Part shown: positions 1 through 61,917 of the stretch, one piece after another
Position numbering within the stretch: the first letter of the stretch is position 1
How the letters are laid out: each line of letters starts with the position of its first letter
Assembly (NCBI RefSeq): GCF_021272345.1
Contig: NZ_JAJSDQ010000011.1
Coordinates: forward strand, 1 to 61,917
Direction of reading: 5' to 3'
Source: Ornithinimicrobium sediminis
Lineage (GTDB): Bacteria; Actinomycetota; Actinomycetes; Actinomycetales; Dermatophilaceae
Length of the DNA: 61,917 nucleotides
The notes under the pieces: model-generated
Told to the model about the DNA's origin: nothing
Seen by the model: only the letters and a program-made list of their open reading frames with translations
Databases searched by the model: none
Program-made: the position numbers and the translations under genes

Positions 1-84
1 CGGGCGCACCACAGGCAGCGACCCACACCGGGCGACATCTCCCACGGTCGTCCGGAGCACCTCACCACCCCACTGCCCTGCCAT
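1..84 (-). CDS. Possible 5' end of a gene running off the window edge
   Basis: An ATG at 84-82 on the minus strand opens a frame that stays open to base 1 (28 codons, beginning MAGQWGGEVL). No Shine-Dalgarno sequence is visible, but a TACGTT box sits about 6 nt upstream, so a leaderless start is conceivable. No family is recognisable from so short a piece. It may equally be non-coding. Confidence 0.25.
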   Translation of the reverse strand, partial: MAGQWGGEVLRTTVGDVARCGSLPVVRP

Positions 85-193
85 AGGACAAACGTACGAT
101 CCGACACCGACAGACCCTCGTCGGCCGGTTCGACCTCCATCGCCGCGCGCCGCGGCTGGCCTGGTCGTTCCGAGCTCGTAGCCATGCGCACCG

Positions 194-216
194 CATGCAC
201 CTATGCTGAGTGCATG
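194..216 (+). promoter_or_regulatory. Leaderless promoter and inverted-repeat operator of vapBC
   Basis: Arms CATGCAC (194-200) and GTGCATG (210-216) form an inverted repeat enclosing a -10-like TATGCT (202-207). The -10 ends 6 nt before the ATG at 214, which places the transcription start at or next to the start codon. VapB-type antitoxins commonly autorepress by binding such repeats. The operator role is inferred. Confidence 0.5.
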
Positions 217-441
217 TCCAACGTCCAGATCCGCAACGTCCCCGAGGACCTGCACCGTCGGCTCCGCGCTCGGGCGGCGATGGAGGGGACGACCGTGTCC
301 GATCTTCTCCTGCGCGAGCTCGAGCGGTTCATGTCCCGACCAACGAAGGACGAGGTGCTCGCCCGCCTCGCCAGTCGGCAACCGGTCTCGACCACCGAGT
401 CGTCGGCCGAGGCCGTCCGTGCGGGTCGTCAGGACCGGTGA
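214..441 (+). CDS. VapB/FitA-type ribbon-helix-helix antitoxin
   Basis: The 75-residue protein starts SNVQIRNVPEDLHRRL, a classic ribbon-helix-helix N-terminus: a beta strand (VQIRNV), then helices containing RLRARAAMEG and TTVSDLLLRELERF. Antitoxins of this kind dimerise, bind the operator through the beta strand, and neutralise the PIN toxin with the C-terminal tail. The start at 214 is preferred to an ATG at 184 because homologues begin at the NVQIRNV strand and a promoter/operator lies just upstream. Its TGA overlaps the GTG of the next gene, so translation is coupled. Family call is firm; the exact FitA/VapB subgroup is not. Confidence 0.85.
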   Translation: MSNVQIRNVPEDLHRRLRARAAMEGTTVSDLLLRELERFMSRPTKDEVLARLASRQPVSTTESSAEAVRAGRQDR

Positions 442-824
442 TCGTCCTTGACGCCTCGGCAGCGGCCGACCTGCTGCTGCGGCGCGGACGTCACCTGAAG
501 GTCGAACGCCTGGTCAGGGAGCACGACACCGCCAGCTCCGACCTGCTCGCGGCGGAGGTCCTGCACGTCCTGAGGCGGTTCGAGCACTGCGGCGAGCTGG
601 ACCGCGAGCGGGCGGCCGAAGCAGTGGACGACCTCCTCGACATCCCCCTGGAGATCTACCCGGCCTTCCCGCTGGCTCGCACGGTATGGGGTATGCGGGC
701 CGACGTCTCGGCCTACGACGCCGCCTACGTCGCCCTCGCCGCGGGTCTGGACGCCCTGCTCGTCACCACCGACGAACGTCTGGCACGCACCGCCAGGCGG
801 CACTGCCGCGTGGCCGACCTGTAG
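438..824 (+). CDS. vapC: VapC-type PIN-domain ribonuclease toxin
   Basis: A 128-residue PIN-domain protein. The four acidic metal ligands typical of VapC are visible: Asp5 (IVLDAS), Glu40 (LAAEVL), Asp94 (SAYDAAYVALA) and Asp112 (LVTTDERL). Such toxins cleave tRNA or rRNA in an Mg-dependent way when the antitoxin is degraded. The GTG start at 438 overlaps the antitoxin stop in a GTGA junction, and the first residues (IVLDAS) are the expected first PIN strand, which fixes the start. Full length for the family (about 125-140 residues), no lesion seen. Confidence 0.9.
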   Translation: MIVLDASAAADLLLRRGRHLKVERLVREHDTASSDLLAAEVLHVLRRFEHCGELDRERAAEAVDDLLDIPLEIYPAFPLARTVWGMRADVSAYDAAYVALAAGLDALLVTTDERLARTARRHCRVADL

Positions 825-861
825 CCGCCCTTCTCCTTGCCGCGTGCGGTGGTGCCGGCCT

Positions 862-3546
862 TCACCGACCGGTCCCACCGTCCCCGGACGCAGGGTCCTG
901 CTGGTCGGACGGGGAGGTGGACACCTGCTGGTCGGGTGGTGTCGGCACGATGCGCTCGACGAGCAGCGTCATCGCCGACCCGGCGAGCGCCGTCGCCAGC
1001 GCGGTCGCGGCCGCCACCGCCACGCCGGACCCCCAGAGCACGAAGCGGCTGGTGTGGTAGATGTCGCGCAGCCCTTCGGCGCCCGTGCCGCCCTGGCGCA
1101 GCGCCAGGTAGTCGGCGCCCACCCCCAGCACCAGACAGATGACGGCCATCTGCAGGATGCGGATGGTGACGGCCTCGACGGTGCCGGTCTCCGTGAACGG
1201 CACGAGCAGCAGCACGCTCTCCGAGCCGGCGAGCACGACGAAGAGCCGCAGCGACTTCACCAGGCCGGTGGCCCCCGGGATGAGCGGGAAGAAGTATCCG
1301 AAGACGAACCCGTAGAGCGGGAAACGGAACGCCAGCGCCGCCGCGGCCACCGTGCCCCAGGGTCGGGACCCGAAGGGGCCGGAGATCTGCGCGACGGTGT
1401 CGGCGAGCGTGCCGATCTGCAGCACCAGTCCGACGACCGTCGCCGCGACTGTGGCCGTGACGGCCCGGCGCCACGGGTTGGCCTCCCCCGCCCAGTTGAA
1501 CGCGTCCCTCATCGACGACGGCCCCGGGCGTCGTGGCACCTCGCCGAAGGCCTGCGCGACGACCTTCCGGGTGGCGTCGGCGTCCTTGGCGTCCACCTCG
1601 GCTGTCGCGACCTTCTTGCGCAGAGCCTCCTGCAGGTGGTGGTAGGTCGCCGCCCTCGTCGACCGGCGCAGCGTGGCCCCGATGACCGCCGGCGAGCTCT
1701 GCTGCTGGGTAGGCAGCCAGTCCGAGCCCCAGGAGTCGCTGCGGGGGAAGAGGACGAGGACCATCAGCAGCAGGCCGACGCCGAAGGACCACGGGATGCC
1801 GGCATACAGCACCTCGGGGCGCAGCACCAGGCTCGCGCTCAGCAGCAGCACCACCGCCCACGGGAGCGGCCACAGGCCCGCGCTGCCGACCGACCGGGAC
1901 CGGAGCACGACCACGGCCGAGATGATGAGCGCGAGCGGCACCAGCGAGCGCAGCGCGAAGGTGGCGTTGCCGGCCAGGTGGGCGTCGGCGCTTCCCGGCT
2001 GCAGCAGGGGCAGTGACGGCAGCACGATGAGCAGGAGCGCGACCACGGCCAGGGCCCTGGCCACCCGCCGGGTTCCTCGGCTGCGGTTGGAGATGCGGAT
2101 GAGGTCTCCCAGGGCGATGCGGGCCAGCACCAGCAGCATCGCGGCGGTCGCGAGGGCCGACGCCACGGACACGGCGACCTGGGCCGGCTGTGACCAGATG
2201 GGTGCGAGGACGCTCACGACAACCAGGACGCTCAGCCCTGCCAGCGCGGGGGCCAGCCCCTCCGCCCAGCGGCGCGTCACCCCCCAGCAGAACACTGCAC
2301 AGGCAAGCGCCCCTGCTGCGATGCCGATCATGAGGTCCTGTCGGACCCACACTGCCTCGTCGACGCCTCCGCCGGCCGTGGTCGGGTCGACGGTGAGCAC
2401 CAGCACCAGGGCGGCGACCGCCGCCAGCCCCAGGGCCGCGCTGCTCGCCACCACTCGCGGCCCCGGCCTGCCGCCGCGCGAGAGCGCCGCCACCACCCAC
2501 ATCGCGTATGCCGCCTCGAGCACGCCGGGGTAGAACGCCAGCGACAGCCCGTCGACACCTGACCCGTCGATGGTGGTGCCGTCCCCGGAGCGCTCCTCGA
2601 CGAGCAGGATCACTCCGGTGGCGAGGCTGACGCCGACGTCAGCGAGGGCCACCATGCCCAGAGCCAGGAGGAGGTAGAACCGGTCGCCCAGCCGGGCGCC
2701 TACGCGTTGCGCCTCGGGATCGGTCTGGGCGTCACCACCCGCCGGACGCAGCCGTCGCAGCACGGCATACAGCACCGCCCACGGGACGAGCGGCCACAGG
2801 TAGTTGGCGACGGTGGCGAGCAGCGCGCGGACGGGCTCAGGCACGATGCCGTCGGCAGCGTCCGGCGAAGAGTCGGTCGGCGCCAGTGTGACCTGGGCGG
2901 CGCCCTCGGCCGACAGCCGGGCCGAGACGTGCTGCGGCCCCTGGGCCCCGACGGTCCCCGCGACCACCACCTCACTCAGGGTGTGGGTGGGCTCAGCACG
3001 GAGCTCGAGCTCCACGACGCACGCCGGGCCGCACATCCAGGCCGACCTGGTCAGGGCGACCTCGACGGACCCACCCCAGTGGTAGTCCCGACCGGCGGCT
3101 GCCGGCCTGCCGTGCAGCTCGACGCGTGCGGTCTCGTCGGTCCCCCTGGTCACCACCGGTGGGCTCCACTGCAGGCGTACCACCTGTTCGGCGACGGTGA
3201 CCACCGGGTTGCCGGCGAGGTTCCAGACGAGGTCCTCGGGCGCCTCGGCGAACTCCCCCTCAGCGACCCCCACCGTGAACGGACTGTCCGCGGGCAGCTC
3301 CAGGGTGATGTCCACCTGCGTGTCCGTGCCGGCGACATCGACGCTCACCTCGACACGCTGCAGGTCGGCCGCGCCCTGGTCGACCAGGGCGAAGTCCGGT
3401 CGTGGCGCGGGCGGGAAGATCTCCGGGTGGGCCTGGTCCAGCCGGGCGGCGTCGACCGCCGAGATCAAAAACTGTCCAGAGACCGCCAGCAGCAGGACAC
3501 CCACGAGCACAGCGAGGAGACGTCTGGTGCGCCGCACGTGCGACAT
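862..3546 (-). CDS. Large polytopic membrane protein of unknown function
   Basis: An 894-residue protein. Residues about 9-31 form a first transmembrane segment, followed by an extracytoplasmic beta-rich region of about 200 residues (to about 230). Many hydrophobic helices then alternate with short loops to near the C-terminus. Residues about 600-700 contain a charged cytoplasmic stretch (LREALRKKVATAEVDAKDAD). The tail (last 30 residues) is Pro/Gln/Ser/Gly-rich. No catalytic motif or transporter signature is recognised. Codon choice is like its high-GC neighbours, so it is probably resident. It stands alone, with its 3' end 37 bp from vapC (convergent) and its 5' end divergent from the P450 gene. 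Confidence 0.75.
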   Translation of the reverse strand: MSHVRRTRRLLAVLVGVLLLAVSGQFLISAVDAARLDQAHPEIFPPAPRPDFALVDQGAADLQRVEVSVDVAGTDTQVDITLELPADSPFTVGVAEGEFAEAPEDLVWNLAGNPVVTVAEQVVRLQWSPPVVTRGTDETARVELHGRPAAAGRDYHWGGSVEVALTRSAWMCGPACVVELELRAEPTHTLSEVVVAGTVGAQGPQHVSARLSAEGAAQVTLAPTDSSPDAADGIVPEPVRALLATVANYLWPLVPWAVLYAVLRRLRPAGGDAQTDPEAQRVGARLGDRFYLLLALGMVALADVGVSLATGVILLVEERSGDGTTIDGSGVDGLSLAFYPGVLEAAYAMWVVAALSRGGRPGPRVVASSAALGLAAVAALVLVLTVDPTTAGGGVDEAVWVRQDLMIGIAAGALACAVFCWGVTRRWAEGLAPALAGLSVLVVVSVLAPIWSQPAQVAVSVASALATAAMLLVLARIALGDLIRISNRSRGTRRVARALAVVALLLIVLPSLPLLQPGSADAHLAGNATFALRSLVPLALIISAVVVLRSRSVGSAGLWPLPWAVVLLLSASLVLRPEVLYAGIPWSFGVGLLLMVLVLFPRSDSWGSDWLPTQQQSSPAVIGATLRRSTRAATYHHLQEALRKKVATAEVDAKDADATRKVVAQAFGEVPRRPGPSSMRDAFNWAGEANPWRRAVTATVAATVVGLVLQIGTLADTVAQISGPFGSRPWGTVAAAALAFRFPLYGFVFGYFFPLIPGATGLVKSLRLFVVLAGSESVLLLVPFTETGTVEAVTIRILQMAVICLVLGVGADYLALRQGGTGAEGLRDIYHTSRFVLWGSGVAVAAATALATALAGSAMTLLVERIVPTPPDQQVSTSPSDQQDPASGDGGTGR

Positions 3547-3682
3547 CGCGTCCCCCCGTGCCGACTGGGTGGTCGGTCAACGCTACCGGCCACGGCCACA
3601 GCGGCACCAGAGCCAGGACTGCGACGAAAGTCGGGGCGACCCCCGGTGGAATGCCCAGAGTGACTGTGAGTGACTGGCTGGC

Positions 3683-4969
3683 ATGACCACTGAACCCCTG
3701 ATCCACGACCACGGCCTCGACTTCCTGCTCAAGGGCTACGCCTTCGCCGACGACCTGCGCGCCCGGTCCGGCGACCCGAAGGCCGGCAGCCGCGTGCGGC
3801 TGAGGCTGCTGGGAGGTGACGCGCTGCTGGTGCGCGGCGAGGAGGGCGTGCGGCTCTTTTACGACACCGACAAGGTGCAGCGCAAGGGTGCGCTGCCGAA
3901 GGTCGTCGGGGGCGGCCTCTTCGGCAAGGGCTCGGTGCACGGCCTCGACGACGAGGCGCACCGCCACCGCAAGGCGCTCTTCGTCCGCGCGCTCATGGAC
4001 CCCGAGTCGGTCGCGCGGCTGCTCGAGGAGAGCGCGGTGGAGTGGCACCAGACGATCGCGTCACGCTGGCTCTCGGGCACGAGCTTCTCGGTGTATGACG
4101 CCGCGGTCGAGGTCTACGGGCGTGCGCTGCTGCGGTGGGCCGGGGTGGAGACCGACCACACGACCGCGACCCGGCTCTCCCGCGACGAGGCCGCGATCGT
4201 GGACGGGTTCGCCGTGCTGGGCCCGGCCTACGTGCGCACCAAGCTGAACCGCCGCAAGTGCGACGCCTGGTTCGCCGCGCACATCCGGCGTGCCCGGGCC
4301 GGCGAGGTCACCGCGCCTCCCGGGAGCCCCCTCGACCTGGTGCTGCAGCACCGGGAGCTCGACGGGCAGCCGTTGTCGGATCACCTGGCCGCCGTAGAGC
4401 TGCAGAACGCCATCCGCCCCGGCATCGCCGTCTGCCGGTTCGCCGCGTTCGCGGCGCTGGCGATGCACGAGCACCCGGAGTGGCGCGAGCGCATCTACGC
4501 CGAGACCCGTGAGCGCGGCAGCACCACCAACGGCCCGCTCGCCGTGGCCTTCGCCGAGGAGGTGCGCCGCTACTACCCGTTCGTGCCCCTGCTGCCGTCC
4601 GTAGCCCGGCACGACCTCGAGGTCGACGGGGCCAGACTGGCCCAGGGTGAGCGGGTGCTCATCGACATCTACGGCACCAACCGCGACGAGCGGCACTGGG
4701 AGTCGCCGCAGCGCTTCGACCCCACGCGGTTCCTCGAGACGGGCGAGATGTTCGCGGAGTACTTCATCCCTCAGGGCGGCGGCCGCCCGGAGACCGGGCA
4801 CCGCTGCCCCGGTGAGGCCATCACCGTCGGCCTGCTCGCCCAGACCGTCGCCGAGCTCTCGCGGCTCGACGCCCGGGTCGCCCGCAAGGGGCTCGACTGG
4901 TCGATGCGCCGGATGCCCACCGCCCCGAAGAACGGGGTGCGGCTCTCCGACGTCCGCCGCCGCAGCTGA
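3683..4969 (+). CDS. CYP152-family cytochrome P450 (fatty-acid peroxygenase/decarboxylase)
   Basis: A 428-residue P450 with the heme-ligand loop FIPQGGG...GHRCPGE (Cys375). The I-helix carries Arg245-Pro246 (NAIRPGIAV) in place of the usual acid-alcohol pair, the mark of CYP152 enzymes, which use H2O2 and bind the fatty-acid carboxylate through that Arg. ExxR is EEVRR (292-296). In the active-site loop Phe80 and His86 (LFGKGSVHGLDDEAH) correspond to Phe79 and His85 of the alkene-forming OleT; P450-BSbeta has Gln at the latter place. The product could therefore be terminal alkenes as well as hydroxy acids. No redox partner gene is next to it, consistent with peroxide use. Start ATG 3683 gives the normal family length. 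Confidence 0.9.
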   Translation: MTTEPLIHDHGLDFLLKGYAFADDLRARSGDPKAGSRVRLRLLGGDALLVRGEEGVRLFYDTDKVQRKGALPKVVGGGLFGKGSVHGLDDEAHRHRKALFVRALMDPESVARLLEESAVEWHQTIASRWLSGTSFSVYDAAVEVYGRALLRWAGVETDHTTATRLSRDEAAIVDGFAVLGPAYVRTKLNRRKCDAWFAAHIRRARAGEVTAPPGSPLDLVLQHRELDGQPLSDHLAAVELQNAIRPGIAVCRFAAFAALAMHEHPEWRERIYAETRERGSTTNGPLAVAFAEEVRRYYPFVPLLPSVARHDLEVDGARLAQGERVLIDIYGTNRDERHWESPQRFDPTRFLETGEMFAEYFIPQGGGRPETGHRCPGEAITVGLLAQTVAELSRLDARVARKGLDWSMRRMPTAPKNGVRLSDVRRRS

Positions 4970-5043
4970 CCCGTGGCGTGCCTCGTGGACCCACGGGTGG
5001 TCCGCCAGGTCGCCGACCCACACACACGCCGCTGCTGAGGACG

Positions 5044-5610
5044 CTATGCTCCGAGGCGTTCCTTACCGCGACCGGGCTGACGGCGAAGGGCTGCTCCCAT
5101 CCGCACCGCGCGCCAACGTCGCACCTCGAAGCCGCGCAGGATCAAGTCACCCGCGAAGCCGAGACCCAGCCAAAACAGCAATGCCGCCGTACGCCTCTCG
5201 GCTTCGAGGCTCTGCAGATGCTGAACTTCCAGTTGTTCGATCTGGATCGTCGCCAGATCGGCAACGTGCCATCCGTTGACCACCTGTTGCTGTGGGGCTC
5301 CCTCAGCGCTCTCGTTGTTCAGGTCCGCCATCGAGTCCGCCACCGATGTGCGATCAGACCAAGAGATCTCGTCAGCGCCATCTGGCGTCGCCACGAACCA
5401 AGTGATCACGAGAGCCAGAGCAATCAGCGCCCCCCAAAGCACACGTGCGAGACCGGCGGCAGCGCGGAGCGGCCGAGATTGGCTGTCGCTCCGGGCGGCA
5501 ACTACGCCGGGCGGAGGAGTTTCGTCAGTCGTATCCATTCGGGCTTCCGTCAGTGGCGCTGTAGATGTTGGCGTGTGGACAACTGGCCGAGTGGGCTCTT
5601 CATCTGTCAT
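5044..5610 (-). CDS. Two-TM membrane protein, function unknown
   Basis: A 188-residue protein beginning MTDEEPTRPVV. After a disordered, Pro/Thr-rich N-terminal 45 residues it has a hydrophobic helix (about 55-70, VLWGALIALALVITWFVA), a middle region rich in Glu/Gln that could form a helical bundle (QIEQLEVQHLQSLEAE), then a second hydrophobic stretch (LLFWLGLGFAGDLIL) and a basic tail. The ATG at 5610-5608 overlaps the stop of the upstream lipoprotein gene (ATGA), with GGAGGA as ribosome-binding site, so both form one operon. The upstream extension to 5823 in the same frame runs inside the lipoprotein gene and was discarded. Confidence 0.65.
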   Translation of the reverse strand: MTDEEPTRPVVHTPTSTAPLTEARMDTTDETPPPGVVAARSDSQSRPLRAAAGLARVLWGALIALALVITWFVATPDGADEISWSDRTSVADSMADLNNESAEGAPQQQVVNGWHVADLATIQIEQLEVQHLQSLEAERRTAALLFWLGLGFAGDLILRGFEVRRWRAVRMGAALRRQPGRGKERLGA

Positions 5611-6071
5611 CGCTGGTCCTCCAGTGCCCACGTTCCGCACCGGGCGAGTTCCAAGTCCTGCCCTTCGCGGACCGTAACGGTCGGATAGCCGCCTCCGGGG
5701 ATGCCGTTGTCGACGATGTCGGCTCCGTTCGAACCCGACACAAGCACCGCCCAGTAGCAGTCCTCGCTGACGGGTTCGATTGGTCGGTAGGAGCCTGGCT
5801 CGATGTCGCGCCCAACAGTCCACACACCCGAGGAGACGGCGTCCTCCTCACTCACGTCCGCGCCTTCTGTGACGGTGACGGTTGCCGTCTCCGTCACGGT
5901 GACTTCGGACGGCTCCTCGGCGAGGGTGACAGTTGCATCGCTCGCCGTCGGCTCAATTGTCTGAGTCACGGTTGTTGTGACTGTTGCCGCTGGGGAGACT
6001 GTGTCGTTTGCCTCCCCGCAGCCACTCGTCAACAAGATGGCGGCCAGGGAAACAAGCACATACACTCGCAT
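5607..6071 (-). CDS. Secreted lipoprotein with Thr/Val-rich linker
   Basis: A 154-residue lipoprotein: signal peptide with lipobox LTSGC (lipidated Cys18), then a Thr/Val/Glu-rich low-complexity stretch (about 25-70) and a folded C-terminal domain starting GVWTVGRDIEPGSYR, with two cysteines (SEDCYW and LARCGTW) likely disulphide-bonded. This VWxVGxDIxPGxYR domain recurs in actinobacterial cell-surface proteins of unknown role. It is the first gene of a two-gene operon with the membrane protein downstream; the two may work together at the envelope. Base composition is lower in GC than the surrounding genes. Confidence 0.75.
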   Translation of the reverse strand: MRVYVLVSLAAILLTSGCGEANDTVSPAATVTTTVTQTIEPTASDATVTLAEEPSEVTVTETATVTVTEGADVSEEDAVSSGVWTVGRDIEPGSYRPIEPVSEDCYWAVLVSGSNGADIVDNGIPGGGYPTVTVREGQDLELARCGTWALEDQR

Positions 6072-6176
6072 ATTGCGACTTCGCTCCTTAGTCCGTTGTC
6101 GCTACAACAAACCCCATGACCGCGCTAACCGAACGAAGTTGCCATTCATCCAAAACGCGACTATGGGAACGGGGTA

Positions 6177-6213
6177 GCGATGTGCCCCCGGAGAAGCCGG
6201 GACAGCACATCGC
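6177..6213. terminator. Hairpin between the DUF4352 gene and the lipoprotein gene
   Basis: GCGATGTGC (6177-6185) pairs with GCACATCGC (6205-6213), with a further CCCGG/CCGGG inner stem. It lies 60 bp beyond the stop of the minus-strand gene at 6274-7005 and upstream of the next minus-strand gene, so it is a likely intrinsic terminator. No long T tract is present. Confidence 0.5.
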
Positions 6214-6273
6214 CACCTCTGACAGATCAGCCCAGGGAAAATCGATAAGCACCCCGTCGGTGCATCGCGCGCC

Positions 6274-7005
6274 CTACCGCTCGTCGAGCCAGGCTCCGCG
6301 GTCCGAGAAGAAGGAGAACAGGGGCTCGTACAGGATAACGAACTGGCCCGACTCTGAGGCGTCATCTACGTCGAAGCACACATCTCCGTCCGTCGAACCT
6401 CCGGGGGCGATCTGACCAGCAGACAACGCATCATCACTACCGGCGATCCCCGTCATCGAGATCGTGCCACCAGGCTCCTGAAGCGACCAGTCGAAGACGT
6501 TGAAGTCGATCGCCTCGTCCGCATTGTTGGTGATCGTCACCGCAGTGCAGAGGGTCTCACCAAAGGTGTCATCCCCTGCCTCCAGGGCTCCCGCCGTGAT
6601 GGCCACGTCGCCAAGGGTCAACTCAGCGCCTGCCTCGCCGATGACGTCATCCTCCTGTGCGCCAGGGAAAGCCGGCTCCGCAGCTTCCTCGGCCTCGCCG
6701 TCGCCCTCATCGGCGGGCGCTTCCTCTTCACCGGCAGGAGCCTCGTTCTCCTGCGAAGTGCCCGCTGTTCCGTTATCCGTCGGCTCGTCCTCACCACCAC
6801 TAACCGCAACGATGAAGATAATCAGCAGCAAGAATAGGAGCGGAAGGATGAATCGCTTTTTCTTGTACCACGGTCGCTGTGCCTTGGCGTATGCCTTCTC
6901 CGCCTTTGCTCGCGCCTTGGCGTCTCGCGGTGTGTCCATCTGCTGCTGCCACTGCCCGGCAGGCTGGTTGCCCTGCGAAGGAGGAGGAGGCTGCTGGTCG
7001 CTCAT
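6274..7005 (-). CDS. Membrane-anchored DUF4352-like protein
   Basis: A 243-residue protein: Pro/Gln-rich cytoplasmic start (SDQQPPPPSQGNQ), a basic Lys/Ala stretch (about 25-52, KARAKAEKAYAKAQRPWYKKK), one transmembrane helix (about 53-70), an acidic Glu/Ala/Asp linker (about 72-125) and an extracellular beta-sandwich of the DUF4352 kind (about 130-240) with two Cys (LCTAV, DVCFDV). The order of parts resembles the TM2-DUF4352 protein at 47804-48814. The start at 7005 is chosen because the in-frame upstream extension has no plausible ribosome site and odd composition. GC is lower than in flanking genes. Role unknown; such domains often occur in envelope proteins. Confidence 0.75.
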   Translation of the reverse strand: MSDQQPPPPSQGNQPAGQWQQQMDTPRDAKARAKAEKAYAKAQRPWYKKKRFILPLLFLLLIIFIVAVSGGEDEPTDNGTAGTSQENEAPAGEEEAPADEGDGEAEEAAEPAFPGAQEDDVIGEAGAELTLGDVAITAGALEAGDDTFGETLCTAVTITNNADEAIDFNVFDWSLQEPGGTISMTGIAGSDDALSAGQIAPGGSTDGDVCFDVDDASESGQFVILYEPLFSFFSDRGAWLDER

Positions 7006-7283
7006 GTTTACACTCGTCTCACGTTGTCTTGGATAGAACGCGACAGCGAAACCCCCCGTCCCCCGTGGTACGCCGGTTCGCACCGCGTGAGTTGGGGTCC
7101 CCTGCCGTGACGATGCTATGTCAAGATGAGTCCGTCGCGGGGGATGCCATGATGCGACAAACCTGTGACTTCTACGACACGTAGCGTCTGGTCGCTACCG
7201 CTCCGGCACGTCGCTGGCGAATTTCGCAAGTCAGGAACGCCTCCATGCAGTGCACCAGTGTGCCGTCGTAGGGGGAAGCTGAT
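7006..7283. other. Intergenic region without a recognised gene
   Basis: This stretch upstream of the DUF4352 gene has lower GC than the rest and presumably carries that gene's promoter (minus strand). No convincing coding frame, RNA gene or repeat was seen. Confidence 0.5.
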
Positions 7284-7493
7284 GTGACATCCGACACGCC
7301 TGGGTCGTTAGCGTCACTGAGGTGCAGCACGAGTGACGTCCGGTTCTCCTACGAACGCGGCAGGGTTGTCCCGGTGATGCCGTTCGTCGGTCGGGCCCGG
7401 GCGGGGGTGCTTGCAGACCTGCTAGAACACGCCCCCACGGTTCCCACGTCCCGCCGCCCGCGCATGGTCACCATCGAGGCGGTCACCGACTGA
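7284..7493 (+). CDS. Small ORF or gene fragment, unknown
   Basis: A 69-codon frame starting at GTG 7284, preceded by AGGGGGAAGCTGAT, a reasonable ribosome-binding site. The C-terminal two thirds (VVPVMPFVGRARAGVLADLL, then RMVTIEAVTD) look protein-like, with an amphipathic helix, but no family is recognised. It may be a real small gene or the remnant of a larger one, since the flanking sequence is otherwise non-coding. Confidence 0.3.
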   Translation: MTSDTPGSLASLRCSTSDVRFSYERGRVVPVMPFVGRARAGVLADLLEHAPTVPTSRRPRMVTIEAVTD

Positions 7494-7895
7494 GGCAAGA
7501 CCAGGCTCTTGCCGGAGTTGCATGTCCGGATGGCGGCGGAGCGTCAGAAGACCCGGTCTACTGTCCTCCGTCGATGGTCGATGGTCGCCTGCCGGAAAGT
7601 CGACGCGCGCTCACGGCTTGCCCACGCCGCGGGTCATCGCCCTAGTCGGCACCGCTTTGGTGCATCTCGGGCCGGTGGCCGCAGCCGACGGCCAGGGCTG
7701 ATCCGGGGCTTGCCCACCTCTGTGGGTTTCCCCGATCCGGCTGCAGCTCGTCGACAGCTCGGCGAACTGGCCCTTTTACAGACTATGCACCTGTCCCCGA
7801 TCTCGGGGCAGCTGACCCGGCGGACGGGGCAGGTGCAGAGGGTAGCGCCAGGCTCGGACGTGCAACCTGGGCTCCGAGATGTCGGTCAGCGCGCC
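7494..7895. other. Intergenic region carrying a palindromic repeat
   Basis: No convincing gene is seen in this 400-bp stretch. It contains the palindromic element at 7786-7838 that recurs at 42356-42408 and lies downstream of the LtaS-like gene. Confidence 0.5.
7786..7838. repeat. REP-like intergenic palindromic element, copy 1
   Basis: An outer inverted repeat (TGCACCTG... with ...CAGGTGCA) encloses an inner hairpin (CCCCGATCTCGGGG) and a central GGGGCAGCTG. The same arrangement with about 75% identity occurs at 42356-42408. Both are intergenic and 3' to genes, which fits a REP/BIME-like dispersed element that may also act as a terminator for the minus-strand gene ending at 7896. Confidence 0.5.
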
Positions 7896-9959
7896 TTACC
7901 GGTCCAGCACGACCCGGTAGTAGTCGTGGTCCAGCACCATGGCCGAGTAGTAGAACCGGCGGTCGATCTCGTCCGAGACCGCCTGCCGGTAGCCTTCCGG
8001 CACCTCCTGCCCCTCAGCAGGGGTGAACTCCCGGGTAATGCTGTCGTAGCGCCCCTTGTCCGTGACGAAGCTGCGGTCGCTGAAGATCACCAGGGGGTCG
8101 GCGTCGGAGAAGACGTCCCGGCCCATGAGCAGCCGTGAGTCGTAGTCCAGCCCCATGAGGTTGGAGAGGGTGGGGATGATGTCCAGGCTGGAGACCGGGT
8201 CGTCGACCGTCTCCGGCTCCATGCCCGGGGCGTAGATGAGCAGGCTGTTGCGGTAGAGCTCGAAGTTGGTGTCCACGTCGTGGCCCTCCAGGTCCTCGAT
8301 CTGCTCCCGGGTCAGACCGTAGGGGTAGTGGTCGGAGCTCAGCACGACCAGGGTCCGCTCGGCCACCCCGGCCTCCTCGAGCCGCTCCAGCAGGAGCTCC
8401 AGCGCCCGGTCCAGCTCGACCTGCGTGGCCAGGTAGGCCTTCCCCGCCTCGGTGTAGGGCAGGTCCTCCACGAGGTCGCGGTTCTTGATGGCCATGGCGT
8501 TGCCGCCGAAGTTGTACTCCAGGTGCCCGCTGACCGTCATGTAGTAGGCATGGAACGGCTCGTCGGCGAGGACGTCGGGCGTGGTGACGTCGATCATCTC
8601 CAGGTCCGAGGCGGGCCAGGTGCGAGCCACCTCCAGGCCGTTGCCCACCCCCTGGTAGTCGTAGCCGAGGTTGGGGTGGGAGACGTCGCGCCCGTAGTAG
8701 TCGTAGGTGTGGTTGTGGAAGGCGTAGGTCGCATAGTCCAGCCCGCGCAGCTGGTTGCCCATGGCGAACGGCATGGAGTTGTCCCCGGAGCGCTGCATGC
8801 TCCATACCCCGCTCTTGGGGATGAGACCGGTCGTGGCCACATACTCCCCGTCCGAGGTGCTCACACCCCACAGGGGGGTGTAGAGGTCGGTGAAGTGGAA
8901 CCCCTCGTGGGTCATCTTGTGGAGGGTGGGCGTGACCGCGGGGTCGACGGCGAGGTGGGAGTAGCCCTCGGCGGTGAGGAAGATGAGGTTGTAGCCCTCG
9001 AAGAGGCCCGTGTGCTCGTTCTGGGCGGTGGGCTCGCGCTGGCTGAAGTACTCGTGCAGGGAGCGCAGCTCCTCGCTCTCCGCCTCGGCGAGGAGCTGCT
9101 CGAAGTCGATGTCCATGACGTTGTGCTCGACGACGGCAGGCTCCGAGGGCTCGGCCTGGTCCCCCGAGGTCTGGGCTTCGTCGTCCCCGGGAGGTGCGTC
9201 GGTGGTGGCCGGGTCCGGGGTCTGCGGCACGGGCGCCACCACCGGTGGCGGCGGCTGCTCCCGCTCGAACCCGAGCAGGTTGCGCTGCAGGTCGACCCGC
9301 ATGGTCGTCATCAGCCCCAGCCGGTCGACCGACGCCACCGGGTGCTGCTCCCGGTAGTACATGTCGTAGGCGCTGTTCTGCTCCTTGTCCCCCAGGTTGA
9401 TCCCGGCCACGGCCACGGCGAAGAAGGCCACCAGCAGGCCGGCGGCGACGGCCCTGTGCCGCCACGTGACCCGCGGCCGGGCACGAGCCCGCACCCGCGA
9501 CACCAGGAACACGACCAGCGGCACCGCCATCAGGAGCAGCCACCCGGCGTGCGCCCCCAGCTTGCCCAGGATGTCGCCGGTGAACTCGGCCACCTGGCCG
9601 GCGTTGGTCGCGGAGAAGACGGTGTAGAAGGTCGTGAAGATGTCGTAGTAGATGAGCTGCGACATGTAGAGCACCGAGATGAACGCCAGGCAGACAGCCA
9701 CCACCACGTCGCGGGCGACCCGCGGGAAGAGGCTCGCCACCAGGTGCACCACCAGCGCGATCACCCCCGCGAAGAGGGCGGCGTAGACCAGCCCCATGCT
9801 GATGACCGGCAGGCCGGTCTGCACCCGCAGGACGACCTCGAGGAAGAGCAGCGAGGCCAGGAGGAAACCCGGGAGGACCAGCCCGCGCGCACCGGCACGC
9901 TTCTCGCGACGTGGACCGCCCAGGGGTTGTGCTTCCACACCACCGGGCGTCGTCTCCAT
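7896..9959 (-). CDS. LtaS-like phosphoglycerol transferase (alkaline-phosphatase superfamily)
   Basis: A 687-residue protein with about five N-terminal transmembrane helices (25-190), a Pro/Asp/Glu-rich linker (230-275) and an extracytoplasmic sulfatase-fold domain (about 320-687). Metal and catalytic positions of LTA synthases are recognisable: Glu331 (FLTAEGYS), Thr368 in STSDGE as likely nucleophile, His478 (VSGHLEYNF) and Asp543-His544 (LSSDHYPYG). Such enzymes move glycerolphosphate from phosphatidylglycerol onto lipoteichoic-acid-type or glycolipid acceptors on the outer membrane face. Which polymer is made here cannot be told. Length and architecture match the family; no partner genes are adjacent. 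Confidence 0.88.
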   Translation of the reverse strand: METTPGGVEAQPLGGPRREKRAGARGLVLPGFLLASLLFLEVVLRVQTGLPVISMGLVYAALFAGVIALVVHLVASLFPRVARDVVVAVCLAFISVLYMSQLIYYDIFTTFYTVFSATNAGQVAEFTGDILGKLGAHAGWLLLMAVPLVVFLVSRVRARARPRVTWRHRAVAAGLLVAFFAVAVAGINLGDKEQNSAYDMYYREQHPVASVDRLGLMTTMRVDLQRNLLGFEREQPPPPVVAPVPQTPDPATTDAPPGDDEAQTSGDQAEPSEPAVVEHNVMDIDFEQLLAEAESEELRSLHEYFSQREPTAQNEHTGLFEGYNLIFLTAEGYSHLAVDPAVTPTLHKMTHEGFHFTDLYTPLWGVSTSDGEYVATTGLIPKSGVWSMQRSGDNSMPFAMGNQLRGLDYATYAFHNHTYDYYGRDVSHPNLGYDYQGVGNGLEVARTWPASDLEMIDVTTPDVLADEPFHAYYMTVSGHLEYNFGGNAMAIKNRDLVEDLPYTEAGKAYLATQVELDRALELLLERLEEAGVAERTLVVLSSDHYPYGLTREQIEDLEGHDVDTNFELYRNSLLIYAPGMEPETVDDPVSSLDIIPTLSNLMGLDYDSRLLMGRDVFSDADPLVIFSDRSFVTDKGRYDSITREFTPAEGQEVPEGYRQAVSDEIDRRFYYSAMVLDHDYYRVVLDR

Positions 9960-10037
9960 CCAGCCACGGTAGAGGACTTCACCGCGTGTTCACCTCAGCG
10001 CGCGTCGGCGTGCCCCCAGGTATGCAGCTCCGCCAGG

Positions 10038-11459
10038 TCAGCTTTCCCCTCGACGTGGACGCCAACCCCGGCCCTTGCGCCGCTGCCAGCGCACCTCCAC
10101 GCCCCGCTCCCGCGCCATCCGCTCGACAAGATGGCTGACCTCCTGGTTGGCGTAGCGGTCGTGGGCGTCGCGCACCGACGTCCGCGTGCCGAAGAGTGCG
10201 TCCGCCTTGTCGAAGACCAGCACCTGCCCCGACTGCTCGGCCCGGTCGAACAGCCGGGCAAGGTTCTTCTCGGTCTCGCCGATGTAGCGCGAGACCACCT
10301 GACCCAGGTCCACCGTGAGCACCGGTGCCTGCGCGGCAGCCACCGGTTCCCGCGCCGCAGCGGCACGCTGTGACGGCATACCGGCCCGCAGGCGCAGGGT
10401 GTGCACGTCGAACTCCGCGGGTCGCACCGGCGCCAGCCACACCGACACCACGACCTGCCCGGCGAGCATGTCGGCCTCGGTCATCGTCTCCTCCGGCCCG
10501 CACCGCACGCCGTAGGCCTGCTCGGGCGTGGCGCCCTGCAGCCCGCCGCGGCGCCACAGGTCGTGCAGGAACGCCTCGGACAGCTGCCGGACCCGTGCCC
10601 ACAGCGCGGCGTCACTGGTCTCGTCCTCGACGAACCGCAGCCCGGCGGTCAGCGAGCCGAGCACGTGGTCGGTGAGCCGCCGCACGGGCAGATACCGCAG
10701 GGCCGGGTCGGCGGTCTGCCCCGAGGCGGTCGTGCGCGCACCCCAGACCAGCCGGCCCCGGCCGGGGAACTCCCCCAGCACGTTGACCCCGGCCTGGGTC
10801 AGCCGGTCGGTCTCGCTGGCGTCGAGCGTCTCGACGAGCCCGTCGACCCCGCACAGCTCCACCCCCGCCGGCGCTTTCCACACCCCGCGCTCGGCGTCGG
10901 TGCGGGCCACCACCCCGGCGACCGCGCCCGAGGGTGGCACCGTGACCCCGCCGCTGACGACCCAGGGGTGGTAGGCCGCGGCCCGCTCCCGGTGGTCGCT
11001 CACCTGCTGCACCGCGGCCTCGGTCTCTGGCCCCCACGGGCCGGGTGGCAGGTCGAGCAGCAGGACGGCGCCGTATGCCGCGCACCGGCTCAGCGCCACG
11101 CTCACCTGGGCGTGGTGCGCGGCGGTGAGCCCCGGCAGCACGAGCACCGTGACGCCGGAGCCGTCGAGGGCGTGCACACCCCCGGGGCCCTCCTCCGGGA
11201 CCAGCTGCTCCGGCGCCGGACCGGCCGCCCGGACGACGATGGCGCTGGTGCCGCCGTTGGCGAAGAACAGGTCGCCCGCGTGGCCGAGCGGGCGGTCCGC
11301 GCCCAGGCTGGGCCCGAACGTGGCGTGGAAGTCCGCCGCGCTGGTGACCGTGACCGGCGTGTCGACCGGCCCGCTGTCCGCGGCCCCGACGAACCCGGTG
11401 ACCGACGTGGGCAGTGCGCGGATCGGCGCGCCGGCGGCGCTCGGCTGGGTGGGCGTCAT
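10038..11459 (-). CDS. Contractile-tail sheath protein fused to a degenerate AAA+ segment
   Basis: Residues about 14-358 match tail-sheath proteins of contractile injection systems (SVTGFVGAADSGPVDTPVTV; RLVWGARTTAS; LWRRGGLQGATPEQAYGVRC; APVRPAEF). Residues about 379-456 match the middle of the AAA+ ATPase of such systems (VVSRYIGETEKNLARLFDRA; VRDAHDRYANQEVSHLVERM). The ATPase part begins after where Walker A should be, and its Walker B reads VLVFDKAD with Lys418 instead of the catalytic Glu, so it cannot hydrolyse ATP. The sheath also lacks the usual N-terminal strand (PGVYVEE-like), and an in-frame TGA two codons upstream of the ATG rules out an extension. No tube, baseplate or spike gene is nearby. 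It may be a remnant chimera or a repurposed scaffold. Confidence 0.8.
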   Translation of the reverse strand: MTPTQPSAAGAPIRALPTSVTGFVGAADSGPVDTPVTVTSAADFHATFGPSLGADRPLGHAGDLFFANGGTSAIVVRAAGPAPEQLVPEEGPGGVHALDGSGVTVLVLPGLTAAHHAQVSVALSRCAAYGAVLLLDLPPGPWGPETEAAVQQVSDHRERAAAYHPWVVSGGVTVPPSGAVAGVVARTDAERGVWKAPAGVELCGVDGLVETLDASETDRLTQAGVNVLGEFPGRGRLVWGARTTASGQTADPALRYLPVRRLTDHVLGSLTAGLRFVEDETSDAALWARVRQLSEAFLHDLWRRGGLQGATPEQAYGVRCGPEETMTEADMLAGQVVVSVWLAPVRPAEFDVHTLRLRAGMPSQRAAAAREPVAAAQAPVLTVDLGQVVSRYIGETEKNLARLFDRAEQSGQVLVFDKADALFGTRTSVRDAHDRYANQEVSHLVERMARERGVEVRWQRRKGRGWRPRRGES

Positions 11460-11490
11460 ACGTCATTGAAGCGTCGAGCCGTCGCCGATG

Positions 11491-11555
11491 TCGATGTCGA
11501 CCTCGGTCACGCGTAGCCCAGCCCGCGGAACAGCTCCGCCAAGCGGAGCGCGCAT
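11491..11555 (-). pseudogene. Remnant of a ddaH 3' region
   Basis: About 65 bp here align with the 3' part of the intact dimethylargininase gene (around 15832-15893), including an exact 18-base match and further exact blocks; overall identity is near 80%. In protein terms it recalls ELFRDLGYEVTEVDI of the intact enzyme, but a short deletion shifts the frame and the catalytic Cys region is absent. It lies immediately upstream of the sheath-AAA chimera, which points to a rearranged, decaying patch. Confidence 0.6.
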
Positions 11556-11589
11556 CCGCCGGTGAGCGCCTGACTGCCGGCGCTCTGAC

Positions 11590-12081
11590 TCAGCGCTCTT
11601 CGACGAGCTCCCCGGTGGCAGGGGCACACGGCTCCATGGTCAGTCGGACGCCGTTGGAGTTCAGGAACCACCACGTCCCACGCTGCAGCTCGACGACCTC
11701 CGGCGAGTCCTCGACGAGGTCCACCGACCCGCCGGCACCGCTGACGGTCGCCGGGCCGGCGTCATACTCAGGCGGCGCCGACTCCGGACCCCAGACGACC
11801 CGGGTCCGGCCGACCTCGGGGTCGAACGCTCCGTCGTGGAGGAACCCGGTGGCCGTGAGCCGATAACGACCACCGCTGACCGTGACGTGCTCGGTCGGCA
11901 CCACGTCGAGAGCATGCGACCCCAGGTCCAGGGCGACGCCCTCGACCACGCAGGCCTCGCCTGAGGTCTGGTGGGCGTCGTCGTCGCCGTCGGCCGGCAC
12001 GGCACAGGCACTGGCACACATGACCACCACCGCGAGGGGCAGTCCCACGCTCCAGCGTCCGACTACTCCGGCAGGCACCAT
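11590..12081 (-). CDS. Small secreted, probably lipid-anchored protein
   Basis: A 163-residue protein with an N-terminal signal (hydrophobic residues about 11-25) ending ASAC, an imperfect lipobox with Cys26, then an acidic exported domain with two further Cys (EACVVE and EPCAPA), mostly predicted beta. ATG at 12081-12079 follows GGAGGC and overlaps the end of the SGNH-hydrolase gene by 19 bp, so it is co-transcribed with it. No known domain is recognised. The tie to the hydrolase suggests an accessory envelope role, but that is inference. Confidence 0.65.
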   Translation of the reverse strand: MVPAGVVGRWSVGLPLAVVVMCASACAVPADGDDDAHQTSGEACVVEGVALDLGSHALDVVPTEHVTVSGGRYRLTATGFLHDGAFDPEVGRTRVVWGPESAPPEYDAGPATVSGAGGSVDLVEDSPEVVELQRGTWWFLNSNGVRLTMEPCAPATGELVEER

Positions 12082-14615
12082 GCCTCCACTGTGGCACCGA
12101 CGTCGGCGCCGCGGATCTGGATCGAGTCAGCCACGGCGCCACACGTCAGCGACGTGCGGGCACCCCAGACCTGCAGGTCACCCTCGGCGACCGTCTGTCC
12201 GAGCACCTCGTCGTCGCTGCCCTCGACCGTGACGTCGCCACCGCTCACGAGCGCAGGGGCCCCAGGTGCGGCCGGACCGCGCCCGACGACGACCCCGTCG
12301 GCCACGACGGTGATGTCACCCTCGACGACCAGCGTGGCGTCGTAGACACCGGCGCGCAGCAGCTCGACCCTGCACGGCACGTAGACGACGCCGGACAGGC
12401 TCTCCGCCGAGTCGGGAGTCCAGACCCCGTCGACACACTCCGCCGGTGCGATCGCCGTGTATGCCGTCGCCTCGGCCGCCAGCGGGCCGTCCGGACGGTA
12501 GTCGGCGACGGTGATGGGGCGGGGGCCGCCCTGCTCCCCGGCCACCTGGGTCGCCGCCGGCTCGAAGGTCGGGGAGCCGCCGGCCACGTCGAGACCGCCG
12601 ACGTGCTCCACCCCACCGGTGAACCGTGCAGCCGAGCCTCGGACGGTGATCCCACCCTCGGAGTGAACCAGGCCACGGGAGGAGAACCTCGACCCCGCGA
12701 TGTTCAGGGCATCGTCATCCGCTGACGCCGCCCACAGCGCTGGACGTGCCGAGATCGGCGAGATCGTCTCGCTGACCGTCGTGCCGGTCAGCCGGCTGGT
12801 GGCGACGATCGTCAGGGTGCCGCTCGACATCATCTCGACACTGGGGACGCTGATGAGCACCCCACCGAAGCGGTCGACCTGGAACTCGCCGACCGAGGCG
12901 CCGCCCACGGTGACCGTCACGGTCTCGATGGGGGCGTCCGGGGTCGGCACCGCCGGGCGCCGCTCGAAGCCGGTCAGGTAGGTGGTGTAGGACCCGGTGG
13001 GGCGCCCCTCGACCTCGAGCAGCACCTCCTGCACGACCTGCGCGCCGGCGGCTCCGCGACCCTCCAGCTGTAGCCGGTGGATGCCGGGGTTGAGGTCGGG
13101 CACCCGGATCTCGGTGTCCACGACCCCCGTGGCGTCGGCCGTCACCTCGCCCAGGTCGAGGGGCTCGGAGAACAGGGTCAGGCCCACCGTCGAGTTCGGC
13201 GCGAAGGCGCCCACGATGACCCGCAGCAGCCGGTCGAAGAGCGCGCGCAGCGGGTTGCCGTCTCCTCCGGCCGGCGGCTCCGAGGGCGCGGAGCGCGGCA
13301 CGCAGTCACCGTCACCGCGGAACTGCCCGAGGACCTCGCAGGCCATGACCTCGAAGCCGGCAGCGTTGGGGTGGAAGAGACCCCGCGACCGGTCGAACGC
13401 CACCTGGACGGAGTCGTCGGTCGTCCCGGGCGGGGACATGATGTTGCCGAAGACCGTCGCCTGCTGGGTCTGCAGGTAGCCCAGCAGCTCCTGGGCCTCG
13501 GCGACGACCCGGTCGTTGGCCGCCCCCACATCGCAGCCCTGGCGGTTGAAGGGGTTGAGCTCGGCGGCCAGGCACGTCTTGGCGTCCTGGTAGGCATCCA
13601 CGAGGTCGTCGAGCATCTCGCGGGACACCGGGTCACCGTCGCCGTCGAGGTTGAGCAGCCGGGTCACCTCGGTGTCGAAGCTGTCCTGGTCGATGCCGAC
13701 CGCGAGCTGGTCCGCGCTCGAGGCAGGGCACAGGGCATTGGCGCCGAAAGAGTCCTCGATGTCGACCACCTCGGTGTCGGTGGACGCCGCAGCCTCGTCG
13801 ATCCGCGCGTTGATGTCGGTGATCCGCTGGCCGGCATAGTCGATGTCCTTGGCGCGCAGCCCTCCGCACCAGGCCGGGCTGTCGCCCGCGGGGAGCACGC
13901 CGGGGTAGTTGACCTGCATGACCCGCGCGCCGGGGAACGCACCGGCGATGGCCTCCTGGGCGAAGCGCTGCTTGGCCGGCAGCGTCTCCAGGGCTTCGCC
14001 CGTCTTGAGGAACCATCCGTCCACCCGGCTGCAGGTCGCCTGCTGGGAGACCCAGTTGATCTCACCCGGAGCGTTGGGGTAGCGGGCCAGCAGCGACTCG
14101 ATGAGCGACGGGCCGACGCAGGCAGCGACGATGTCGCCGAAGCGGGCGTCGTTGCCACCCATCCCCACGGTCACCAGGTCGACGTCCGCAGCCGTCAGCC
14201 CCTGGTCCTCCAGCCGGTCAACCGCCGTCTGCACCTGCGAGTCGCCGGCGATGCCCGGGCCCTCCACACCGACGATCGGCGGCTTGCCGCCCGGCTCGAT
14301 CTTCGCCCCGCTGCACGTGCGGTCGACCAGGAGCACCGGCATACCGGGGGCGAGCTGGTCACGGTTGAGCTTGGCGTAGTTGAGCAGCGCCCGGTGGCAC
14401 GCGTTGCCGTCGAGGTCGCTGTCGAACCGCGCGGTGTACGTGTTCTCCTGCGCACCCACCGCGTCGGGGTAGTTGTCGCCGTTCTCGTAGCCCTCGGCCA
14501 GGTAGCGCGACGCGGGCCGGATGTCCACGGCCGCACCCTCACCCGACTGGTAGGAGTCGCCGAGCGCGACATAGACGAACGCCTCGCCGGTGTCGACCGT
14601 CGCCGGCGGGTTCAT
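12063..14615 (-). CDS. SGNH-hydrolase half of an interrupted secreted protein
   Basis: An 850-residue frame with an SGNH/GDSL hydrolase domain at about 12-435: block I ALGDSYQSGEG (Ser21), block III VGMGGNDARFGD, and block V His in GLFHPNAAG. Residues about 450-850 are beta-rich surface modules ending in a Cys-containing tail. The frame lacks a signal peptide. It is in the same reading frame as the upstream ORF at 14649-15578, separated only by one TAG and 11 sense codons (ADDNIFLATFT), so the intact gene was about 1171 codons with secretion signal at the far N-terminus. If TAG stops translation, this half could start only internally at ATG 14615 and would stay in the cytoplasm. Confidence 0.8.
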   Translation of the reverse strand: MNPPATVDTGEAFVYVALGDSYQSGEGAAVDIRPASRYLAEGYENGDNYPDAVGAQENTYTARFDSDLDGNACHRALLNYAKLNRDQLAPGMPVLLVDRTCSGAKIEPGGKPPIVGVEGPGIAGDSQVQTAVDRLEDQGLTAADVDLVTVGMGGNDARFGDIVAACVGPSLIESLLARYPNAPGEINWVSQQATCSRVDGWFLKTGEALETLPAKQRFAQEAIAGAFPGARVMQVNYPGVLPAGDSPAWCGGLRAKDIDYAGQRITDINARIDEAAASTDTEVVDIEDSFGANALCPASSADQLAVGIDQDSFDTEVTRLLNLDGDGDPVSREMLDDLVDAYQDAKTCLAAELNPFNRQGCDVGAANDRVVAEAQELLGYLQTQQATVFGNIMSPPGTTDDSVQVAFDRSRGLFHPNAAGFEVMACEVLGQFRGDGDCVPRSAPSEPPAGGDGNPLRALFDRLLRVIVGAFAPNSTVGLTLFSEPLDLGEVTADATGVVDTEIRVPDLNPGIHRLQLEGRGAAGAQVVQEVLLEVEGRPTGSYTTYLTGFERRPAVPTPDAPIETVTVTVGGASVGEFQVDRFGGVLISVPSVEMMSSGTLTIVATSRLTGTTVSETISPISARPALWAASADDDALNIAGSRFSSRGLVHSEGGITVRGSAARFTGGVEHVGGLDVAGGSPTFEPAATQVAGEQGGPRPITVADYRPDGPLAAEATAYTAIAPAECVDGVWTPDSAESLSGVVYVPCRVELLRAGVYDATLVVEGDITVVADGVVVGRGPAAPGAPALVSGGDVTVEGSDDEVLGQTVAEGDLQVWGARTSLTCGAVADSIQIRGADVGATVEAWCLPE

Positions 14616-14648
14616 CGTGAACGTGGCGAGGAAGATGTTGTCGTCGGC

Positions 14649-14651
14649 CTA
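14649..14651 (-). other. In-frame TAG interrupting the secreted SGNH protein
   Basis: The amber codon lies between ...VETRNP and ADDNIFLATF, where both sides read as one continuous domain. A CAG (Gln), AAG (Lys), GAG (Glu), TCG (Ser) or TGG (Trp) codon would each be one base away. It is either a nonsense mutation, a sequencing error or a recoding site; nothing nearby suggests suppressor machinery. Confidence 0.75.
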
Positions 14652-15578
14652 GGGGTTCCGGGTCTCGACGGTGATCTCGGTGTCCCCGTCGTCGACGAAG
14701 GGCAGCAGGTCGTAGCGCTCGTCGTCCGAGCGCGGTCCGGTCGGCCGCGCCGAGGGGTCGGCCGGGTTCTCGGGACGGTCGCCCAGTCCACCCATCGTGA
14801 TGAGCGCTCCGTTGTAGCTGCGACCGTCGTCCTCCCCACCCGACGCGGTCGTGAGGCGCTGCCCGTTGACGTCGACGGTGCTGTACTGCTGCACGCCCGA
14901 GGCCTGGTAGGAGAACGAGATCCCCAGCGCCATCTCCAGCGTGGTCGCCGGGTCGTCGACGTCGATGGGCGAGGCCAGGCGCAGCCGGTAGGTGTCACCC
15001 TCGGTCTTGAGCGCGCCGTAGAGGACCGCCACACTCTGGTCGATCTCGACGTTGGGGTCCTCCCAGACGACGGTGAGGATGCTGCCGTCCACGAGCCACG
15101 GCACAGGCTCCTGGTAGGTCACGACGGCGACCCCCGGGGACGCGCCGTCCAGCGTGGGCTGCACCAGGTCGGTCACGTCGGCCAGGTAGTTGTAGCTGCT
15201 GATGCCGCTCGGGATCTCTCCCGTCATGGGGACGTCCTGGCCGTTGAGACGCACCGGCTGGGTCATCGGCCTGTTGGTGAAGCCGGTCGTCGCGGTCGCG
15301 AGGTAGGCCGAGCGGACCCGGGCGCCTTCCGGCTTGAGGACGGCGAGGTCCGCGACCTCACCGTCGGAGCTCACCCCCGCCGACGACTGCGAGATGCGGC
15401 CTCGCTCGTTGGCGGCGACCATCAGCCCGTCTGTGGTCTCGGCCGCCATCACTGACATCCGCGCCGACGAGGGTCGCGTCCCTGGCAGGTCCTCTGCCTG
15501 AGCCTGCGGCAGGGTCACGAGAGCACCCCCCATGGCCAGCGCTACCGTCGACAGCATCGAGACAACTGAAAGTCGCAC
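14649..15578 (-). CDS. N-terminal half of the interrupted secreted SGNH protein
   Basis: A 309-residue frame: signal peptide 1-28 ending AQA, then a beta-sandwich-like domain with the pattern of DUF3344-type surface proteins (DGSILTVVWEDPN; GISFSYQASGVQQYSTVDVNG; NGALITMGGLGD). In relatives such a domain continues through an N-I-F-L-A-T-F strand, which here lies just after the TAG. The half protein would be exported but would miss its last strand and the hydrolase. GTG/ATG choice is not an issue: the signal peptide fixes the start at 15578. Confidence 0.75.
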   Translation of the reverse strand: MRLSVVSMLSTVALAMGGALVTLPQAQAEDLPGTRPSSARMSVMAAETTDGLMVAANERGRISQSSAGVSSDGEVADLAVLKPEGARVRSAYLATATTGFTNRPMTQPVRLNGQDVPMTGEIPSGISSYNYLADVTDLVQPTLDGASPGVAVVTYQEPVPWLVDGSILTVVWEDPNVEIDQSVAVLYGALKTEGDTYRLRLASPIDVDDPATTLEMALGISFSYQASGVQQYSTVDVNGQRLTTASGGEDDGRSYNGALITMGGLGDRPENPADPSARPTGPRSDDERYDLLPFVDDGDTEITVETRNP

Positions 15579-15656
15579 GAATTCCCCCCACCGTGCAGCA
15601 CGGACCTGATGCCGGCTCCCGCGTGGAGCATGACAGGGCCTGTCCCCCTTGGCAAT

Positions 15657-15711
15657 AGATGACTCTGGACTTCACACCAAAGAATGTCCGGACCCATTCA
15701 TAAGATGACTC
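15657..15711. promoter_or_regulatory. Direct repeats upstream of the SGNH gene
   Basis: AGATGACTC occurs at 15657-15665 and 15703-15711 (46 bp apart) in the relatively AT-rich gap between the convergently placed ddaH end and the SGNH promoter side. On the minus strand they read GAGTCATCT and could be activator or repressor sites. Only position and identity support this. Confidence 0.25.
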
Positions 15712-15770
15712 ACTGCCCGCACGACCACTCACCGGTTGGCCCTTTTCAGCGGCGCCGGACACGAGGTCAG

Positions 15771-16550
15771 TCAGCCGCGCATCCGCACCGACAGACAGGT
15801 CACGCAGCCCTCGAGCTTGATGAGCTCGCTGATGTCGACCTCGGTCACCTCGTAGCCCAGGTCGCGGAACAGCTCGGCCGACCGGGGCGCGTCGGCCGCT
15901 ATGAGCAGCCGCTGCCCACCGAGCAGCACCACGTGCGCACCCGACTCCTCCGGCACCGGCAGGAACGGCTGCCACACCGAGGGGTCGTCCACCAGCGGCT
16001 CGTGCCCGACGACCGTGCCGTCCGGCAGGGCGGTCACGGCACTCTTGAGGTGCAGCACCCGGCTCACCGGCACCCCGACCACGCGTGCCCCCAGCGGCTC
16101 GAGGTGCCTGGCGAGCTGCCGCATACCCTCGGTGTTGCTGCGTCCGCCCTGGCCCACCCACACGGTGCCACCCCACTTCAGCACGTCTCCCCCGTCGAGC
16201 GTGCCCGGTGCCTCGATGCGCGCGACCCGGTAACCCGCGGCCCGCACCGCCGTCTCGACACCGACGACCTCGTCGCGCCGCGACTCGGCGCCCGGGCGGG
16301 TCAGCACCGCCAGGTCGCCGTAGACCACCACCGCGTCCTCGACGAACACCGCGTCCGGGCAGTCGTCGGCCGGCTCCACCTCGACGACGTGCCATCCCGC
16401 GTCGCGCAGCGCCTGCACGTAGCCCTCCCACTGCCGCATCGCCAGGTCGAGGTCGACCGGCTGCCGGTCGATGTGCGTCACCAGGCCCTCGGCGAGCCGC
16501 GGACCGGGGCGGCGGACGAGCGCGCGGTGCTGCTCGGCGACAGGCTGCAT
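15771..16550 (-). CDS. ddaH: Dimethylarginine dimethylaminohydrolase (dimethylargininase)
   Basis: A 259-residue guanidine-modifying enzyme that hydrolyses N-omega-methylated arginines to citrulline and methylamines. Visible family features: FVEDAVV (Glu71-Asp72), GTLDGGDVLK (118-125), His167 in VLHLKSA, and the C-terminal nucleophile Cys252 in LEGCVTCLSVRMR. The start is placed at ATG 16550 because MQPVAEQHRALVRRPG matches the usual N-terminus (ALVRRP as first strand); the open frame continues to 16865 but there it overlaps the divergent gene on the other strand. A decayed second copy of its 3' end sits at 11491-11555. Confidence 0.88.
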   Translation of the reverse strand: MQPVAEQHRALVRRPGPRLAEGLVTHIDRQPVDLDLAMRQWEGYVQALRDAGWHVVEVEPADDCPDAVFVEDAVVVYGDLAVLTRPGAESRRDEVVGVETAVRAAGYRVARIEAPGTLDGGDVLKWGGTVWVGQGGRSNTEGMRQLARHLEPLGARVVGVPVSRVLHLKSAVTALPDGTVVGHEPLVDDPSVWQPFLPVPEESGAHVVLLGGQRLLIAADAPRSAELFRDLGYEVTEVDISELIKLEGCVTCLSVRMRG

Positions 16551-16680
16551 GCCGCCAGCGTGCCAGACCGCGTATGCCGTCACGACAGCTGCCCGGGCGG
16601 GTCGCGTGCACACGACCGCCACCTGCGCCAGCATGAGCCCCACCCGGCACGCCGAACCGGCCTTATCGAGGGGAGACGTC

Positions 16681-17367
16681 ATGGCGCGCTGGTGGAGACG
16701 CGACCGGGACAGGCGTCCCCCGAGCTCGGCCGACCCGGTCGCGGCGGCCGTCGCCGAGCTGGAAGGGCCGCTGCGGCGGCGGTATGCCGACACCCCGACC
16801 AGCCTGGAGGACCTGCTGCGCTGGGTCGAAGTGAGCGAGTCCGACGACCTCGACGGGTTCGACACCGTGGCGGTCCTCAGCGACGAGATCCACGCCCACT
16901 GCGACCCCTACGACGACGGGCTCGAGAGTGCCCTGGCCGACCAGCCCGGCATCGAGGACGTGCTGGCCGAGGACCGGGACGTGGTCTACCTGCGCACGTC
17001 GCTGGCGCTGCCGGACGTGACCGCGGCCGTGCTCCGTGCCGTCGTCGAGGTCAACCGGTCACCGCGGGCACCCGCCCCGACGGCCGTGCTCTCCGACGAG
17101 CTCGTCGAGCACCTGGCCGCCACGGTGCGACCGGTGATGGAGGAGGCCGGCTTCGTCGCCCGGGATGCCTCAACGTCAGCGCGCTACTTCCACCGTGAGA
17201 CCGACGGCGGGCTCGTCCAGTCGGTGATGGTCGCCGCAGGGCTGGGCGAGACGGCCGACGGCGCGCTGCGCGAGGGCAGGCTGTGGGTGCACGCCGGCAC
17301 GCACGTGCCGGAGATGGCCCACCGCGCGCTGCGGAGCCCGGACCTGATCGCGGCTCTTCGTCTTTGA
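16681..17367 (+). CDS. Unknown protein whose 3' end runs into an insertion sequence
   Basis: A 228-residue soluble protein starting MARWWRRDRDRRPP after GAGGGG. The middle contains two alpha/beta stretches (DRDVVYLRTSLALPDVTAAVLRAV as the clearest); no family is recognised. The last four codons and the stop (ALRL*) are supplied by the left inverted repeat of the ISL3-type element, so the native C-terminus has been lost or replaced. It is divergent from ddaH. Confidence 0.6.
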   Translation: MARWWRRDRDRRPPSSADPVAAAVAELEGPLRRRYADTPTSLEDLLRWVEVSESDDLDGFDTVAVLSDEIHAHCDPYDDGLESALADQPGIEDVLAEDRDVVYLRTSLALPDVTAAVLRAVVEVNRSPRAPAPTAVLSDELVEHLAATVRPVMEEAGFVARDASTSARYFHRETDGGLVQSVMVAAGLGETADGALREGRLWVHAGTHVPEMAHRALRSPDLIAALRL

Positions 17368-17375
17368 GGGTGGGG
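17352..17375 (+). repeat. Left terminal inverted repeat of the ISL3-type element
   Basis: Begins GGCTCTTCGTCTTTGAGGG and is a perfect 24-bp reverse complement of 18807-18830. It overlaps the 3' end of the flanking plus-strand gene. Confidence 0.9.
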
Positions 17376-18710
17376 TCATAGGTTCAGGCCGCCGCCGATG
17401 AGGAGCATGCGGAGGCGATAGTTCTCGAAGTTGGTCAGGCCTCGGGCGATGCGGCGGTGGAGCTCGATGAGTCCGTTGATGGCCTCGGTGCCGCCGTTGG
17501 TGGCGCCGGTGTCGAAGTAGGCCAGGAACGCCTCCTTCCAGGTGCGTAGGGTCCGCCCGAGCCGGGCGATCTCGGGGATCGGGCAGGTCGGGAACGACGC
17601 GACGATCCGCTCGGCGATCTTCTTTCCCTCGGGCTTGTCCGTGGTCTTGTACGCCGAGCGGAGCAGCTGCGCGGCCTGCCAGGTCAGGTCGACCTCGTCG
17701 TGGGCCTCGTGGGCAGCGAACGCCCGCTCGATCCGCCCGCGCTGCTTGTCGGTGAGGTTCTCCGCGCCGGCACGCAGGATGGTCTGGATCCCGTACAACG
17801 GGTCGCCTTTGCGACCGCGGTGTCCGGTGGTGTCCTGCTGCACCCGGCGGCGGACCTCGTCGACGCACTTGGTGCCCAGCGCCACGACGTGGAAGGCGTC
17901 CAGCACAGCGGTCGCGTCAGCGAGCTCGTCGTCGATCGCGGACTTGTACCCCTGGAACGGATCCAGGGTGGCCACGTCCACGCCGGCGGTGAACTCGCTC
18001 CCGCGTGCCTCGAGCCAGTCGGCGTAGGCAGCCTTGGTCCTGCCCTGGACCAGGTCGAGCAACCGGGCTCTGACCTGCCCGTGCTCATCGACGGTGAGGT
18101 CGACCATGCCGGTCAGCTCTTTCGGTCCACGGCCCCCGTCCTCGGGCGGCTTGGTAGACACGTGGTGCCACACGTGCTCATCCACGCCCAAGGTAGAGAC
18201 GCCTGAGAAGCGGGTCTCGTCATCGGCTGCGGTGGTCAGGATCGGCTTGATCGCCTCCCACACCGTGCGCCAGCGGACCCCGAGCTGGCGGGCCACGCCC
18301 TGCACGCTGGCGTGCTCACGGCGGATCTGAGTGATCGCCCACCTGGCCGCCCGGGAGGTGAGCAGCCCGCGAGGCCGGGCCAGGTCCGGGTCCTGCTCGG
18401 TGAACGTCACCACCTCGCAGAGGTCCTCCCGGCACCGGTACCGGCGCTTGCGCCACAGCAGCACGACCGGGGTGCTGAAACAGGGCGCGTCGACCAGGCG
18501 CACCGTCCGCCGGCCGAGCGACTCTGCCACCACCCCGCAGGCCGGGCACCCGGTGGGGACCATCGCGGACTCAACCGTGAGGGTCAACAGGTCCACGCCA
18601 CGATCGACGGTGGTCACGTGCACGCCGTCCAGCCCGAGGAAGAGGTCGCAGTTGTCGCAGTACGCACCGCCCGCGCACACAGCGGGGCAGCACGACGTAG
18701 GGTCAGACAC
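17376..18710 (-). CDS. ISL3-family transposase
   Basis: A 444-residue transposase. The N-terminal zinc-ribbon contains CPACG and the CREDLCE pair, followed by a helix-turn-helix (SVQGVARQLGVRWRTVWEAI) and the catalytic DDE core: Asp in TLGVDEHVWH, Asp in VATLDPFQGYKSA, Glu in NGGTEAINGLI. The C-terminal region (HRRIARGLTNFENYRLRMLL) is the ISL3 signature. The gene is full length, ends next to the left repeat, and starts about 100 bp inside the right one. Confidence 0.93.
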   Translation of the reverse strand: MSDPTSCCPAVCAGGAYCDNCDLFLGLDGVHVTTVDRGVDLLTLTVESAMVPTGCPACGVVAESLGRRTVRLVDAPCFSTPVVLLWRKRRYRCREDLCEVVTFTEQDPDLARPRGLLTSRAARWAITQIRREHASVQGVARQLGVRWRTVWEAIKPILTTAADDETRFSGVSTLGVDEHVWHHVSTKPPEDGGRGPKELTGMVDLTVDEHGQVRARLLDLVQGRTKAAYADWLEARGSEFTAGVDVATLDPFQGYKSAIDDELADATAVLDAFHVVALGTKCVDEVRRRVQQDTTGHRGRKGDPLYGIQTILRAGAENLTDKQRGRIERAFAAHEAHDEVDLTWQAAQLLRSAYKTTDKPEGKKIAERIVASFPTCPIPEIARLGRTLRTWKEAFLAYFDTGATNGGTEAINGLIELHRRIARGLTNFENYRLRMLLIGGGLNL

Positions 18711-18779
18711 GTCGAGGTCCTTGAGATCGGGAGAGGTAGAAGTCCCCTGATCCTCGGGGACCTCGACCCCATCACCGGC

Positions 18780-19894
18780 TCAAGTCCGCGCTGCGGCGCG
18801 TCGCCACCCCACCCTCAAAGACGAAGAGCCCTCAATGCGATCTGAGAACGCCTTCAGGTAGCGGCGAGCAACCTCGGTGATGGTTGGGTCTTCGTCTTCC
18901 CTGACGGCAGCGTGAACCTCGTGCATGAACGCACCGAATGGGTCTGCTGGGAAGCCCGCACTCAGTAGCTGCGCCCGACAGTCCTTCGCCAGTTGGTCTG
19001 CCTCGTCGTACTTGACTCGCTCGGCTCGCGTGAGCCGAACCCCCAGCAACTTCACGTCATACGGCGCCACCACGCGATCCGCGATCGCTCGCGCAAACCC
19101 GATCGTGTAGACCGACCCACCCCCGAAGTACGTGAGCAACACCTCGATGCCGTCGTCGTTGCGCTCGAAGGTCGCCGTAAGCCCCAGCCGTCGGCGATAT
19201 GTGTCGTGGAGGATGGTTCGCCACTGCCCTGCTCCATACCGGTGGCACTCGTCCGCAATGAGCAGCACACGCCCGTCGGGACGCGTAGGCGGTGAGAGAT
19301 AGAGCGACTGCACCGTCCCGACCAGCACGGAACAGGTGTCGAAGGACGAGCGTTGGCCGTGCCCAATCAGACCGACCCCTTTGATCCCGTGCGCGCTGAG
19401 CGTCTTTTCCCACTGGCGGGTGAGATCAACTGTGGGCACGACGATCACAACGGAGTAGCCGTCCGCGATGGCTTCACGCGTCGCTTCCACGCCCACCCTT
19501 GACTTGCCCGTTCCCGTCACGGCTTCGACAACCCCGTGACGCCCGTGAGCGGCCCATGCATCCAGGGCCTCCACCTGCCACGCCCTCAGGGGTGGACGGC
19601 GCTCGCCAGTGACGACGCTCCAGTTGGGCGCCGGCCTGCCGTACTCAGTGAGCCAGTCCGATCCCTTGCGACTCAGCCGATAGAGACCTGAGGCATCTGC
19701 CACCACCAGCGGCTGCGAGCGGCGTAGTGCAGCTGATGAGCCTGGCCGCAGGTGGTCTCGTCTACCAGTCTCCGAAGTGCCTCGGGCACCACGGGGCCCT
19801 CGTCATCGACGAACGACAGCACTTGCAGCACCCGGTCACGGCACGTCGTCACCTCGAACGAACGCGTCAGGCCCTCGTAGTGGCAAATACTCAT
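18780..19894 (-). pseudogene. DEAD/DEAH helicase, frameshifted and cut by the IS
   Basis: The gene appears to begin at ATG 19894 (preceded by GGGGAGGG) with a winged-helix-like domain (RVLQVLSFVDDEGPVVPEAL). The frame then shifts near 19690-19715, where a one-base insertion or two-base loss moves reading to the frame continuing VVADASGLYRLSRKGSDWL. The ATPase core follows: Walker A VEAVTGTGKSRV, Walker B IADECHRYG, motif III LGLTATFER. The second RecA domain is missing: the frame runs into the IS repeat after FSDRIEG and stops at 18780 inside the element. An open frame starting with GTG 19706 covers the ATPase part. It is very likely inactive. Confidence 0.7.
18807..18830 (-). repeat. Right terminal inverted repeat of the ISL3-type element
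   Basis: Begins CCCCACCCTCAAAGACG; perfect reverse complement of 17352-17375. The truncated helicase gene reads into it from the right. Confidence 0.9.
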
Positions 19895-20071
19895 GGCCCT
19901 CCCCGTAAACGACATCGACCCGGTGCATCATGTCCCATCGGGCCGACAGAGCTCAGGCCCCACGCCCGGCGAGCGAGAGCGTCGACCGCTGATCGAGCCT
20001 GGGGCGGATCAGGCTGACGCTCAAACCGCAGTCCGCTACGCATCAACGGCGGACCGGCTAGCGTCAGTGCC

Positions 20072-21205
20072 ATGACGCTCCCCCGGCCTGACATCGACCC
20101 CGACGGACTGCTGGAGTACTCGGTCGTCTTCACCGACCTCTCGCTCAACCACATGTCCCGGCGCTTCATCGGCGTGATGCAGCAGCTCAACGAGGTGCTC
20201 ACCACGACCTACCGCGCCGATACGCTCGCCGTGGTCCCCGGCGGCGGCACCTACGGCATGGAGGCCGTCGCCCGGCAGCTCGCCACCGGACAGCGCTGCC
20301 TCATCGTGCGCAACGGCTTCTTCTCCTACAGGTGGTCCCAGATCCTCGAGATGGGCGGCATCACCGACGACGTCACCGTGCTGACCGCTCGGCCGACGGA
20401 GCAGACCCACCCATCGTCGTGGGCGCCGGCGCCGGTGGAGGAGGTCGTCGCCGCCATCGCCGAGCAGCGGCCTCGGGTGGTGTTCGCCGCGCACGTCGAG
20501 ACCTCGGCGGGCATCGTGCTGCCCGACGACTACCTGCGCGCGATCGCGCGGGCCACGCACGAGGCCGGCGGGCTGTTCGTGCTGGACTGCATCGCCTCTG
20601 GGGCCCTGTGGGTCAACATAGCCGACCTCGGGGTCGACGTGCTGATCACCGCCCCGCAGAAGGGATGGAGCGGCAGCCCGGGCGCGGCCTACGTGCTGGT
20701 CAACGACGCGGCACGCACGGCGGTCCACGAGACCACCTCGACCAGCTTCTCCGCCGACCTCAAGCGGTGGCTCACCCTCGCGGAGGGGTATGTCGAGGGC
20801 CGACACGCCTACCACGCCACCATGCCCACCGACACCCTGGCCCACAACCTCGAGGTGATGCTGGAGGCGACGGGGCGCGGGCTGCCCGAGCTGCGCGCCG
20901 CGCAGGTCGAGCTGGGCACCGCGGTGCGGGCGCTGCTGGCCGAGCGCGGGTTCGCCTCGGTGGCTGCGCCGGAGTATGCCGCGTCCAGCGTGGTCGTGGT
21001 GCACACCGACGACCCGGGCCTGAAGTCCGGGGCGAAGTTCGCCCAGGTCGGCCTGCAGGTGGCCGGCGGCGTGCCGCTGATGTGCGGCGAGCCGGAGGAC
21101 TGGTCCACCTTCCGCCTGGGCCTCTTCGGCCTGGACAAGCTCGGCGACGTGGACGGCACCGTGGCGCGGCTGGCCGACGGCCTCGACCGGGCGCTCGCGC
21201 TGTAG
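20072..21205 (+). CDS. Class V PLP-dependent aminotransferase (alanine-glyoxylate type)
   Basis: A 377-residue fold-type I aminotransferase. The Gly-rich PLP phosphate region is VPGGGTYGMEAVAR (55-68), Asp172 (VLDCIASG) pairs with the pyridine nitrogen, and Lys197 in ITAPQKGWSGSPG forms the Schiff base. The layout (LSLNHMSRRF, HVETSAGIV) resembles alanine-glyoxylate, serine-glyoxylate or serine-pyruvate aminotransferases. Substrate cannot be fixed from sequence. A short gap to the next plus-strand gene (36 bp) suggests, but does not prove, co-transcription. Confidence 0.85.
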   Translation: MTLPRPDIDPDGLLEYSVVFTDLSLNHMSRRFIGVMQQLNEVLTTTYRADTLAVVPGGGTYGMEAVARQLATGQRCLIVRNGFFSYRWSQILEMGGITDDVTVLTARPTEQTHPSSWAPAPVEEVVAAIAEQRPRVVFAAHVETSAGIVLPDDYLRAIARATHEAGGLFVLDCIASGALWVNIADLGVDVLITAPQKGWSGSPGAAYVLVNDAARTAVHETTSTSFSADLKRWLTLAEGYVEGRHAYHATMPTDTLAHNLEVMLEATGRGLPELRAAQVELGTAVRALLAERGFASVAAPEYAASSVVVVHTDDPGLKSGAKFAQVGLQVAGGVPLMCGEPEDWSTFRLGLFGLDKLGDVDGTVARLADGLDRALAL

Positions 21206-21241
21206 CCCTCAGCCCGTCCCAACCGGCCCTAGGCTGGCCCC

Positions 21242-22171
21242 ATGAGCGTGCTCGACTGGCTGCTCGAGGGCGACCCCAGCATCCGCTGGCAGGTCATGCG
21301 TGACCTGCTCGACGCCGACGACGAGACGGTGGCGGCCGAGCGTGACCGGGTCGCGACCGAGGGCTGGGGTGCGCGGCTGCTGGCCCTACGCTACCCGGAC
21401 GGCCAGTGGGCCGGCGGAGCGTGCTTCCCGGCCGGCTTCCGCTGGGGCGAGTCGGATGGCCAGCCGTGGACCTCGACACTGCCCACGCTCGACCTGCTGC
21501 GCATCCTGGGGCTGCCTCCTTCGTCGCCGCAGGGCATCGAGACGACCGCCCTGGTGCGGGACCGCTGCCGGTGGGAGCATGCCGGGCAGCCGTTCTTCAG
21601 CGGCGAGGTGGAGGAGTGCATCAACGGCCGGACCGTCGCCATCGGGGCCTCCTTCGGCCAGGACGTGGACGCGGTGGTCGACCGGCTGCTCGCTGACCAG
21701 CTCGCCGACGGCGGCTGGAACTGCTGGCGCGAGCAGGGCGCGGTGCGCTCGTCCTTCCACAGCACGATCTGCGTGCTGGAGGGGCTGCTGGCCTACGAGC
21801 GTGCCACCGGGTCGACCGCCGTCGTCGACGCCCGCCGTCGCGGCGAGGAGCACCTGCTGCAACGGCGCCTCTTCCGCCGCCTGAGCACCGGCGAGGTGAT
21901 CGACCCGGACTGGCTGCAGTTCTCCTTCCCGGTGCAGTGGCACTACGACGTGCTGCGCGGGCTCGAGCACTTCCGGGAGGTCGGCGACGCCCCCGACCCC
22001 CGGCTCGAGGAGGCGTTCGAGCTGGTGCGCGCCAAGCGCCAACCCGACGGCACCTGGCTGCTCGAGAACACCCACTCCGGCGAGGTCCACCTCGAGCTCG
22101 AGGACGGCGACGGCAATCCCAGCCGCTGGAACACCTTGCGCGCCCTGCGGGTCCTTCGGTGGGCCGGCTGA
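21242..22171 (+). CDS. Squalene-cyclase/prenyltransferase-fold protein
   Basis: A 309-residue, mainly helical protein with alpha-toroid type repeats rich in Gly-Trp motifs (YPDGQWAGGACFPAGFRW; ADGGWNCWREQGAVRSSFHS; QPDGTWLLENTH). It starts VLDWLLEGDPSIRWQVMRDL, typical of a stand-alone actinobacterial family of unknown activity. The DxDD acid motif of true cyclases is not seen, so a binding or structural role is possible. ATG 21242 is well placed after the preceding gene. Confidence 0.7.
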   Translation: MSVLDWLLEGDPSIRWQVMRDLLDADDETVAAERDRVATEGWGARLLALRYPDGQWAGGACFPAGFRWGESDGQPWTSTLPTLDLLRILGLPPSSPQGIETTALVRDRCRWEHAGQPFFSGEVEECINGRTVAIGASFGQDVDAVVDRLLADQLADGGWNCWREQGAVRSSFHSTICVLEGLLAYERATGSTAVVDARRRGEEHLLQRRLFRRLSTGEVIDPDWLQFSFPVQWHYDVLRGLEHFREVGDAPDPRLEEAFELVRAKRQPDGTWLLENTHSGEVHLELEDGDGNPSRWNTLRALRVLRWAG

Positions 22172-22243
22172 GCAAGAGGATGACCGCCCGGCCGGGGATG
22201 ACGTCGAGGTGCTGCCCCGCGGCGGGTCTGCCAAGCTGCCGGC

Positions 22244-25200
22244 GTGACCGGCCCCGCACCTGACCAGCACTCCCTCCTCGAGGGGCTCTTCGAGAGCCTC
22301 GTCACCGAGGAGCTGGAGCGTCGGCTCCGCACTCGCAGTGACCTCGATGCCCACATCGACGGCGTGGACGCCGCCAACGAGCCGCACGTGCTGGCGCGGC
22401 ACCTGGCCAGGGTCGTGGAGTCCGAGCTCACTCGGCGGCGGAGCCCCGACGACCGGCGCGAGGTGGTCAACGCCCTGCTCGACCTGCTGGAGGCTCCCGA
22501 GGAGCGGCTGACCGGGCAGAGCCGTCAGCTGCTCTCCCTGGTCCGGCCACCCGCACCGGGCGTCCCGTCGCGCAGCACGCACCGCCCCGCCACTCCCCTG
22601 TCCGACGCGGCGCTGCTCACCAACGCGCACGGCGAGCCGAGCATCGGCGCCGAGGTGCGTGCCGAGCTCGCCAGCGCCGACGAGGTCGAGGTCGTGCTGG
22701 CCTTCGTGAAGTGGCACGGTCTGCGCCTGCTGGAGCGCGAGCTGGCCGAGCTGCGCGAGCGCGGCGTGCCCCTGCGGGTCATCACCACGACCTACATCGG
22801 CGCCACCGAGCGGCAGGCCCTCGACCGGCTCGTCCGCGACTTCGGTGCCGAGGTCAAGGTGCACTACGACACGCAGCGCACCCGGCTGCACGCCAAGGCC
22901 TGGCTGTTCCGCCGTGGGACCGGCTTCGAGACGGCATACGTCGGCTCCTCCAACCTCTCCCGCGCGGCGCTGCTCGACGGGGTGGAGTGGAACGTGCGGC
23001 TCTCCTCCGTTGCGACGCCGGGCCTGCTCGCCAAGTTCCGCGCGACCTTCGACTCCTACTGGCACGACCCGGCCTACGAGACCTACGACCCCGACCGTGA
23101 CGGCGACCGCCTCGACGACGCCCTCGTCGAGGCGCGCGGGGGTGGGCGTGGCGGGCGCGTGACCCTGACGCTCTCGGGGCTGAAGGTGCGGCCCTACCCG
23201 CACCAGGCCGAGATGCTGGAGCAGCTCGACGTCGAGCGCCGGGTGCACGACCGTCACCGCAACCTGCTGGTTGCTGCCACCGGCACCGGCAAGACCGTGG
23301 TCGCCGCGCTGGACTACCGCCGACTGGCCGCCGAGGCGGGCGAGCGGCCCACCCTGCTCTTCGTCGCGCACCGCAAAGAGATCCTGGAGCAGTCGCTGCG
23401 CACCTACCGCGAGGTGCTCGGCGACGCCGGCTTCGGCGAGCTGTATGTCGCCGGGGTGCGCCCCGAGCGGTGGCAGCACGTCTTCGCCTCCGTGCAGTCG
23501 CTGACCTCGTACGGCGTGGACCGCATCCCCGCCAACGCCTTCGCCGTCGTCGTCATCGACGAGTTCCACCACGCCGAGGCGACGACCTACCGCCGGCTCA
23601 CTGACCACCTCACCCCCCGCGAGCTGCTCGGGCTCACCGCCACCCCGGAACGTGGGGACGGCAGGGACGTGCGTCAGTTCTTCGGCGGCCGCACCGCTGC
23701 CGAGCTGCGGCTATGGGACGCGCTCGGCGCCGACCTGCTCACACCGTTCCACTACTTCGGCATCGCCGACGGCACCGACCTGCGCCGCGTCGAGTGGCGC
23801 GCCGGGGCCTACGACACGACCACCCTGTCCGGCGTCTACACCGGCAACGACGCCCGCGCCCGCATCGTGCTGCAGGCCGTGCGCGACAAGATCGCCCAGC
23901 CCGACCGGATGAAGGCGCTCGGCTTCTGCGTCGACACGCACCACGCCGCCTACATGGCGCAGGTGTTCAGCGACGCCGGGCTGCCGTCGGTCACGGTGCT
24001 CGGCACCACGGCACTGGCCGCACGTCAGGATGCGCTGGACGACCTGCGTGCCGGGCGGATCGTGGCGATCTTCACCGTTGACGTCTTCAACGAGGGCGTG
24101 GACATCCCCGAGGTCAACACCGTGCTCTTCCTGCGGCCCACCGAGAGCGCCACCGTCTTCCTCCAGCAGCTGGGTCGTGGCCTGCGCCTGGCGCCGGACA
24201 AGGCCGTGCTGACCGCCCTCGACTTCGTCGGCCACCACCGCACCGAGTTCCGCTTCGACCAGCGCTACCGCGCCCTGACCGGCAGCACCCGGGCACGGCT
24301 GCAGCGCGACATCGAGCAGGGCTTCCCGTTCCTGCCCTCGGGCACCCAGATCGTGCTCGACCGACAGACCCAGGCCCTGGTGCTGGCCCACGTCCGCAGC
24401 CAGGTGACGACCCGCTGGGCGCACATCACCGCCGAGCTGCGAGCCCACCCGACCGACGACCTGCAGGCCTTCCTGGCCGAGTCCGGCGTCGAGCCGGCCG
24501 ACGTCATCGCCAAGCCCGACCGCTCCTGGGCCCGGCTGCGGCGCGAGGCCGGGGTGTCCGTGCCCGCCGGCGGCCCGCCCGAGGCACAGCTGCTCAAACG
24601 CGTGCGTGCCCTGGCTCACGTCGACGACCCCGACCGTGCCACGGCATACCTGCGGTGGCTTTCCGACGACGCTCCCGACTACGACCAGGCCGACCCCGCT
24701 GACCGGGCCTTCCTGCGCATGCTCGGCTTCACGCTGTGGCCCGACGGGGGCGGCTTCACCGAATACCAACAGATGGTCGACGCCCTGCGGGCCGAGCCGG
24801 CAGTGCGGCAGGACCTGCGGGCCGTCATCAGGCTGGGTCTGGAGCATGCGCAGCACGTGACCGCACCGCTGGGCGGTGACCTCGGCGCCCGGCCGCTGCG
24901 GGTGCACGCCCGCTACACCCGGGAGGAGGTCGTCGCGGCTCTCGACTACGTCAGCATTGCCGGGCGCAAGGCCAACAGCTTCCGCGAGGGGGTGCTGTAT
25001 GCGGCGGACGCACGCGCCGACGCCTTCCTCGTGACCCTGAAGAAGTCGGAGGCCGACTACTCCCCCACGACGATGTACCAGGACTACGCGGTCAGCCCCG
25101 AGCTCTTCCACTGGGAGTCGCAGTCAGTGACCGCCGTCGCCTCGCCCACCGGGCAGCGCTACATCCACCACCGCGAGCGCGGCAGCCACATCCTGCTCTT

Positions 25201-25366
25201 CGCCCGGGACACCAAGACCACCGACCTCGGCTCGGGAGCGCCCTACCTGTTCCTCGGCGATGCCGACTACGTCAGCCACCGTGGCGAGCGGCCCATCGCC
25301 TTCACCTGGCGGCTGCGCACGCCGATGCCGGTGAGTGTCTTCGAGACGGCCAAGGTCGTGGCCTGA
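22244..25366 (+). CDS. PLD-nuclease/DEAD-helicase/DUF3427 protein
   Basis: A 1040-residue protein of three parts. A phospholipase-D-like nuclease domain (about 110-270) has the HxK motif His216-x-Lys218 (RLHAKAWLF) followed by GSSNLSRAALLDGVEWN. A superfamily-2 helicase core (about 310-690) has Walker A at about 343-352 (VAATGTGKTVV), DEFHH at 439-443, LGLTATPERGDG, and motif VI QQLGRGLRLAPDK. The C-terminal DUF3427-type domain (about 780-1040) ends TPMPVSVFETAKV. This order is known for bacterial helicases with predicted roles in DNA restriction or repair. GTG 22244 is the start. It converges with the tubulin-like operon with only 5 bp between the stops. Confidence 0.88.
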   Translation: MTGPAPDQHSLLEGLFESLVTEELERRLRTRSDLDAHIDGVDAANEPHVLARHLARVVESELTRRRSPDDRREVVNALLDLLEAPEERLTGQSRQLLSLVRPPAPGVPSRSTHRPATPLSDAALLTNAHGEPSIGAEVRAELASADEVEVVLAFVKWHGLRLLERELAELRERGVPLRVITTTYIGATERQALDRLVRDFGAEVKVHYDTQRTRLHAKAWLFRRGTGFETAYVGSSNLSRAALLDGVEWNVRLSSVATPGLLAKFRATFDSYWHDPAYETYDPDRDGDRLDDALVEARGGGRGGRVTLTLSGLKVRPYPHQAEMLEQLDVERRVHDRHRNLLVAATGTGKTVVAALDYRRLAAEAGERPTLLFVAHRKEILEQSLRTYREVLGDAGFGELYVAGVRPERWQHVFASVQSLTSYGVDRIPANAFAVVVIDEFHHAEATTYRRLTDHLTPRELLGLTATPERGDGRDVRQFFGGRTAAELRLWDALGADLLTPFHYFGIADGTDLRRVEWRAGAYDTTTLSGVYTGNDARARIVLQAVRDKIAQPDRMKALGFCVDTHHAAYMAQVFSDAGLPSVTVLGTTALAARQDALDDLRAGRIVAIFTVDVFNEGVDIPEVNTVLFLRPTESATVFLQQLGRGLRLAPDKAVLTALDFVGHHRTEFRFDQRYRALTGSTRARLQRDIEQGFPFLPSGTQIVLDRQTQALVLAHVRSQVTTRWAHITAELRAHPTDDLQAFLAESGVEPADVIAKPDRSWARLRREAGVSVPAGGPPEAQLLKRVRALAHVDDPDRATAYLRWLSDDAPDYDQADPADRAFLRMLGFTLWPDGGGFTEYQQMVDALRAEPAVRQDLRAVIRLGLEHAQHVTAPLGGDLGARPLRVHARYTREEVVAALDYVSIAGRKANSFREGVLYAADARADAFLVTLKKSEADYSPTTMYQDYAVSPELFHWESQSVTAVASPTGQRYIHHRERGSHILLFARDTKTTDLGSGAPYLFLGDADYVSHRGERPIAFTWRLRTPMPVSVFETAKVVA

Positions 25367-25371
25367 CGGTC

Positions 25372-25902
25372 CTAAGCCGAGTCCGGCGGAGTGGCTCGCT
25401 CCTGGCCGTGCGACTCGATGATGTCCTTGGTCCGCATTGCTCGCTCGCTCAGCTTCTCGTTGAAGGTCCTCGTCGCGCGCGGCTGCATGCCGTCCTGCAC
25501 ACGAGTCTTGACCATCATGTGCACGCGAGTGAAGGGCCCGCCCAGGGGCTCGACGCGCACACCGAAGAAGACCGGTGTCTCCGAGGTAAGGGTGCGGATG
25601 GCGTAGAAGTCGCCCTCCCGCGACTCGATGATCTCCTCGACGACGCCCACGATCTCGCCGCTATCGAGACGTGCCAGGCTGCAGACCCACCCCCCGACCC
25701 CCTGAGGAGTCCCTGGCACGTGAAACGCACGGACACACGAGCGACCCACCAAGACTTCGCTCTGCGGTGAGGCCACGAACTTCCAGACCTGCTCGGGGGA
25801 GGCGTGGATGTCCTCCCACACTCCGACGTCGAGCTCGACGCCTTCCAAGGAGCTCTGCGAGCGACGCTCCCACCGGTCTTCGAGCCGCGACATCAAGCCC
25901 AC
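25372..25902 (-). CDS. SRPBCC (START-like) domain protein
   Basis: A 176-residue protein with the SRPBCC fold: ...VGVWEDIHASPEQVWKFVASP at the first strand and helix, a middle GGWVCSLARLDSGEIVGVVEEI and a long C-terminal helix with TRTFNEKLSERAMRTKD. SRPBCC proteins bind hydrophobic ligands in a closed cavity. GTG 25902 is preferred because AGGAAGGGA lies 6 nt upstream; ATG 25893 is an alternative. It follows the two-TM protein by 57 bp on the same strand and is probably the last gene of the tubulin-like operon. Its ligand and role there are unknown. Confidence 0.7.
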   Translation of the reverse strand: MGLMSRLEDRWERRSQSSLEGVELDVGVWEDIHASPEQVWKFVASPQSEVLVGRSCVRAFHVPGTPQGVGGWVCSLARLDSGEIVGVVEEIIESREGDFYAIRTLTSETPVFFGVRVEPLGGPFTRVHMMVKTRVQDGMQPRATRTFNEKLSERAMRTKDIIESHGQERATPPDSA

Positions 25903-25959
25903 TGCGGTTCCCTTCCTGTGTCCTGGAAACAAACCGATCCCACTGCCGCGTGATGCCTT

Positions 25960-28767
25960 TCAGTTCCAGACGTTCGGGTCATCCTCTGCCTCAACCTTTG
26001 CACCCTCGACCTTCGACTTGGCACCAGCATGCGTGAACGCTTCGACATGACTCGCAGAGCACCGACCTGAAAGGTCAACCCTCATCGCGATGCGGCCCAT
26101 GGCCCGGCCGACGTCGACCGATGGGAGCCCGCTGGTGTCGTGAACGGGCAGCCAGACGAGTGATCGATCTAGGAGATGCTTGGACCGCAACTGCCCGTCG
26201 GGCGTCCAGAAGTCAATGACGAACGGCGTCGCGGACCTCAGACTGACGCGATAGAAGTCCTCGTCCGGTATTTCGTGACCATCACTGAACTGTCCCTGAC
26301 GTTTGACCAGCAAGGGGGCCAACCTCACGTCCTGACGGTCGACGGCCTCCCGCAGTTGGCGTACGTACTTAAGCGACGCCTCAGCACGCGGACGCCCGTC
26401 GCGCAGGAAGGCATGCAGCTCGCGCCGGGGGCTCGCCTTGTTGGTGAGTTGGTCTGCGTCTATCAGGGCGGCGGCTTGCCCCCGTGACCGTCGAGTCTCC
26501 GATATGAAGACATCGAAGGCATCGTCCCACTGCTGTTCTAGGAAGCCAGGTGGGCAGAGCACATTCACAGCACGGGTGAGCACCTGCGTCCCAAAGTCCT
26601 CATTGCCGGGCTCGGCGCTCCTGGCCAACGCCACGGCAGCCGGGAGGCGTTCCACCTCTGCTGGATCAAGGTCAGGCTCGCGTGGATTCAACGGCGCCCA
26701 CGGCCGGTGGACTACCTCGGCCAGGATGGGAGCCCACAGCATGAGGCCGCGGTAACGGTTCTCCCACCAGGTGACGTCACGCCGGGCGTTGACGAGCTCT
26801 TCTGCCATATGTCGACGCTGATGAATGGCGTCTAGCGTCTGCTTCCGGTAGCGCAGGTCAGCCTTGAAGTAGCGGTGGTTCGCGAAGGCGACGAGGCCAA
26901 TGAACACGATGACCACCACACCTAGCCACGTCAACCCTTCCTGCCATGTGAGCGTGTCTGTGACCACCAGACCGGTCAAGACCGCGACTGCCACCACGAT
27001 GAATGCGACGGCGGACCGCCACCCCAGAAGCAAGCGCCGGTATGCAGCACGCAGAGTCTCGACTGCCTTACCGCCCATGTGCTCTTCGGTGGCCTCCAGC
27101 TTCGCCCGCTTGTCCTGAGCGGCCGACAGTCGCCCAGCCACTTCGTCGGCCATCATCCACAGTAAGGTTCCCCGACGCCGTTCAACCCACGCCTGCACTT
27201 GCCGCCGCGTCGGAGCAGCCGGCTCTGCGTCTGCCACGTTGGTCGATTCAAGGTCGCCCCTCATGTCAGCGGGGCGCGCCCCACCAGTCGAGTGCTTGCG
27301 ATCCGCGGCTTCACCCTTCTGGTTCCGCTCCGCGTCCATCTGGTCTTCCTGTGGAGAGCCGCCCGCCTGTGACTCGGCTGGCTGTTCTTGGCGATCCTCG
27401 GGCACGCGGTACTTGTGGCGGTGCAGTTCCAGGACATCCACGATCCCGATCAGGTTGTCTTCGATCCGCAACGTGTCATCCGGCTCAGGGACCACCATAT
27501 GTGGTGGGACGACATCGACCAGGGACGACGAGCCTTCGGGTCGGATGGCGTCGGGCAAGGGTCCACCATCGATCAGGGCGAGTGCGACACGCCGAAGATC
27601 TCGCCAGGTCTCAGCCAGGGGTGCGTCCGACTCCAGCCCCTCGTCCTGCAGCAGCTCACCCAGAGTGCGTTCTGCCTGCGAGAACTGCTCGTCGCTGAGG
27701 GCCACGAGGTGGGGAGGGTCATGAGGTCGCAGAGCGACACTGATGTCAGTGCCTTCTCCAACCAGCTGGGTGGTCAGCCTCCGCTCCACGGAGCGCTCGC
27801 CTCGGCGGACCATCCAACCCCAACCGGACTTGAAGAGTCGCAGGTTGTAGACGACAGCACCCGAGGCGACATCGGCTGCCCCACGTCGCTCCGCGCCATC
27901 ACGCACCGGGAACCGCGTTGGTGGCCGCACCCAGTTGTGACTGCTCAGGATGCGCTCAGTTGCAGCAGTGGTCATGTCAGTCGGTTTCGCTGCAGGGTGG
28001 GCCCAGTCCAGATAGTCGACGACTCCACTGTCTGCGATAGTCGCGAGCACACGCGCCGCAAGCTGCTCTACACGATCGGCTCCGATCACTGCCCGGACCG
28101 TGGGACGCATGACGTAGAGATCGCCTTGAGAGGTGGTCGAGTCGGAGTTGAGCGTGTCGACCGCACCACTGGGCACGCCCAACCAGAGTCCGGCTGTGGC
28201 GCAGATGGCGTTGACTGCATGCCCGACATAGTTCTCGTCGTGACGGACGAAGATGCTCGCTCGGTCCACGTCGGGGCGGTCCTCGGGAGAGACCACCACA
28301 TTGACCTCCCAGTCCGGTCGCAGGATGGAGTCCGAAAGATCAGTCACACCGCTGGCCGGCACAACCAGCTTGACTTTGTGAAGGTGTGTCCCCAGATCGT
28401 CCTCGCCGGTCGCCAAGGGGAGGACCGCTTTGAGCGCCTCGGCGACCACGCTGGCTGCATCGTCGAGGAGCAGCTGCTCGCTATGCTCCGACTCACTCAG
28501 ATGGACGACTACGAACCGCACCCACGACAGCCGGTGCAGCCCGACCAGGGTGAAGAGGTCGTTCGACTCAAGGCCTTCCGCGGAGACGTGCACACCGGTG
28601 ACCCGGGCAGGTCCGGGTAGTGAGTGATCCACCGCCGAAGGGCGGAGCCACACCGAGGGTCTCAGCAGCCCGGCACGTGCCCAGGCTGCGGACGCGGCAA
28701 GGATCTCGTCTCCCACCGCGCCGTCGCCCAGTAGCACGACGGAAAGGTCTTCGGCGATCAATTCCAC
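25960..28767 (-). CDS. Two-TM protein of the tubulin-like operon, C-terminal DDPNVWN
   Basis: A 935-residue protein with no recognised domain. The N-terminal region (1-455) begins with a Gly-rich VVLLGDGAVGDEIL turn and alternates strands and helices; 456-520 is a charged low-complexity linker; two transmembrane helices (about 584-604 and 612-630) are separated by a tiny loop; the C-terminal 300 residues are cytoplasmic. The last residues are DDPNVWN, nearly the same as the DDPGVWN end of the upstream tubulin-like protein, but coded by different codons. Its GTG start lies within the last codons of the tubulin-like gene (10-bp overlap), so translation is coupled. It is likely the membrane adaptor of the system. 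Confidence 0.75.
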   Translation of the reverse strand: MELIAEDLSVVLLGDGAVGDEILAASAAWARAGLLRPSVWLRPSAVDHSLPGPARVTGVHVSAEGLESNDLFTLVGLHRLSWVRFVVVHLSESEHSEQLLLDDAASVVAEALKAVLPLATGEDDLGTHLHKVKLVVPASGVTDLSDSILRPDWEVNVVVSPEDRPDVDRASIFVRHDENYVGHAVNAICATAGLWLGVPSGAVDTLNSDSTTSQGDLYVMRPTVRAVIGADRVEQLAARVLATIADSGVVDYLDWAHPAAKPTDMTTAATERILSSHNWVRPPTRFPVRDGAERRGAADVASGAVVYNLRLFKSGWGWMVRRGERSVERRLTTQLVGEGTDISVALRPHDPPHLVALSDEQFSQAERTLGELLQDEGLESDAPLAETWRDLRRVALALIDGGPLPDAIRPEGSSSLVDVVPPHMVVPEPDDTLRIEDNLIGIVDVLELHRHKYRVPEDRQEQPAESQAGGSPQEDQMDAERNQKGEAADRKHSTGGARPADMRGDLESTNVADAEPAAPTRRQVQAWVERRRGTLLWMMADEVAGRLSAAQDKRAKLEATEEHMGGKAVETLRAAYRRLLLGWRSAVAFIVVAVAVLTGLVVTDTLTWQEGLTWLGVVVIVFIGLVAFANHRYFKADLRYRKQTLDAIHQRRHMAEELVNARRDVTWWENRYRGLMLWAPILAEVVHRPWAPLNPREPDLDPAEVERLPAAVALARSAEPGNEDFGTQVLTRAVNVLCPPGFLEQQWDDAFDVFISETRRSRGQAAALIDADQLTNKASPRRELHAFLRDGRPRAEASLKYVRQLREAVDRQDVRLAPLLVKRQGQFSDGHEIPDEDFYRVSLRSATPFVIDFWTPDGQLRSKHLLDRSLVWLPVHDTSGLPSVDVGRAMGRIAMRVDLSGRCSASHVEAFTHAGAKSKVEGAKVEAEDDPNVWN

Positions 28768-31700
28768 ACCCCGGGATCGTCCCCTGCAGTGACCGACTCT
28801 GTTGCGCGGATCAGGTCATGCAAGGCGTTGATGATGTCGTGACGAAGGTCGTAGGCACTCGGTACGTCCAGTGGTTCGTCGGGCCTCTTCTGCAGGAAGA
28901 AGCCCTCGTAGGCGACCGTGAGTTTACGGAAGCTGTCGATGACTTCGTTCTTGCGCTGCTCCCAGTCTGGGTCCGGCGCTCCGGACTGTCCCATCAGGAT
29001 CCAGTTGCGCAGTTCGGGATTGAGGTCGTCGTAGTTCTCCACTCCACCACTGCCAGACTTCCCGAGCTCGCGTAGTCGGGTGTAAGGCGCCATGGGCCTG
29101 AGGCTGGCGGAAGTGTTCACCTCGACCATGGCGAGCAGGATTGACTCCAGTACGACGGGGAGGTACTGCTGCGGCGGGATCGTTGACCCGGTGAGCAACG
29201 GCTCTGGGAATGGTAGCCAGGACCCCTCGCCCCGGGCGCTCGACTGGAAGATGGTTGCGCTGCCGTCAGCGAGGGTCAGCTGCTTGAGCCGGCTCGCCGT
29301 GAACCAGCCCCTGATCATCGCCTGCCTGATGCTGGGGGACATGGGCAAGCTTTCCGCCAGCGGCCGCGCTCGACGCCAGCGCCAGAACTCCTGGATCAGG
29401 TCAGACGTGGTGTTGCGCCGCCCCCACTCGCGGGCCACGGGTTGCATGAGGCTGTCGAACACAACGGGCTCGAAGGGTCGGTTGAGGGTGGCAAACATGT
29501 CGATAAAGGACTGGCCGCCTTCCCCGAAGGCACGCTCGACTTCAGCGGACCACTGACCCCTGCTCTGCAGGACCTTCTGGACGACCTCCCTGGCCGGGCT
29601 CCGCTCGGCGAACGGAATCTCACTGAACCGCACCGACGAGCGCGGCTCGGCCTCCTCATGTACCTGAACCAGGACCTGTGGATTAATCTTGACCAAGGGG
29701 GCTGAGGCGTTGAGTGCGGCAATGAGCGCGCCTTCGAATCGTTGGAGTCGATCGGCATGCACGGAAGGATCGACCCCTTCGGGCGAGAGATAGCCGGCGA
29801 GGTTCTCAGCCATGTAGCGGCTCATGGCAGTGCCGCCTTCCACCAGCCAGGTGTCGGCACGCCTGAGAAGGTGGTCCCCAGATGCCAAGACCTCGAAACT
29901 GGCGATGGCAGGCGAGTCGACAGCGGCCACTTGGCTCTGCGGAACCCAACTGCTGCTGCGCTGAATGAACCGCTGTTCGCTACCAGCGGCGGGCTCTCCT
30001 GTGAGAATCCCCTGCACCACCTGGTCCATGGCCGTCGTGCGTTGGTCGGTCCCCATCGTGCGCTTGACGAGGTCTTCGAGTATCTGTGGGTACTCCAAAG
30101 TCTTCGCGAGCAGGAACTCGTTAGGCGCCTCGGCCAAACGGCCCGGAACGATATCGCCGTCGGGCCAGTCGCTGATGCCGTGCTCGCCCGCACTCGGGGA
30201 CGCCAGCTCCTCCTGCTCCAACCGACGGACAGCGAACCGCAGCGACTGCTCGAGCGGCCGTAGGACCCCGCTGACCAGATCTGGGACCAAGTCCGCTGCC
30301 AGCTCACGAAGTTCCGCCTCGGCGTGAAGGTGCATAGCCTCGGCAGCCGCCCTCGTGCCCTTGCGGATGACAGGGTTGTCTGGCAGCAGCCGATCGGCGT
30401 CGACGTCGAGTGCCTTGGAGACCTCGGACATCCCGTCGTTGGCCCAGCGAGCGTACTTCTGTGCTTCGGCGCGCATCTCGTCGGCGACCACCTCCATCTC
30501 AACGACAAGCCGCTGAAGGAGCAAGACCGTGACCGGTCCGCCGACACTCGCGGCTTGCTGTGCGACCTGGGTCACGACACGACCCTGGATCTCCTCAACC
30601 CAGCGCACGGCATTCTCGCGACGGCCCTCGCTGATGGTGTGCAGGTAGGCAGCGCGTCGGTCACGTTGAGCCCGCTGGATGCGGTTGCCTACCTCACCTG
30701 CCGGCTCACCCTTCGTGCCCATGTTCTTCTGCACCTGCTCGAAGATCGCCTGCTCAGTGGCTTTCGATGTGTCGACCGCACTGGCAGGACGAAGAGCATC
30801 GATGATGTCGTTGTGAGCCTCGGTCCGCTCGTCTAGGCCGGAGTGCGCAAGGAAGCGAGGGAAGACACGGTCGGCCGACTCCTGGGCGAGCAGGTGGTCG
30901 CTGCGATCGTCGCCTTCCTTCCGAGTGTCGAGGTGACGACGCAAGAAGCGTTCTACGGCCGCTCGCGCCAGCCGCTCGCTGGCGTACTGGCGGAAACGGT
31001 CACGGCCAAGGCCCACGCGGGAGGAGCCCAACGCTGAGAACGGCGTCTCCGTGCCTTGAACATGCAGCGGCATGTGGTCCACCAGCGAACTGGCAGCGGA
31101 CGACCAGTTGCCCTGCAAGTAGGCCGTGATGCGGTCCTGCAGCTCCGGACTGGCGACCCAGGCGCTGATGGACCGGCCCATGGCGCGGTAGATGTCATTC
31201 TGGGTGCTGTAGGAGACGTACTCGTTGCGATTCCCCACTAGGAAGGGGTACCGCGGCCCGAGCCGGTTGGCAGCCCCGACCTGTACGCCCTTCATCGCAA
31301 GCAGGCTGGCGGTATCTTCTGAGGGGCCGTCGCTGTTCCAGTACCCAGCGAGCAGCTCCCCCAGCGTGGCCAGCGAGTTAGGACGCACTCCCTTCCGGTG
31401 CTCCTCGGGGAGGTAGTCGAAGACGTCGGGGGCGTACATCAGACCGAGTGACTCCGAGGCCCACGTGTCTCCGAGCGCCCGGATCGCATCGCACACGTCG
31501 ATGACCGCGCCTGCGCCACTACCACCGGCGATCGACGAGATCACGATGACCGTCGGATCGGCCATCAGCGGGCTGGCCTCACCCCCGAGCAACTGGGTGA
31601 GTCGTTGCAGCTCGCCGATAACCTCGGTGCCGGTGAGTGCCCTCTTCGCATCGTCGAGAGCGACATGGATCTTGTCTAAGCCCGTCAGTGTCACCATCCG

Positions 31701-32069
31701 ACCGATCGCCCGGAACTGGCCCGCGCCCTTACTCACGGGGATATTCACCTTGTTCGGATCCGGCCGCCACGTGCAGAGCGCATCCTTGGCCACGTCACTG
31801 GCGCCACCACTGAGGGTCGCATCTAGCGTGCGGTAGGTAAGGCCCGGGCCCACCAAGCCGGTGTAGTCACGACTGGGAAGCTGCCTCGGCAGGTCGGACT
31901 CCGCCCCGTCGGCCGATGTCGGCACGTCCACGTTGACGAACTGCCACGCCTTGGGGAGGTCGTCCTTCCATCCTGCCTGCTGGAGCCGACGCAGCAGCTC
32001 CTCTCGCACCACCCGCAGAGTCTTGCCCCCGGAACCGCCGACACCGACAAGCAGAAATGGTCTAAGCAC
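28758..32069 (-). CDS. Very large tubulin/FtsZ-superfamily protein (Tubulin_2-like)
   Basis: A 1103-residue protein. The N-terminal Rossmann-type GTPase part shows LLVGVGGSGGKTLRVV (residues 6-21) and the tubulin signature IAGGSGAGAVIDV (180-192), the counterpart of GGGTGTG in FtsZ. Large helical regions follow, with no transmembrane segment. It resembles the long FtsZ-like family (Pfam Tubulin-like, PF13809) that comparative genomics has placed with vWA proteins in a predicted membrane-remodelling system. The C-terminus is DDPGVWN, repeated in the next protein. GTG 32069 is the start with AAGGAGAG just upstream. Whether it binds GTP or polymerises is untested. Confidence 0.85.
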   Translation of the reverse strand: MLRPFLLVGVGGSGGKTLRVVREELLRRLQQAGWKDDLPKAWQFVNVDVPTSADGAESDLPRQLPSRDYTGLVGPGLTYRTLDATLSGGASDVAKDALCTWRPDPNKVNIPVSKGAGQFRAIGRMVTLTGLDKIHVALDDAKRALTGTEVIGELQRLTQLLGGEASPLMADPTVIVISSIAGGSGAGAVIDVCDAIRALGDTWASESLGLMYAPDVFDYLPEEHRKGVRPNSLATLGELLAGYWNSDGPSEDTASLLAMKGVQVGAANRLGPRYPFLVGNRNEYVSYSTQNDIYRAMGRSISAWVASPELQDRITAYLQGNWSSAASSLVDHMPLHVQGTETPFSALGSSRVGLGRDRFRQYASERLARAAVERFLRRHLDTRKEGDDRSDHLLAQESADRVFPRFLAHSGLDERTEAHNDIIDALRPASAVDTSKATEQAIFEQVQKNMGTKGEPAGEVGNRIQRAQRDRRAAYLHTISEGRRENAVRWVEEIQGRVVTQVAQQAASVGGPVTVLLLQRLVVEMEVVADEMRAEAQKYARWANDGMSEVSKALDVDADRLLPDNPVIRKGTRAAAEAMHLHAEAELRELAADLVPDLVSGVLRPLEQSLRFAVRRLEQEELASPSAGEHGISDWPDGDIVPGRLAEAPNEFLLAKTLEYPQILEDLVKRTMGTDQRTTAMDQVVQGILTGEPAAGSEQRFIQRSSSWVPQSQVAAVDSPAIASFEVLASGDHLLRRADTWLVEGGTAMSRYMAENLAGYLSPEGVDPSVHADRLQRFEGALIAALNASAPLVKINPQVLVQVHEEAEPRSSVRFSEIPFAERSPAREVVQKVLQSRGQWSAEVERAFGEGGQSFIDMFATLNRPFEPVVFDSLMQPVAREWGRRNTTSDLIQEFWRWRRARPLAESLPMSPSIRQAMIRGWFTASRLKQLTLADGSATIFQSSARGEGSWLPFPEPLLTGSTIPPQQYLPVVLESILLAMVEVNTSASLRPMAPYTRLRELGKSGSGGVENYDDLNPELRNWILMGQSGAPDPDWEQRKNEVIDSFRKLTVAYEGFFLQKRPDEPLDVPSAYDLRHDIINALHDLIRATESVTAGDDPGVWN

Positions 32070-32124
32070 AGTCTCTCCTTTGTTTGGCCCTCATCACCGC
32101 TGCGTGAGGGATAGGGACGATGAG

Positions 32125-34800
32125 TTACTCGTCAAAGATCGATCGTGGCCGGTCCGGAGGCTCTTCCTTCTGATCGCGTCCGGCAGAGTCGCCGCGACCA
32201 GAGGTAGGCCGGTCCCAATGGCCCGACGACGCCGGCCGCCCTTCGTCGGCCTCACTTGCATCGTCGTCCCAGAGCGACTGTGGTGGCCTCTCGGAACCGC
32301 GCTCAGCTTCAGTCCCAGTTGCAGAGACGTTGCCCGCCGGAACTACGGCTTCGTCACCCGCCGAGCCGGGTTCCATCTCGACCAGGGTGGTGTGGAGCTC
32401 GTGCCAGCCCGCGAACTCTGTCAGCATCTGACGGCGCCGGTCTATCACTCCGGTCAGGTTTGGGTCGTCCTCGTCGACGACATACAGCTGAGCCTCCACA
32501 TAGCCATCCTCATCTTGAAGCGGGCTGGCCAGCAGGAAGAAGACGTCACGCAGGTCCTTCTGTGCCGGCGCGGAGCGTCCTTGCTGAGCGGTATAGGGGG
32601 GCACGTTGCTGAGCAGAACACGCTCGTCGACGGTGTGACGCGCCTCGAACCGAGGCTCCCCCAACAACCAGACGGGAAGTCGGCGACGGAGCGTCAGGGG
32701 ACCGATCACCAGCCGACTTCGTCGCTGAGTCTTGCCCAGTCGGAGCCCTTCGAAGTCATCGAGTGTCAAGATGTCCGGCCTTGACTGCGGCTGGACACCA
32801 GTAGGCCCGAGACGGACCCTCGAGGACGCCCACACCGTCCGCGGTCCGACCATGAACGTCCCATTGACAAGGTTCGCCACGAGGGTGATCAAGAGCGGGA
32901 TAGCAAGCGCAACCGCGACGAACATGACCACCAGGGTCCATCGAGTCGTCTCGTTGATCGGCCGGACCATCGAGGCCTCGAAGGGCACACCCACGGTGAC
33001 CTCACCTGCACCATCGACCTCCGACAGCACCAAGTCGACTGTCCCGTCGATGCGTCCGTCCGCGGGAGCGGCCGGGATGATTTCGACGGGCCACTCCACT
33101 ACCGACTCCGCCGGAACAGTGATGCAGTCCTCGGCAAGGATCACGCCCACATCACCAGCGAGCTCCGGTGCCTCTACGGCAACGTTACCGACGCAGGCGC
33201 GGCTTTCACCGCGTTCGCTGCCTCGGAGCTGCAGGACACCACGGGACGTGCCCTCTCCGACAATCGTCGGAAGAACGAGCTCGGCCGTCTCAACCGTGGC
33301 ATACGAGGGCGGCAGCACCGAGCGGACACGCGCAGCGGCGGTGATGGGTCCAAGCGCCACGCCCGTCGGGCTGCTTACTGCCTCCGCCCGAGCCACCACG
33401 TCGAGCGTCGAAGGAACCTCGTCGAGCGGCAACGCATGCTCCCCAACCAAGTTACCGTCGTCAGTTGCGCTCAGAGCTACAGGTGTGCCGTCGACCTCCA
33501 GGATCACAGACAGAGACTGGTAGAGAGATGCATCAACAGGGGTACCATCCGCAAATTGAACGCTGACCTCGACTGCCGAGCTCTCTCCGACGACCAATCC
33601 GTCAGGAGCCGCAATCTGAAGGGTGGCGCCCCAGAAGTAGTAAAGATCGACAACCGTGATGCTGTCGAGGGTGGCGCGGGTATCCAGCACCCACCCTCCC
33701 CCTTCGGAGCCGCCTGAGTCGAAGGTCACTGTCGCGACCGTCAGGCCCTCGCGCACCGTCACGCTGAGTGAGGCATCGCGGAACCCTTCGGATTGGCTAC
33801 CGAGGGGCTGCGACGTCCCGTTGGGAGCAATGATGGTAGGCGGTATCTCAGGGTCGACCCCATCGAGGACCAAGCGGAAACCACTCAGGCCTGCGTCGAC
33901 AGGCACTGCGAACTCTCCCTCGACGCATTCCGAGCCAGGACAGGTCGTGCTGCCTGCCTGCTGTCCACCCTCCAGCAGGGTGCCGGCGCCCGCAAAGACC
34001 CGTTGGAGAGCGCCGGCATCGGTGGCGCGCAGATAGGCACCAGAGGCAAAGTTCTCCGGGATGGGCGTTGTCCCGCACTGGGTCTGATCCGCGCGACCCT
34101 CCGCGACTGCCCTCAGCAGGTCGGCATCCTCCGCGCTCACAGCGGTGCTTCCCTCGTCAGCGAAAAGTGCGAGTGCCACGACGGCGATCTGGTCACCGCG
34201 CACGCTGTCCGCGATGCCCTGAGGGTCGCAGAGGTCTGCCTGAGCGGTCTCCGTCGCATCACCGACGTCAAGTCGACCGTCTGTGAACCACAGGATCACC
34301 TTGCAGGCTTCGTCGTCCACCTGCGCGGCTCGTCCTTCGAGTGACGTCTGAGCCCCACCCAGAGCAACGCGGTAGTCGGTGTAGGCTCCGGCGTTGCGCG
34401 TGGGCAACTCCTGCTGTGCCGCTGCGCGTAGCCGGTCCGGCTGGTCGTCGCTCAAAGACCCCCACTGCACGAGTGGCAGGTGGCTGCCATCGAACACAGC
34501 GAGATCCACCTGTACGTCGAGCTGGTCACCAGCCGACTCGCGGAGGGAGGTCAGCGCGTCAACAGCAGTTTCAACCGCAACGACGCGCTCATTCTCCGGG
34601 TCCGTTGTCCGCAGGCTGCCCGATTGGTCCACCACCACGGAGACCAGCAGCGTCTCGGACGACGAGACGCACGCGGCGACATCGGCAAAGGCTCGCTCGC
34701 CGATCTCGGACAGCTCACTTTGGGCATGGCCCGAGGGGACCACGAACACTAAGGCCGCCACCAGGGCAAACGCGGCAGCGAGCCGACTCAGGACTCTCAT
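32125..34800 (-). CDS. Secreted vWA protein with single membrane anchor and cytoplasmic tail
   Basis: An 891-residue protein: signal peptide (1-26, ending GHAQ), vWA domain (about 48-270) with an intact MIDAS Asp58-x-Ser60-x-Ser62 (VVVDQSGSL), several extracellular beta modules (about 300-615), a transmembrane helix (about 621-645) and a cytoplasmic tail of some 240 residues. The tail holds two related peptides: SERPPQSLWDDD (about 836-847) and RPRSIFDE at the very end (884-891). The former is almost the same as SERPQSLFDDD in the HNH protein. ATG 34800 overlaps the stop of the small membrane protein (ATGA). It could sense extracellular ligand and dock to a cytoplasmic partner, most likely the tubulin-like protein encoded next. 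Confidence 0.82.
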   Translation of the reverse strand: MRVLSRLAAAFALVAALVFVVPSGHAQSELSEIGERAFADVAACVSSSETLLVSVVVDQSGSLRTTDPENERVVAVETAVDALTSLRESAGDQLDVQVDLAVFDGSHLPLVQWGSLSDDQPDRLRAAAQQELPTRNAGAYTDYRVALGGAQTSLEGRAAQVDDEACKVILWFTDGRLDVGDATETAQADLCDPQGIADSVRGDQIAVVALALFADEGSTAVSAEDADLLRAVAEGRADQTQCGTTPIPENFASGAYLRATDAGALQRVFAGAGTLLEGGQQAGSTTCPGSECVEGEFAVPVDAGLSGFRLVLDGVDPEIPPTIIAPNGTSQPLGSQSEGFRDASLSVTVREGLTVATVTFDSGGSEGGGWVLDTRATLDSITVVDLYYFWGATLQIAAPDGLVVGESSAVEVSVQFADGTPVDASLYQSLSVILEVDGTPVALSATDDGNLVGEHALPLDEVPSTLDVVARAEAVSSPTGVALGPITAAARVRSVLPPSYATVETAELVLPTIVGEGTSRGVLQLRGSERGESRACVGNVAVEAPELAGDVGVILAEDCITVPAESVVEWPVEIIPAAPADGRIDGTVDLVLSEVDGAGEVTVGVPFEASMVRPINETTRWTLVVMFVAVALAIPLLITLVANLVNGTFMVGPRTVWASSRVRLGPTGVQPQSRPDILTLDDFEGLRLGKTQRRSRLVIGPLTLRRRLPVWLLGEPRFEARHTVDERVLLSNVPPYTAQQGRSAPAQKDLRDVFFLLASPLQDEDGYVEAQLYVVDEDDPNLTGVIDRRRQMLTEFAGWHELHTTLVEMEPGSAGDEAVVPAGNVSATGTEAERGSERPPQSLWDDDASEADEGRPASSGHWDRPTSGRGDSAGRDQKEEPPDRPRSIFDE

Positions 34801-35132
34801 CGCGCCAGCTCAGTCGCGACGACGAACGCGTGCCAGACCGCCGCCAACAGACCCAAGACCATAGCCGCGACCGCCAAGCGGTCATAGGCGTAGCGTGGAT
34901 CGAAGTACCGCGTGCTGCGTCTGGTCTCGTCGCGAAGGTAGCGATGCGCGCTAACCGCAAGGGGGGTCAGCACGCCTCCGAGGGTGTAGCCGACGATTGC
35001 CAACCCAAATGAGTCTGGATCCGTCGTGTCGGTCGCCAGTCCTGCTAGGACAACAGCAGCCAGCGCACAGAACGCCGCGAGGACGGACGGCCAGAGCGGC
35101 GCACGGCGCGTTACAACGTCGGACTTAGTCAT
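34797..35132 (-). CDS. Small three-TM membrane protein of the tubulin-like operon
   Basis: A 111-residue protein with three hydrophobic helices (about 15-32, 40-60 and 87-105) and a basic loop HRYLRDETRRSTRYFDPRYA between the second and third. No family recognised. ATG 35132 has GGAAGGGG upstream; the longer frame to 35183 lacks one. Its stop overlaps the vWA start by 4 bp, tying it to the operon. Confidence 0.7.
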   Translation of the reverse strand: MTKSDVVTRRAPLWPSVLAAFCALAAVVLAGLATDTTDPDSFGLAIVGYTLGGVLTPLAVSAHRYLRDETRRSTRYFDPRYAYDRLAVAAMVLGLLAAVWHAFVVATELAR

Positions 35133-35191
35133 GGATTCCCCTTCCGCGGCACACAGTAGGCCACCCCACCGACACTCGGTCAACCGGAACG

Positions 35192-36217
35192 TCAGTCACC
35201 GAGCAGGCTCTTGTCCGACGCGTCACAGCCCAGGATCAGGTCCGTGAGTGCCCTTCTCTCGGAACCCGTCACCGCCACACCGTAGGTGTCCTTGACCCAC
35301 ACCACCTGGAGAGCGAAGCCGCAATGTGCAGTGTCCGCGGGCGGCAGCCAGCCGGTGACGTCGAGGCTTCCCTTGGTCATGTTGACCTCACCGAAGGTGA
35401 CGACAAGATTCTCGGGGTCATTGGCGAATCGCTCACGCCGCTCGCGGGGCCATGCCGAAGCGCCTTTATTCCAGGCATCGGCGAGCGCCACGATGTGGTC
35501 CACGTGCAGCTGCCCGGCGTTGCCAGCCCCGCGCTCGAACTCGAACGCCCCACCGGAGTAAGGATCAACGAAGGTGCCCACCGCCGCGACACACCCCTGA
35601 GTGCCCTCCCGAACGACGAGATCCGAGAGGTCGCGTCGCAGCATGTCGTTGCGCGTGTCGCACCCGTTCCGATCCGTGTCGAGCCACTCCTGGCCGAAGG
35701 CTTCGCGGTCGTAGGGAGGCGCACGGGGAAGCGCAGCCGCGGACGGAAGCCGTTCGACCGCGTCAAGGGGGTCCCACAGTGGATCGATGTCGGCCAGCGC
35801 CTGGGGGGCCACCAGATTCGTGGAAGGCGCTGCCGCCTCGGCGTCGGGAGTGGATGGCTTGGCCTCTGATGCCGAGGTTTCGGAGTCGAGCACTGATTGC
35901 TCCGGGGTGGTCGGCGTCGGTTGACTCAGCCCTGAAGGGTCCGACTCAACGGCCTGCTCTTTTACAGTGACCCGATCAGCGCCGCGGAGCCCTCCGCCCT
36001 GGGCCTCATGAAGCAACCACGCCCACCCGAGGAGGCTCCCAACAATGATGAGGCTGATCACGAGAGCGATCAGCCGGGCACTGAAGCGTGGACTCCTGCG
36101 CGAGACTTCAGGCTCTCGCGTGTCATGGTCGTCGTCGAAGAGCGACTGTGGACGCTCGGACTCCCACGAGATCGAGGGTTGGTCTGCCCCGTCCCCCTTA
36201 CCCATGTCATCCATCAT
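35192..36217 (-). CDS. Membrane-anchored HNH nuclease (DUF1524/GmrSD-type)
   Basis: A 341-residue protein: acidic cytoplasmic start containing SERPQSLFDDD (residues 20-30), one transmembrane helix (about 46-68), a disordered Ser/Thr/Pro/Glu-rich linker and an extracytoplasmic HNH domain: HVDHIVALADAWNKGASAWP (Asp240-His241), FANDPENLVVT, NMTKGSLD, GWLPP. The pattern is that of actinobacterial secreted HNH proteins (VDHxVxLxxAWxxGAxxW). The inside-first orientation follows from the positive residues before the helix (SRRSPRFSAR). Start 36217 (MMDDMGKGDG) is chosen because the upstream in-frame stretch is AT-rich and non-coding in character. It is the first gene of the tubulin-like operon, and would put a nuclease on the outer membrane face. 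Confidence 0.75.
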   Translation of the reverse strand: MMDDMGKGDGADQPSISWESERPQSLFDDDHDTREPEVSRRSPRFSARLIALVISLIIVGSLLGWAWLLHEAQGGGLRGADRVTVKEQAVESDPSGLSQPTPTTPEQSVLDSETSASEAKPSTPDAEAAAPSTNLVAPQALADIDPLWDPLDAVERLPSAAALPRAPPYDREAFGQEWLDTDRNGCDTRNDMLRRDLSDLVVREGTQGCVAAVGTFVDPYSGGAFEFERGAGNAGQLHVDHIVALADAWNKGASAWPRERRERFANDPENLVVTFGEVNMTKGSLDVTGWLPPADTAHCGFALQVVWVKDTYGVAVTGSERRALTDLILGCDASDKSLLGD

Positions 36218-36475
36218 CTCGGATTTTGGCACACGGTTGGCCCTCACGGGGTCCAAGAGCATCAGAGGACGGTCGTGATACGCGAACTCAAGAGAACCGG
36301 TCTTCTCGGAGGGCGGACTGCATGGCTCTCCGACCCAACTGGTAGCTGTTTGACATAGGTCTGTGTGCGATGAGCCGCCCGGAGCGCCCCACCGGCACCG
36401 CGTCATACCGCAGGCGGCAGCGCGACACCCCGGCGCTCGTGCGAGCACCGGGGCGCGCGGCTTCTGGGCTGGTGT
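36218..36475. promoter_or_regulatory. Probable promoter region of the tubulin-like operon
   Basis: The 258-bp gap between the methyltransferase end and the HNH start has no gene. It is more AT-rich near the HNH start (GCCAAAATCC just before the ATG) and must carry the operon promoter; no clear -35/-10 pair could be fixed. The methyltransferase terminator at 36428-36453 lies within it. Confidence 0.35.
36428..36453 (-). terminator. Terminator hairpin after the methyltransferase gene
   Basis: CCCCGGCGCTCG (36428-36439) pairs with CGAGCACCGGGG (36442-36453) with one G-U pair and a tight loop. It lies 23 bp past the methyltransferase stop on the minus strand, separating that gene from the tubulin-like operon. 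Confidence 0.65.
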
Positions 36476-37594
36476 TCACCGGCGCGCGATGTAGTAGCTG
36501 TTGATGAAGTCCTCCTCCAGCCGCTCCACCCGCACATCGCCGAAGCCGGCGTCCGCGAGCATCTGTCGAGCGAGCTCCGTGCCCCAGGCGGTGCCGAGGC
36601 CGTCACCGTCGAGCGACAGCGACACGGTCATGCAGTGCATCGTGGACACGGCGTAGAGGTACGGCGCCCACGGCAGGTCCATGTTCTTGTCGACGTCGCT
36701 GGAGGCGTGCATGTCGACCATCAGGAAGACCCCGTCGGGGTCCAGGTGCTCCGCGACCTGCTCCAGCACCGTCGCGGGGTGCGCCTGGTCGTGGACGGCG
36801 TCGAACGCCGTGACCAGCCCGAAGGTGCCGCTGCCTGCCAGGCTCGTCACGTCACGCAGCTCGAAGCGGGCGTTCGCCAGTCCCCACTCCTGGGCCTCCG
36901 CGCGAGCCACCGCCAACGCGTCCTCGGAGAAGTCGTAGCCGACGAAGTCGCTGTCCGGGTAGGCACGCGCCAGGAGGTTCACCGCGTGGCCCTGGCCGCA
37001 GCCGATGTCGGCGACCCGGATGCCCTGGGCCAGCCGGTCGGGCAGCTCGGGCACCAGGGGCACGATCCGCTCGAGGAGCGCGGCGTCGTTGGTGTCTGCG
37101 CTCAGCTCGGCCATCACCTCGTGGAACCGGCCGAACCGGTCGTAGGGCACTCCCCCGCCCTCGGCGAAGCACCCCACCACCTCCTCTTCCACCTCGGCCA
37201 TCAGCGGCAGGAACTGCATCACTGCAGCGAGGTTGTCCGGACCGGAGGCCCGGGTCAGCACCGCAGCGTGCTCCTCGGGCAGGCGGTAGGTGTCGTCCGT
37301 CGGGTCGTGCACCACGACGCGCGCCGTCGTCATCGCGCCCAGCCACTCCCGCACGTAGCGCTCGTGCAGCCCGGCCGTCGCCGCGACCTGTGCACTGGTC
37401 GACGGAGGCAGGCCCGCCATCGCGTCGAACAGCCCGGTCCGGTGACCGACGCTGGTCATCAGCGCCGTCGACCCCGCGCTCAGCGCCCCGAGGAGCTCGC
37501 CGGCGAACCGCTGCACCTGCCCCGGGTCCGGGCCGGCCGTGTGCCCCTGGTCGAGGGTCGCGGTCTGGTCTGCGTATGTCGTGTCGGTCGTCAT
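36476..37594 (-). CDS. SAM-dependent methyltransferase with winged-helix N-terminus
   Basis: A 372-residue class I methyltransferase. Residues about 20-115 form a winged-helix/dimerisation domain (GLFDAMAGLPPSTSAQVAAT; YVREWLGAM); the SAM-binding motif I is VADIGCGQGHAVNLLA, with FVGYDFSEDALAVARAE (motif II) and VTAFDAVHDQAHP (motif IV). Relatives are often annotated as methyltransferases or transcriptional regulators of unknown substrate. ATG 37594 is fixed by GGAAGGAGCG. Its 95-bp upstream region is nearly the same, gap-free, as that of the SemiSWEET-like gene at 41184-41711, so the two are probably co-regulated. Confidence 0.85.
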   Translation of the reverse strand: MTTDTTYADQTATLDQGHTAGPDPGQVQRFAGELLGALSAGSTALMTSVGHRTGLFDAMAGLPPSTSAQVAATAGLHERYVREWLGAMTTARVVVHDPTDDTYRLPEEHAAVLTRASGPDNLAAVMQFLPLMAEVEEEVVGCFAEGGGVPYDRFGRFHEVMAELSADTNDAALLERIVPLVPELPDRLAQGIRVADIGCGQGHAVNLLARAYPDSDFVGYDFSEDALAVARAEAQEWGLANARFELRDVTSLAGSGTFGLVTAFDAVHDQAHPATVLEQVAEHLDPDGVFLMVDMHASSDVDKNMDLPWAPYLYAVSTMHCMTVSLSLDGDGLGTAWGTELARQMLADAGFGDVRVERLEEDFINSYYIARR

Positions 37595-37652
37595 GGGTCC
37601 GCTCCTTCCGTCTCGTCGTGCGGACCTCACCAGCCTCACGCCACCCCGGCTG

Positions 37653-37686
37653 CCGGCACATCGGCCGAATCATGCAGACGGTGTGC
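37653..37686 (-). promoter_or_regulatory. Shared upstream box A (methyltransferase copy)
   Basis: The box GCCGATGTGCC with flanking TGCA...TTC, and GCACAC/TGTGC arms, lies 60-90 bp upstream of ATG 37594, at exactly the same distance as its twin at 41770-41803. A second conserved block, TCCGCACGACGA plus GGAAGGAGCG, abuts the start. The LuxR regulator encoded just upstream is the obvious candidate to bind it. Confidence 0.5.
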
Positions 37687-37710
37687 AGGGCACCGGCGCT
37701 GCCCGTCACC

Positions 37711-39306
37711 TCAGAGCAGGCCGCGCTCCCGCGCCCAGGCCACCGCCGCCGTCCGCGACGTCACCTGCGTCTTGAGGTAGACGTTGGCCAGGTGCCGGGC
37801 CACCGTGCGCTCGCTGATGCGCAGGGCCCGGGCCGCCTGCCGGTTGCTGCGGCCGTCGGCGACCGCGGCCACCACCTCGAGCTCCCGGGGGGTCAGGCCG
37901 CCGAGGTCGCCCTCAGCCGTGCCCGCGTCGGGGACGCCCAGCTGCTCCAGCACGGCCGCGGCCTTCTCGCGCTCCCGGCGGGCGGTGTCCCGGTCGCCGA
38001 GCGCCTCGTAGGCCACCGCCAGGTCCAGCCCGATGCGGCACACCTGGTAGGGCGCGTCCATCCGCTGCCACAACACGCACGCCTGGCGCAGCTCGCGCAC
38101 CGCCTCGGCGTGCCGGCCGCGGGCCAGCAGCACCGCACCGTGCCACCGCCGTGCCTCGGCCTGCCACCCCGGGCTGGCGTGGGTCTGCGCGATGCGGGTG
38201 AGCTCGTCGAGGTATGTCGTGGCGTGGCGGGGGTCGTCTCCGGCCAGCGCCACCTCGACCCGGGCGGCGAGCAGCGGGGCCCGGGCCAGCGGCGCGACCT
38301 GTGACACCAGCGCCGCGTCGAGGATGGAGGCAGCCACGGTGTGGCGTCCCCGCTGCAGGCACAGCAAGGCCATGCCCGGCAGCGGGTCACGACCCAGCTC
38401 GTGGGCACGACGGTAGGCCGCCTCCGCGCCCCCGATGTCCCCCTGCAGGCGGCGCAGCTCCCCGAGGCTGTAGTGGGCCTCGGCCGCGATCTCGACGTCC
38501 AGGTGCTGCAGGTCCTCCGCGGCCTGCTTCGCCTCCTCCTCGGCGCGGGTCCACTCGCCGTGCACCAGCCGCAGCTGAGCCCGGTGCACCCGGCAGATGC
38601 CGGTGAACATGACGGCGGGCGCATGCCCCTCGCACCACCGCTCGGTCAGCGCGGTCCAGCGCTGCGCCCGCGGCAGGTCGAGCAGGTCGTGGCACAGCGA
38701 GATCGTGCTGCAGTAGATCAGGCCGACCCACTCGGGGGCGACCACGCCTTCCCGCACCGGCAGCATCGCCTCGTCCACGCTGCGCAGGCCCTGCTCGACC
38801 TCTCCGCGGTGGACGTCCACGACCCCGCAGAGGAACCGGCCCAGCGCCACCAGCGTCGGCAGGTCGTGCTCCTCACCCAGGGTGAGCGCCTCCGTCGCCA
38901 GCCGACGGGCGGCCTCCAGGTCACCCCCACGCATCGCCGCCTCACCGTCGACCGCCAGCAGGAACCCTCGTTCCGGGGCGTCCGGCAGCTCGTCGAAGAG
39001 CCGGCGCGCGCGGGCCATCCACCCCAGACCACCCTCCTCCTGGCCACGCACGAGCTCGGTGTAGCCCAGCTCGAAGGCCACCAGCGCCGCTCGCACGGGC
39101 CGGCCCTCGACCAGGAGGCGCCGGTGCAGCTCGGCGCTGACCACGGCATACTCCACGACCTCGCCCAGCCACCAGCAGGCGCTCGCCAGCGACTCCAGGT
39201 CGTCGGTGGCCAGCTCGCCGGCGGCGTGGAACCGCTCGCGTGCCGTGGCCCAGTCGTGCCGCCCGCACGCCTCCCGGGCCGCCGTCAGTGCCTGGTGCTC
39301 AGTCAT
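37711..39306 (-). CDS. LuxR-family transcription regulator with TPR-like repeats
   Basis: A 531-residue regulator. The N-terminal 450 residues are helical TPR-like repeats (ARERFHAAGELATDDLESLA; EVEQGLRSVDEAM; AHYSLGELRRLQGDIGGAEA) which probably sense a ligand or protein. The C-terminal 65 residues are a LuxR-type helix-turn-helix (GLTPRELEVVAAVADGRSNRQAARALRISERTVARHLANVYLK). It has no NTPase domain, unlike LAL/MalT proteins. It lies between the SulP transporter and the methyltransferase, all on the same strand, and may activate both through the shared upstream boxes. Confidence 0.87.
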   Translation of the reverse strand: MTEHQALTAAREACGRHDWATARERFHAAGELATDDLESLASACWWLGEVVEYAVVSAELHRRLLVEGRPVRAALVAFELGYTELVRGQEEGGLGWMARARRLFDELPDAPERGFLLAVDGEAAMRGGDLEAARRLATEALTLGEEHDLPTLVALGRFLCGVVDVHRGEVEQGLRSVDEAMLPVREGVVAPEWVGLIYCSTISLCHDLLDLPRAQRWTALTERWCEGHAPAVMFTGICRVHRAQLRLVHGEWTRAEEEAKQAAEDLQHLDVEIAAEAHYSLGELRRLQGDIGGAEAAYRRAHELGRDPLPGMALLCLQRGRHTVAASILDAALVSQVAPLARAPLLAARVEVALAGDDPRHATTYLDELTRIAQTHASPGWQAEARRWHGAVLLARGRHAEAVRELRQACVLWQRMDAPYQVCRIGLDLAVAYEALGDRDTARREREKAAAVLEQLGVPDAGTAEGDLGGLTPRELEVVAAVADGRSNRQAARALRISERTVARHLANVYLKTQVTSRTAAVAWARERGLL

Positions 39307-39402
39307 CCCTCCACCACCTGCGACCGATCATGACAGGTCCTAGCCGGCCGGGCAGCGCCTCGGGTCCGGTGCCCCGGCGCGAGCCTTTCCACGGCATCCT
39401 GG

Positions 39403-41292
39403 TCAGTCCGCGGCGTCCTGCTCCGGCTCGGCCGAGCGCCGCGGGTGCTCCCGGACCCGCAGCGCACCCTCGGGCAGCACCAGGGCGTAGGGGCGTCGCA
39501 GCTCGTGCCCGAGGGTCTCGGCCGGCTCCTCCCGGCGGCCGGCGAGCCAGGCCCGGGCCTCCTCCTGCGCCCTGACGGTGGAGGCTCCGAGACGGGGCTG
39601 GGCGGGCCGCAGGTGCACGGCCTCGTCGAGCTCCAGCTTGGCCGAGAGCCGCAGCTGCCTCGACATCGGCTCGGTCAGCCCGGTGAGGTAGAGCCGTCCG
39701 CCGCCGGCCTCCAGCTCGTCGGCGTAGTCGTCGAGCACGTCGATGAAGGTGGCGCCGATCTCCTCGTGCCCGCGCAGCCGCAGCACCACGACGGCCTCGC
39801 TGGACCCTCGCGCCGCCGGCAGCCGCTCCTGCAGGGCACGGGCGCCGGCGAAGAACATCGACCCGTTGACCCCCAGCACGGTCACGTCTGCGTCACGCAC
39901 CTGCTGCGGCACCTCGGGGTCCTCGACGAGCCCGCCGTCCTCGGTCGTGCGCAGCTCGACCAGCCGCGCGTCGCTGCCCGAGCGTGCGACATACACCAGC
40001 ACCGACAGCACGAACCCAGCCGCGACCGCCATCGGGATCGAGAGCACGAGGGTGGCGAAGAAGGTCACCGCGATCGTCAGCCGGGCCTGCAGACCGGCCG
40101 ACCAGATCGAACGGGCCTCCCGCGAGGAGATCGCCGCCAGGCCCGCCATCACCATGAGGGCTCCCAGCACGGTCATCGGCACCTGCACGACCACGGCGGG
40201 CAGCAGCACGATGAACAGCAGCATCCAGACCCCGCTGAGGATGCTGGCCCACCGGGTCCGTGCCCCGGCGGAGACGTTGAGGGCCGTCTGCCCGACGGAG
40301 CCGCCTGCGGGGATGCCGGAGAACAGCCCGGCGGCGATGTTCCCCGCCCCCTGGGCGAAGATGTCGGTCGAGGTGGAGATGCGGGAGTCGTCGGGGTTCT
40401 CCACCTGCTGGGAGACACCGGCCCCCTGGATGGCGACGATGCCGGCCAGTGCCAGCGCCGCCAGCACCAGGTCGACCGACAGCAGCGACAGGTCCGGCAG
40501 GCTGGGCGCAGGCAGCCCGGTGGGGATCGCCGCCACGTCGCCGACGCGCTCCACCGACGGCAGGCCCAGCACCACCACGGCCACCGAGGGCACCACCAGG
40601 GCGACGAGCGTGGACATGCTCTCGAAGCGGGTGAAGCTCAACGCGACCATGATCGCCAGCGCCACCACGCCGACGGTCGTGGTCACCGGGTCCCAGTCCG
40701 CGACGTGCCGCACGAGGTCGACGAACTGCAGCAGCTCGTTGGGGCCCTCGGGCCGGTAGCCGACCAGCGGCGCCGTCTGGTCGAGCACCAGCACGGCCGA
40801 GACGCCGAAGAGGAACCCGGTCATCACCGAGTGCGAGACGTAGCGCACCAGCCGCCCCACCCGCAGCACCGCGAAGAGCGCCAGGAACAGGCCGGTCAGC
40901 AGGCTGATGAGGAACACCGCGGGGCCGCGCTCCTCCGCGGGGTATGCCGCCACCGCCTGCCCCGCTGCCAGCGAGGCCGCCGAGGTGGTCGCGATCATCA
41001 TCAGGTGCGAGCTGGACGTCAGCCCGCCCGCGATCGCCGAGGTGGCGGAGGTGTAGAGCCCGTAGACGGGGTTGACCCCCGCCAGCGCCCCCGCGGCCAG
41101 CCCGTCGGGCACCGAGACCACCGCGTTGACCAGACCGGCCTGCGCGTCGGCGCGCAGCCGGCTGGGTCGGAAGGACTGACGGCTCAGGCCAGGGCGGCGC
41201 GCCGCCCTGGCCGGGGGTCCTGCTGCTGGCGGGACGGGCGCGTGGTCACCACCGGTCGCGGCAGGGTCGGCTGCCGGGTCGTCCTGCTCCAC
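39403..41292 (-). CDS. SulP-family anion transporter with STAS domain
   Basis: A 629-residue transporter. Residues about 55-460 contain the SulP transmembrane core with DAQAGLVNAVVSVPDGLAAGALAGVNPVYGLY (first helices), ASILSGVWMLLF and AARSIW-like helix; residues about 465-570 are a STAS domain (VTVLGVNGSMFFAGA; VVVLRLRGHEEIGATFIDVL; GGRLYLTGLTEPM). SulP proteins carry sulfate, bicarbonate or C4-dicarboxylates; the anion cannot be named from sequence. The start is ATG 41292. The SemiSWEET-like frame overlaps its 5' end by 109 bp. Confidence 0.88.
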   Translation of the reverse strand: MEQDDPAADPAATGGDHAPVPPAAGPPARAARRPGLSRQSFRPSRLRADAQAGLVNAVVSVPDGLAAGALAGVNPVYGLYTSATSAIAGGLTSSSHLMMIATTSAASLAAGQAVAAYPAEERGPAVFLISLLTGLFLALFAVLRVGRLVRYVSHSVMTGFLFGVSAVLVLDQTAPLVGYRPEGPNELLQFVDLVRHVADWDPVTTTVGVVALAIMVALSFTRFESMSTLVALVVPSVAVVVLGLPSVERVGDVAAIPTGLPAPSLPDLSLLSVDLVLAALALAGIVAIQGAGVSQQVENPDDSRISTSTDIFAQGAGNIAAGLFSGIPAGGSVGQTALNVSAGARTRWASILSGVWMLLFIVLLPAVVVQVPMTVLGALMVMAGLAAISSREARSIWSAGLQARLTIAVTFFATLVLSIPMAVAAGFVLSVLVYVARSGSDARLVELRTTEDGGLVEDPEVPQQVRDADVTVLGVNGSMFFAGARALQERLPAARGSSEAVVVLRLRGHEEIGATFIDVLDDYADELEAGGGRLYLTGLTEPMSRQLRLSAKLELDEAVHLRPAQPRLGASTVRAQEEARAWLAGRREEPAETLGHELRRPYALVLPEGALRVREHPRRSAEPEQDAAD

Positions 41293-41711
41293 TCGAGACT
41301 TCCTTCCGCGGGTGCCGGGGGCAGGGACACCCTAGAGCGCGTAGGGCCACTGCGCCCCCACGACGGCACCACGGCAACGGCCCCCTGATGGCCGGCTCCA
41401 CCCTCGGTCTCGGCGGTCTTGTCCGCTGGACCGGACCGTTGAGGTCGAGGCACGTAGCGCAGGTGCCAGTACAGCATGCACAGCGCGGTCACCACGTAGA
41501 ACGAGTGCAACGCCCAGATCGGACCGGGCGGCAGATGGAAGACGTAGACGGAGTGCACGGCGTTGCCGACGTTGGACAGCACGATGTTGCTCAGGCTGTA
41601 GGAGGCCAGGTCGTGGCTGCGCGCGGCCTTGAGCACCATCGGCAGCATGCTGCCGGCGAAGACGACCGTGGAGACCGTCCCGGCCACGAGCGGGAGGGTG
41701 TCGATGGTCAT
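41184..41711 (-). CDS. PQ-loop/SemiSWEET-like small membrane protein
   Basis: A 175-residue frame. Residues 1-90 hold three transmembrane helices with a PQ-loop-like motif (SMLPMVLKAARSHDLASYSL), followed by SNVGNAVHSVYVF and FYVVTALCMLYWHLRYV, a SemiSWEET-like triple-helix bundle; such proteins move small sugars as dimers. The last 80 residues are a low-complexity tail overlapping the SulP gene by 109 bp and may not be native: a natural stop could have been lost. ATG 41711 follows GGAAGGAGCG. Its upstream region is almost the same as that of the methyltransferase gene. Confidence 0.6.
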   Translation of the reverse strand: MTIDTLPLVAGTVSTVVFAGSMLPMVLKAARSHDLASYSLSNIVLSNVGNAVHSVYVFHLPPGPIWALHSFYVVTALCMLYWHLRYVPRPQRSGPADKTAETEGGAGHQGAVAVVPSWGRSGPTRSRVSLPPAPAEGSLEWSRTTRQPTLPRPVVTTRPSRQQQDPRPGRRAALA

Positions 41712-41769
41712 GGCCGCGCTCCTTCCGTGTCGTCGTGCGGACTCCACCGACGCTAGGGACGGCCCGCGC

Positions 41770-41803
41770 TGGGCACATCGGCAGAAGTGTGCAGGCAGTG
41801 TGC
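41770..41803 (-). promoter_or_regulatory. Shared upstream box B (SemiSWEET-like copy)
   Basis: Twin of the box at 37653-37686, lying at the same distance from ATG 41711. Both read GCCGATGTGCC on the minus strand with flanking CTGCA...TTC and a GCACAC/TGTGC pair. The sequence between the box and the start-proximal block is much less conserved, which favours a functional site over mere recent duplication. Confidence 0.5.
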
Positions 41804-41877
41804 ACACCCGGCGCCGGCCCGAGGTCGCCACCGGTCGAGTCTCGACACCACAGCTCACCCGACCCGAAGATGGCTGC

Positions 41878-42240
41878 ATGGACGTGCGCAGCGTGACGGT
41901 GGGCCTCCCGGTCAGCGACCTGGCCGAGGCGAAGGAGTGGTACCAGCGGGTCTTCGCACTACCCGAGCCGGAGCTCGAGCCGGCGGACGGGGTGCTGGAG
42001 TTCCAGCTCGGCACGATCTGGCTGCAGCTCGGGGAGGAGCCGACCACACGCTCCGGCGCCCAGGTCGTCACCCGGTTCGGCGTGGACGACGTCGCCGCCG
42101 AGCGCGAGCGCCTGGTCCGCCTGGGGGTCGAGGTGGGGCCGCTGGAGCATGTGCCGGATGCGGTGGACTACGTCGACTTCGTGGACCCGGACGGCAACCA
42201 GCTCAGCTTCTACACCGAGCTGCAGGGCGACCCGCACTGA
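41878..42240 (+). CDS. VOC (glyoxalase/dioxygenase superfamily) protein
   Basis: A 120-residue VOC protein with the betaalphabetabetabeta pattern: VTVGLPVSDLAEAKEWYQRV, then FQLGTIWLQLGEE, and the second module ending YVDFVDPDGNQLSFYTEL. The DPDGNxLxFxT end is characteristic. Metal ligands are not certain: the N-terminal position usually taken by His is Val, and the Glu of YTEL is present. The role is unknown. ATG 41878 begins the first strand; a longer frame upstream covers the SemiSWEET promoter and was discarded. Confidence 0.82.
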   Translation: MDVRSVTVGLPVSDLAEAKEWYQRVFALPEPELEPADGVLEFQLGTIWLQLGEEPTTRSGAQVVTRFGVDDVAAERERLVRLGVEVGPLEHVPDAVDYVDFVDPDGNQLSFYTELQGDPH

Positions 42241-42355
42241 CCTTCCGCCACATTCTGGGGCTGCCCGGCCTCTGCGCACCTGCCCCTGCCCTTCCTACCC
42301 TTGGGCCTCCCTACCTCCCGTTCCCGGCGCATCTCCCCCCGCCTTCCGGCCCCTC

Positions 42356-42408
42356 TGCATCTGCCCCGCATCTGGGGGCAGCTGCCCCCGGGGGCGGGGC
42401 AGGACGGA
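42356..42408. repeat. REP-like intergenic palindromic element, copy 2
   Basis: Same architecture as 7786-7838: TGCATCTGCCCC ... GGGGCAG outer arms, with the inner GGGGGCAGCTGCCCCC palindrome. It lies between the convergent VOC and ABC-permease genes. The flanking bases to 42300 also hold a CACCTGCCCCTGCC half copy. Confidence 0.5.
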
Positions 42409-42503
42409 GGTCGACCGCACCCGGGTCAGCGGTGAGCCGGCCGGGTCGGTCACGGAGGGCCTGCCTGCGGCGGGACAGCTCTTCACCGCCGCACGGGCAG
42501 TCC

Positions 42504-43277
42504 CTACGGCACCGGCACCCGACGCACGATGACCCAGTAGACCGCCGCCGTCACGACGGCCGTCGCCAGGTCGAAGCCGGGCCGGCCGACCGCCTGACCG
42601 ACTGCGTCGGCGAGGCCCGGCAACGCCCACCCCGCCAGCCACGGCAGCAGGATCGCGAGAGCCGGCAGGACGAGCGCACCCACCCACCAGGGCCAGCGCA
42701 GGAAGACCGTCGTGATGGTGATGGCCCCGACCAGGGCCATGAGCACGGCGCCCAGGCCACGCACGGCCAGCACGGCCAGGTCGGCGGGGCCCTCGGCACC
42801 GAGCAGCTCGGCCGCCCGGCCGACCCCTCCTGCGACCACGGCCAGCACGATGCCGGCCACCACCAGCACGTAGGCCGTCATCACGAGGGCCGTCACGAGG
42901 TTGCCGACCGCGACCGAGGCGCGGGTGGCCCCGGCGGCGATGAGCGCCCGGGTCCGGGCGGCCAGCACGAACGCCATGACCAGGGCGGCGACGCCCACCC
43001 CTCCGGGCACGAACAGCAGGGAGGCCACGATGGTCACGCCGTCGCTGTCGGCCACGACCTCGAACGACATGGCGTCCAGGTCGCTGGTGGTCAGCAGCTG
43101 CCAGCCGCGCCATCGGGCGACCAGGCTGCCGACCACCCCGATGGCCAGCATCGCGGCGGTCGTGATGAGCAGGGTCCGCAGGCCCTCGGCCACGAGCAGC
43201 CGGGTGACGGTGGGCCACTGTGCGGCATACCCGGACCGGCGGCTCGCGACGGGTGCGTCGGTGCGGAGGTCGGTCAT
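42504..43277 (-). CDS. ABC transporter permease (GntR-ABC operon)
   Basis: A 257-residue integral membrane protein with six hydrophobic segments (helices near 30-55, 85-105, 130-165, 175-205, 210-225 and 235-252). No permease signature is visible, as usual for exporters of this ABC-2-like class. Its ATG overlaps the ATPase stop (ATGA), so it is the partner of the ATPase. The operon order regulator-ATPase-permease fits a YtrA-type, cell-envelope-stress or antimicrobial-export operon. Substrate unknown. Confidence 0.78.
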   Translation of the reverse strand: MTDLRTDAPVASRRSGYAAQWPTVTRLLVAEGLRTLLITTAAMLAIGVVGSLVARWRGWQLLTTSDLDAMSFEVVADSDGVTIVASLLFVPGGVGVAALVMAFVLAARTRALIAAGATRASVAVGNLVTALVMTAYVLVVAGIVLAVVAGGVGRAAELLGAEGPADLAVLAVRGLGAVLMALVGAITITTVFLRWPWWVGALVLPALAILLPWLAGWALPGLADAVGQAVGRPGFDLATAVVTAAVYWVIVRRVPVP

Positions 43278-44014
43278 CGCGGGGCCCTTTCGGTGCTGAC
43301 GCGCACCAGCACGTCGGTGAGCGAGGCCAGGGTGTCGCCGGTGGAGTGCTGCTGGCGCACCGTGTCGGCGTCCCCGGCGGCGGCGACCCGCCCCCGGTCG
43401 AGCACGACGACGTCCTCCATGAGGTCCTCGACCTCCTCGAGCAGGTGGGAGGACAGGATGATCGTGCGCGGGTGGGCCACGTAGTCGGCCATCAGCTCGT
43501 CGTAGAACATGCGCCGCGCCACCGCGTCCATGCCGAGGTAGACCTCGTCCAGGAGGGTGACCTCCGCCCGGGAGGCCAGCGCCAGGGTGGCGCCCAGGAC
43601 GGAGCGCTGCCCCCGGGAGAGCTGCTCCGGGTTCTTGCGCAGGGGCACCTCGAAGCGGTCGAGCAGGGCCAGCGCGTAGTCCTCGTCCCAGTGCGGACGC
43701 AAGGCGCGGTGGATGCGCAGGGTGTGCCGGATCCGCACGTCCTCCAGCACCCCGCCCTTGTCGCGGACCAGGCAGACCCGCGAGGTGAGCGAGGGCTCCT
43801 CCCAGACGTCCCGACCGCCGACCCGGACCGTGCCGGTCTGCACCGGTCGCAGCGCCGCGATGAGCGAGAGCAGCGTGGTCTTGCCGGCGCCGTTGCGGCC
43901 GACGAGTCCGGTGATCGTGCCGGGTCGGAAGCGGACACTGACGTCGCTGAGGGCCTCGGTGGACCTGAAGCGGTGGGTGACGGCGTCGACCTCGACGCCG
44001 AGGGGGTCGCTCAC
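43274..44014 (-). CDS. ABC transporter ATP-binding protein (GntR-ABC operon)
   Basis: A 246-residue ATPase: Walker A GLVGRNGAGKTTLLS (about 36-50), Q-loop region LVRDKGG, ABC signature in a variant form QLSRGQRSVLG, Walker B VTLLDEVYLGMDAVARR, and H-loop LSSHLLEE. The Walker B Glu is present so ATP hydrolysis should be retained. It overlaps the GntR stop and the permease start (4 bp each), so all three are translated together. Confidence 0.92.
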   Translation of the reverse strand: MSDPLGVEVDAVTHRFRSTEALSDVSVRFRPGTITGLVGRNGAGKTTLLSLIAALRPVQTGTVRVGGRDVWEEPSLTSRVCLVRDKGGVLEDVRIRHTLRIHRALRPHWDEDYALALLDRFEVPLRKNPEQLSRGQRSVLGATLALASRAEVTLLDEVYLGMDAVARRMFYDELMADYVAHPRTIILSSHLLEEVEDLMEDVVVLDRGRVAAAGDADTVRQQHSTGDTLASLTDVLVRVSTERAPR

Positions 44015-44394
44015 GGCTGCTCCTTGAGGTAGTCGACGAGCTGGTCGGTGGTGATGCCGAGCGCGCGGGCCTCCTCGAGCACGGGACGCATCGAGTCGTC
44101 CCAGAAGGTCGCCCGGCGGCGGGTGCGCAGCAGGTCGCGGGCACCCGGGCAGACGAACATGCCGAGCCCGCGACGCTTGTGCAGCAGCCCCTCGTCGACC
44201 AGCGTGCTCATCGCCTTGGCGGCCGTCGCGGGGTTGATGCGGTATGTCGTGGCGTACTGCGTCGTCGACATGACCTGGGCCTCCTCCTGCAGGTCACCGG
44301 AGAGGATGGCGTGCCGGACGCGGTCCGCGATCTGCTGGTAGATCGGGGTCCGGTCGTCGAAGGGCTCGGCCGTCGTCAGCGCTGTGCGCTCCAC
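44011..44394 (-). CDS. GntR-family regulator (YtrA subfamily)
   Basis: A 127-residue regulator: winged-helix GntR domain (PIYQQIADRVRHAILSGDLQ; TYRINPATAAKAMSTLVDEGLLHKRRGLGMFV) and a short C-terminal dimerisation helix (about 85-125), the small form typical of YtrA-type repressors. GTG 44394 is preferred because GGAAGGTGGGG precedes it; a GTG at 44409 is the alternative. The AT-rich palindrome just upstream (44421-44442) is its likely operator. YtrA repressors usually control their own ABC operon and respond to cell-envelope stress. Confidence 0.85.
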   Translation of the reverse strand: MERTALTTAEPFDDRTPIYQQIADRVRHAILSGDLQEEAQVMSTTQYATTYRINPATAAKAMSTLVDEGLLHKRRGLGMFVCPGARDLLRTRRRATFWDDSMRPVLEEARALGITTDQLVDYLKEQP

Positions 44395-44420
44395 TGCCCC
44401 ACCTTCCACACTCCGTACTG

Positions 44421-44442
44421 GTTCATTACTTAACTAGTGAAC
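44421..44442. promoter_or_regulatory. AT-rich palindromic operator of the GntR-ABC operon
   Basis: A 22-bp inverted repeat with arms GTTCA/TGAAC and centre TTAA; 18 of 22 positions are symmetric. It stands out in high-GC surroundings and lies 27 bp upstream of GTG 44394, overlapping the expected -10 region. GntR/YtrA repressors bind such sites. Confidence 0.6.
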
Positions 44443-44461
44443 CACACCACCACCCCGAGCG

Positions 44462-45859
44462 TCAACGCGGGTGGGACCGGGCCGGTCGCTCCAGGTCGGC
44501 GACCACCCGACGCACGGCGTCCAGGGAGCGGGCCACGTCGTCCTCCGTCGTCGACCAGTTGCTGACCGAGATGCGCAGCACCCTCCGCCCATGCCAGGTC
44601 GAACCGGTCATCCAGGTCGTGCCGTCGGCCAGGAGCCGCTGCACCACCTCCTGGGTGCGCTCGTCCGAGCCGAAGGAGGCACAGACCTGGGTGAAGACGA
44701 CGTCGTTGAGCACCTCGACCCCCGGCATTCGGCCGAGCTCACGAGCGAAGGTCGAGGCGTGGTCGCACAGCCGCTCCACCAGGTCGGCGACCCCGCTGCG
44801 GCCGAGGCTTCGCAGCACGGCCCACACCGGGAGCGCCCGTCCCCTGCGGGAGAGCTCGGGCACCTTGTCCAACGGCTGGCAGGTCGCGTCTCGCAGCAGA
44901 TAGGCCCCCTCGGCCCCCATCGACGCCTGCAGCGCCGCCGGGTCGCGCACGATGGCCAGGCCGCTGTCGTAGGGCACGTTGAGCGTCTTGTGGGCGTCGG
45001 TGGCCCACGAGTCGGCACTCTCGCAGCCGACCATGAGATGCCGTCGGGCCGCCGCGGCAGCGGCCCAGAGCCCGAACGCGCCGTCCACGTGCACCCACGC
45101 GCCGTGCCGATGCGCGATGTCGACGGCCTCCTCGAAAGGGTCGAAGGCCCCGGAGTGCACGTTGCCCGCCTGCAGGACCACCAGCGTCGGAGCTCCCCCA
45201 CCCGTCTCGAGCGCCGCGGCGAGTGCCCCTGGCGTCAGCCTGCCCTGGTCGTCGACGGCGACGGGCTCCGGCGCCCCCAGCCCGAGGTAGCGCAGCGCCA
45301 GGTCGACGGTGTCGTGCCGCTCCGCGCCGACCAGCACCCGCACCCGTGGCCCCCCGGCCAGCCCGTGCTGGACCACGTCCCAGCCGACGCTGCGCAGCAC
45401 CGCGTCCCGGCCCGTCGCCAGCCCCGTGAAGTTGGCCATCGTGCCGCCCGTGACGAAGCCGACGGCCGACTCCGGCGGGAGGCCGAGCAGGTCCAGCAGC
45501 CACGTGGCGGTGATGTCCTCCACAGCGGTGTGCGCCGGGGTGACGTCACGCAGCGCGCTGTTCTGGTCCCACGCGCTCACCAGCCAGTCGGCCGCCATGG
45601 CGGCAGGGTGCGTGCCCCCGATGACGAAGCCGAAGAACCGCCCCGCCGGCATCGCGGTCAAGCCCTGCTCGCCGGCCTCGGCGAGCAGGGTGACGACGTC
45701 CTCCGGGGGGCTGGGCTGCTCCGGCAGCTCGGCGCCGAGCGCCTCGGCGATCTCGGCGGTCGTGGCCTGCGGCGGTACGGCTCGCGTGTCGAGTGAGCCG
45801 ACCCAGTGCAGGGCCTGGCGGTGGGCGACCTCCAACGCCGCGACATACGGGTTGTCCAC
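44462..45859 (-). CDS. PLP-dependent group II decarboxylase (aromatic-amino-acid type)
   Basis: A 465-residue fold-type I decarboxylase. GFVTGGTMANFTGLATGRDAV (phosphate-binding region), HVDGAFGLWAAA with the PLP-interacting Asp, and Lys291 in SWATDAHKTLNVPYDSG that forms the Schiff base. Group II enzymes decarboxylate aromatic amino acids, glutamate or diaminobutyrate; the substrate cannot be decided here. GTG 45859 (TVDNPYVAALEV) follows GCGAGGGA. The frame continues upstream to 46240 but overlaps the TA locus on the other strand, so the longer start is rejected. Confidence 0.88.
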   Translation of the reverse strand: MDNPYVAALEVAHRQALHWVGSLDTRAVPPQATTAEIAEALGAELPEQPSPPEDVVTLLAEAGEQGLTAMPAGRFFGFVIGGTHPAAMAADWLVSAWDQNSALRDVTPAHTAVEDITATWLLDLLGLPPESAVGFVTGGTMANFTGLATGRDAVLRSVGWDVVQHGLAGGPRVRVLVGAERHDTVDLALRYLGLGAPEPVAVDDQGRLTPGALAAALETGGGAPTLVVLQAGNVHSGAFDPFEEAVDIAHRHGAWVHVDGAFGLWAAAAAARRHLMVGCESADSWATDAHKTLNVPYDSGLAIVRDPAALQASMGAEGAYLLRDATCQPLDKVPELSRRGRALPVWAVLRSLGRSGVADLVERLCDHASTFARELGRMPGVEVLNDVVFTQVCASFGSDERTQEVVQRLLADGTTWMTGSTWHGRRVLRISVSNWSTTEDDVARSLDAVRRVVADLERPARSHPR

Positions 45860-46069
45860 TGTGGTCCCTCGCTCTCCGCGACGGCGCCACCCTGCTGTGG
45901 TCCCTGCCCGCACAGTGCCGGCGGACAGGGTGGCTTCGTCAGATGGCGTGGCGGCCGTGTCTCGCCTTTCGACGCTAGACCCGTCGCCTGCGGCGGTCAA
46001 CGAGGAGGACGAGGGCGCATCCGGGGTTGGCAACCCACAGGCGGAGCGCACCCGGTCTTGTGTCGAGAA

Positions 46070-46085
46070 TGCCACGCAGGTGGCA
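46070..46085. promoter_or_regulatory. Inverted repeat upstream of the MazEF-like pair
   Basis: TGCCAC-GCAG-GTGGCA forms a 6-bp arm palindrome 21 bp upstream of ATG 46107, next to a TATGCC -10-like box (46090-46095) and a second repeat-like TGCCAT...AGGCA. It is a candidate autoregulatory operator. Confidence 0.45.
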
Positions 46086-46106
46086 CATCTATGCCATCGT
46101 TGAGGC

Positions 46107-46346
46107 ATGGCGAAGCAACGCTTGAGCACCACAGTCGACGGGGAGCTCCTGTCCCGTGCGCGGCAGCTGCAGCCCGGCACGTCGGACGCATCGATGGTCG
46201 AGCGGGCACTGACCGCTCTGCTGGCCCAGCACGAGCGCATGGAGATCGACGCTGCATATGCACGTGCCTACGAGGAGCACCCCTTCGACGAACCCGACGA
46301 GTGGGGCGACCTTGCTCGCTTCGGCGAGGCGGCCGGCGCACGGTGA
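46107..46346 (+). CDS. MazE-like antitoxin
   Basis: A 79-residue antitoxin-like protein: an N-terminal ribbon-helix-helix segment (KQRLSTTVDGELLSRARQL; SMVERALTALLAQHERM) and an acidic C-terminal tail (YEEHPFDEPDEWGDLARFGE) which would wrap the toxin. Its TGA overlaps the GTG of the toxin gene. Autoregulation is likely from the repeat upstream. Confidence 0.8.
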   Translation: MAKQRLSTTVDGELLSRARQLQPGTSDASMVERALTALLAQHERMEIDAAYARAYEEHPFDEPDEWGDLARFGEAAGAR

Positions 46347-46681
46347 GCCCTCCCCTCCATGGCGAGGTCTGGTGGTGCGAGCCACCGGACCTCGGCCGAC
46401 GCCCCGTCGTCGTGCTCTCCCGTGACGCCGCGATCGCGCGTCGCAGCAGGGTGCTGATCGCACCCTGCACGACAACGTTCCGGGGGCTCCCCAGCGAGGT
46501 AGAGCTGGTCCCGGCCACCGACCCCGTGCCCCGCCCCTGTGTAGCCACCCTTGATGCCGTGGAGAGCGTGCCTGTCTCCCTGCTCGTCGACCGGCTCGGG
46601 CGGCTGAGCCAAGCTCGGCTGCAGGACCTCTGTGCAGCGCTGGCCGTGGCGGTCGACTGCCCGGCGTCACTGGTGCGCTGA
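46343..46681 (+). CDS. MazF/PemK-type endoribonuclease toxin
   Basis: A 112-residue protein with the MazF/PemK fold: HGEVWWCEPPDLGRRPVVVLSRD at the N-terminus (the usual GEVWW start and RPVVVLS strand) and VSLLVDRLGRLSQARLQDLCAAL at the end. Such toxins cleave mRNA at short sequences. The GTG at 46343 overlaps the antitoxin stop (GTGA). Full length for the family. Confidence 0.85.
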   Translation: MSPPLHGEVWWCEPPDLGRRPVVVLSRDAAIARRSRVLIAPCTTTFRGLPSEVELVPATDPVPRPCVATLDAVESVPVSLLVDRLGRLSQARLQDLCAALAVAVDCPASLVR

Positions 46682-46725
46682 CACCGAGGTGCGGCACCAG
46701 ACAGGCTGCCGCTGATGGGCGTCGG

Positions 46726-47559
46726 TCAGTTCATCTCCGCCATCACCAGCGGCAGGAAGCCCTCGGCGTGCCCGGCGCGGGTGGGGTGGTAGATGTCCCG
46801 GTAGTCCCACGCGTAGCGACCCACCAGGTAGGGAGTGGAGGCGCACACGTCGTGACCGGTGAACCCGTCGATGACCGAGACGTAGGTCGCTCCGGCCGCG
46901 GCGACGCGTGCGGCGATGGCCGCGTCCAGCTGCTCGGTCACCCCGTTGAGCGCCGCCGCCTCCGTGGCGTCGATGCCGTTGGCCTGGCTGCACGAGACGT
47001 TGTCGCCGAACGGCCTCGGGTAGCCGACCACGATGAGGTCGGCCTTCGGCGCGCGGTTCGTGATGTCGGCGTAGGTGGCGTCCAGCCTGGCCGGGAGCTC
47101 GTCGGCGATCCGGCCGGAGACGGTGTCCACGGTCGACAGGCACTGCGCCTGGTCGTAGCTGCCGATGCAGTTGAGGATGAGGTCGGTGAACCCGATGTCG
47201 TTGCCCCCGACGGACAGGGTGACGTAGGCGGTCGACCGGGACAGGCTGCTCAGCTGGCTCGAGCGCACCGTGGAGGTCGTCGCCCCCGAGCACGCCTTGA
47301 AGTCGACCGACGTGTTCGGCCGCGCGTCGTCCAGCAGCGCCGGGTAGGCCCGCGAGCTGCGGTAGCAGCTCCAGTTGAGGTCAGCGCTGCCGGTGCCGTT
47401 GCCGGAGGCGTAGGAGTCACCGAGCGCCACCACCTTCTCGGTCGAGGACTTGCCGCCACCCCCTCCGCCCTTGTCGGGCTTGGCGGCGACCGCTGACCCG
47501 GCGCCGGCGAACGTGACCGCGATGACGGACAGGGCGGTCACCCAGTGGCGCAGGTGCAT
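46726..47559 (-). CDS. Secreted SGNH/GDSL hydrolase
   Basis: A 277-residue protein with a signal peptide (1-26), a glycine-rich stretch, and an SGNH hydrolase domain: block I VVALGDSYASGNG (Ser49), block III SVGGNDIGFTD and the Asp/His of block V in YRDIYHPTRAGH. Several Cys pairs (NWSCY, KACSG, NCIGS, DVCAST) fit an exported, disulphide-bonded fold as in actinobacterial esterases/lipases. It is complete, unlike the interrupted homologue at 12063-15578. The natural ester substrate is not evident. Confidence 0.87.
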   Translation of the reverse strand: MHLRHWVTALSVIAVTFAGAGSAVAAKPDKGGGGGGKSSTEKVVALGDSYASGNGTGSADLNWSCYRSSRAYPALLDDARPNTSVDFKACSGATTSTVRSSQLSSLSRSTAYVTLSVGGNDIGFTDLILNCIGSYDQAQCLSTVDTVSGRIADELPARLDATYADITNRAPKADLIVVGYPRPFGDNVSCSQANGIDATEAAALNGVTEQLDAAIAARVAAAGATYVSVIDGFTGHDVCASTPYLVGRYAWDYRDIYHPTRAGHAEGFLPLVMAEMN

Positions 47560-47803
47560 TGCAGTCTCCTTCGACCGAGCAGCAGTGGTCCTCGCAGTGT
47601 GATCCTGCTCACGTCAGAACGCAACAGAGAGCGACTCCTGACGACGCGCAGCTCACCTGAGGACAGAGCCCACGACCACGGAGAAAACCCGTGCCGGATC
47701 GATGTATCACCAGCCCGTCTCGCGACTCTGGCACGCCGCAAGTGCCACTGCAGAACGGGCCTCTTCCTGGGGCGCCGCCTCATCGCTGTCGAAACGGAGC
47801 ATC

Positions 47804-48814
47804 GTGACCAACTACCCGCCGCCTCCGGCGCACCCCCAGCAGGCCCCGCAGTACCCCCCGCCCTACTCGGAGCCGGCGCCGGGCCGCTCGTTCCTCGTCA
47901 CCTGGCTGCTCGCGATGTTCCTCGGCATCTTCGGGGCGGACCGCTTCTACCTGGGCAAGATCGGCACCGGCGCCCTCAAGCTGGTCACCCTCGGAGGCCT
48001 GGGCGTCTGGGCCCTGGTCGACCTCTTCCTGGTGCTCTCCGGCGCACAGCGGGACAAGGACCGACGCCCGCTCGAGGGATACCAGCAGCACAAGAAGACC
48101 GCCTGGCTCGTCACCGGTGGCCTCTTCCTGCTCTCCTTCGCCTTCTCGGCCTTGGGCGGGGACGACGACGCCCCTGAGGTCGCCACCGTCCAGTCCGCCG
48201 TCGCCGACCCGGCCCCGGCCGAGGAGGAGGCCGTGGCAGACGAGGAGGCTGCGGCAGAGGAAGCAGCTGCCGAAGAGGCCGCCGCCGAAGAAGAAGCTGC
48301 GGCAGAGGAAGCAGCTGCCGAAGAGGCCGCCGCCGAAGAAGCAGCGGCGGCGGAGGCAGCCGCCGAGGAAGCAGCGGCGGAGGAGGCAGCGGCGGAGGAA
48401 GAGGCGGCTGCGGAGGCCGCAGCACCGGGAGTCGGCGACACGGTGGAGGTCGGCGACTTCGAGATCACCATCACCGGCCTGGAGACCGGAGTCACCAGCG
48501 TGGGGGACAGCTTCATGGCCGAGAGCCCTCAGGGCCAGTTCGTCATCGTGCGCCTGACAGTCAGCAACACCGGCACCTCCGCCGAGTACTTCTTCGACAG
48601 CGACCAGGAGCTCATCGACGAGCAGGACCGCCAGCACTCGACGTCGAGCAACTCCTTCCTGATGGACGAGGAGAACCTCTGGCTGACCGAGATCAACCCC
48701 GGCAACACCGTGGAGGGTGCCCTGCTCTACGACATCCCCGCGGACGCCGAGCCGGTCGCCATCGACGTCGAGAGCGGCTGGTTCTCCGACCCGGTGCGTA
48801 TCTCTCTCGACTGA
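47804..48814 (+). CDS. TM2-domain protein with Ala/Glu repeat and DUF4352 domain
   Basis: A 336-residue protein: a Pro-rich start, a TM2 domain (about 28-85; SFLVTWLLAMFLGIFGADRFYLGKIGTGALKL), a third hydrophobic helix (about 100-118), an AAEEAAAEEE-type low-complexity region (about 135-208), and an extracellular DUF4352-like beta-sandwich (about 210-336). GTG 47804 is preferred: CGGAGC lies upstream, and the frame extending to 47702 lacks a ribosome site. The Ala/Glu region is coded by a 48-bp tandem duplication. Function unknown; compare the protein at 6274-7005. Confidence 0.75.
   Translation: MTNYPPPPAHPQQAPQYPPPYSEPAPGRSFLVTWLLAMFLGIFGADRFYLGKIGTGALKLVTLGGLGVWALVDLFLVLSGAQRDKDRRPLEGYQQHKKTAWLVTGGLFLLSFAFSALGGDDDAPEVATVQSAVADPAPAEEEAVADEEAAAEEAAAEEAAAEEEAAAEEAAAEEAAAEEAAAAEAAAEEAAAEEAAAEEEAAAEAAAPGVGDTVEVGDFEITITGLETGVTSVGDSFMAESPQGQFVIVRLTVSNTGTSAEYFFDSDQELIDEQDRQHSTSSNSFLMDEENLWLTEINPGNTVEGALLYDIPADAEPVAIDVESGWFSDPVRISLD
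48248..48341. repeat. 48-bp tandem duplication inside the Ala/Glu linker
   Basis: 46 bp beginning GCTGCGGCAGAGGAAGCAG occur at 48248-48293 and again at 48296-48341, exactly 48 bp apart. It codes for helical AEEAAAEEA-type units and probably varies in copy number among strains. Confidence 0.8.
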
Positions 48815-48824
48815 CCGACGTCGG

Positions 48825-48859
48825 ACACGGCCCGCGAGAGGTGGCCACTCGCGGGCCGT
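48825..48859. terminator. Bidirectional terminator between convergent genes
   Basis: CACGGCCCGCGAG (48825-48837) pairs perfectly with CTCGCGGGCCGTG (48847-48859), 9-base loop. It lies between the TM2-DUF4352 gene and the VOC gene, which converge. Confidence 0.75.
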
Positions 48860-48871
48860 GCCGTTCAGTCG

Positions 48872-49420
48872 TCAGTGGTCGGCCTGGGGACCAGCGGTGA
48901 AGAGCTCCCCGGAGGTGGAGACTCCGGACCACTTTGCGACCTCGGCGGCCAGGTCCAGACGGTCGATGGGCGCCTCGTTCTCGTAGCGCCCCCACTCGGC
49001 GCGCGGCAGCATCCACATCACCTCGAGCTCGTTGCCGTCCGGGTCTGCGCCGTAGAGGCTCAGCGTGGCGCCGTGGCTGGACTCCCCGCCCAGCGCTCCG
49101 GCCGCGGCGAGCACCTGCCGGGCGGCGGCGAGCTCGTCGACCGTGTCGACCTGCCAGGCGAGGTGATAGAGGCCGATGCCGCCGCGCATCTTCGGCGTGG
49201 CCTGGGCGCCGACGCCGAAGAGGCCCAGGTCGTGGTGGTTGCCCGAGCGCGGCAGGCGCAGGAACGCGGCGTGGGCGCGCGGCTCCTCCGCGGCCACCTC
49301 GAAGCCCATCACACCCGTGTAGAAGGCCAGGGCGCGGTCCAGGTCGGCGACGAACAGCACGGCGTGGTTGAGGCGGACGGGGTCGACGGACATCGAGGTT
49401 CCTGCAGGACTGGTTGACAT
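48872..49420 (-). CDS. VOC protein divergent from a MarR regulator
   Basis: A 182-residue protein with two VOC modules: RLNHAVLFVADLDRALAFYTGV, HHDLGLFGVG and the second with GIGLYHLAWQVDTVDELAAA, ending GADPDGNELEVMWM. Typical metal ligands are visible as His in LNHAV and HLAW, and Glu in LEVMW; such proteins are ring-cleavage dioxygenases, glyoxalases or thiol transferases. The start ATG 49420 lies inside the first of two operator-like repeats; ATG 49393 (MSVDPVRLNHA) is an alternative that would leave both operators upstream. It is divergent from, and probably repressed by, the MarR regulator. Confidence 0.82.
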   Translation of the reverse strand: MSTSPAGTSMSVDPVRLNHAVLFVADLDRALAFYTGVMGFEVAAEEPRAHAAFLRLPRSGNHHDLGLFGVGAQATPKMRGGIGLYHLAWQVDTVDELAAARQVLAAAGALGGESSHGATLSLYGADPDGNELEVMWMLPRAEWGRYENEAPIDRLDLAAEVAKWSGVSTSGELFTAGPQADH

Positions 49421-49424
49421 GTCA
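49415..49424. promoter_or_regulatory. MarR operator site 1
   Basis: A perfect 10-bp palindrome TGACATGTCA (with the extension TT before it), 31 bp from site 2, that is about three helical turns. It lies at the 5' end of the VOC gene, in the MarR-VOC divergent promoter region. Confidence 0.6.
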
Positions 49425-49445
49425 TCTATCTTCCTCGTCATTGTC

Positions 49446-49455
49446 TGACGTGTCA
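49446..49455. promoter_or_regulatory. MarR operator site 2
   Basis: TGACGTGTCA, differing from site 1 by one base, followed by AA. It lies just upstream of TACTAT (49458-49463), the -10 box of the marR-like gene, whose GTG begins about 7 nt later. The transcript is therefore probably leaderless, and repressor bound here would block RNA polymerase. Confidence 0.6.
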
Positions 49456-49469
49456 ACTACTATGCCCAT

Positions 49470-49937
49470 GTGCGCGACGGCATCGACCTCGACCTGATCA
49501 CCACCTTCGGTCGCCTGCTCGAGGCGGGCGCCACCCTGCAGCGGGACCTCGGCCGCGAGCTGGAGCGCGAGTGCGGCATCCCGCACACCTGGCTGGAGGT
49601 CATGCTGCGCATCTCCCGCTCCCCCGACGGCCAGGTGCCGATGAGCACGCTGGCGGGCCAGCTCACCCTCACCAGCGGTGGCGTGACCCGGCTGCTCGAC
49701 CGCATGGGCACCGCCGGGTATGTCGCACGCGTGCCATGCCCCACGGACCGGCGGGTCACGTATGCCGTCCTGACCCCCACCGGGCAGGAGCGGCTGCGCG
49801 AGGCGAGCACCCTGCATACGCAGCAGCTGCGCGAGGTGTTCGACGGCTTCTCCCCCGCCGACCTTCGCAGCCTGGACACCCTGCTCGACCGGCTGCGTCC
49901 CGGCTACCCCAGCAGCCCGCCGAGGTCGGCGAAGTAG
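49470..49937 (+). CDS. MarR-family transcription regulator
   Basis: A 155-residue winged-helix regulator: HTWLEVMLRISRSPDGQVPMSTLAGQLTLTSGGVTRLLDRM (recognition helix TSGGVTRLL) and the wing YVARVPCPTDRRVTYAVLTPTG. DRR in the wing is typical of MarR proteins. GTG 49470 starts the frame; there is no ribosome-binding site, and a -10 box is 7 nt upstream, indicating leaderless translation. Its 3' end overlaps that of the convergent Nramp-like gene by 34 bp. It likely controls itself and the VOC gene. Confidence 0.87.
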   Translation: MRDGIDLDLITTFGRLLEAGATLQRDLGRELERECGIPHTWLEVMLRISRSPDGQVPMSTLAGQLTLTSGGVTRLLDRMGTAGYVARVPCPTDRRVTYAVLTPTGQERLREASTLHTQQLREVFDGFSPADLRSLDTLLDRLRPGYPSSPPRSAK

Positions 49938-51439
49938 AGGACCGCGAACACGGAGTAGAACACCCCGGCGAGCACCATGGCTCCCACCGTCGCCCAGCCC
50001 GGGCGCAGGCCCTCGGGCACCCGTCGGTTGACGGCCAGGGTCGCGAAGACGATGAACGGGGTGTGGATCGTCGCGATGATGCCCGAGACCGACATGATCA
50101 CCACAGGGTCACGGACGAACACGATCACCAGGGCCGGCACCAGCCCGGTCACGGTCAGCGCGAACATGATGGTCAGGGCCTGTCGGGGCCGCATCGAGTC
50201 CGGTCGCCAGGACACCAGGCGTGCCAGCCAGCGGTGCCGCTCGACCGGGCTCTCCCCGCCCCGCTCGTGCGGCCGCAGGGGCAGCAGCAGGACGATGTCG
50301 GCGAACGAGCGCGACCACCCGTCCTGGTTCGCCAGCACGCTGCCCCCGAGGGCGACCACGATCGCGGCGACCATGATCCAGTGGCCCACCTCACCCCAGA
50401 CGTCCGACAGCAGCAGGGTCAGCTGGTCGGCGACGTCCGTGCCCGAGGGCACGATGCCCTCGGGCCCGAGCAGCTCGGCGCCCAGCACCAGGAACGAGGT
50501 GATGATGACCGTGCCGGTCACGACGCCGATCGCGGCCGTGGTCGACATGGTGCGCAGCCACGCCGCCACCCGCTCGGTGCGGGCCTCCACGGACCGGTCA
50601 GCGGGGCCCTCGTCGTCACTGGCCTCCTCAGCCGTCCCACCGCCGAAGCCCCGCGCCGCCGTCCAGTAGGAGAACCACACGATGCCCATCGAGCCGGCCA
50701 GGATGGTGCCGATCCACGGCAGGATGAACTGCACGTCCACCCCGTCGGGCACACCAGGCACCATGCCCGCCACCGCGTCGCCGTCGGCCTCGAACACCCC
50801 GGCCGCGGCCGCCACCGTGATCGAGACCAGCACCAGTGCGAGCACCAACGCCACCCGGGAGACCGTGCCGTAGCCACCGCTCGCGACCGTGGCCACCCCC
50901 GCGCCCAGCACCACCAGCGACCACAGCAGCAGACCCCCGGGCAGCTCACTGGCCAGCGCACTGCCGACGAGGGCACTGAGCCCTCCGACACCGGCCACCG
51001 CCGCCAGCAGCTGGGGGACGAAGACCAGCCAGAGCGCCCAGTTGCGTGGCCCCGGCAGGGTCGAGTAGCCGTCGAGCAGCGTGCGCCCGGTCACCACGGC
51101 GAAGCGCCCGGCCTCGCGGATCATGACCCACATGAGCAGGGCGACACCCCACAGGAGCCACAGCAGCGAGTAGCCGTACTCCGAGCCGACCCGCGGCGTG
51201 AAGAGCACCGAGCCCGAGCCCACCGCCGACATCGCCCACAGCAGCCCGGGGCCCCACCAGCGCAGCCGACCCAGGCCGGTCGGCGGCTCCGGGGACCGCT
51301 CCCGCAGGCTGATCGAGGCATCCGTCCCGGCGTCCTCGGGCTTCTCCTGGCTGTCCCTTGGGGCCTGTGCCTGCGTGTCCCCGGAGACCCCCTGGTCCTT
51401 GGAGACCCCGTAGGCCTCGGAGACCTCGTGCCGTGCCAT
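49904..51439 (-). CDS. Nramp-related membrane transporter lacking the canonical metal motif
   Basis: A 511-residue protein with about eleven transmembrane helices and the Nramp start GPGLLWAMSAVGSGSVLFTPRVGSEYGYSLLW. At the place of the metal-binding DPGN (TM1) it has GSGS, and the MPH of TM6 is replaced (SMGIVWFSYW). Family members without these motifs may carry other cations, or none. A disordered cytoplasmic N-terminus (about 60 residues) is rich in Glu/Gln/Ser. ATG 51439 is preceded by GGAAGGACGC. Its 3' end overlaps that of marR. Confidence 0.75.
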   Translation of the reverse strand: MARHEVSEAYGVSKDQGVSGDTQAQAPRDSQEKPEDAGTDASISLRERSPEPPTGLGRLRWWGPGLLWAMSAVGSGSVLFTPRVGSEYGYSLLWLLWGVALLMWVMIREAGRFAVVTGRTLLDGYSTLPGPRNWALWLVFVPQLLAAVAGVGGLSALVGSALASELPGGLLLWSLVVLGAGVATVASGGYGTVSRVALVLALVLVSITVAAAAGVFEADGDAVAGMVPGVPDGVDVQFILPWIGTILAGSMGIVWFSYWTAARGFGGGTAEEASDDEGPADRSVEARTERVAAWLRTMSTTAAIGVVTGTVIITSFLVLGAELLGPEGIVPSGTDVADQLTLLLSDVWGEVGHWIMVAAIVVALGGSVLANQDGWSRSFADIVLLLPLRPHERGGESPVERHRWLARLVSWRPDSMRPRQALTIMFALTVTGLVPALVIVFVRDPVVIMSVSGIIATIHTPFIVFATLAVNRRVPEGLRPGWATVGAMVLAGVFYSVFAVLYFADLGGLLG

Positions 51440-51554
51440 CCCTGCGTCCTTCCGCGTCGTCGGTCCTCTCCCCGCACCACGGCCACGCCGGCCGCGGCGC
51501 GGCCCTCGCCCTGCACACAAACATGCGCTCCGCCCGCCTGTCGAGGCGAGATGG

Positions 51555-52466
51555 TCAGGGCGCTGTCCCTTCGACGCGCAGGAACTGCACGCTCAGGCCG
51601 GGGTGGTCCTCCGGCACGACGAAGACCACCCCGAGCGCCGTCGACCAGCCGTCGCTGACGAGGAAGTACGTGCCCCGGGCGTACTCCAGCAGCCGCAGCC
51701 CGGAGTAGCGGTAACGCGCGGCGTCCTCCCCCGTCGCCGTCTCGTCGGCGATCTCCTCGGTCAGCACGCCGGGGCCTTCCAGGTGCAGCGGTGCGTCGGT
51801 GCTGAGCACCACCCCGGGCAGGATCCGCTGCGGAGCGCGGTCGATGTCGGCAGCGAGCTGGTGCCCGTCGACCTCGGCGTAGTTGCTGCCCGTCCAGAAG
51901 ACGCAGACCAGGGCCACGACGACCCCGCTCGTCTGGAGCACCTGCACCCTGCGGCCCGCGTGGTCGTCGGTGCCCATGTCGACCCCGCCCAGGTGCGCGG
52001 CATACAGCAGGAGCAGGACGCCGACCCCGATGGCCGCCGGCAGCAGCACGAACGCCAGAGCCTGGAACCGGTCGACCAGCCCCAGCAGCACCACCAGCCC
52101 CGGCAGCACCAGCCAGGCCACGGCCAGCAGCCGCAGCACCCAGCGGGTCGTCACCCCGTCGTCGTCCGGGTCGTCGTTGCGCAGGGCCGCGGCGCGCGGG
52201 CTGAGCCAGCGGTCGAGGGCGACCCACATGGCCGCCAGCACGCTCACGCCGAGCAGCAGCACCAGCACGGTCTCCACGCTGCGCAGCACGTAGTCCTGCG
52301 TCGACATGGTGAAGATCGCCTCCGACAGGCCCAGCCGGGACGACTGGGTCTCGGCGCGCTTCCAGCCGATGAAGACGAGCAGCGAGGTGATGACGACGAC
52401 ATTGGCCAGCAGCCCGAACAGCGGCCGCAGCAGGGCGCCCACGCCGTCCGTGCGCGGCTCGGCCAT
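51555..52466 (-). CDS. Membrane protein of unknown function
   Basis: A 303-residue protein with six or so hydrophobic helices in the first 210 residues (near 17-35, 62-83, 108-128, 135-160 and 185-200) and a soluble beta-rich C-terminal domain (about 200-303: VVLSTDAPLHLEGPGVLTEE; SVQFLRVEG). No family recognised. It ends 5 bp before, and is probably co-transcribed with, the lipoprotein gene upstream on the same strand. Confidence 0.65.
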   Translation of the reverse strand: MAEPRTDGVGALLRPLFGLLANVVVITSLLVFIGWKRAETQSSRLGLSEAIFTMSTQDYVLRSVETVLVLLLGVSVLAAMWVALDRWLSPRAAALRNDDPDDDGVTTRWVLRLLAVAWLVLPGLVVLLGLVDRFQALAFVLLPAAIGVGVLLLLYAAHLGGVDMGTDDHAGRRVQVLQTSGVVVALVCVFWTGSNYAEVDGHQLAADIDRAPQRILPGVVLSTDAPLHLEGPGVLTEEIADETATGEDAARYRYSGLRLLEYARGTYFLVSDGWSTALGVVFVVPEDHPGLSVQFLRVEGTAP

Positions 52467-52472
52467 GGCGGC

Positions 52473-53324
52473 TCAGCCCTGGGCCGGCGGGGCGGTGGTC
52501 TCCGTGACGTCCGTGCCGGGGGTCGGCTCGAGGTCCTCGGTGGCCTCGGCGTCCTCGGTGACGTCGGGGTCCGTCCCGTCCGGTGCCTCGGTCACCTCGC
52601 CGTCATCGGGCACGGGGCCCTCGTCCTCCTGCGGGGCCAGCCGGTCGTCCTCGGGGGTCCGCGGGTCGTCGCGGGGGTAGCTCTCGTCGGGCCACGGCGG
52701 CGCCGCCCCCGCCTCGCACTGCACGGTGTCGCGGTCGATCCGCTGCAGCACCCCCACGAGGGAGCGGAAGAGCTCGCAGTCGTAGCGGAAGGTGCCCGTG
52801 GTCTGCCCCTCGTCGTCGACCACGAAGAACTCGGTGTCCATGCCGGCCCACCCGTAGGTCGCCGCCTCGCCGAACCAGGCGTCGGCCCCGCCCTCGTCGC
52901 CCTGGCACAGGCTGACGCCGGCCTCGTAGAGGAAGACACTGCGGGGCGACCTCAGGTCCTCCCAGAAGTCCTCGAGCGCGGTGCGGGCGCCGTCGCAGTC
53001 GCCGCTCTGCAGGGGAAGGTAGACGTCGTCCTCGCGCGTGTCCGCCGGGGTCCGCGGCCCCTGCGGCAGCGAGAACACCGAGAAGTCCGGCCCAGGGTCG
53101 TCCTCGGCGTCAGCGTCGTCCTCGGGCTGGGCCTGGACGACGGGGTCGGGGTCGGTCTCCGGCTCGGCGGCGGGAGCCTCGCCCGGGTCGGCCTCCGGTG
53201 CTGCTGCCGTCGTGATGGCCGGCGCGTCGGCGGCGTCGACCGACCCGGGCGCCGTGAACGCGCCGCTGCCGCACCCGGCGAGCAGGACGGCGGCGGTGGC
53301 CAGGCACACGGACAGTCGGTGCAT
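52473..53324 (-). CDS. Secreted lipoprotein, acidic
   Basis: A 283-residue lipoprotein: lipobox LLAGC (Cys18), a long Ala/Pro/Glu/Asp-rich disordered stretch (about 25-90), a compact domain with four Cys (about 100-200: GDCDGA, SLCQGD, DCELFRS, VQCEAG) and an acidic tail full of Pro/Glu/Thr (about 215-283). ATG 53324 follows GGGAGGTCGC, better than the in-frame ATG at 53345. No domain name can be given. Likely in an operon with the membrane protein downstream. Confidence 0.72.
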   Translation of the reverse strand: MHRLSVCLATAAVLLAGCGSGAFTAPGSVDAADAPAITTAAAPEADPGEAPAAEPETDPDPVVQAQPEDDADAEDDPGPDFSVFSLPQGPRTPADTREDDVYLPLQSGDCDGARTALEDFWEDLRSPRSVFLYEAGVSLCQGDEGGADAWFGEAATYGWAGMDTEFFVVDDEGQTTGTFRYDCELFRSLVGVLQRIDRDTVQCEAGAAPPWPDESYPRDDPRTPEDDRLAPQEDEGPVPDDGEVTEAPDGTDPDVTEDAEATEDLEPTPGTDVTETTAPPAQG

Positions 53325-53465
53325 GCGACCTCCCGCGGGTGTCACGGTGGGCTGCCGGAGTCTTTCGACGGTAGTGCCGGGCCGCGGCCCGGGTCAACGC
53401 CTGCGCCTGCGCTGTCGCACCGGGCCTCCCCGCACCGTCGCGTCGGGCGTCGAGGACGCCGTGAC

Positions 53466-54992
53466 ATGCTCGGGCCCGTGACGGCAGGGACGCGACACGA
53501 GGCGGGGGTGCAGCAGCAGGCGGGGGTGCAGCAGCAGGCACCGGTCACCCACGTCGACGTGCTGGTCGTCGGCGCCGGGCTCTCCGGCATCGGTGCCGCC
53601 TGCCACCTGGCCCGTGAGCTGCAGCGCACCTCATACCTGGTGCTGGAGGCGCGTGACGCGGTGGGCGGCACGTGGGACCTCTTCCGCTACCCGGGCGTGC
53701 GCTCCGACTCCGACATGGCCACCTTCGGCTACGGCTTCCGGCCCTGGCGCGGCACGCGGTCGCTGGCCGACGGGCCCTCGATCCTGCGCTACCTGCAGGA
53801 CACCGCCCGTGAGCACGGCGTGCTCGAGCACGTGCGCCTGGGCCACCGGGTGGTCAGCGCCGCGTGGTCCTCGCAGGACACCCGGTGGACCGTGCAGGTC
53901 GAGCGGGCCGACGGCGAGCGCCTGGAGATGACCTGCCGGTTCCTGTTCTGCAACACCGGCTACTACCGCTACGACCACGGGCACACCCCCGACATCCCCG
54001 GCCTCGGCGGCTTCGCCGGCCCGGTGGTGCACCCGCAGCAGTGGCCCGCCGACCTCGACTGGTCGGGCCGGCGGGTCGTCGTCGTCGGCAGCGGCGCCAC
54101 CGCCGTCACCCTGGTGCCCGAGCTCGCCCGCACCGCCGCTCACGTCACGATGCTGCAGCGCACCCCCACCTACGTCGTCTCCGTGCCGCCCACCGACGCC
54201 CTCGCCGAGCGGCTGTCCCATGCGCTGCCGCCACCGGGGGCCTCCTCGGTCGTGCGCCTCAAGAACGCCCTGCGCGGCGAGGCGCTCTACCGGCTGACCC
54301 GGGTCGCTCCCGGGGTGGTGCGCTCCGTGCTGCGCCGCGACGCCGCCCGGCACCTGCCGGCGGGGTACGACGTGGCCGCCGACTTCGAGCCCGACTACGA
54401 CCCGTGGGACCAGCGGCTGTGCGCCGCCCCGGACGGTGACCTCTTCGCTGCGGTCCGCGAGGGAGTGGCCGAGGTCGTCACCGGCACCATCGAGCGGGTG
54501 CTGCCCCACGGCATCCGGCTGCACGACGGGCGGGAGGTGCCGGCCGACATCGTGGTCACCGCCACCGGGCTGGACCTCCTGGCCTTCGGCGGCATCGCGC
54601 TGTCCGTCGACGGCGCACCGGTGGACCCGGCCGGGTGCCTCACCTACCGCGGGATGATGCTCTCCGGGGTGCCCAACCTGGCCTTCACCATCGGCTACAC
54701 CACCGCGTCGTGGACGCTGCGGGCCGACCTCGTCGCCACCCACGTATGCCGGATGCTGCAGCACCTGGGCCGGCGCGGCCACACCGTGGTCACCCCGGTG
54801 CTGCCCGCGGGCGCCTCGACCTGGCAGCGTGACCCGCTCATCGGCTTCTCCTCCGGCTACGTGCTGCGCGGCCGGGCGCTGATGCCGCAGCAGGGGCCGC
54901 GGGAGCCGTGGCGGCTGCACCAGAGCTACCTGCGCGACCTGGTGACCCTGCGCCTGGGGCGGGTGGCCACCTCGGCGCTGCGCTTCGAGTGA
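53466..54992 (+). CDS. Flavin-containing monooxygenase of the Baeyer-Villiger type
   Basis: A 508-residue FAD/NADPH enzyme. The FAD dinucleotide fold is VVGAGLSGIGAACHLARE (34-51), the NADPH fold is VVVGSGATAVTLVPEL, and the BVMO fingerprint FxGxxxHxxxW(P) is present as FAGPVVHPQQWP (183-194). Such enzymes turn ketones into esters or oxidise S/N atoms. The substrate is unknown. The N-terminus has a short tandem repeat AGVQQQ twice, absent from most relatives. ATG 53466 was taken; GTG 53478 is an alternative. Confidence 0.88.
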   Translation: MLGPVTAGTRHEAGVQQQAGVQQQAPVTHVDVLVVGAGLSGIGAACHLARELQRTSYLVLEARDAVGGTWDLFRYPGVRSDSDMATFGYGFRPWRGTRSLADGPSILRYLQDTAREHGVLEHVRLGHRVVSAAWSSQDTRWTVQVERADGERLEMTCRFLFCNTGYYRYDHGHTPDIPGLGGFAGPVVHPQQWPADLDWSGRRVVVVGSGATAVTLVPELARTAAHVTMLQRTPTYVVSVPPTDALAERLSHALPPPGASSVVRLKNALRGEALYRLTRVAPGVVRSVLRRDAARHLPAGYDVAADFEPDYDPWDQRLCAAPDGDLFAAVREGVAEVVTGTIERVLPHGIRLHDGREVPADIVVTATGLDLLAFGGIALSVDGAPVDPAGCLTYRGMMLSGVPNLAFTIGYTTASWTLRADLVATHVCRMLQHLGRRGHTVVTPVLPAGASTWQRDPLIGFSSGYVLRGRALMPQQGPREPWRLHQSYLRDLVTLRLGRVATSALRFE

Positions 54993-54994
54993 CC

Positions 54995-55197
54995 TCAGCG
55001 CAGGTCGCGGCGCATCAGCCTGCGCACCAGCCCACCGCTGTGGCCCTTCGTCTCCGTCACCGTCGCGAAGCCCGCACGCTCGAACATCGGCACCGTGGCG
55101 ACAGGCACCAGCAGTGGTTGACGCGACGGCTGCGGTTCACCACGGCGACGAAGTCGCCGAAGCGCTCGCTCGTCGCCGGCAGCACCTCCCAGGTCAT
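54995..55197 (-). pseudogene. GNAT acetyltransferase with internal deletion
   Basis: The minus strand begins at ATG 55197 with MTWEVLPATSERFGDFVAVV and VNHCWCLS, an N-terminus seen in a family of small GNAT-fold acetyltransferases. After CWCLS the family sequence is missing for some 100 residues, and the frame shifts to give PMFERAGFATVTETKGHSGG and the C-terminus VRRLMRRDLR. Both ends match one family, so this is an internally deleted, frameshifted copy that cannot be functional. Confidence 0.6.
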
Positions 55198-55243
55198 CAC
55201 CCCAGCACACCACCCTCGGACCGCGACCGCCAGACCCTGCGCC

Positions 55244-56884
55244 TCACCGGACCTTCGGCAGGCGCTGGTCGGCGTGCAGCGCCCCGGCGAAGAGGTCGCC
55301 CCGCTCGGCCACCCGCTGCAGCACGGTGCGCACGCTCCAGCGGTCCGGCCGCAGCCCGGGGTCGTCGAGCTCGTCCCAGGTGACCGGCACGGACACCGGC
55401 GCGCCGGCAGCAGCTCGCGGGCTGTAGGGCGCCACCAGCGTCTTGTTGACGGCGTTCTGCGTGTAGTCCAGCCGTGCCAGGCCCTGCCGCTCGCGCACCC
55501 CCCACCTCCAGCTGACCAGCTCGGGCACCACGGCACCGATGCTGCGTGAGACCCGCTCGGCCCAGGCCCGGGTGTCGGCGAAGCTGGGTCCGCGCTCGAC
55601 CGGCACCCAGACCTGCAGGCCGCGGCGGCCGGTCACCTTGGGGTAGGCGCGCAGCCCCAGGTGCTCGAACGCCGTGCGGTGCAGCCGGGCCAGCACCAGC
55701 AGGTCCTCCCAGGTGGTGCGCTCGCCGGGGTCCAGGTCGAAGAGGACGAAGGTCGGCAGCTGCGGCTGGTCGGTGCGCGAGGTCCACGGGTGCCACTCCA
55801 GGGCGCCGAAGTTCGCGGCCCACACCAGCGCGGCGGCCTCGTCGACGACGAGGTAGGTGCGGGTCTCACCGGGGTCGGCGTCCGGGTTGTCCCAGCGCGG
55901 CACCCAGGCCGGCGCGTGCCCGGGCAGCTCCTTGTGCCAGAAGCCCTCGGTGCCGGCCCCCTCGGGGTGGCGGCGCAGGTTGAGCGCCCGCCCCGCGAGG
56001 TGGGGCAGCAGCGTGGGCGCGATCGCGGCGGCATACCGCACGAGGTCGCGCTTGGTGACCGGCTCCTCCCCCTCGCGTGCCGGGAAGAGCACCTTGTCGA
56101 GGTTGGTGACCTTCAGGGTGCGGCCGAAGACCTCCCAGCTGCCGCCGGCCCCGAGGTCGTCCAGCGCCTGCAGCTCGGCCTCGCCCGGCGGGTCGGGCAC
56201 CTCCACACGGAGCTCGACCGAGGCCTCGGCGGCCGGCAGGTCCGAGCGCCACAGCCGGTCGGGGTCGGCTCCGACCTCCTCGTTGGTGCGACCGCTGAGC
56301 ACCGAGCGTGGATGGTCCTCGGCGTCCCAGCCGGGCACGGCGTGCTCGTCGTGCTTGTGCATCAGGAGCCACTGCTCCGTGTCGCCCGAGCCCTGGTCGC
56401 CCCGGCCGCCGGTGCGCACCAGCACCACGTGCCCCCGCAGCTTCGAGCCGTGCAGCACCGCGTGCAGCTCGCCGCCGCGCACCTCGGCGCCCGGGTCGTC
56501 GCTCTTGGTCGGCTCCCAGGTGCCGGTGTCCCAGACGACGACGTCGCCGCCGCCGTACTCCCCCGCGGGGATGACGCCCTCGAAGTCGACGTACTCCATC
56601 GGGTGGTCCTCGACGTGCACCGCCAGGCGCCGCACGTCCGGGTCGAGGGTGGGCCCCTTGGGCACGGCCCAGCTCACCAGCACCCCGTCGATCTCGAAAC
56701 GCAGGTCGTAGTGCAGCCGGCGCGCCCGATGCCGCTGCACCACGAACCGCCGGCCCTCGCCCGACGGCTCGCTGCCCTCCGGCGACCCGCTGGGCTCCGG
56801 GGTGCGCGTGAAGTCGCGCATGCGACGGTATGCCGTGAGCGGCGCCTCGTCGTCGCCGCTGCCCCGCGGCCGCTGTGCTGCCAT
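55244..56884 (-). CDS. LigD-like protein: 3'-phosphoesterase and polymerase domains, no ligase
   Basis: A 546-residue protein. An LigD-type 3'-phosphoesterase domain at about 40-190 (RFVVQRHRARRLHYDLRFE; HVEDHPMEYVDFEG; GGDVVVWDTGTWEP) is followed by an AEP/primase-like polymerase domain at about 240-540 with the metal-binding DxD in VLFDLDPGE, and YTQNAVNKTLVAPYSPR. The ATP-dependent ligase module is absent. Such PE-POL proteins act in double-strand break repair with Ku and separate ligases. No Ku gene is in this window. Start ATG 56884; an in-frame ATG at 56920 gives only an extension without a ribosome site. Confidence 0.87.
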   Translation of the reverse strand: MAAQRPRGSGDDEAPLTAYRRMRDFTRTPEPSGSPEGSEPSGEGRRFVVQRHRARRLHYDLRFEIDGVLVSWAVPKGPTLDPDVRRLAVHVEDHPMEYVDFEGVIPAGEYGGGDVVVWDTGTWEPTKSDDPGAEVRGGELHAVLHGSKLRGHVVLVRTGGRGDQGSGDTEQWLLMHKHDEHAVPGWDAEDHPRSVLSGRTNEEVGADPDRLWRSDLPAAEASVELRVEVPDPPGEAELQALDDLGAGGSWEVFGRTLKVTNLDKVLFPAREGEEPVTKRDLVRYAAAIAPTLLPHLAGRALNLRRHPEGAGTEGFWHKELPGHAPAWVPRWDNPDADPGETRTYLVVDEAAALVWAANFGALEWHPWTSRTDQPQLPTFVLFDLDPGERTTWEDLLVLARLHRTAFEHLGLRAYPKVTGRRGLQVWVPVERGPSFADTRAWAERVSRSIGAVVPELVSWRWGVRERQGLARLDYTQNAVNKTLVAPYSPRAAAGAPVSVPVTWDELDDPGLRPDRWSVRTVLQRVAERGDLFAGALHADQRLPKVR

Positions 56885-56946
56885 GACGTCCACGCTGGCA
56901 CGCCGGCGCGCGTGCCGCACCCTGCGCCCCGTGCCACGATGTCGGT

Positions 56947-57900
56947 GTGCCTGCCGACTTCGTCATCGCACGCAACCCCGAGGAGGGCACGACGCTGCCC
57001 TACCTGCTCCGGGTGCCGCTCGGGCCGGAGGGCATCGTCCTCAAGGCCAAGGAGACGTGGCCGCGCACGGGCAAGGTCTACTGCCACCGGGCCGTCGGCT
57101 GGCCCAGCGACCCCGACGTCGTGGAGACCGTGCCGGTCCGCTCGTGCGTGCGCCGCGGAGCCGCGATCGACCTGGTGCTCGACCGTGCCCAGCTGAGCAG
57201 GTCGCAGTTCGTCCTGACCCGGATCCGGGGTGGCCGGGAGGCCGTCTTCTGGCAGACCGCCTCCACGGTCCGGCAGGCACGCCCGGCCGGGCACCTGCCC
57301 ACGGCCCGGGCCTCCGGCATCAGCGAGCTCGAGGTGGTCGTCGACAGCCACGAGCGGTATGCCTGGAACTTCAGCCACCAGCAGGTGACCACCACCCGGC
57401 GGGCGCTGCCGGCCGGTGACTACGCGGTGGAGCACCACGGCCGGGTCGTCGCCGCGGTGGAGCGCAAGAGCCTGGCCGACCTAGTGTCCACCCTGACCGG
57501 CGGGAGGATGCGCTACCTCCTGGCGGCCCTGGCCGACCTGCCGGCCGCCGCGGTGGTGGTGGAGGACCGCTACTCCCGTGTCTTCACCCTGGAGCACGTG
57601 CGCCCCTCGACGGTGGCGGACGCCCTCGGTGAGGCCCAGGCCCGCTTCCCCGCAGTGCCCGTCGTGTGGTGTGAGACCCGGGCTCTGGCGCAGGAGTGGA
57701 CCTACCGCTTCCTGGGCGCGGGGCTGCGCGAGGCCCAGGCCGCCGACGAGGGCACCGAGCGCCTCGGGGCCTTCGCTCCCGCCGGCGGCCCCAGCGCCGC
57801 CGACATCCGCGCGTGGGCGCGCAGCCAGGGGTATGCGGTGTCGGACCGCGGCCGCATCAGCGCCGAGCTCCGGGCGGCCTACGACCGGCGCTCGCAGTGA
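56947..57900 (+). CDS. ERCC4-type nuclease with Lsr2-like DNA-binding tail
   Basis: A 317-residue protein: an N-terminal actinobacterial-type domain (1-120), an ERCC4/XPF-type nuclease domain (about 125-265) with the metal motif AVERKSLADL (Glu172-Arg-Lys), VVVDSHERYAWNF, and a C-terminal Lsr2 DNA-binding module (about 281-317; SAADIRAWARSQGYAVSDRGRISAELRAAYD). The Lsr2 module binds AT-rich minor groove, so the nuclease may be directed to foreign or AT-rich DNA. GTG 56947 is the start. It is divergent from the LigD-like gene, suggesting a shared repair or DNA-maintenance context. Confidence 0.85.
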   Translation: MPADFVIARNPEEGTTLPYLLRVPLGPEGIVLKAKETWPRTGKVYCHRAVGWPSDPDVVETVPVRSCVRRGAAIDLVLDRAQLSRSQFVLTRIRGGREAVFWQTASTVRQARPAGHLPTARASGISELEVVVDSHERYAWNFSHQQVTTTRRALPAGDYAVEHHGRVVAAVERKSLADLVSTLTGGRMRYLLAALADLPAAAVVVEDRYSRVFTLEHVRPSTVADALGEAQARFPAVPVVWCETRALAQEWTYRFLGAGLREAQAADEGTERLGAFAPAGGPSAADIRAWARSQGYAVSDRGRISAELRAAYDRRSQ

Positions 57901-57958
57901 CTCCTCTGCCTGCCCGCGCTCGACAGGTGGTGCCCGGCGGGTGGACCCTGGAAGGGTC

Positions 57959-59044
57959 ATGTCCTCCGGCAGCAGCCCCCAGGGGCGTCGGCTGGTCGAG
58001 CAGGTGGCCCGGGCCTGTGCCACCGCGCAGGCACCGCTGGCCCTGCTCGAGCGGGTCGCCGCGCTCGTGCGCGCCCGCATCCCCTACGACGTGGCCGGCT
58101 GGCTCCTCGTCGACCCCGACACGATGCTGCTCACCGGCGTCTACAGCGAGGACGTCCCCCGCGAGGCGCACCTGGCCCTGATCGAGTGCGAGCTGACCGA
58201 GGACGACGTCACCAAGTTCGTCGACCTGGCCCGCTGCGAGGTGCCGGCGGCCGCGCTGAGCGCCGCGACCGGCGGCGACCTGGCGCGCAGCACCCGCTGG
58301 TCCCGCATCTACGCCCCGGCGGGCTACGGCGACGAGCTGCGGGCGGTCTTCCGCTCGGGCTCGACCTGCTGGGGGCACGGCTGCCTGACCCGGCTGGCCG
58401 GCGAGCCGTTCTTCACCCCCGAGGAGGTCGACCTGATGGCCCGGCTGGCGCCGCACGTGGGGCACGGCATCCGCACCGGGCTGCTGCTCACCGAGCAGGT
58501 GGACGACACCGACGAGGGCCCCGGCATGGTGGTGCTGGCCGACGACGGGTCCGTCGAGTCGATGACCCCGCAGGCCCGGGCCTGGCTGGGACCGCTGGAG
58601 GACGAACGGCTGAGCAGCACGATCGTGCTGCACGAGGTGGCCGCCCAGGCGCGGGTGCTGGCCGAGGAGGGCGGCGGACCGCCGGCCCGGGCACGCACCC
58701 GCTCGCCCTCGGGCGAGTGGGTCGTCGTCCGGGGTGCACGCCTGGAGCCGACCAGCGGCGGTGACGGGCGCACGGCGGTGCTCGTCGAGCCGGCCAGCCG
58801 CTCCGACATCGCACCCCTGCTGGTGCACCTGCGCCGGCTCACCTCCCGTGAGCAGCAGGTGACCCAGCTGCTGCTCACCGGCATGGCGACGCGCGACATC
58901 GCCCGGCAGCTGTGGATCACACCGGAGACCCTGCGCGGTCACGTCAAGTCCGTCTTCGCCAAGCTGGGCGTCAGCAGCCGCCCCGAGCTGGCCGCGCAGC
59001 TGTCCCGCGAGCCCGTCGTGCACCAGCACGGCGGGGCCTCCTGA
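57959..59044 (+). CDS. LuxR-type regulator with GAF-like sensor
   Basis: A 361-residue regulator. The N-terminal part (about 10-190) is GAF-like (LLERVAALVRARIPYDVAGWLL; FRSGSTCWGHGCLTRLAGEPFFTPEEVDLMARLAPHVGHGI), and the last 70 residues are a LuxR helix-turn-helix (RRLTSREQQVTQLLLTGMATRDIARQLWITPETLRGHVKSVFAKLG). It lacks an obvious receiver domain. ATG 57959 follows GAAGGG. It may control the convergent FAD oxidoreductase, but no target is proven. Confidence 0.87.
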   Translation: MSSGSSPQGRRLVEQVARACATAQAPLALLERVAALVRARIPYDVAGWLLVDPDTMLLTGVYSEDVPREAHLALIECELTEDDVTKFVDLARCEVPAAALSAATGGDLARSTRWSRIYAPAGYGDELRAVFRSGSTCWGHGCLTRLAGEPFFTPEEVDLMARLAPHVGHGIRTGLLLTEQVDDTDEGPGMVVLADDGSVESMTPQARAWLGPLEDERLSSTIVLHEVAAQARVLAEEGGGPPARARTRSPSGEWVVVRGARLEPTSGGDGRTAVLVEPASRSDIAPLLVHLRRLTSREQQVTQLLLTGMATRDIARQLWITPETLRGHVKSVFAKLGVSSRPELAAQLSREPVVHQHGGAS

Positions 59045-59082
59045 CCTTCGCGGCTGAGGCTCCGCAGCCCTCACGAGCCCGG

Positions 59083-60225
59083 TCAGGCGGTCACCGTGGC
59101 GCGCCGTCCTGCGGCGATCTCCCGGGCGGCCCGGCGTGCCGCCTTGCCCACATACCCAGTGAGCCCCGGGCGGTAGACGTAGCCGACGAAGCGCAGCCCG
59201 GGGGCCACCTCGCCACCGGTGCCGTCCAGCGGCATGCCGCGCTCGTCGAGCACCCCGAGGTGCCCGCACAGCGGCTCCAGACCGGTGCTGTAGCCCGTCG
59301 CCACCACCACCGCGTCGACCTCGACCCGCCGACCGTCGGCGAGCCGCGCGCCCTCCGCGGACAGCGACTGCACCGCCGGCACCACCACGACCGACCCGTC
59401 CCGGATGGCGTCCAGCACCTCGGCGTCCACGACGGCGGTCCCGGCGCCGCGCCTGCGCAGCTGGGCGATCGGCCCCTCCGTCGGCGCGGGCAGGCCGTAG
59501 GGGGCCAGGTCGCCGACGACGCGGCGCTGCATGGCCAGCAGCAGCCGGTCCACCAGGCCGGCCGGCAGCCGCAGGAAGAGCGGCACGGGCAGGTCGCCGG
59601 GCAGCCCGCCCACCGTCCGCAGCAGGATGTTGGGCGGGGTGCGGAAGGAGAGCAGCACGCTGCCCGCACCGCCGGTGGCCAGCTGGTGGGCGATCTCCAG
59701 GCCGGTCGACCCGGCGCCCACGACGAGCACCCGCCGGCCGGTGAACCCGGCGGGGTTGCGGTAGTCGGTGGCGTGCAGCACCTGGCCGCCGAAGCCGTGC
59801 CCGCGGGCCCACTCCGGCAGCGCAGGGGTGTGGAAGATGCCGGTGGCCACCACGACGTGCTGCGCCCGGCGCTCCCCCGCGTCGGTGGACACCACCCAGC
59901 CCTCGCCGTCCTCCGCCGCCTGCAGCCCGGTCACCTCGACCCCTGTCTCCACGGGCACGTGCCGGCGCGCGGCATACTCCTGCAGGTAGGTGACGTACTG
60001 GTCGCGGGTGGGGAACTGCCCGTACTCCCGCGGGAACGGCGCCCCCGGCAGGGCCGAGAGCAGGCGGCTGGTGTTGAACCGGAGGGCGTCGTAGCGGCCG
60101 GCCCAGGCCGCGCCGAGCACCGCGCCCCGCTCGAGCACGGTGGCGGGCACCCCGCGGGCGACCAGCTCGGCCGCCGTGGCCAGGCCCGAGGGTCCGCTGC
60201 CGATGACGACGACATGGTGTTCCAC
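59083..60225 (-). CDS. FAD-dependent monooxygenase-like oxidoreductase
   Basis: A 380-residue flavoprotein: FAD fold VVVIGSGPSGLATAAELVAR, NAD(P)H fold VLVVGAGSTGLEIAHQLA, and the late motif VVVATGYSTGLEPL. It resembles flavin-dependent monooxygenases of the YUCCA/CzcO type with FFNTSRL-like substrate loop (RFNTSRLLSAL). Substrate unknown. GTG 60225 is fixed by GAAGGGAGCGG; the longer frame to 60561 is non-coding. Confidence 0.85.
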   Translation of the reverse strand: MEHHVVVIGSGPSGLATAAELVARGVPATVLERGAVLGAAWAGRYDALRFNTSRLLSALPGAPFPREYGQFPTRDQYVTYLQEYAARRHVPVETGVEVTGLQAAEDGEGWVVSTDAGERRAQHVVVATGIFHTPALPEWARGHGFGGQVLHATDYRNPAGFTGRRVLVVGAGSTGLEIAHQLATGGAGSVLLSFRTPPNILLRTVGGLPGDLPVPLFLRLPAGLVDRLLLAMQRRVVGDLAPYGLPAPTEGPIAQLRRRGAGTAVVDAEVLDAIRDGSVVVVPAVQSLSAEGARLADGRRVEVDAVVVATGYSTGLEPLCGHLGVLDERGMPLDGTGGEVAPGLRFVGYVYRPGLTGYVGKAARRAAREIAAGRRATVTA

Positions 60226-60407
60226 GGTCCGCTCCCTTCTGCACCGCGGCCCGGACGGGCCGACACCACCCATGGTGGGCTGGTCCGCCGAGGTCGGCCA
60301 TCCCCCATCAGGGGGGTCTTGCCGGTGGCGTCGCAGCGGACGTGCCGGCATGCGACAGCTCGATCCGGGCTCTTCCCCGCGACCGTGGGGAGGTCTACCG
60401 TTTTTCC

Positions 60408-60515
60408 ATGGACGGTGGGAACGGGCTCGTCGACGAGGAGGGCGAGCCGGACTACCCGGACGAGGAGCCGGTGGAGTCCAACGAGTTCGTCGAGCCGTGG
60501 AAGGACGACGGATGA
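60408..60515 (+). CDS. 35-residue acidic peptide, coupled to the CHAP gene
   Basis: A short frame, MDGGNGLVDEEGEPDYPDEE and so on, with about 16 acidic residues of 35, ending WKDDG. It is too short for usual gene finding. Its stop overlaps the start of the CHAP protein (ATGA at 60512-60515), and GGGGAGG lies upstream, so coupled translation is plausible. It could be a leader peptide or a small partner of the cell-wall protein. No family is known to me. Confidence 0.5.
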   Translation: MDGGNGLVDEEGEPDYPDEEPVESNEFVEPWKDDG

Positions 60516-61690
60516 GCCTCACCGGGGCGACCCTGCGCAAGCAGTTCCTGACCGTGGTCAACGACCAGGTCGGCTACACCAGTGGTCAGTACGAGCACTC
60601 CCGGTACGGCAGGCGCAGCACCTGGGCCTCCGACTGGCTGAAGCCGCAGGACTGGCAGGGCTTCTGGTGCAACCGCTTCCTGTCCTGGGGCGTCGACCAG
60701 GTCATGGGCACCAACCCGGGCCGGGCCGCCGTCGGGCACCAGGCGGGCACCCCGCTGCCGGTGGGCTTCGCCGCCACGTGGCTGCAGCGCGACTGGTTCC
60801 GTGCCCACGGACGGCATGTCGGGTATGCCGCCGCGGAGCCCGGTGACTTCTTCCTCTTCCTGATGAACGGGCCGCGCAAGGCCAACCCCACCAACCACAT
60901 CGGGGTGTGCTCCCGCAGCGTCGCCGGCCGGCACGAGGTGCTCGAGGGCAACCTGGCCAACCCGGGCAAGGGGGCCGACACCATCGGCGTCTGGTACCAC
61001 CGGCGCCCGCTGCAGGGGCCCTACGGCAAGGTGGTGGCGGTCTACCGGCCCGACTGGAGCGCCGCCGCCAAGGTCTACAACCGCGAGCACCCCGGGTCGG
61101 TCGTGACGAGGCCCGTGCCACCTCCCACCGCCGAGCAGAAGGCGCAGCTGAAGCTGCTGGGCTACTCGCAGAACACGGCCGGCGTGCGGAAGTTCCAGAA
61201 GGCGAACGGCCTGATGGGCCTGGGCATGGTCGGCCCGCAGACCAAGACGCTGCTCGCGCAGCGGGTCACCGAGCACCGGCGCAAGGCCGACCTCGCCCAG
61301 CAGGAGGCGGAGAAGAAGCGCCGGGCGGAGGAGAGGCGCAAGGCCGAGCTCGCCCAGCAGAAGAGGGCCGAGGAGCAGGCCGCCGCGCTGCAGCGTCACC
61401 GGGTGGGCGGCGACACCCGGTTCACCACCGCGGTGGCCGTCGCGCGCGACACGTTCCCGGACGGCGCCGTGACGGTCTACCTCGTCGGCGACTCCGCCGT
61501 CGACGCGGCCCTGGCCAGCACCTACCGCGACGGCCCGGTGCTGCTGGTGCCACAGGGTGACACGCCCAGCGAGCCCGTGCTGGAGGAGATCCGGCGGCTG
61601 GCACCGCGCAAGGTCAAGGCCCTCGGTGGACCGGCTGCCGTCAGTGACGCCCAGCTCGGCGCCGCCCTCGCCGCAGCGGACCTGACCTGA
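60512..61690 (+). CDS. CHAP-domain protein with coiled coil and cell-wall-binding repeats
   Basis: A 392-residue protein: CHAP-like amidase/peptidase domain (about 30-180) with catalytic-type Cys53 (GFWCNRFLSWG) and His129 (PTNHIGVCS), a peptidoglycan-binding-like segment (about 205-245; LKLLGYSQNTAGVRKFQKAN), an Ala/Glu/Lys coiled coil (about 250-295) and a cell-wall-binding repeat of the CWB2 type (about 300-390; VGGDTRFTTAVAVARDTFP). No signal peptide is evident, which is odd for a wall enzyme; secretion by another path or lysis is needed. ATG 60512 overlaps the acidic peptide gene. Confidence 0.8.
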   Translation: MSLTGATLRKQFLTVVNDQVGYTSGQYEHSRYGRRSTWASDWLKPQDWQGFWCNRFLSWGVDQVMGTNPGRAAVGHQAGTPLPVGFAATWLQRDWFRAHGRHVGYAAAEPGDFFLFLMNGPRKANPTNHIGVCSRSVAGRHEVLEGNLANPGKGADTIGVWYHRRPLQGPYGKVVAVYRPDWSAAAKVYNREHPGSVVTRPVPPPTAEQKAQLKLLGYSQNTAGVRKFQKANGLMGLGMVGPQTKTLLAQRVTEHRRKADLAQQEAEKKRRAEERRKAELAQQKRAEEQAAALQRHRVGGDTRFTTAVAVARDTFPDGAVTVYLVGDSAVDAALASTYRDGPVLLVPQGDTPSEPVLEEIRRLAPRKVKALGGPAAVSDAQLGAALAAADLT

Positions 61691-61738
61691 CACGGTCCGC
61701 ACCACGGCCCCGGCGCGCGCAGCAGCCCGGGGCACACC

Positions 61739-61774
61739 GAAGCCCCCGTGCAGTCTGCTCGACACGGGGGCTTC
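61739..61774. terminator. Bidirectional terminator hairpin
   Basis: GAAGCCCCCGTG (61739-61750) and CACGGGGGCTTC (61763-61774) form a perfect 12-bp stem with a 12-base loop. It lies between the convergent CHAP gene and the truncated gene at the window edge. Confidence 0.8.
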
Positions 61775-61821
61775 GTCTCTGACCACGCTGGCTGTGGGGC
61801 CTGCGGGCGGAGTCCGTGGGG

Positions 61822-61917
61822 TCAGCGCAGGATCGGGAAGCGCCTGACGATGGAGGTGTTCTTCCACCAGGAGCCAAGACCCCAGGTGTCACCGGAGAAG
61901 GACAGCGCCAGGAAGAC
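61822..61917 (-). CDS. C-terminal end of a gene running off the window
   Basis: The minus strand is open from 61917 to a TGA at 61824-61822 (31 codons, ending WKNTSIVRRFPILR). Pattern (LALSFSGDTWGLGSWW) and the adjacent terminator suggest a real gene end, but the family cannot be told. Confidence 0.5.
   Translation of the reverse strand, partial: VFLALSFSGDTWGLGSWWKNTSIVRRFPILR

Follow-up and report, generated by a model that had tools for sequence, protein, structure and literature searches.

The clustering of a predicted nuclease gene with genes for a long tubulin-like protein and a vWA protein in Ornithinimicrobium sediminis poses the question of what kind of system this locus encodes and what such a system might do. 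The window, by which we mean the whole stretch of DNA analysed (61,917 nucleotides of contig NZ_JAJSDQ010000011.1), holds six minus-strand ORFs between positions 25372 and 36217, the coordinates of which were checked (Table 1) and which are referred to here as SRPBCC, 2TM, TUB, vWA, small and HNH. A reading made previously from the DNA letters (the sequence-only reading) had described a tight operon of these six genes with three overlapping junctions; the genes lie where it placed them and the overlaps number two, of 10 bp at 2TM/TUB and 4 bp at vWA/small. TUB and vWA are 55 bp apart and the remaining gaps vary with the start codon chosen, small/HNH measuring 8 or about 59 bp and 2TM/SRPBCC 27 or about 66 bp.

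Table 1 Features of the six-gene locus, with positions in the window and the basis for each assignment
Feature	Positions	Strand	Basis
SRPBCC-like gene	25372-25932	-	Weak Pfam match; probably a passenger outside the core
2TM, 935-aa core protein	25960-28767	-	Core family in 66 four-gene loci
2TM C-terminal tag DDPNVWN	25963-25983	-	Matches TUB tag
TUB, 1103-aa Tubulin_2 (FtsZl1) protein	28758-32069	-	Pfam PF13809, E 3.8e-54
TUB C-terminal tag DDPGVWN	28761-28781	-	Covariation with 2TM C-terminus; end disordered in model
vWA protein	32125-34800	-	Pfam VWA_2, 7e-7; TM scan; motif
Second vWA tail motif RPRSIFDE, very C-terminus	32128-32151	-	Ends of this kind recur in related loci
vWA cytoplasmic tail motif SERPPQSLWDDD	32260-32295	-	Common to HNH tail
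small TM protein, core family	34797-35183	-	Profile matches adjoining vWA in most loci; TM scan
HNH protein	35192-36217 (longest ORF to 36448)	-	Pfam PF07510 GmrSD_C/DUF1524, 5.9e-9
HNH cytoplasmic tail motif SERPQSLFDDD	36128-36160	-	Similar to vWA tail SERPPQSLWDDD

The low GC content that had been remarked on by eye was borne out when computed for the whole module, at 0.647 compared with 0.713 in the 15 kb to its left and 0.730 in the 25.7 kb to its right, and 1 of 256 segments of the same length within the 62 kb has a lower value. GC3 is 0.72-0.79 in the four larger genes of the module as against 0.93-0.94 in the next two right-hand genes. A patchy distribution was likewise found, with a Tubulin_2 match in none of 30 other genomes of the genus (three of the 30 being less than 90% complete). 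The simplest reading is that the module was acquired, the alternative being its loss in the other genomes of the genus. The methyltransferase and type IV restriction genes that flank it are not adjacent to each other in same-genus genomes and there is therefore no empty site to compare. No relatives of TUB were found in phage records, and 2 of 72,556 plasmid records contain one, both from Rhodococcus with about 30% identity and 70% covered. Searched with the PADLOC 2.0.0 models all six proteins matched 0 families, and Pfam returned no GTPase family for any of them, a DO-GTPase, as in GAP1-N2 systems, having been looked for in these six proteins.

In order to place the locus among its relatives GTDB contigs were scanned with an alignment of eight TUB sequences, the best 80 of 170 relatives were kept and 16 stretches were added. 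Profile searches of this set gave a conserved core in the order small-vWA-TUB-2TM, with all four families present in 66 loci (not counting the duplicates L046, L047 and L104); 63 of the 66 have the genes on one strand and in this order, and in the other three the reading frames look overextended at the 5' end. Clustering of the four genes is far beyond chance and confirms that the operon is real. The core spans many actinobacterial genera, TUB relatives having been found in, among others, Cellulosimicrobium, Georgenia, Occultella, Subtercola, Rathayibacter, Microbacterium, Mycobacterium, Williamsia, Kutzneria, Nesterenkonia and Acidimicrobiia. The SRPBCC protein, which had been proposed to extend the system, did not hold up as a part of it; it matches Polyketide_cyc2 at 5e-4, under the cut-off of the family, and was rejected as a component with no second occurrence among the loci compared.

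TUB identifies the kind of system to which the core belongs. In the AlphaFold model, which averages pLDDT 92 and falls below 50 only at residues 1099-1103, a tubulin-like domain at residues 6-372 is followed by a long and mostly helical C-terminal part. Two Foldseek matches reached E<=1e-3, an FtsZ (6.8e-4) and a tubulin, and all 50 matches listed are FtsZ or tubulin entries or assemblies. A simple hydropathy scan gave one weak hydrophobic stretch in the tubulin domain, and searches of PDB sequences with the TUB and 2TM profiles returned weak helical or membrane matches only. Makarova and Koonin (2010; PMC2875224) described FtsZl1/Tubulin_2 proteins, at that time of no known function, together with vWA partners and predicted from genomic context that they remodel membranes. 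The link to this system drawn by the sequence-only reading is supported by the Tubulin_2 domain, the helical part and the vWA gene in the operon. In common with the FtsZl1 systems as that paper presents them (PMC2875224) are the N-terminal FtsZ-like domain and helical C-terminal part, a vWA partner with signal peptide or TM and further TM proteins, whereas the P-loop GTPase, protein kinase and OmpA-type genes of those systems have no counterpart in the module. The main text of PMC2875224 does not mention a nuclease, protease or trypsin, and its available text does not describe matching end tags. No functional test of an FtsZl1/Tubulin_2 protein was found in the open-licence PMC literature.

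The relatives fall into two branches. In a sister branch of 29 loci, 18 of them mycobacterial, 2TM is followed by GAP1-N2, by a second protein about 700-820 residues in length, or by both. No Pfam family was found in the second protein, which, from its place and length, we took for the FNIII-HRDC protein of Kaur et al. A further 57 loci, including that of the window, have neither GAP1-N2 nor the 700-820-residue protein in the DNA examined; for 18 of these 57 less than 4 kb is available to one side, which makes their placement in this branch less sure. The sister branch corresponds to the actinobacterial tubulin theme of the GAP1-N2 GTPase-centric conflict systems (Kaur et al. 2020; PMC7159879), which according to the available text shares with the window a tubulin fused to a helical domain and a membrane-bound vWA with a beta-rich domain. 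The homologous small-vWA-TUB-2TM core is present in GAP1-N2 loci of mycobacteria, Williamsia and Pseudarthrobacter. Unlike these, the genome from which the window comes has no GAP1-N2 match anywhere, nor does the window contain a homologue of the protein encoded between 2TM and GAP1-N2 in sister loci. Membership of the GAP1-N2 system was rejected for the window, GAP1-N2 being absent from its own genome and from the DNA examined for the 57 loci of its type. On the homologies found, the system in the window is an FtsZl1/Tubulin_2 system in a variant without GAP1-N2, the core and the sister branch being already known from genomics. The 2TM protein, the end tags and the outer hydrolase slot treated below are not described for actinobacterial tubulin systems in the available text of PMC7159879, and the SLATT domain found there is another two-TM domain, which Pfam does not find in 2TM.

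Three of the core proteins are predicted to lie in the membrane. 2TM consists of an N-terminal alpha/beta domain, a TM hairpin at about 585-629, long helices and a C-terminal domain (AlphaFold and TM scan); the mean pLDDT is 83, with low-confidence stretches at 1-3, 209-212, 486-514 and 918-935, the last of which includes the tag end and is below 50. Foldseek gave no fold match for 2TM at E<=1e-3 in PDB or BFVD, and neither 2TM nor small has a Pfam family above cut-off. Small shows three hydrophobic stretches by simple hydropathy scan. vWA, which has an N-terminal hydrophobic stretch and one TM in the same kind of scan, is predicted to comprise a probable signal peptide, an outer vWA domain with a DQSGS MIDAS-like motif, a TM at about 623-641 and a cytoplasmic domain and tail. 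Ends resembling the RPRSIFDE terminus of vWA (PPSLFDD, PPSIFD, SIWDD) are present in related loci.

HNH, with one TM in the hydropathy scan, is predicted to have a cytoplasmic N-tail and the GmrSD_C/DUF1524 domain outside, and together with the Pfam match this supports, as a prediction, the membrane-anchored and outward-facing nuclease proposed before. In an alignment of 18 sequences the protein keeps DH, NDP and NxxK, with C299 and C331 invariant and C209 nearly so. It shares its C-terminal HNH domain family with the GmrSD type IV restriction enzyme and differs from it as a single-TM protein with the domain predicted outside, in which Pfam places only GmrSD_C, and not GmrSD_N (DUF262), above cut-off. 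HNH is the one GmrSD_C match in the window's own genome, and the background for the family is 15 matches in 16 genomes searched together. Whether its link to the core is incidental had been said to turn on the co-conservation of the HNH gene. The gene proved to be co-conserved, in that one lies near the core, within the flanks examined, in 18 of the 57 window-type loci, from several genera (or in 17 of 39 when only loci flanked by at least 4 kb on each side are counted), as well as in 2 of the 29 loci of the GAP1-N2 branch. Its position changes, being upstream on the same strand in the window, upstream and divergent in Occultella, Georgenia and Williamsia (in the last at a distance of about 1 kb, beyond a TerD gene) and downstream of the core in Cellulosimicrobium, Clavibacter, Rathayibacter and others; in L056 and L060 it is more than 1 kb off and may be incidental.

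Other loci carry a protease. In L066, L073, L075 and L076 2TM is followed directly, at 3-18 bp, by a trypsin-like protein that has an N-tail and a single TM. In L079 one protein combines trypsin and HNH and lies 66 bp beyond the divergent gene that takes the place of 2TM, and a divergent trypsin gene adjoins the core of the distant locus L035. In L039 the trypsin is fused to 2TM, where by the topology of the hairpin it would face the cytoplasm. Many window-type loci have neither an HNH nor a trypsin neighbour. From these neighbourhoods the predicted HNH nuclease occupies a variable slot, held elsewhere by a trypsin-like protease. Planctomycete GAP1-N2 systems contain GYF-trypsin proteins, and in System 3 of Kaur et al., a different predicted conflict system, a NucA nuclease (HNH superfamily) occurs with or fused to a trypsin-like peptidase, often with a TM (PMC7159879); in the available account of these nuclease/trypsin pairs the pairing of enzymes therefore has a precedent. 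Common to System 3 and the present loci are an HNH-kind nuclease and a trypsin-like protease, sometimes in one protein as in L079, and the differences are that the nuclease here is of the GmrSD_C/DUF1524 family, that the enzymes are mostly alternatives and that they stand beside a tubulin/vWA core (PMC7159879, available text). No description of such an enzyme pair linked to a tubulin core was found in the open-licence PMC literature.

The most distinctive feature of the core lies at the ends of two of its proteins. The last six or so residues of TUB and 2TM are alike within a locus and different between loci, with TUB/2TM pairs of VWN/VWN, REFL/REFL, DSGV/DTGV and EPLL/EPLL. This agreement was first seen by eye and then tested by permutation on the 73 of 97 sequences with complete TUB and 2TM genes, 24 being dropped. 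With each clade represented by a single locus at no more than 50% TUB identity (n=24) the BLOSUM score of the last four residues was 8.25 for ends of the same locus versus -2.9 (sd 1.1) for permuted ones (0/5000), and the signal also holds at identity thresholds of 45, 60 and 90%. The last residue is identical in 75% of same-locus pairs compared with 11% across loci. The excess is strongest at positions -1 to -3 and -5, weaker at -4 (67/5000) and -6 (48/5000) and gone from -7 to -20. None of 11 other gene pairs shows comparable matching, the lowest value being 111/5000 for TUB/vWA at a looser threshold. On a FastTree tree of 71 rows, which has long branches, the last residue of TUB changes 22 times and that of 2TM 20 times, but the two taken jointly only 24 times; sign tests on the tree did not fall below 0.05, the independent pairs being too few. 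Mismatches were found in the complete loci L040, L066, L069 and L091 and in L068 by its first frame; the second frame of L068 has an end merely similar to that of TUB, and L066, also of two frames, gives no match. No report of matching end tags was found in the open-licence PMC literature and the TUB/2TM tags are apparently new.

Eight of the dropped loci with a readable end in the 2TM place served as a held-out set, with 2TM present as two frames in L070, L078, L081, L099 and L107 and missed by the profile in L074, L079 and L102. Seven of the eight agree with TUB, six by an identical last residue and L107 by V/I, the mismatch being L078. In L070, L081, L099 and L107 it is the second-frame end that agrees, and the first-frame end does not. 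Permutations gave 0-5/20000 for the eight loci and 22-28/20000 for six, after removal of L102, which is 66% identical to L074, and of L099, the end of which had been in view beforehand. In the distant Tubulin_2 loci L030-L033, L035, L036, L038 and L041 no matching was seen by eye.

In the AlphaFold models the ends of TUB and 2TM are disordered, which makes it probable that the tags are free peptides; neither model shows a tag docked. The own genome was also searched for the tag-end pattern, taken as a W-D/N pair before TGA and after a codon with middle T, a form that covers TGA stops and some codons only. It occurs in four places, namely TUB, 2TM and two short frames that are not gene-like, and the idea of the tag as a genome-wide sorting signal is unsupported. 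A single C-terminal peptide carried by two proteins and read by a common adaptor is known from the EEVD end of eukaryotic Hsp70 and Hsp90. The EEVD tag is conserved, whereas the TUB/2TM tag changes between lineages with both partners following.

A second similarity connects the cytoplasmic tails of vWA and HNH. The motif SERPPQSLWDDD of vWA and SERPQSLFDDD of HNH have a best 8-mer score of 39, shuffled tails scoring at most 36 (0/5000 as similar). In the window the two motifs are also close in DNA, so that one may be a recent copy. Elsewhere vWA and the enzyme share PPPPPPR (Occultella, Clavibacter), DPF (Williamsia), GPPS (L075) and LFGG (L035) in their tails. With HNH and trypsin pooled, the tail similarity within loci was equalled in 4-42/20000 permutations for eight loci, one per clade, and 0-3/20000 for 13 loci, in a post hoc test of proline-rich tails confined to enzymes with a clear single N-tail. 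It used 9 of 20 HNH loci and left out L042, L043, L056, L060, L070, L081 and L106 (no clear single N-tail) and L045, L094, L096 and L121 (near relatives of loci used). HNH tails taken on their own at no more than 60% identity gave no significant matching (n=4). Between vWA and small, matching grows weaker the more redundant loci are taken out, with 0-4/5000 at n=43, 49-221/5000 at n=24 and 677-906/5000 at n=15. There is moderate support, post hoc, for locus-specific motifs shared by the vWA and enzyme tails.

Taken together we propose that the locus encodes a tubulin-scaffolded membrane complex with lineage-specific peptide tags and an exchangeable hydrolase outside the membrane, a reading on which we are evenly poised between acceptance and doubt. 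TUB would serve in the cytoplasm as a tubulin-superfamily scaffold and may polymerise, with 2TM, small and vWA in the membrane and the outer vWA domain the likely sensor or ligand-binding head. As TUB and 2TM end in the same free peptide, one receptor site would take either or both, and would form a bridge if the receptor is oligomeric or a switch if TUB and 2TM compete. That two proteins alter their free ends in concert is most simply explained by one shared reader. Because the tag differs between lineages the receptor would have to change too and is probably encoded in the operon, candidates being the cytoplasmic domain of vWA and TUB or 2TM itself. The hydrolase, HNH here and trypsin-like elsewhere, would be anchored in the membrane with the enzyme outside and may be recruited through the cytoplasmic tail motif that it has in common with vWA. 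The likeliest role would be that of an envelope-level conflict or defence machine, which we prefer in view of the module's patchy occurrence, the exchange of one enzyme for another and the relationship to the conflict systems predicted by Kaur et al. More tentatively, there may be two separate and rapidly diversifying peptide codes, one at the C-termini of TUB and 2TM and one in the tails of vWA and the hydrolase, that insulate copies of the system from one another and make the enzyme slot exchangeable with the effectors outside. Such a system would resemble polymorphic conflict systems, except that the effectors would be displayed outside the membrane.

The same parts could instead remodel membranes, with TUB polymerising under the membrane and shaping vesicles or protrusions together with vWA and the TM partners and the enzyme as cargo or by-stander. 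The Tubulin_2 fold with its vWA and TM partners, the long helices and TM hairpin of 2TM and the genomic-context argument as published (PMC2875224) all agree with this. We nevertheless consider it unlikely, as no membrane-bending domain or fold was found (Pfam; Foldseek of 2TM) and as remodelling, though compatible with them, leaves the outward exchangeable hydrolase and the lineage-specific tags unexplained.

The matching ends might also be degradation or processing signals by which one protease or modifying enzyme keeps TUB and 2TM in step. Disordered C-termini with a hydrophobic or aromatic last residue resemble C-degrons or PDZ-type ligands; the ends of TUB and 2TM are disordered, their last residue is often of this kind and the matching does not extend beyond the last six residues. 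However, a single conserved tag would be expected if a housekeeping protease read it, and the tags differ between lineages, and apart from the L039 fusion the four-gene core has no protease, which makes signals of this type rather improbable.

That the enzymes are hydrolases predicted to face outward would suit a nutritional or DNA-handling surface complex, in which a tethered enzyme digests extracellular polymers for uptake and the scaffold clusters the enzyme, but the core has no transporter, and absence from the 30 other genomes of the genus and the exchange of nuclease for protease fit conflict systems better; we regard such a complex as distinctly improbable. It is very improbable that tag matching is a by-product of the operon DNA (translational coupling, ribosome-binding sites or gene conversion), for although TUB and 2TM often overlap or abut and the vWA and HNH motifs of the window are alike in DNA, the genes after 2TM differ between loci, the other gene pairs of the operon lack comparable matching and half of the matched residues have different codons (the same codon in 29 of 58).

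Overall, the sequence-only reading is partly supported, in that the FtsZl1/vWA link, the HNH nuclease predicted to face outward and the low-GC, patchily distributed module stand and SRPBCC as a part of the system falls away. That reading did not contain the sister GAP1-N2/tubulin systems described in 2020, the slot for an exchangeable hydrolase or the agreement between the ends of TUB and 2TM.

For the tubulin-scaffolded complex that we propose, the tags would be short swappable peptides that predict binding partners. If the tethered enzymes are effectors, these loci would represent a class of cytoskeleton-scaffolded surface conflict systems in actinobacteria. If they are not, two C-termini still evolve rapidly and together, probably toward one shared site, which would be useful for finding the reader of the tags and could supply orthogonal docking pairs.

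The gene immediately adjoining the six-gene module encodes a Type IV methyl-directed restriction-type helicase, from whose end the module is separated by a gap of 6 bp. As this helicase is present in 16 of the 31 same-genus genomes, it is probably an independent neighbour of the module.

Restriction-type helicase features in the window
Feature	Position	Strand	Evidence
Type IV methyl-directed restriction-type helicase	22244-25366	+	PADLOC mREase_IV, 1156 bits
Second mREase_IV helicase profile match	18780-19706	-	E 6e-70

Matches to the same helicase profile also lie near the related loci L081 and L086. Elsewhere in the window, another low-GC patch (GC about 0.63) was seen at about 5000-8000.

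In seven related loci (L066, L068, L070, L078, L081, L099 and L107) the two-TM core protein appears split over a pair of reading frames that abut or overlap, and in 4 of the 7 the second frame carries the tag, the last ~6 residues that this protein and the Tubulin_2 protein have alike within a locus. In L039 (4587-7838) a trypsin-like domain and the two-TM protein form one fused protein, the sole fusion of core and hydrolase that we noticed.

Upstream of the gene for the small membrane protein, the mycobacterial locus L034 encodes two membrane proteins (14614-15805), one of them a DUF4190 protein whose N-terminal tail contains DPF repeats, as do the tails of the vWA and small proteins of that locus. 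A UPF0114 membrane protein gene directly precedes the small gene in L069 (6099-6677), as does a similar gene in L091 (6075-6674). TerD genes adjoin the operons of the sister branch (GAP1-N2 and/or a ~700-820-residue protein after the two-TM protein) in L116 (465-5817), L119 and L121, accompanied in L116 by a TerC-family gene. The records of L060, L064, L065 and L083, titled Luminiphilus, Bifidobacterium breve and Planococcus, contain operons typical of other actinobacteria and are probably mislabelled or misbinned.
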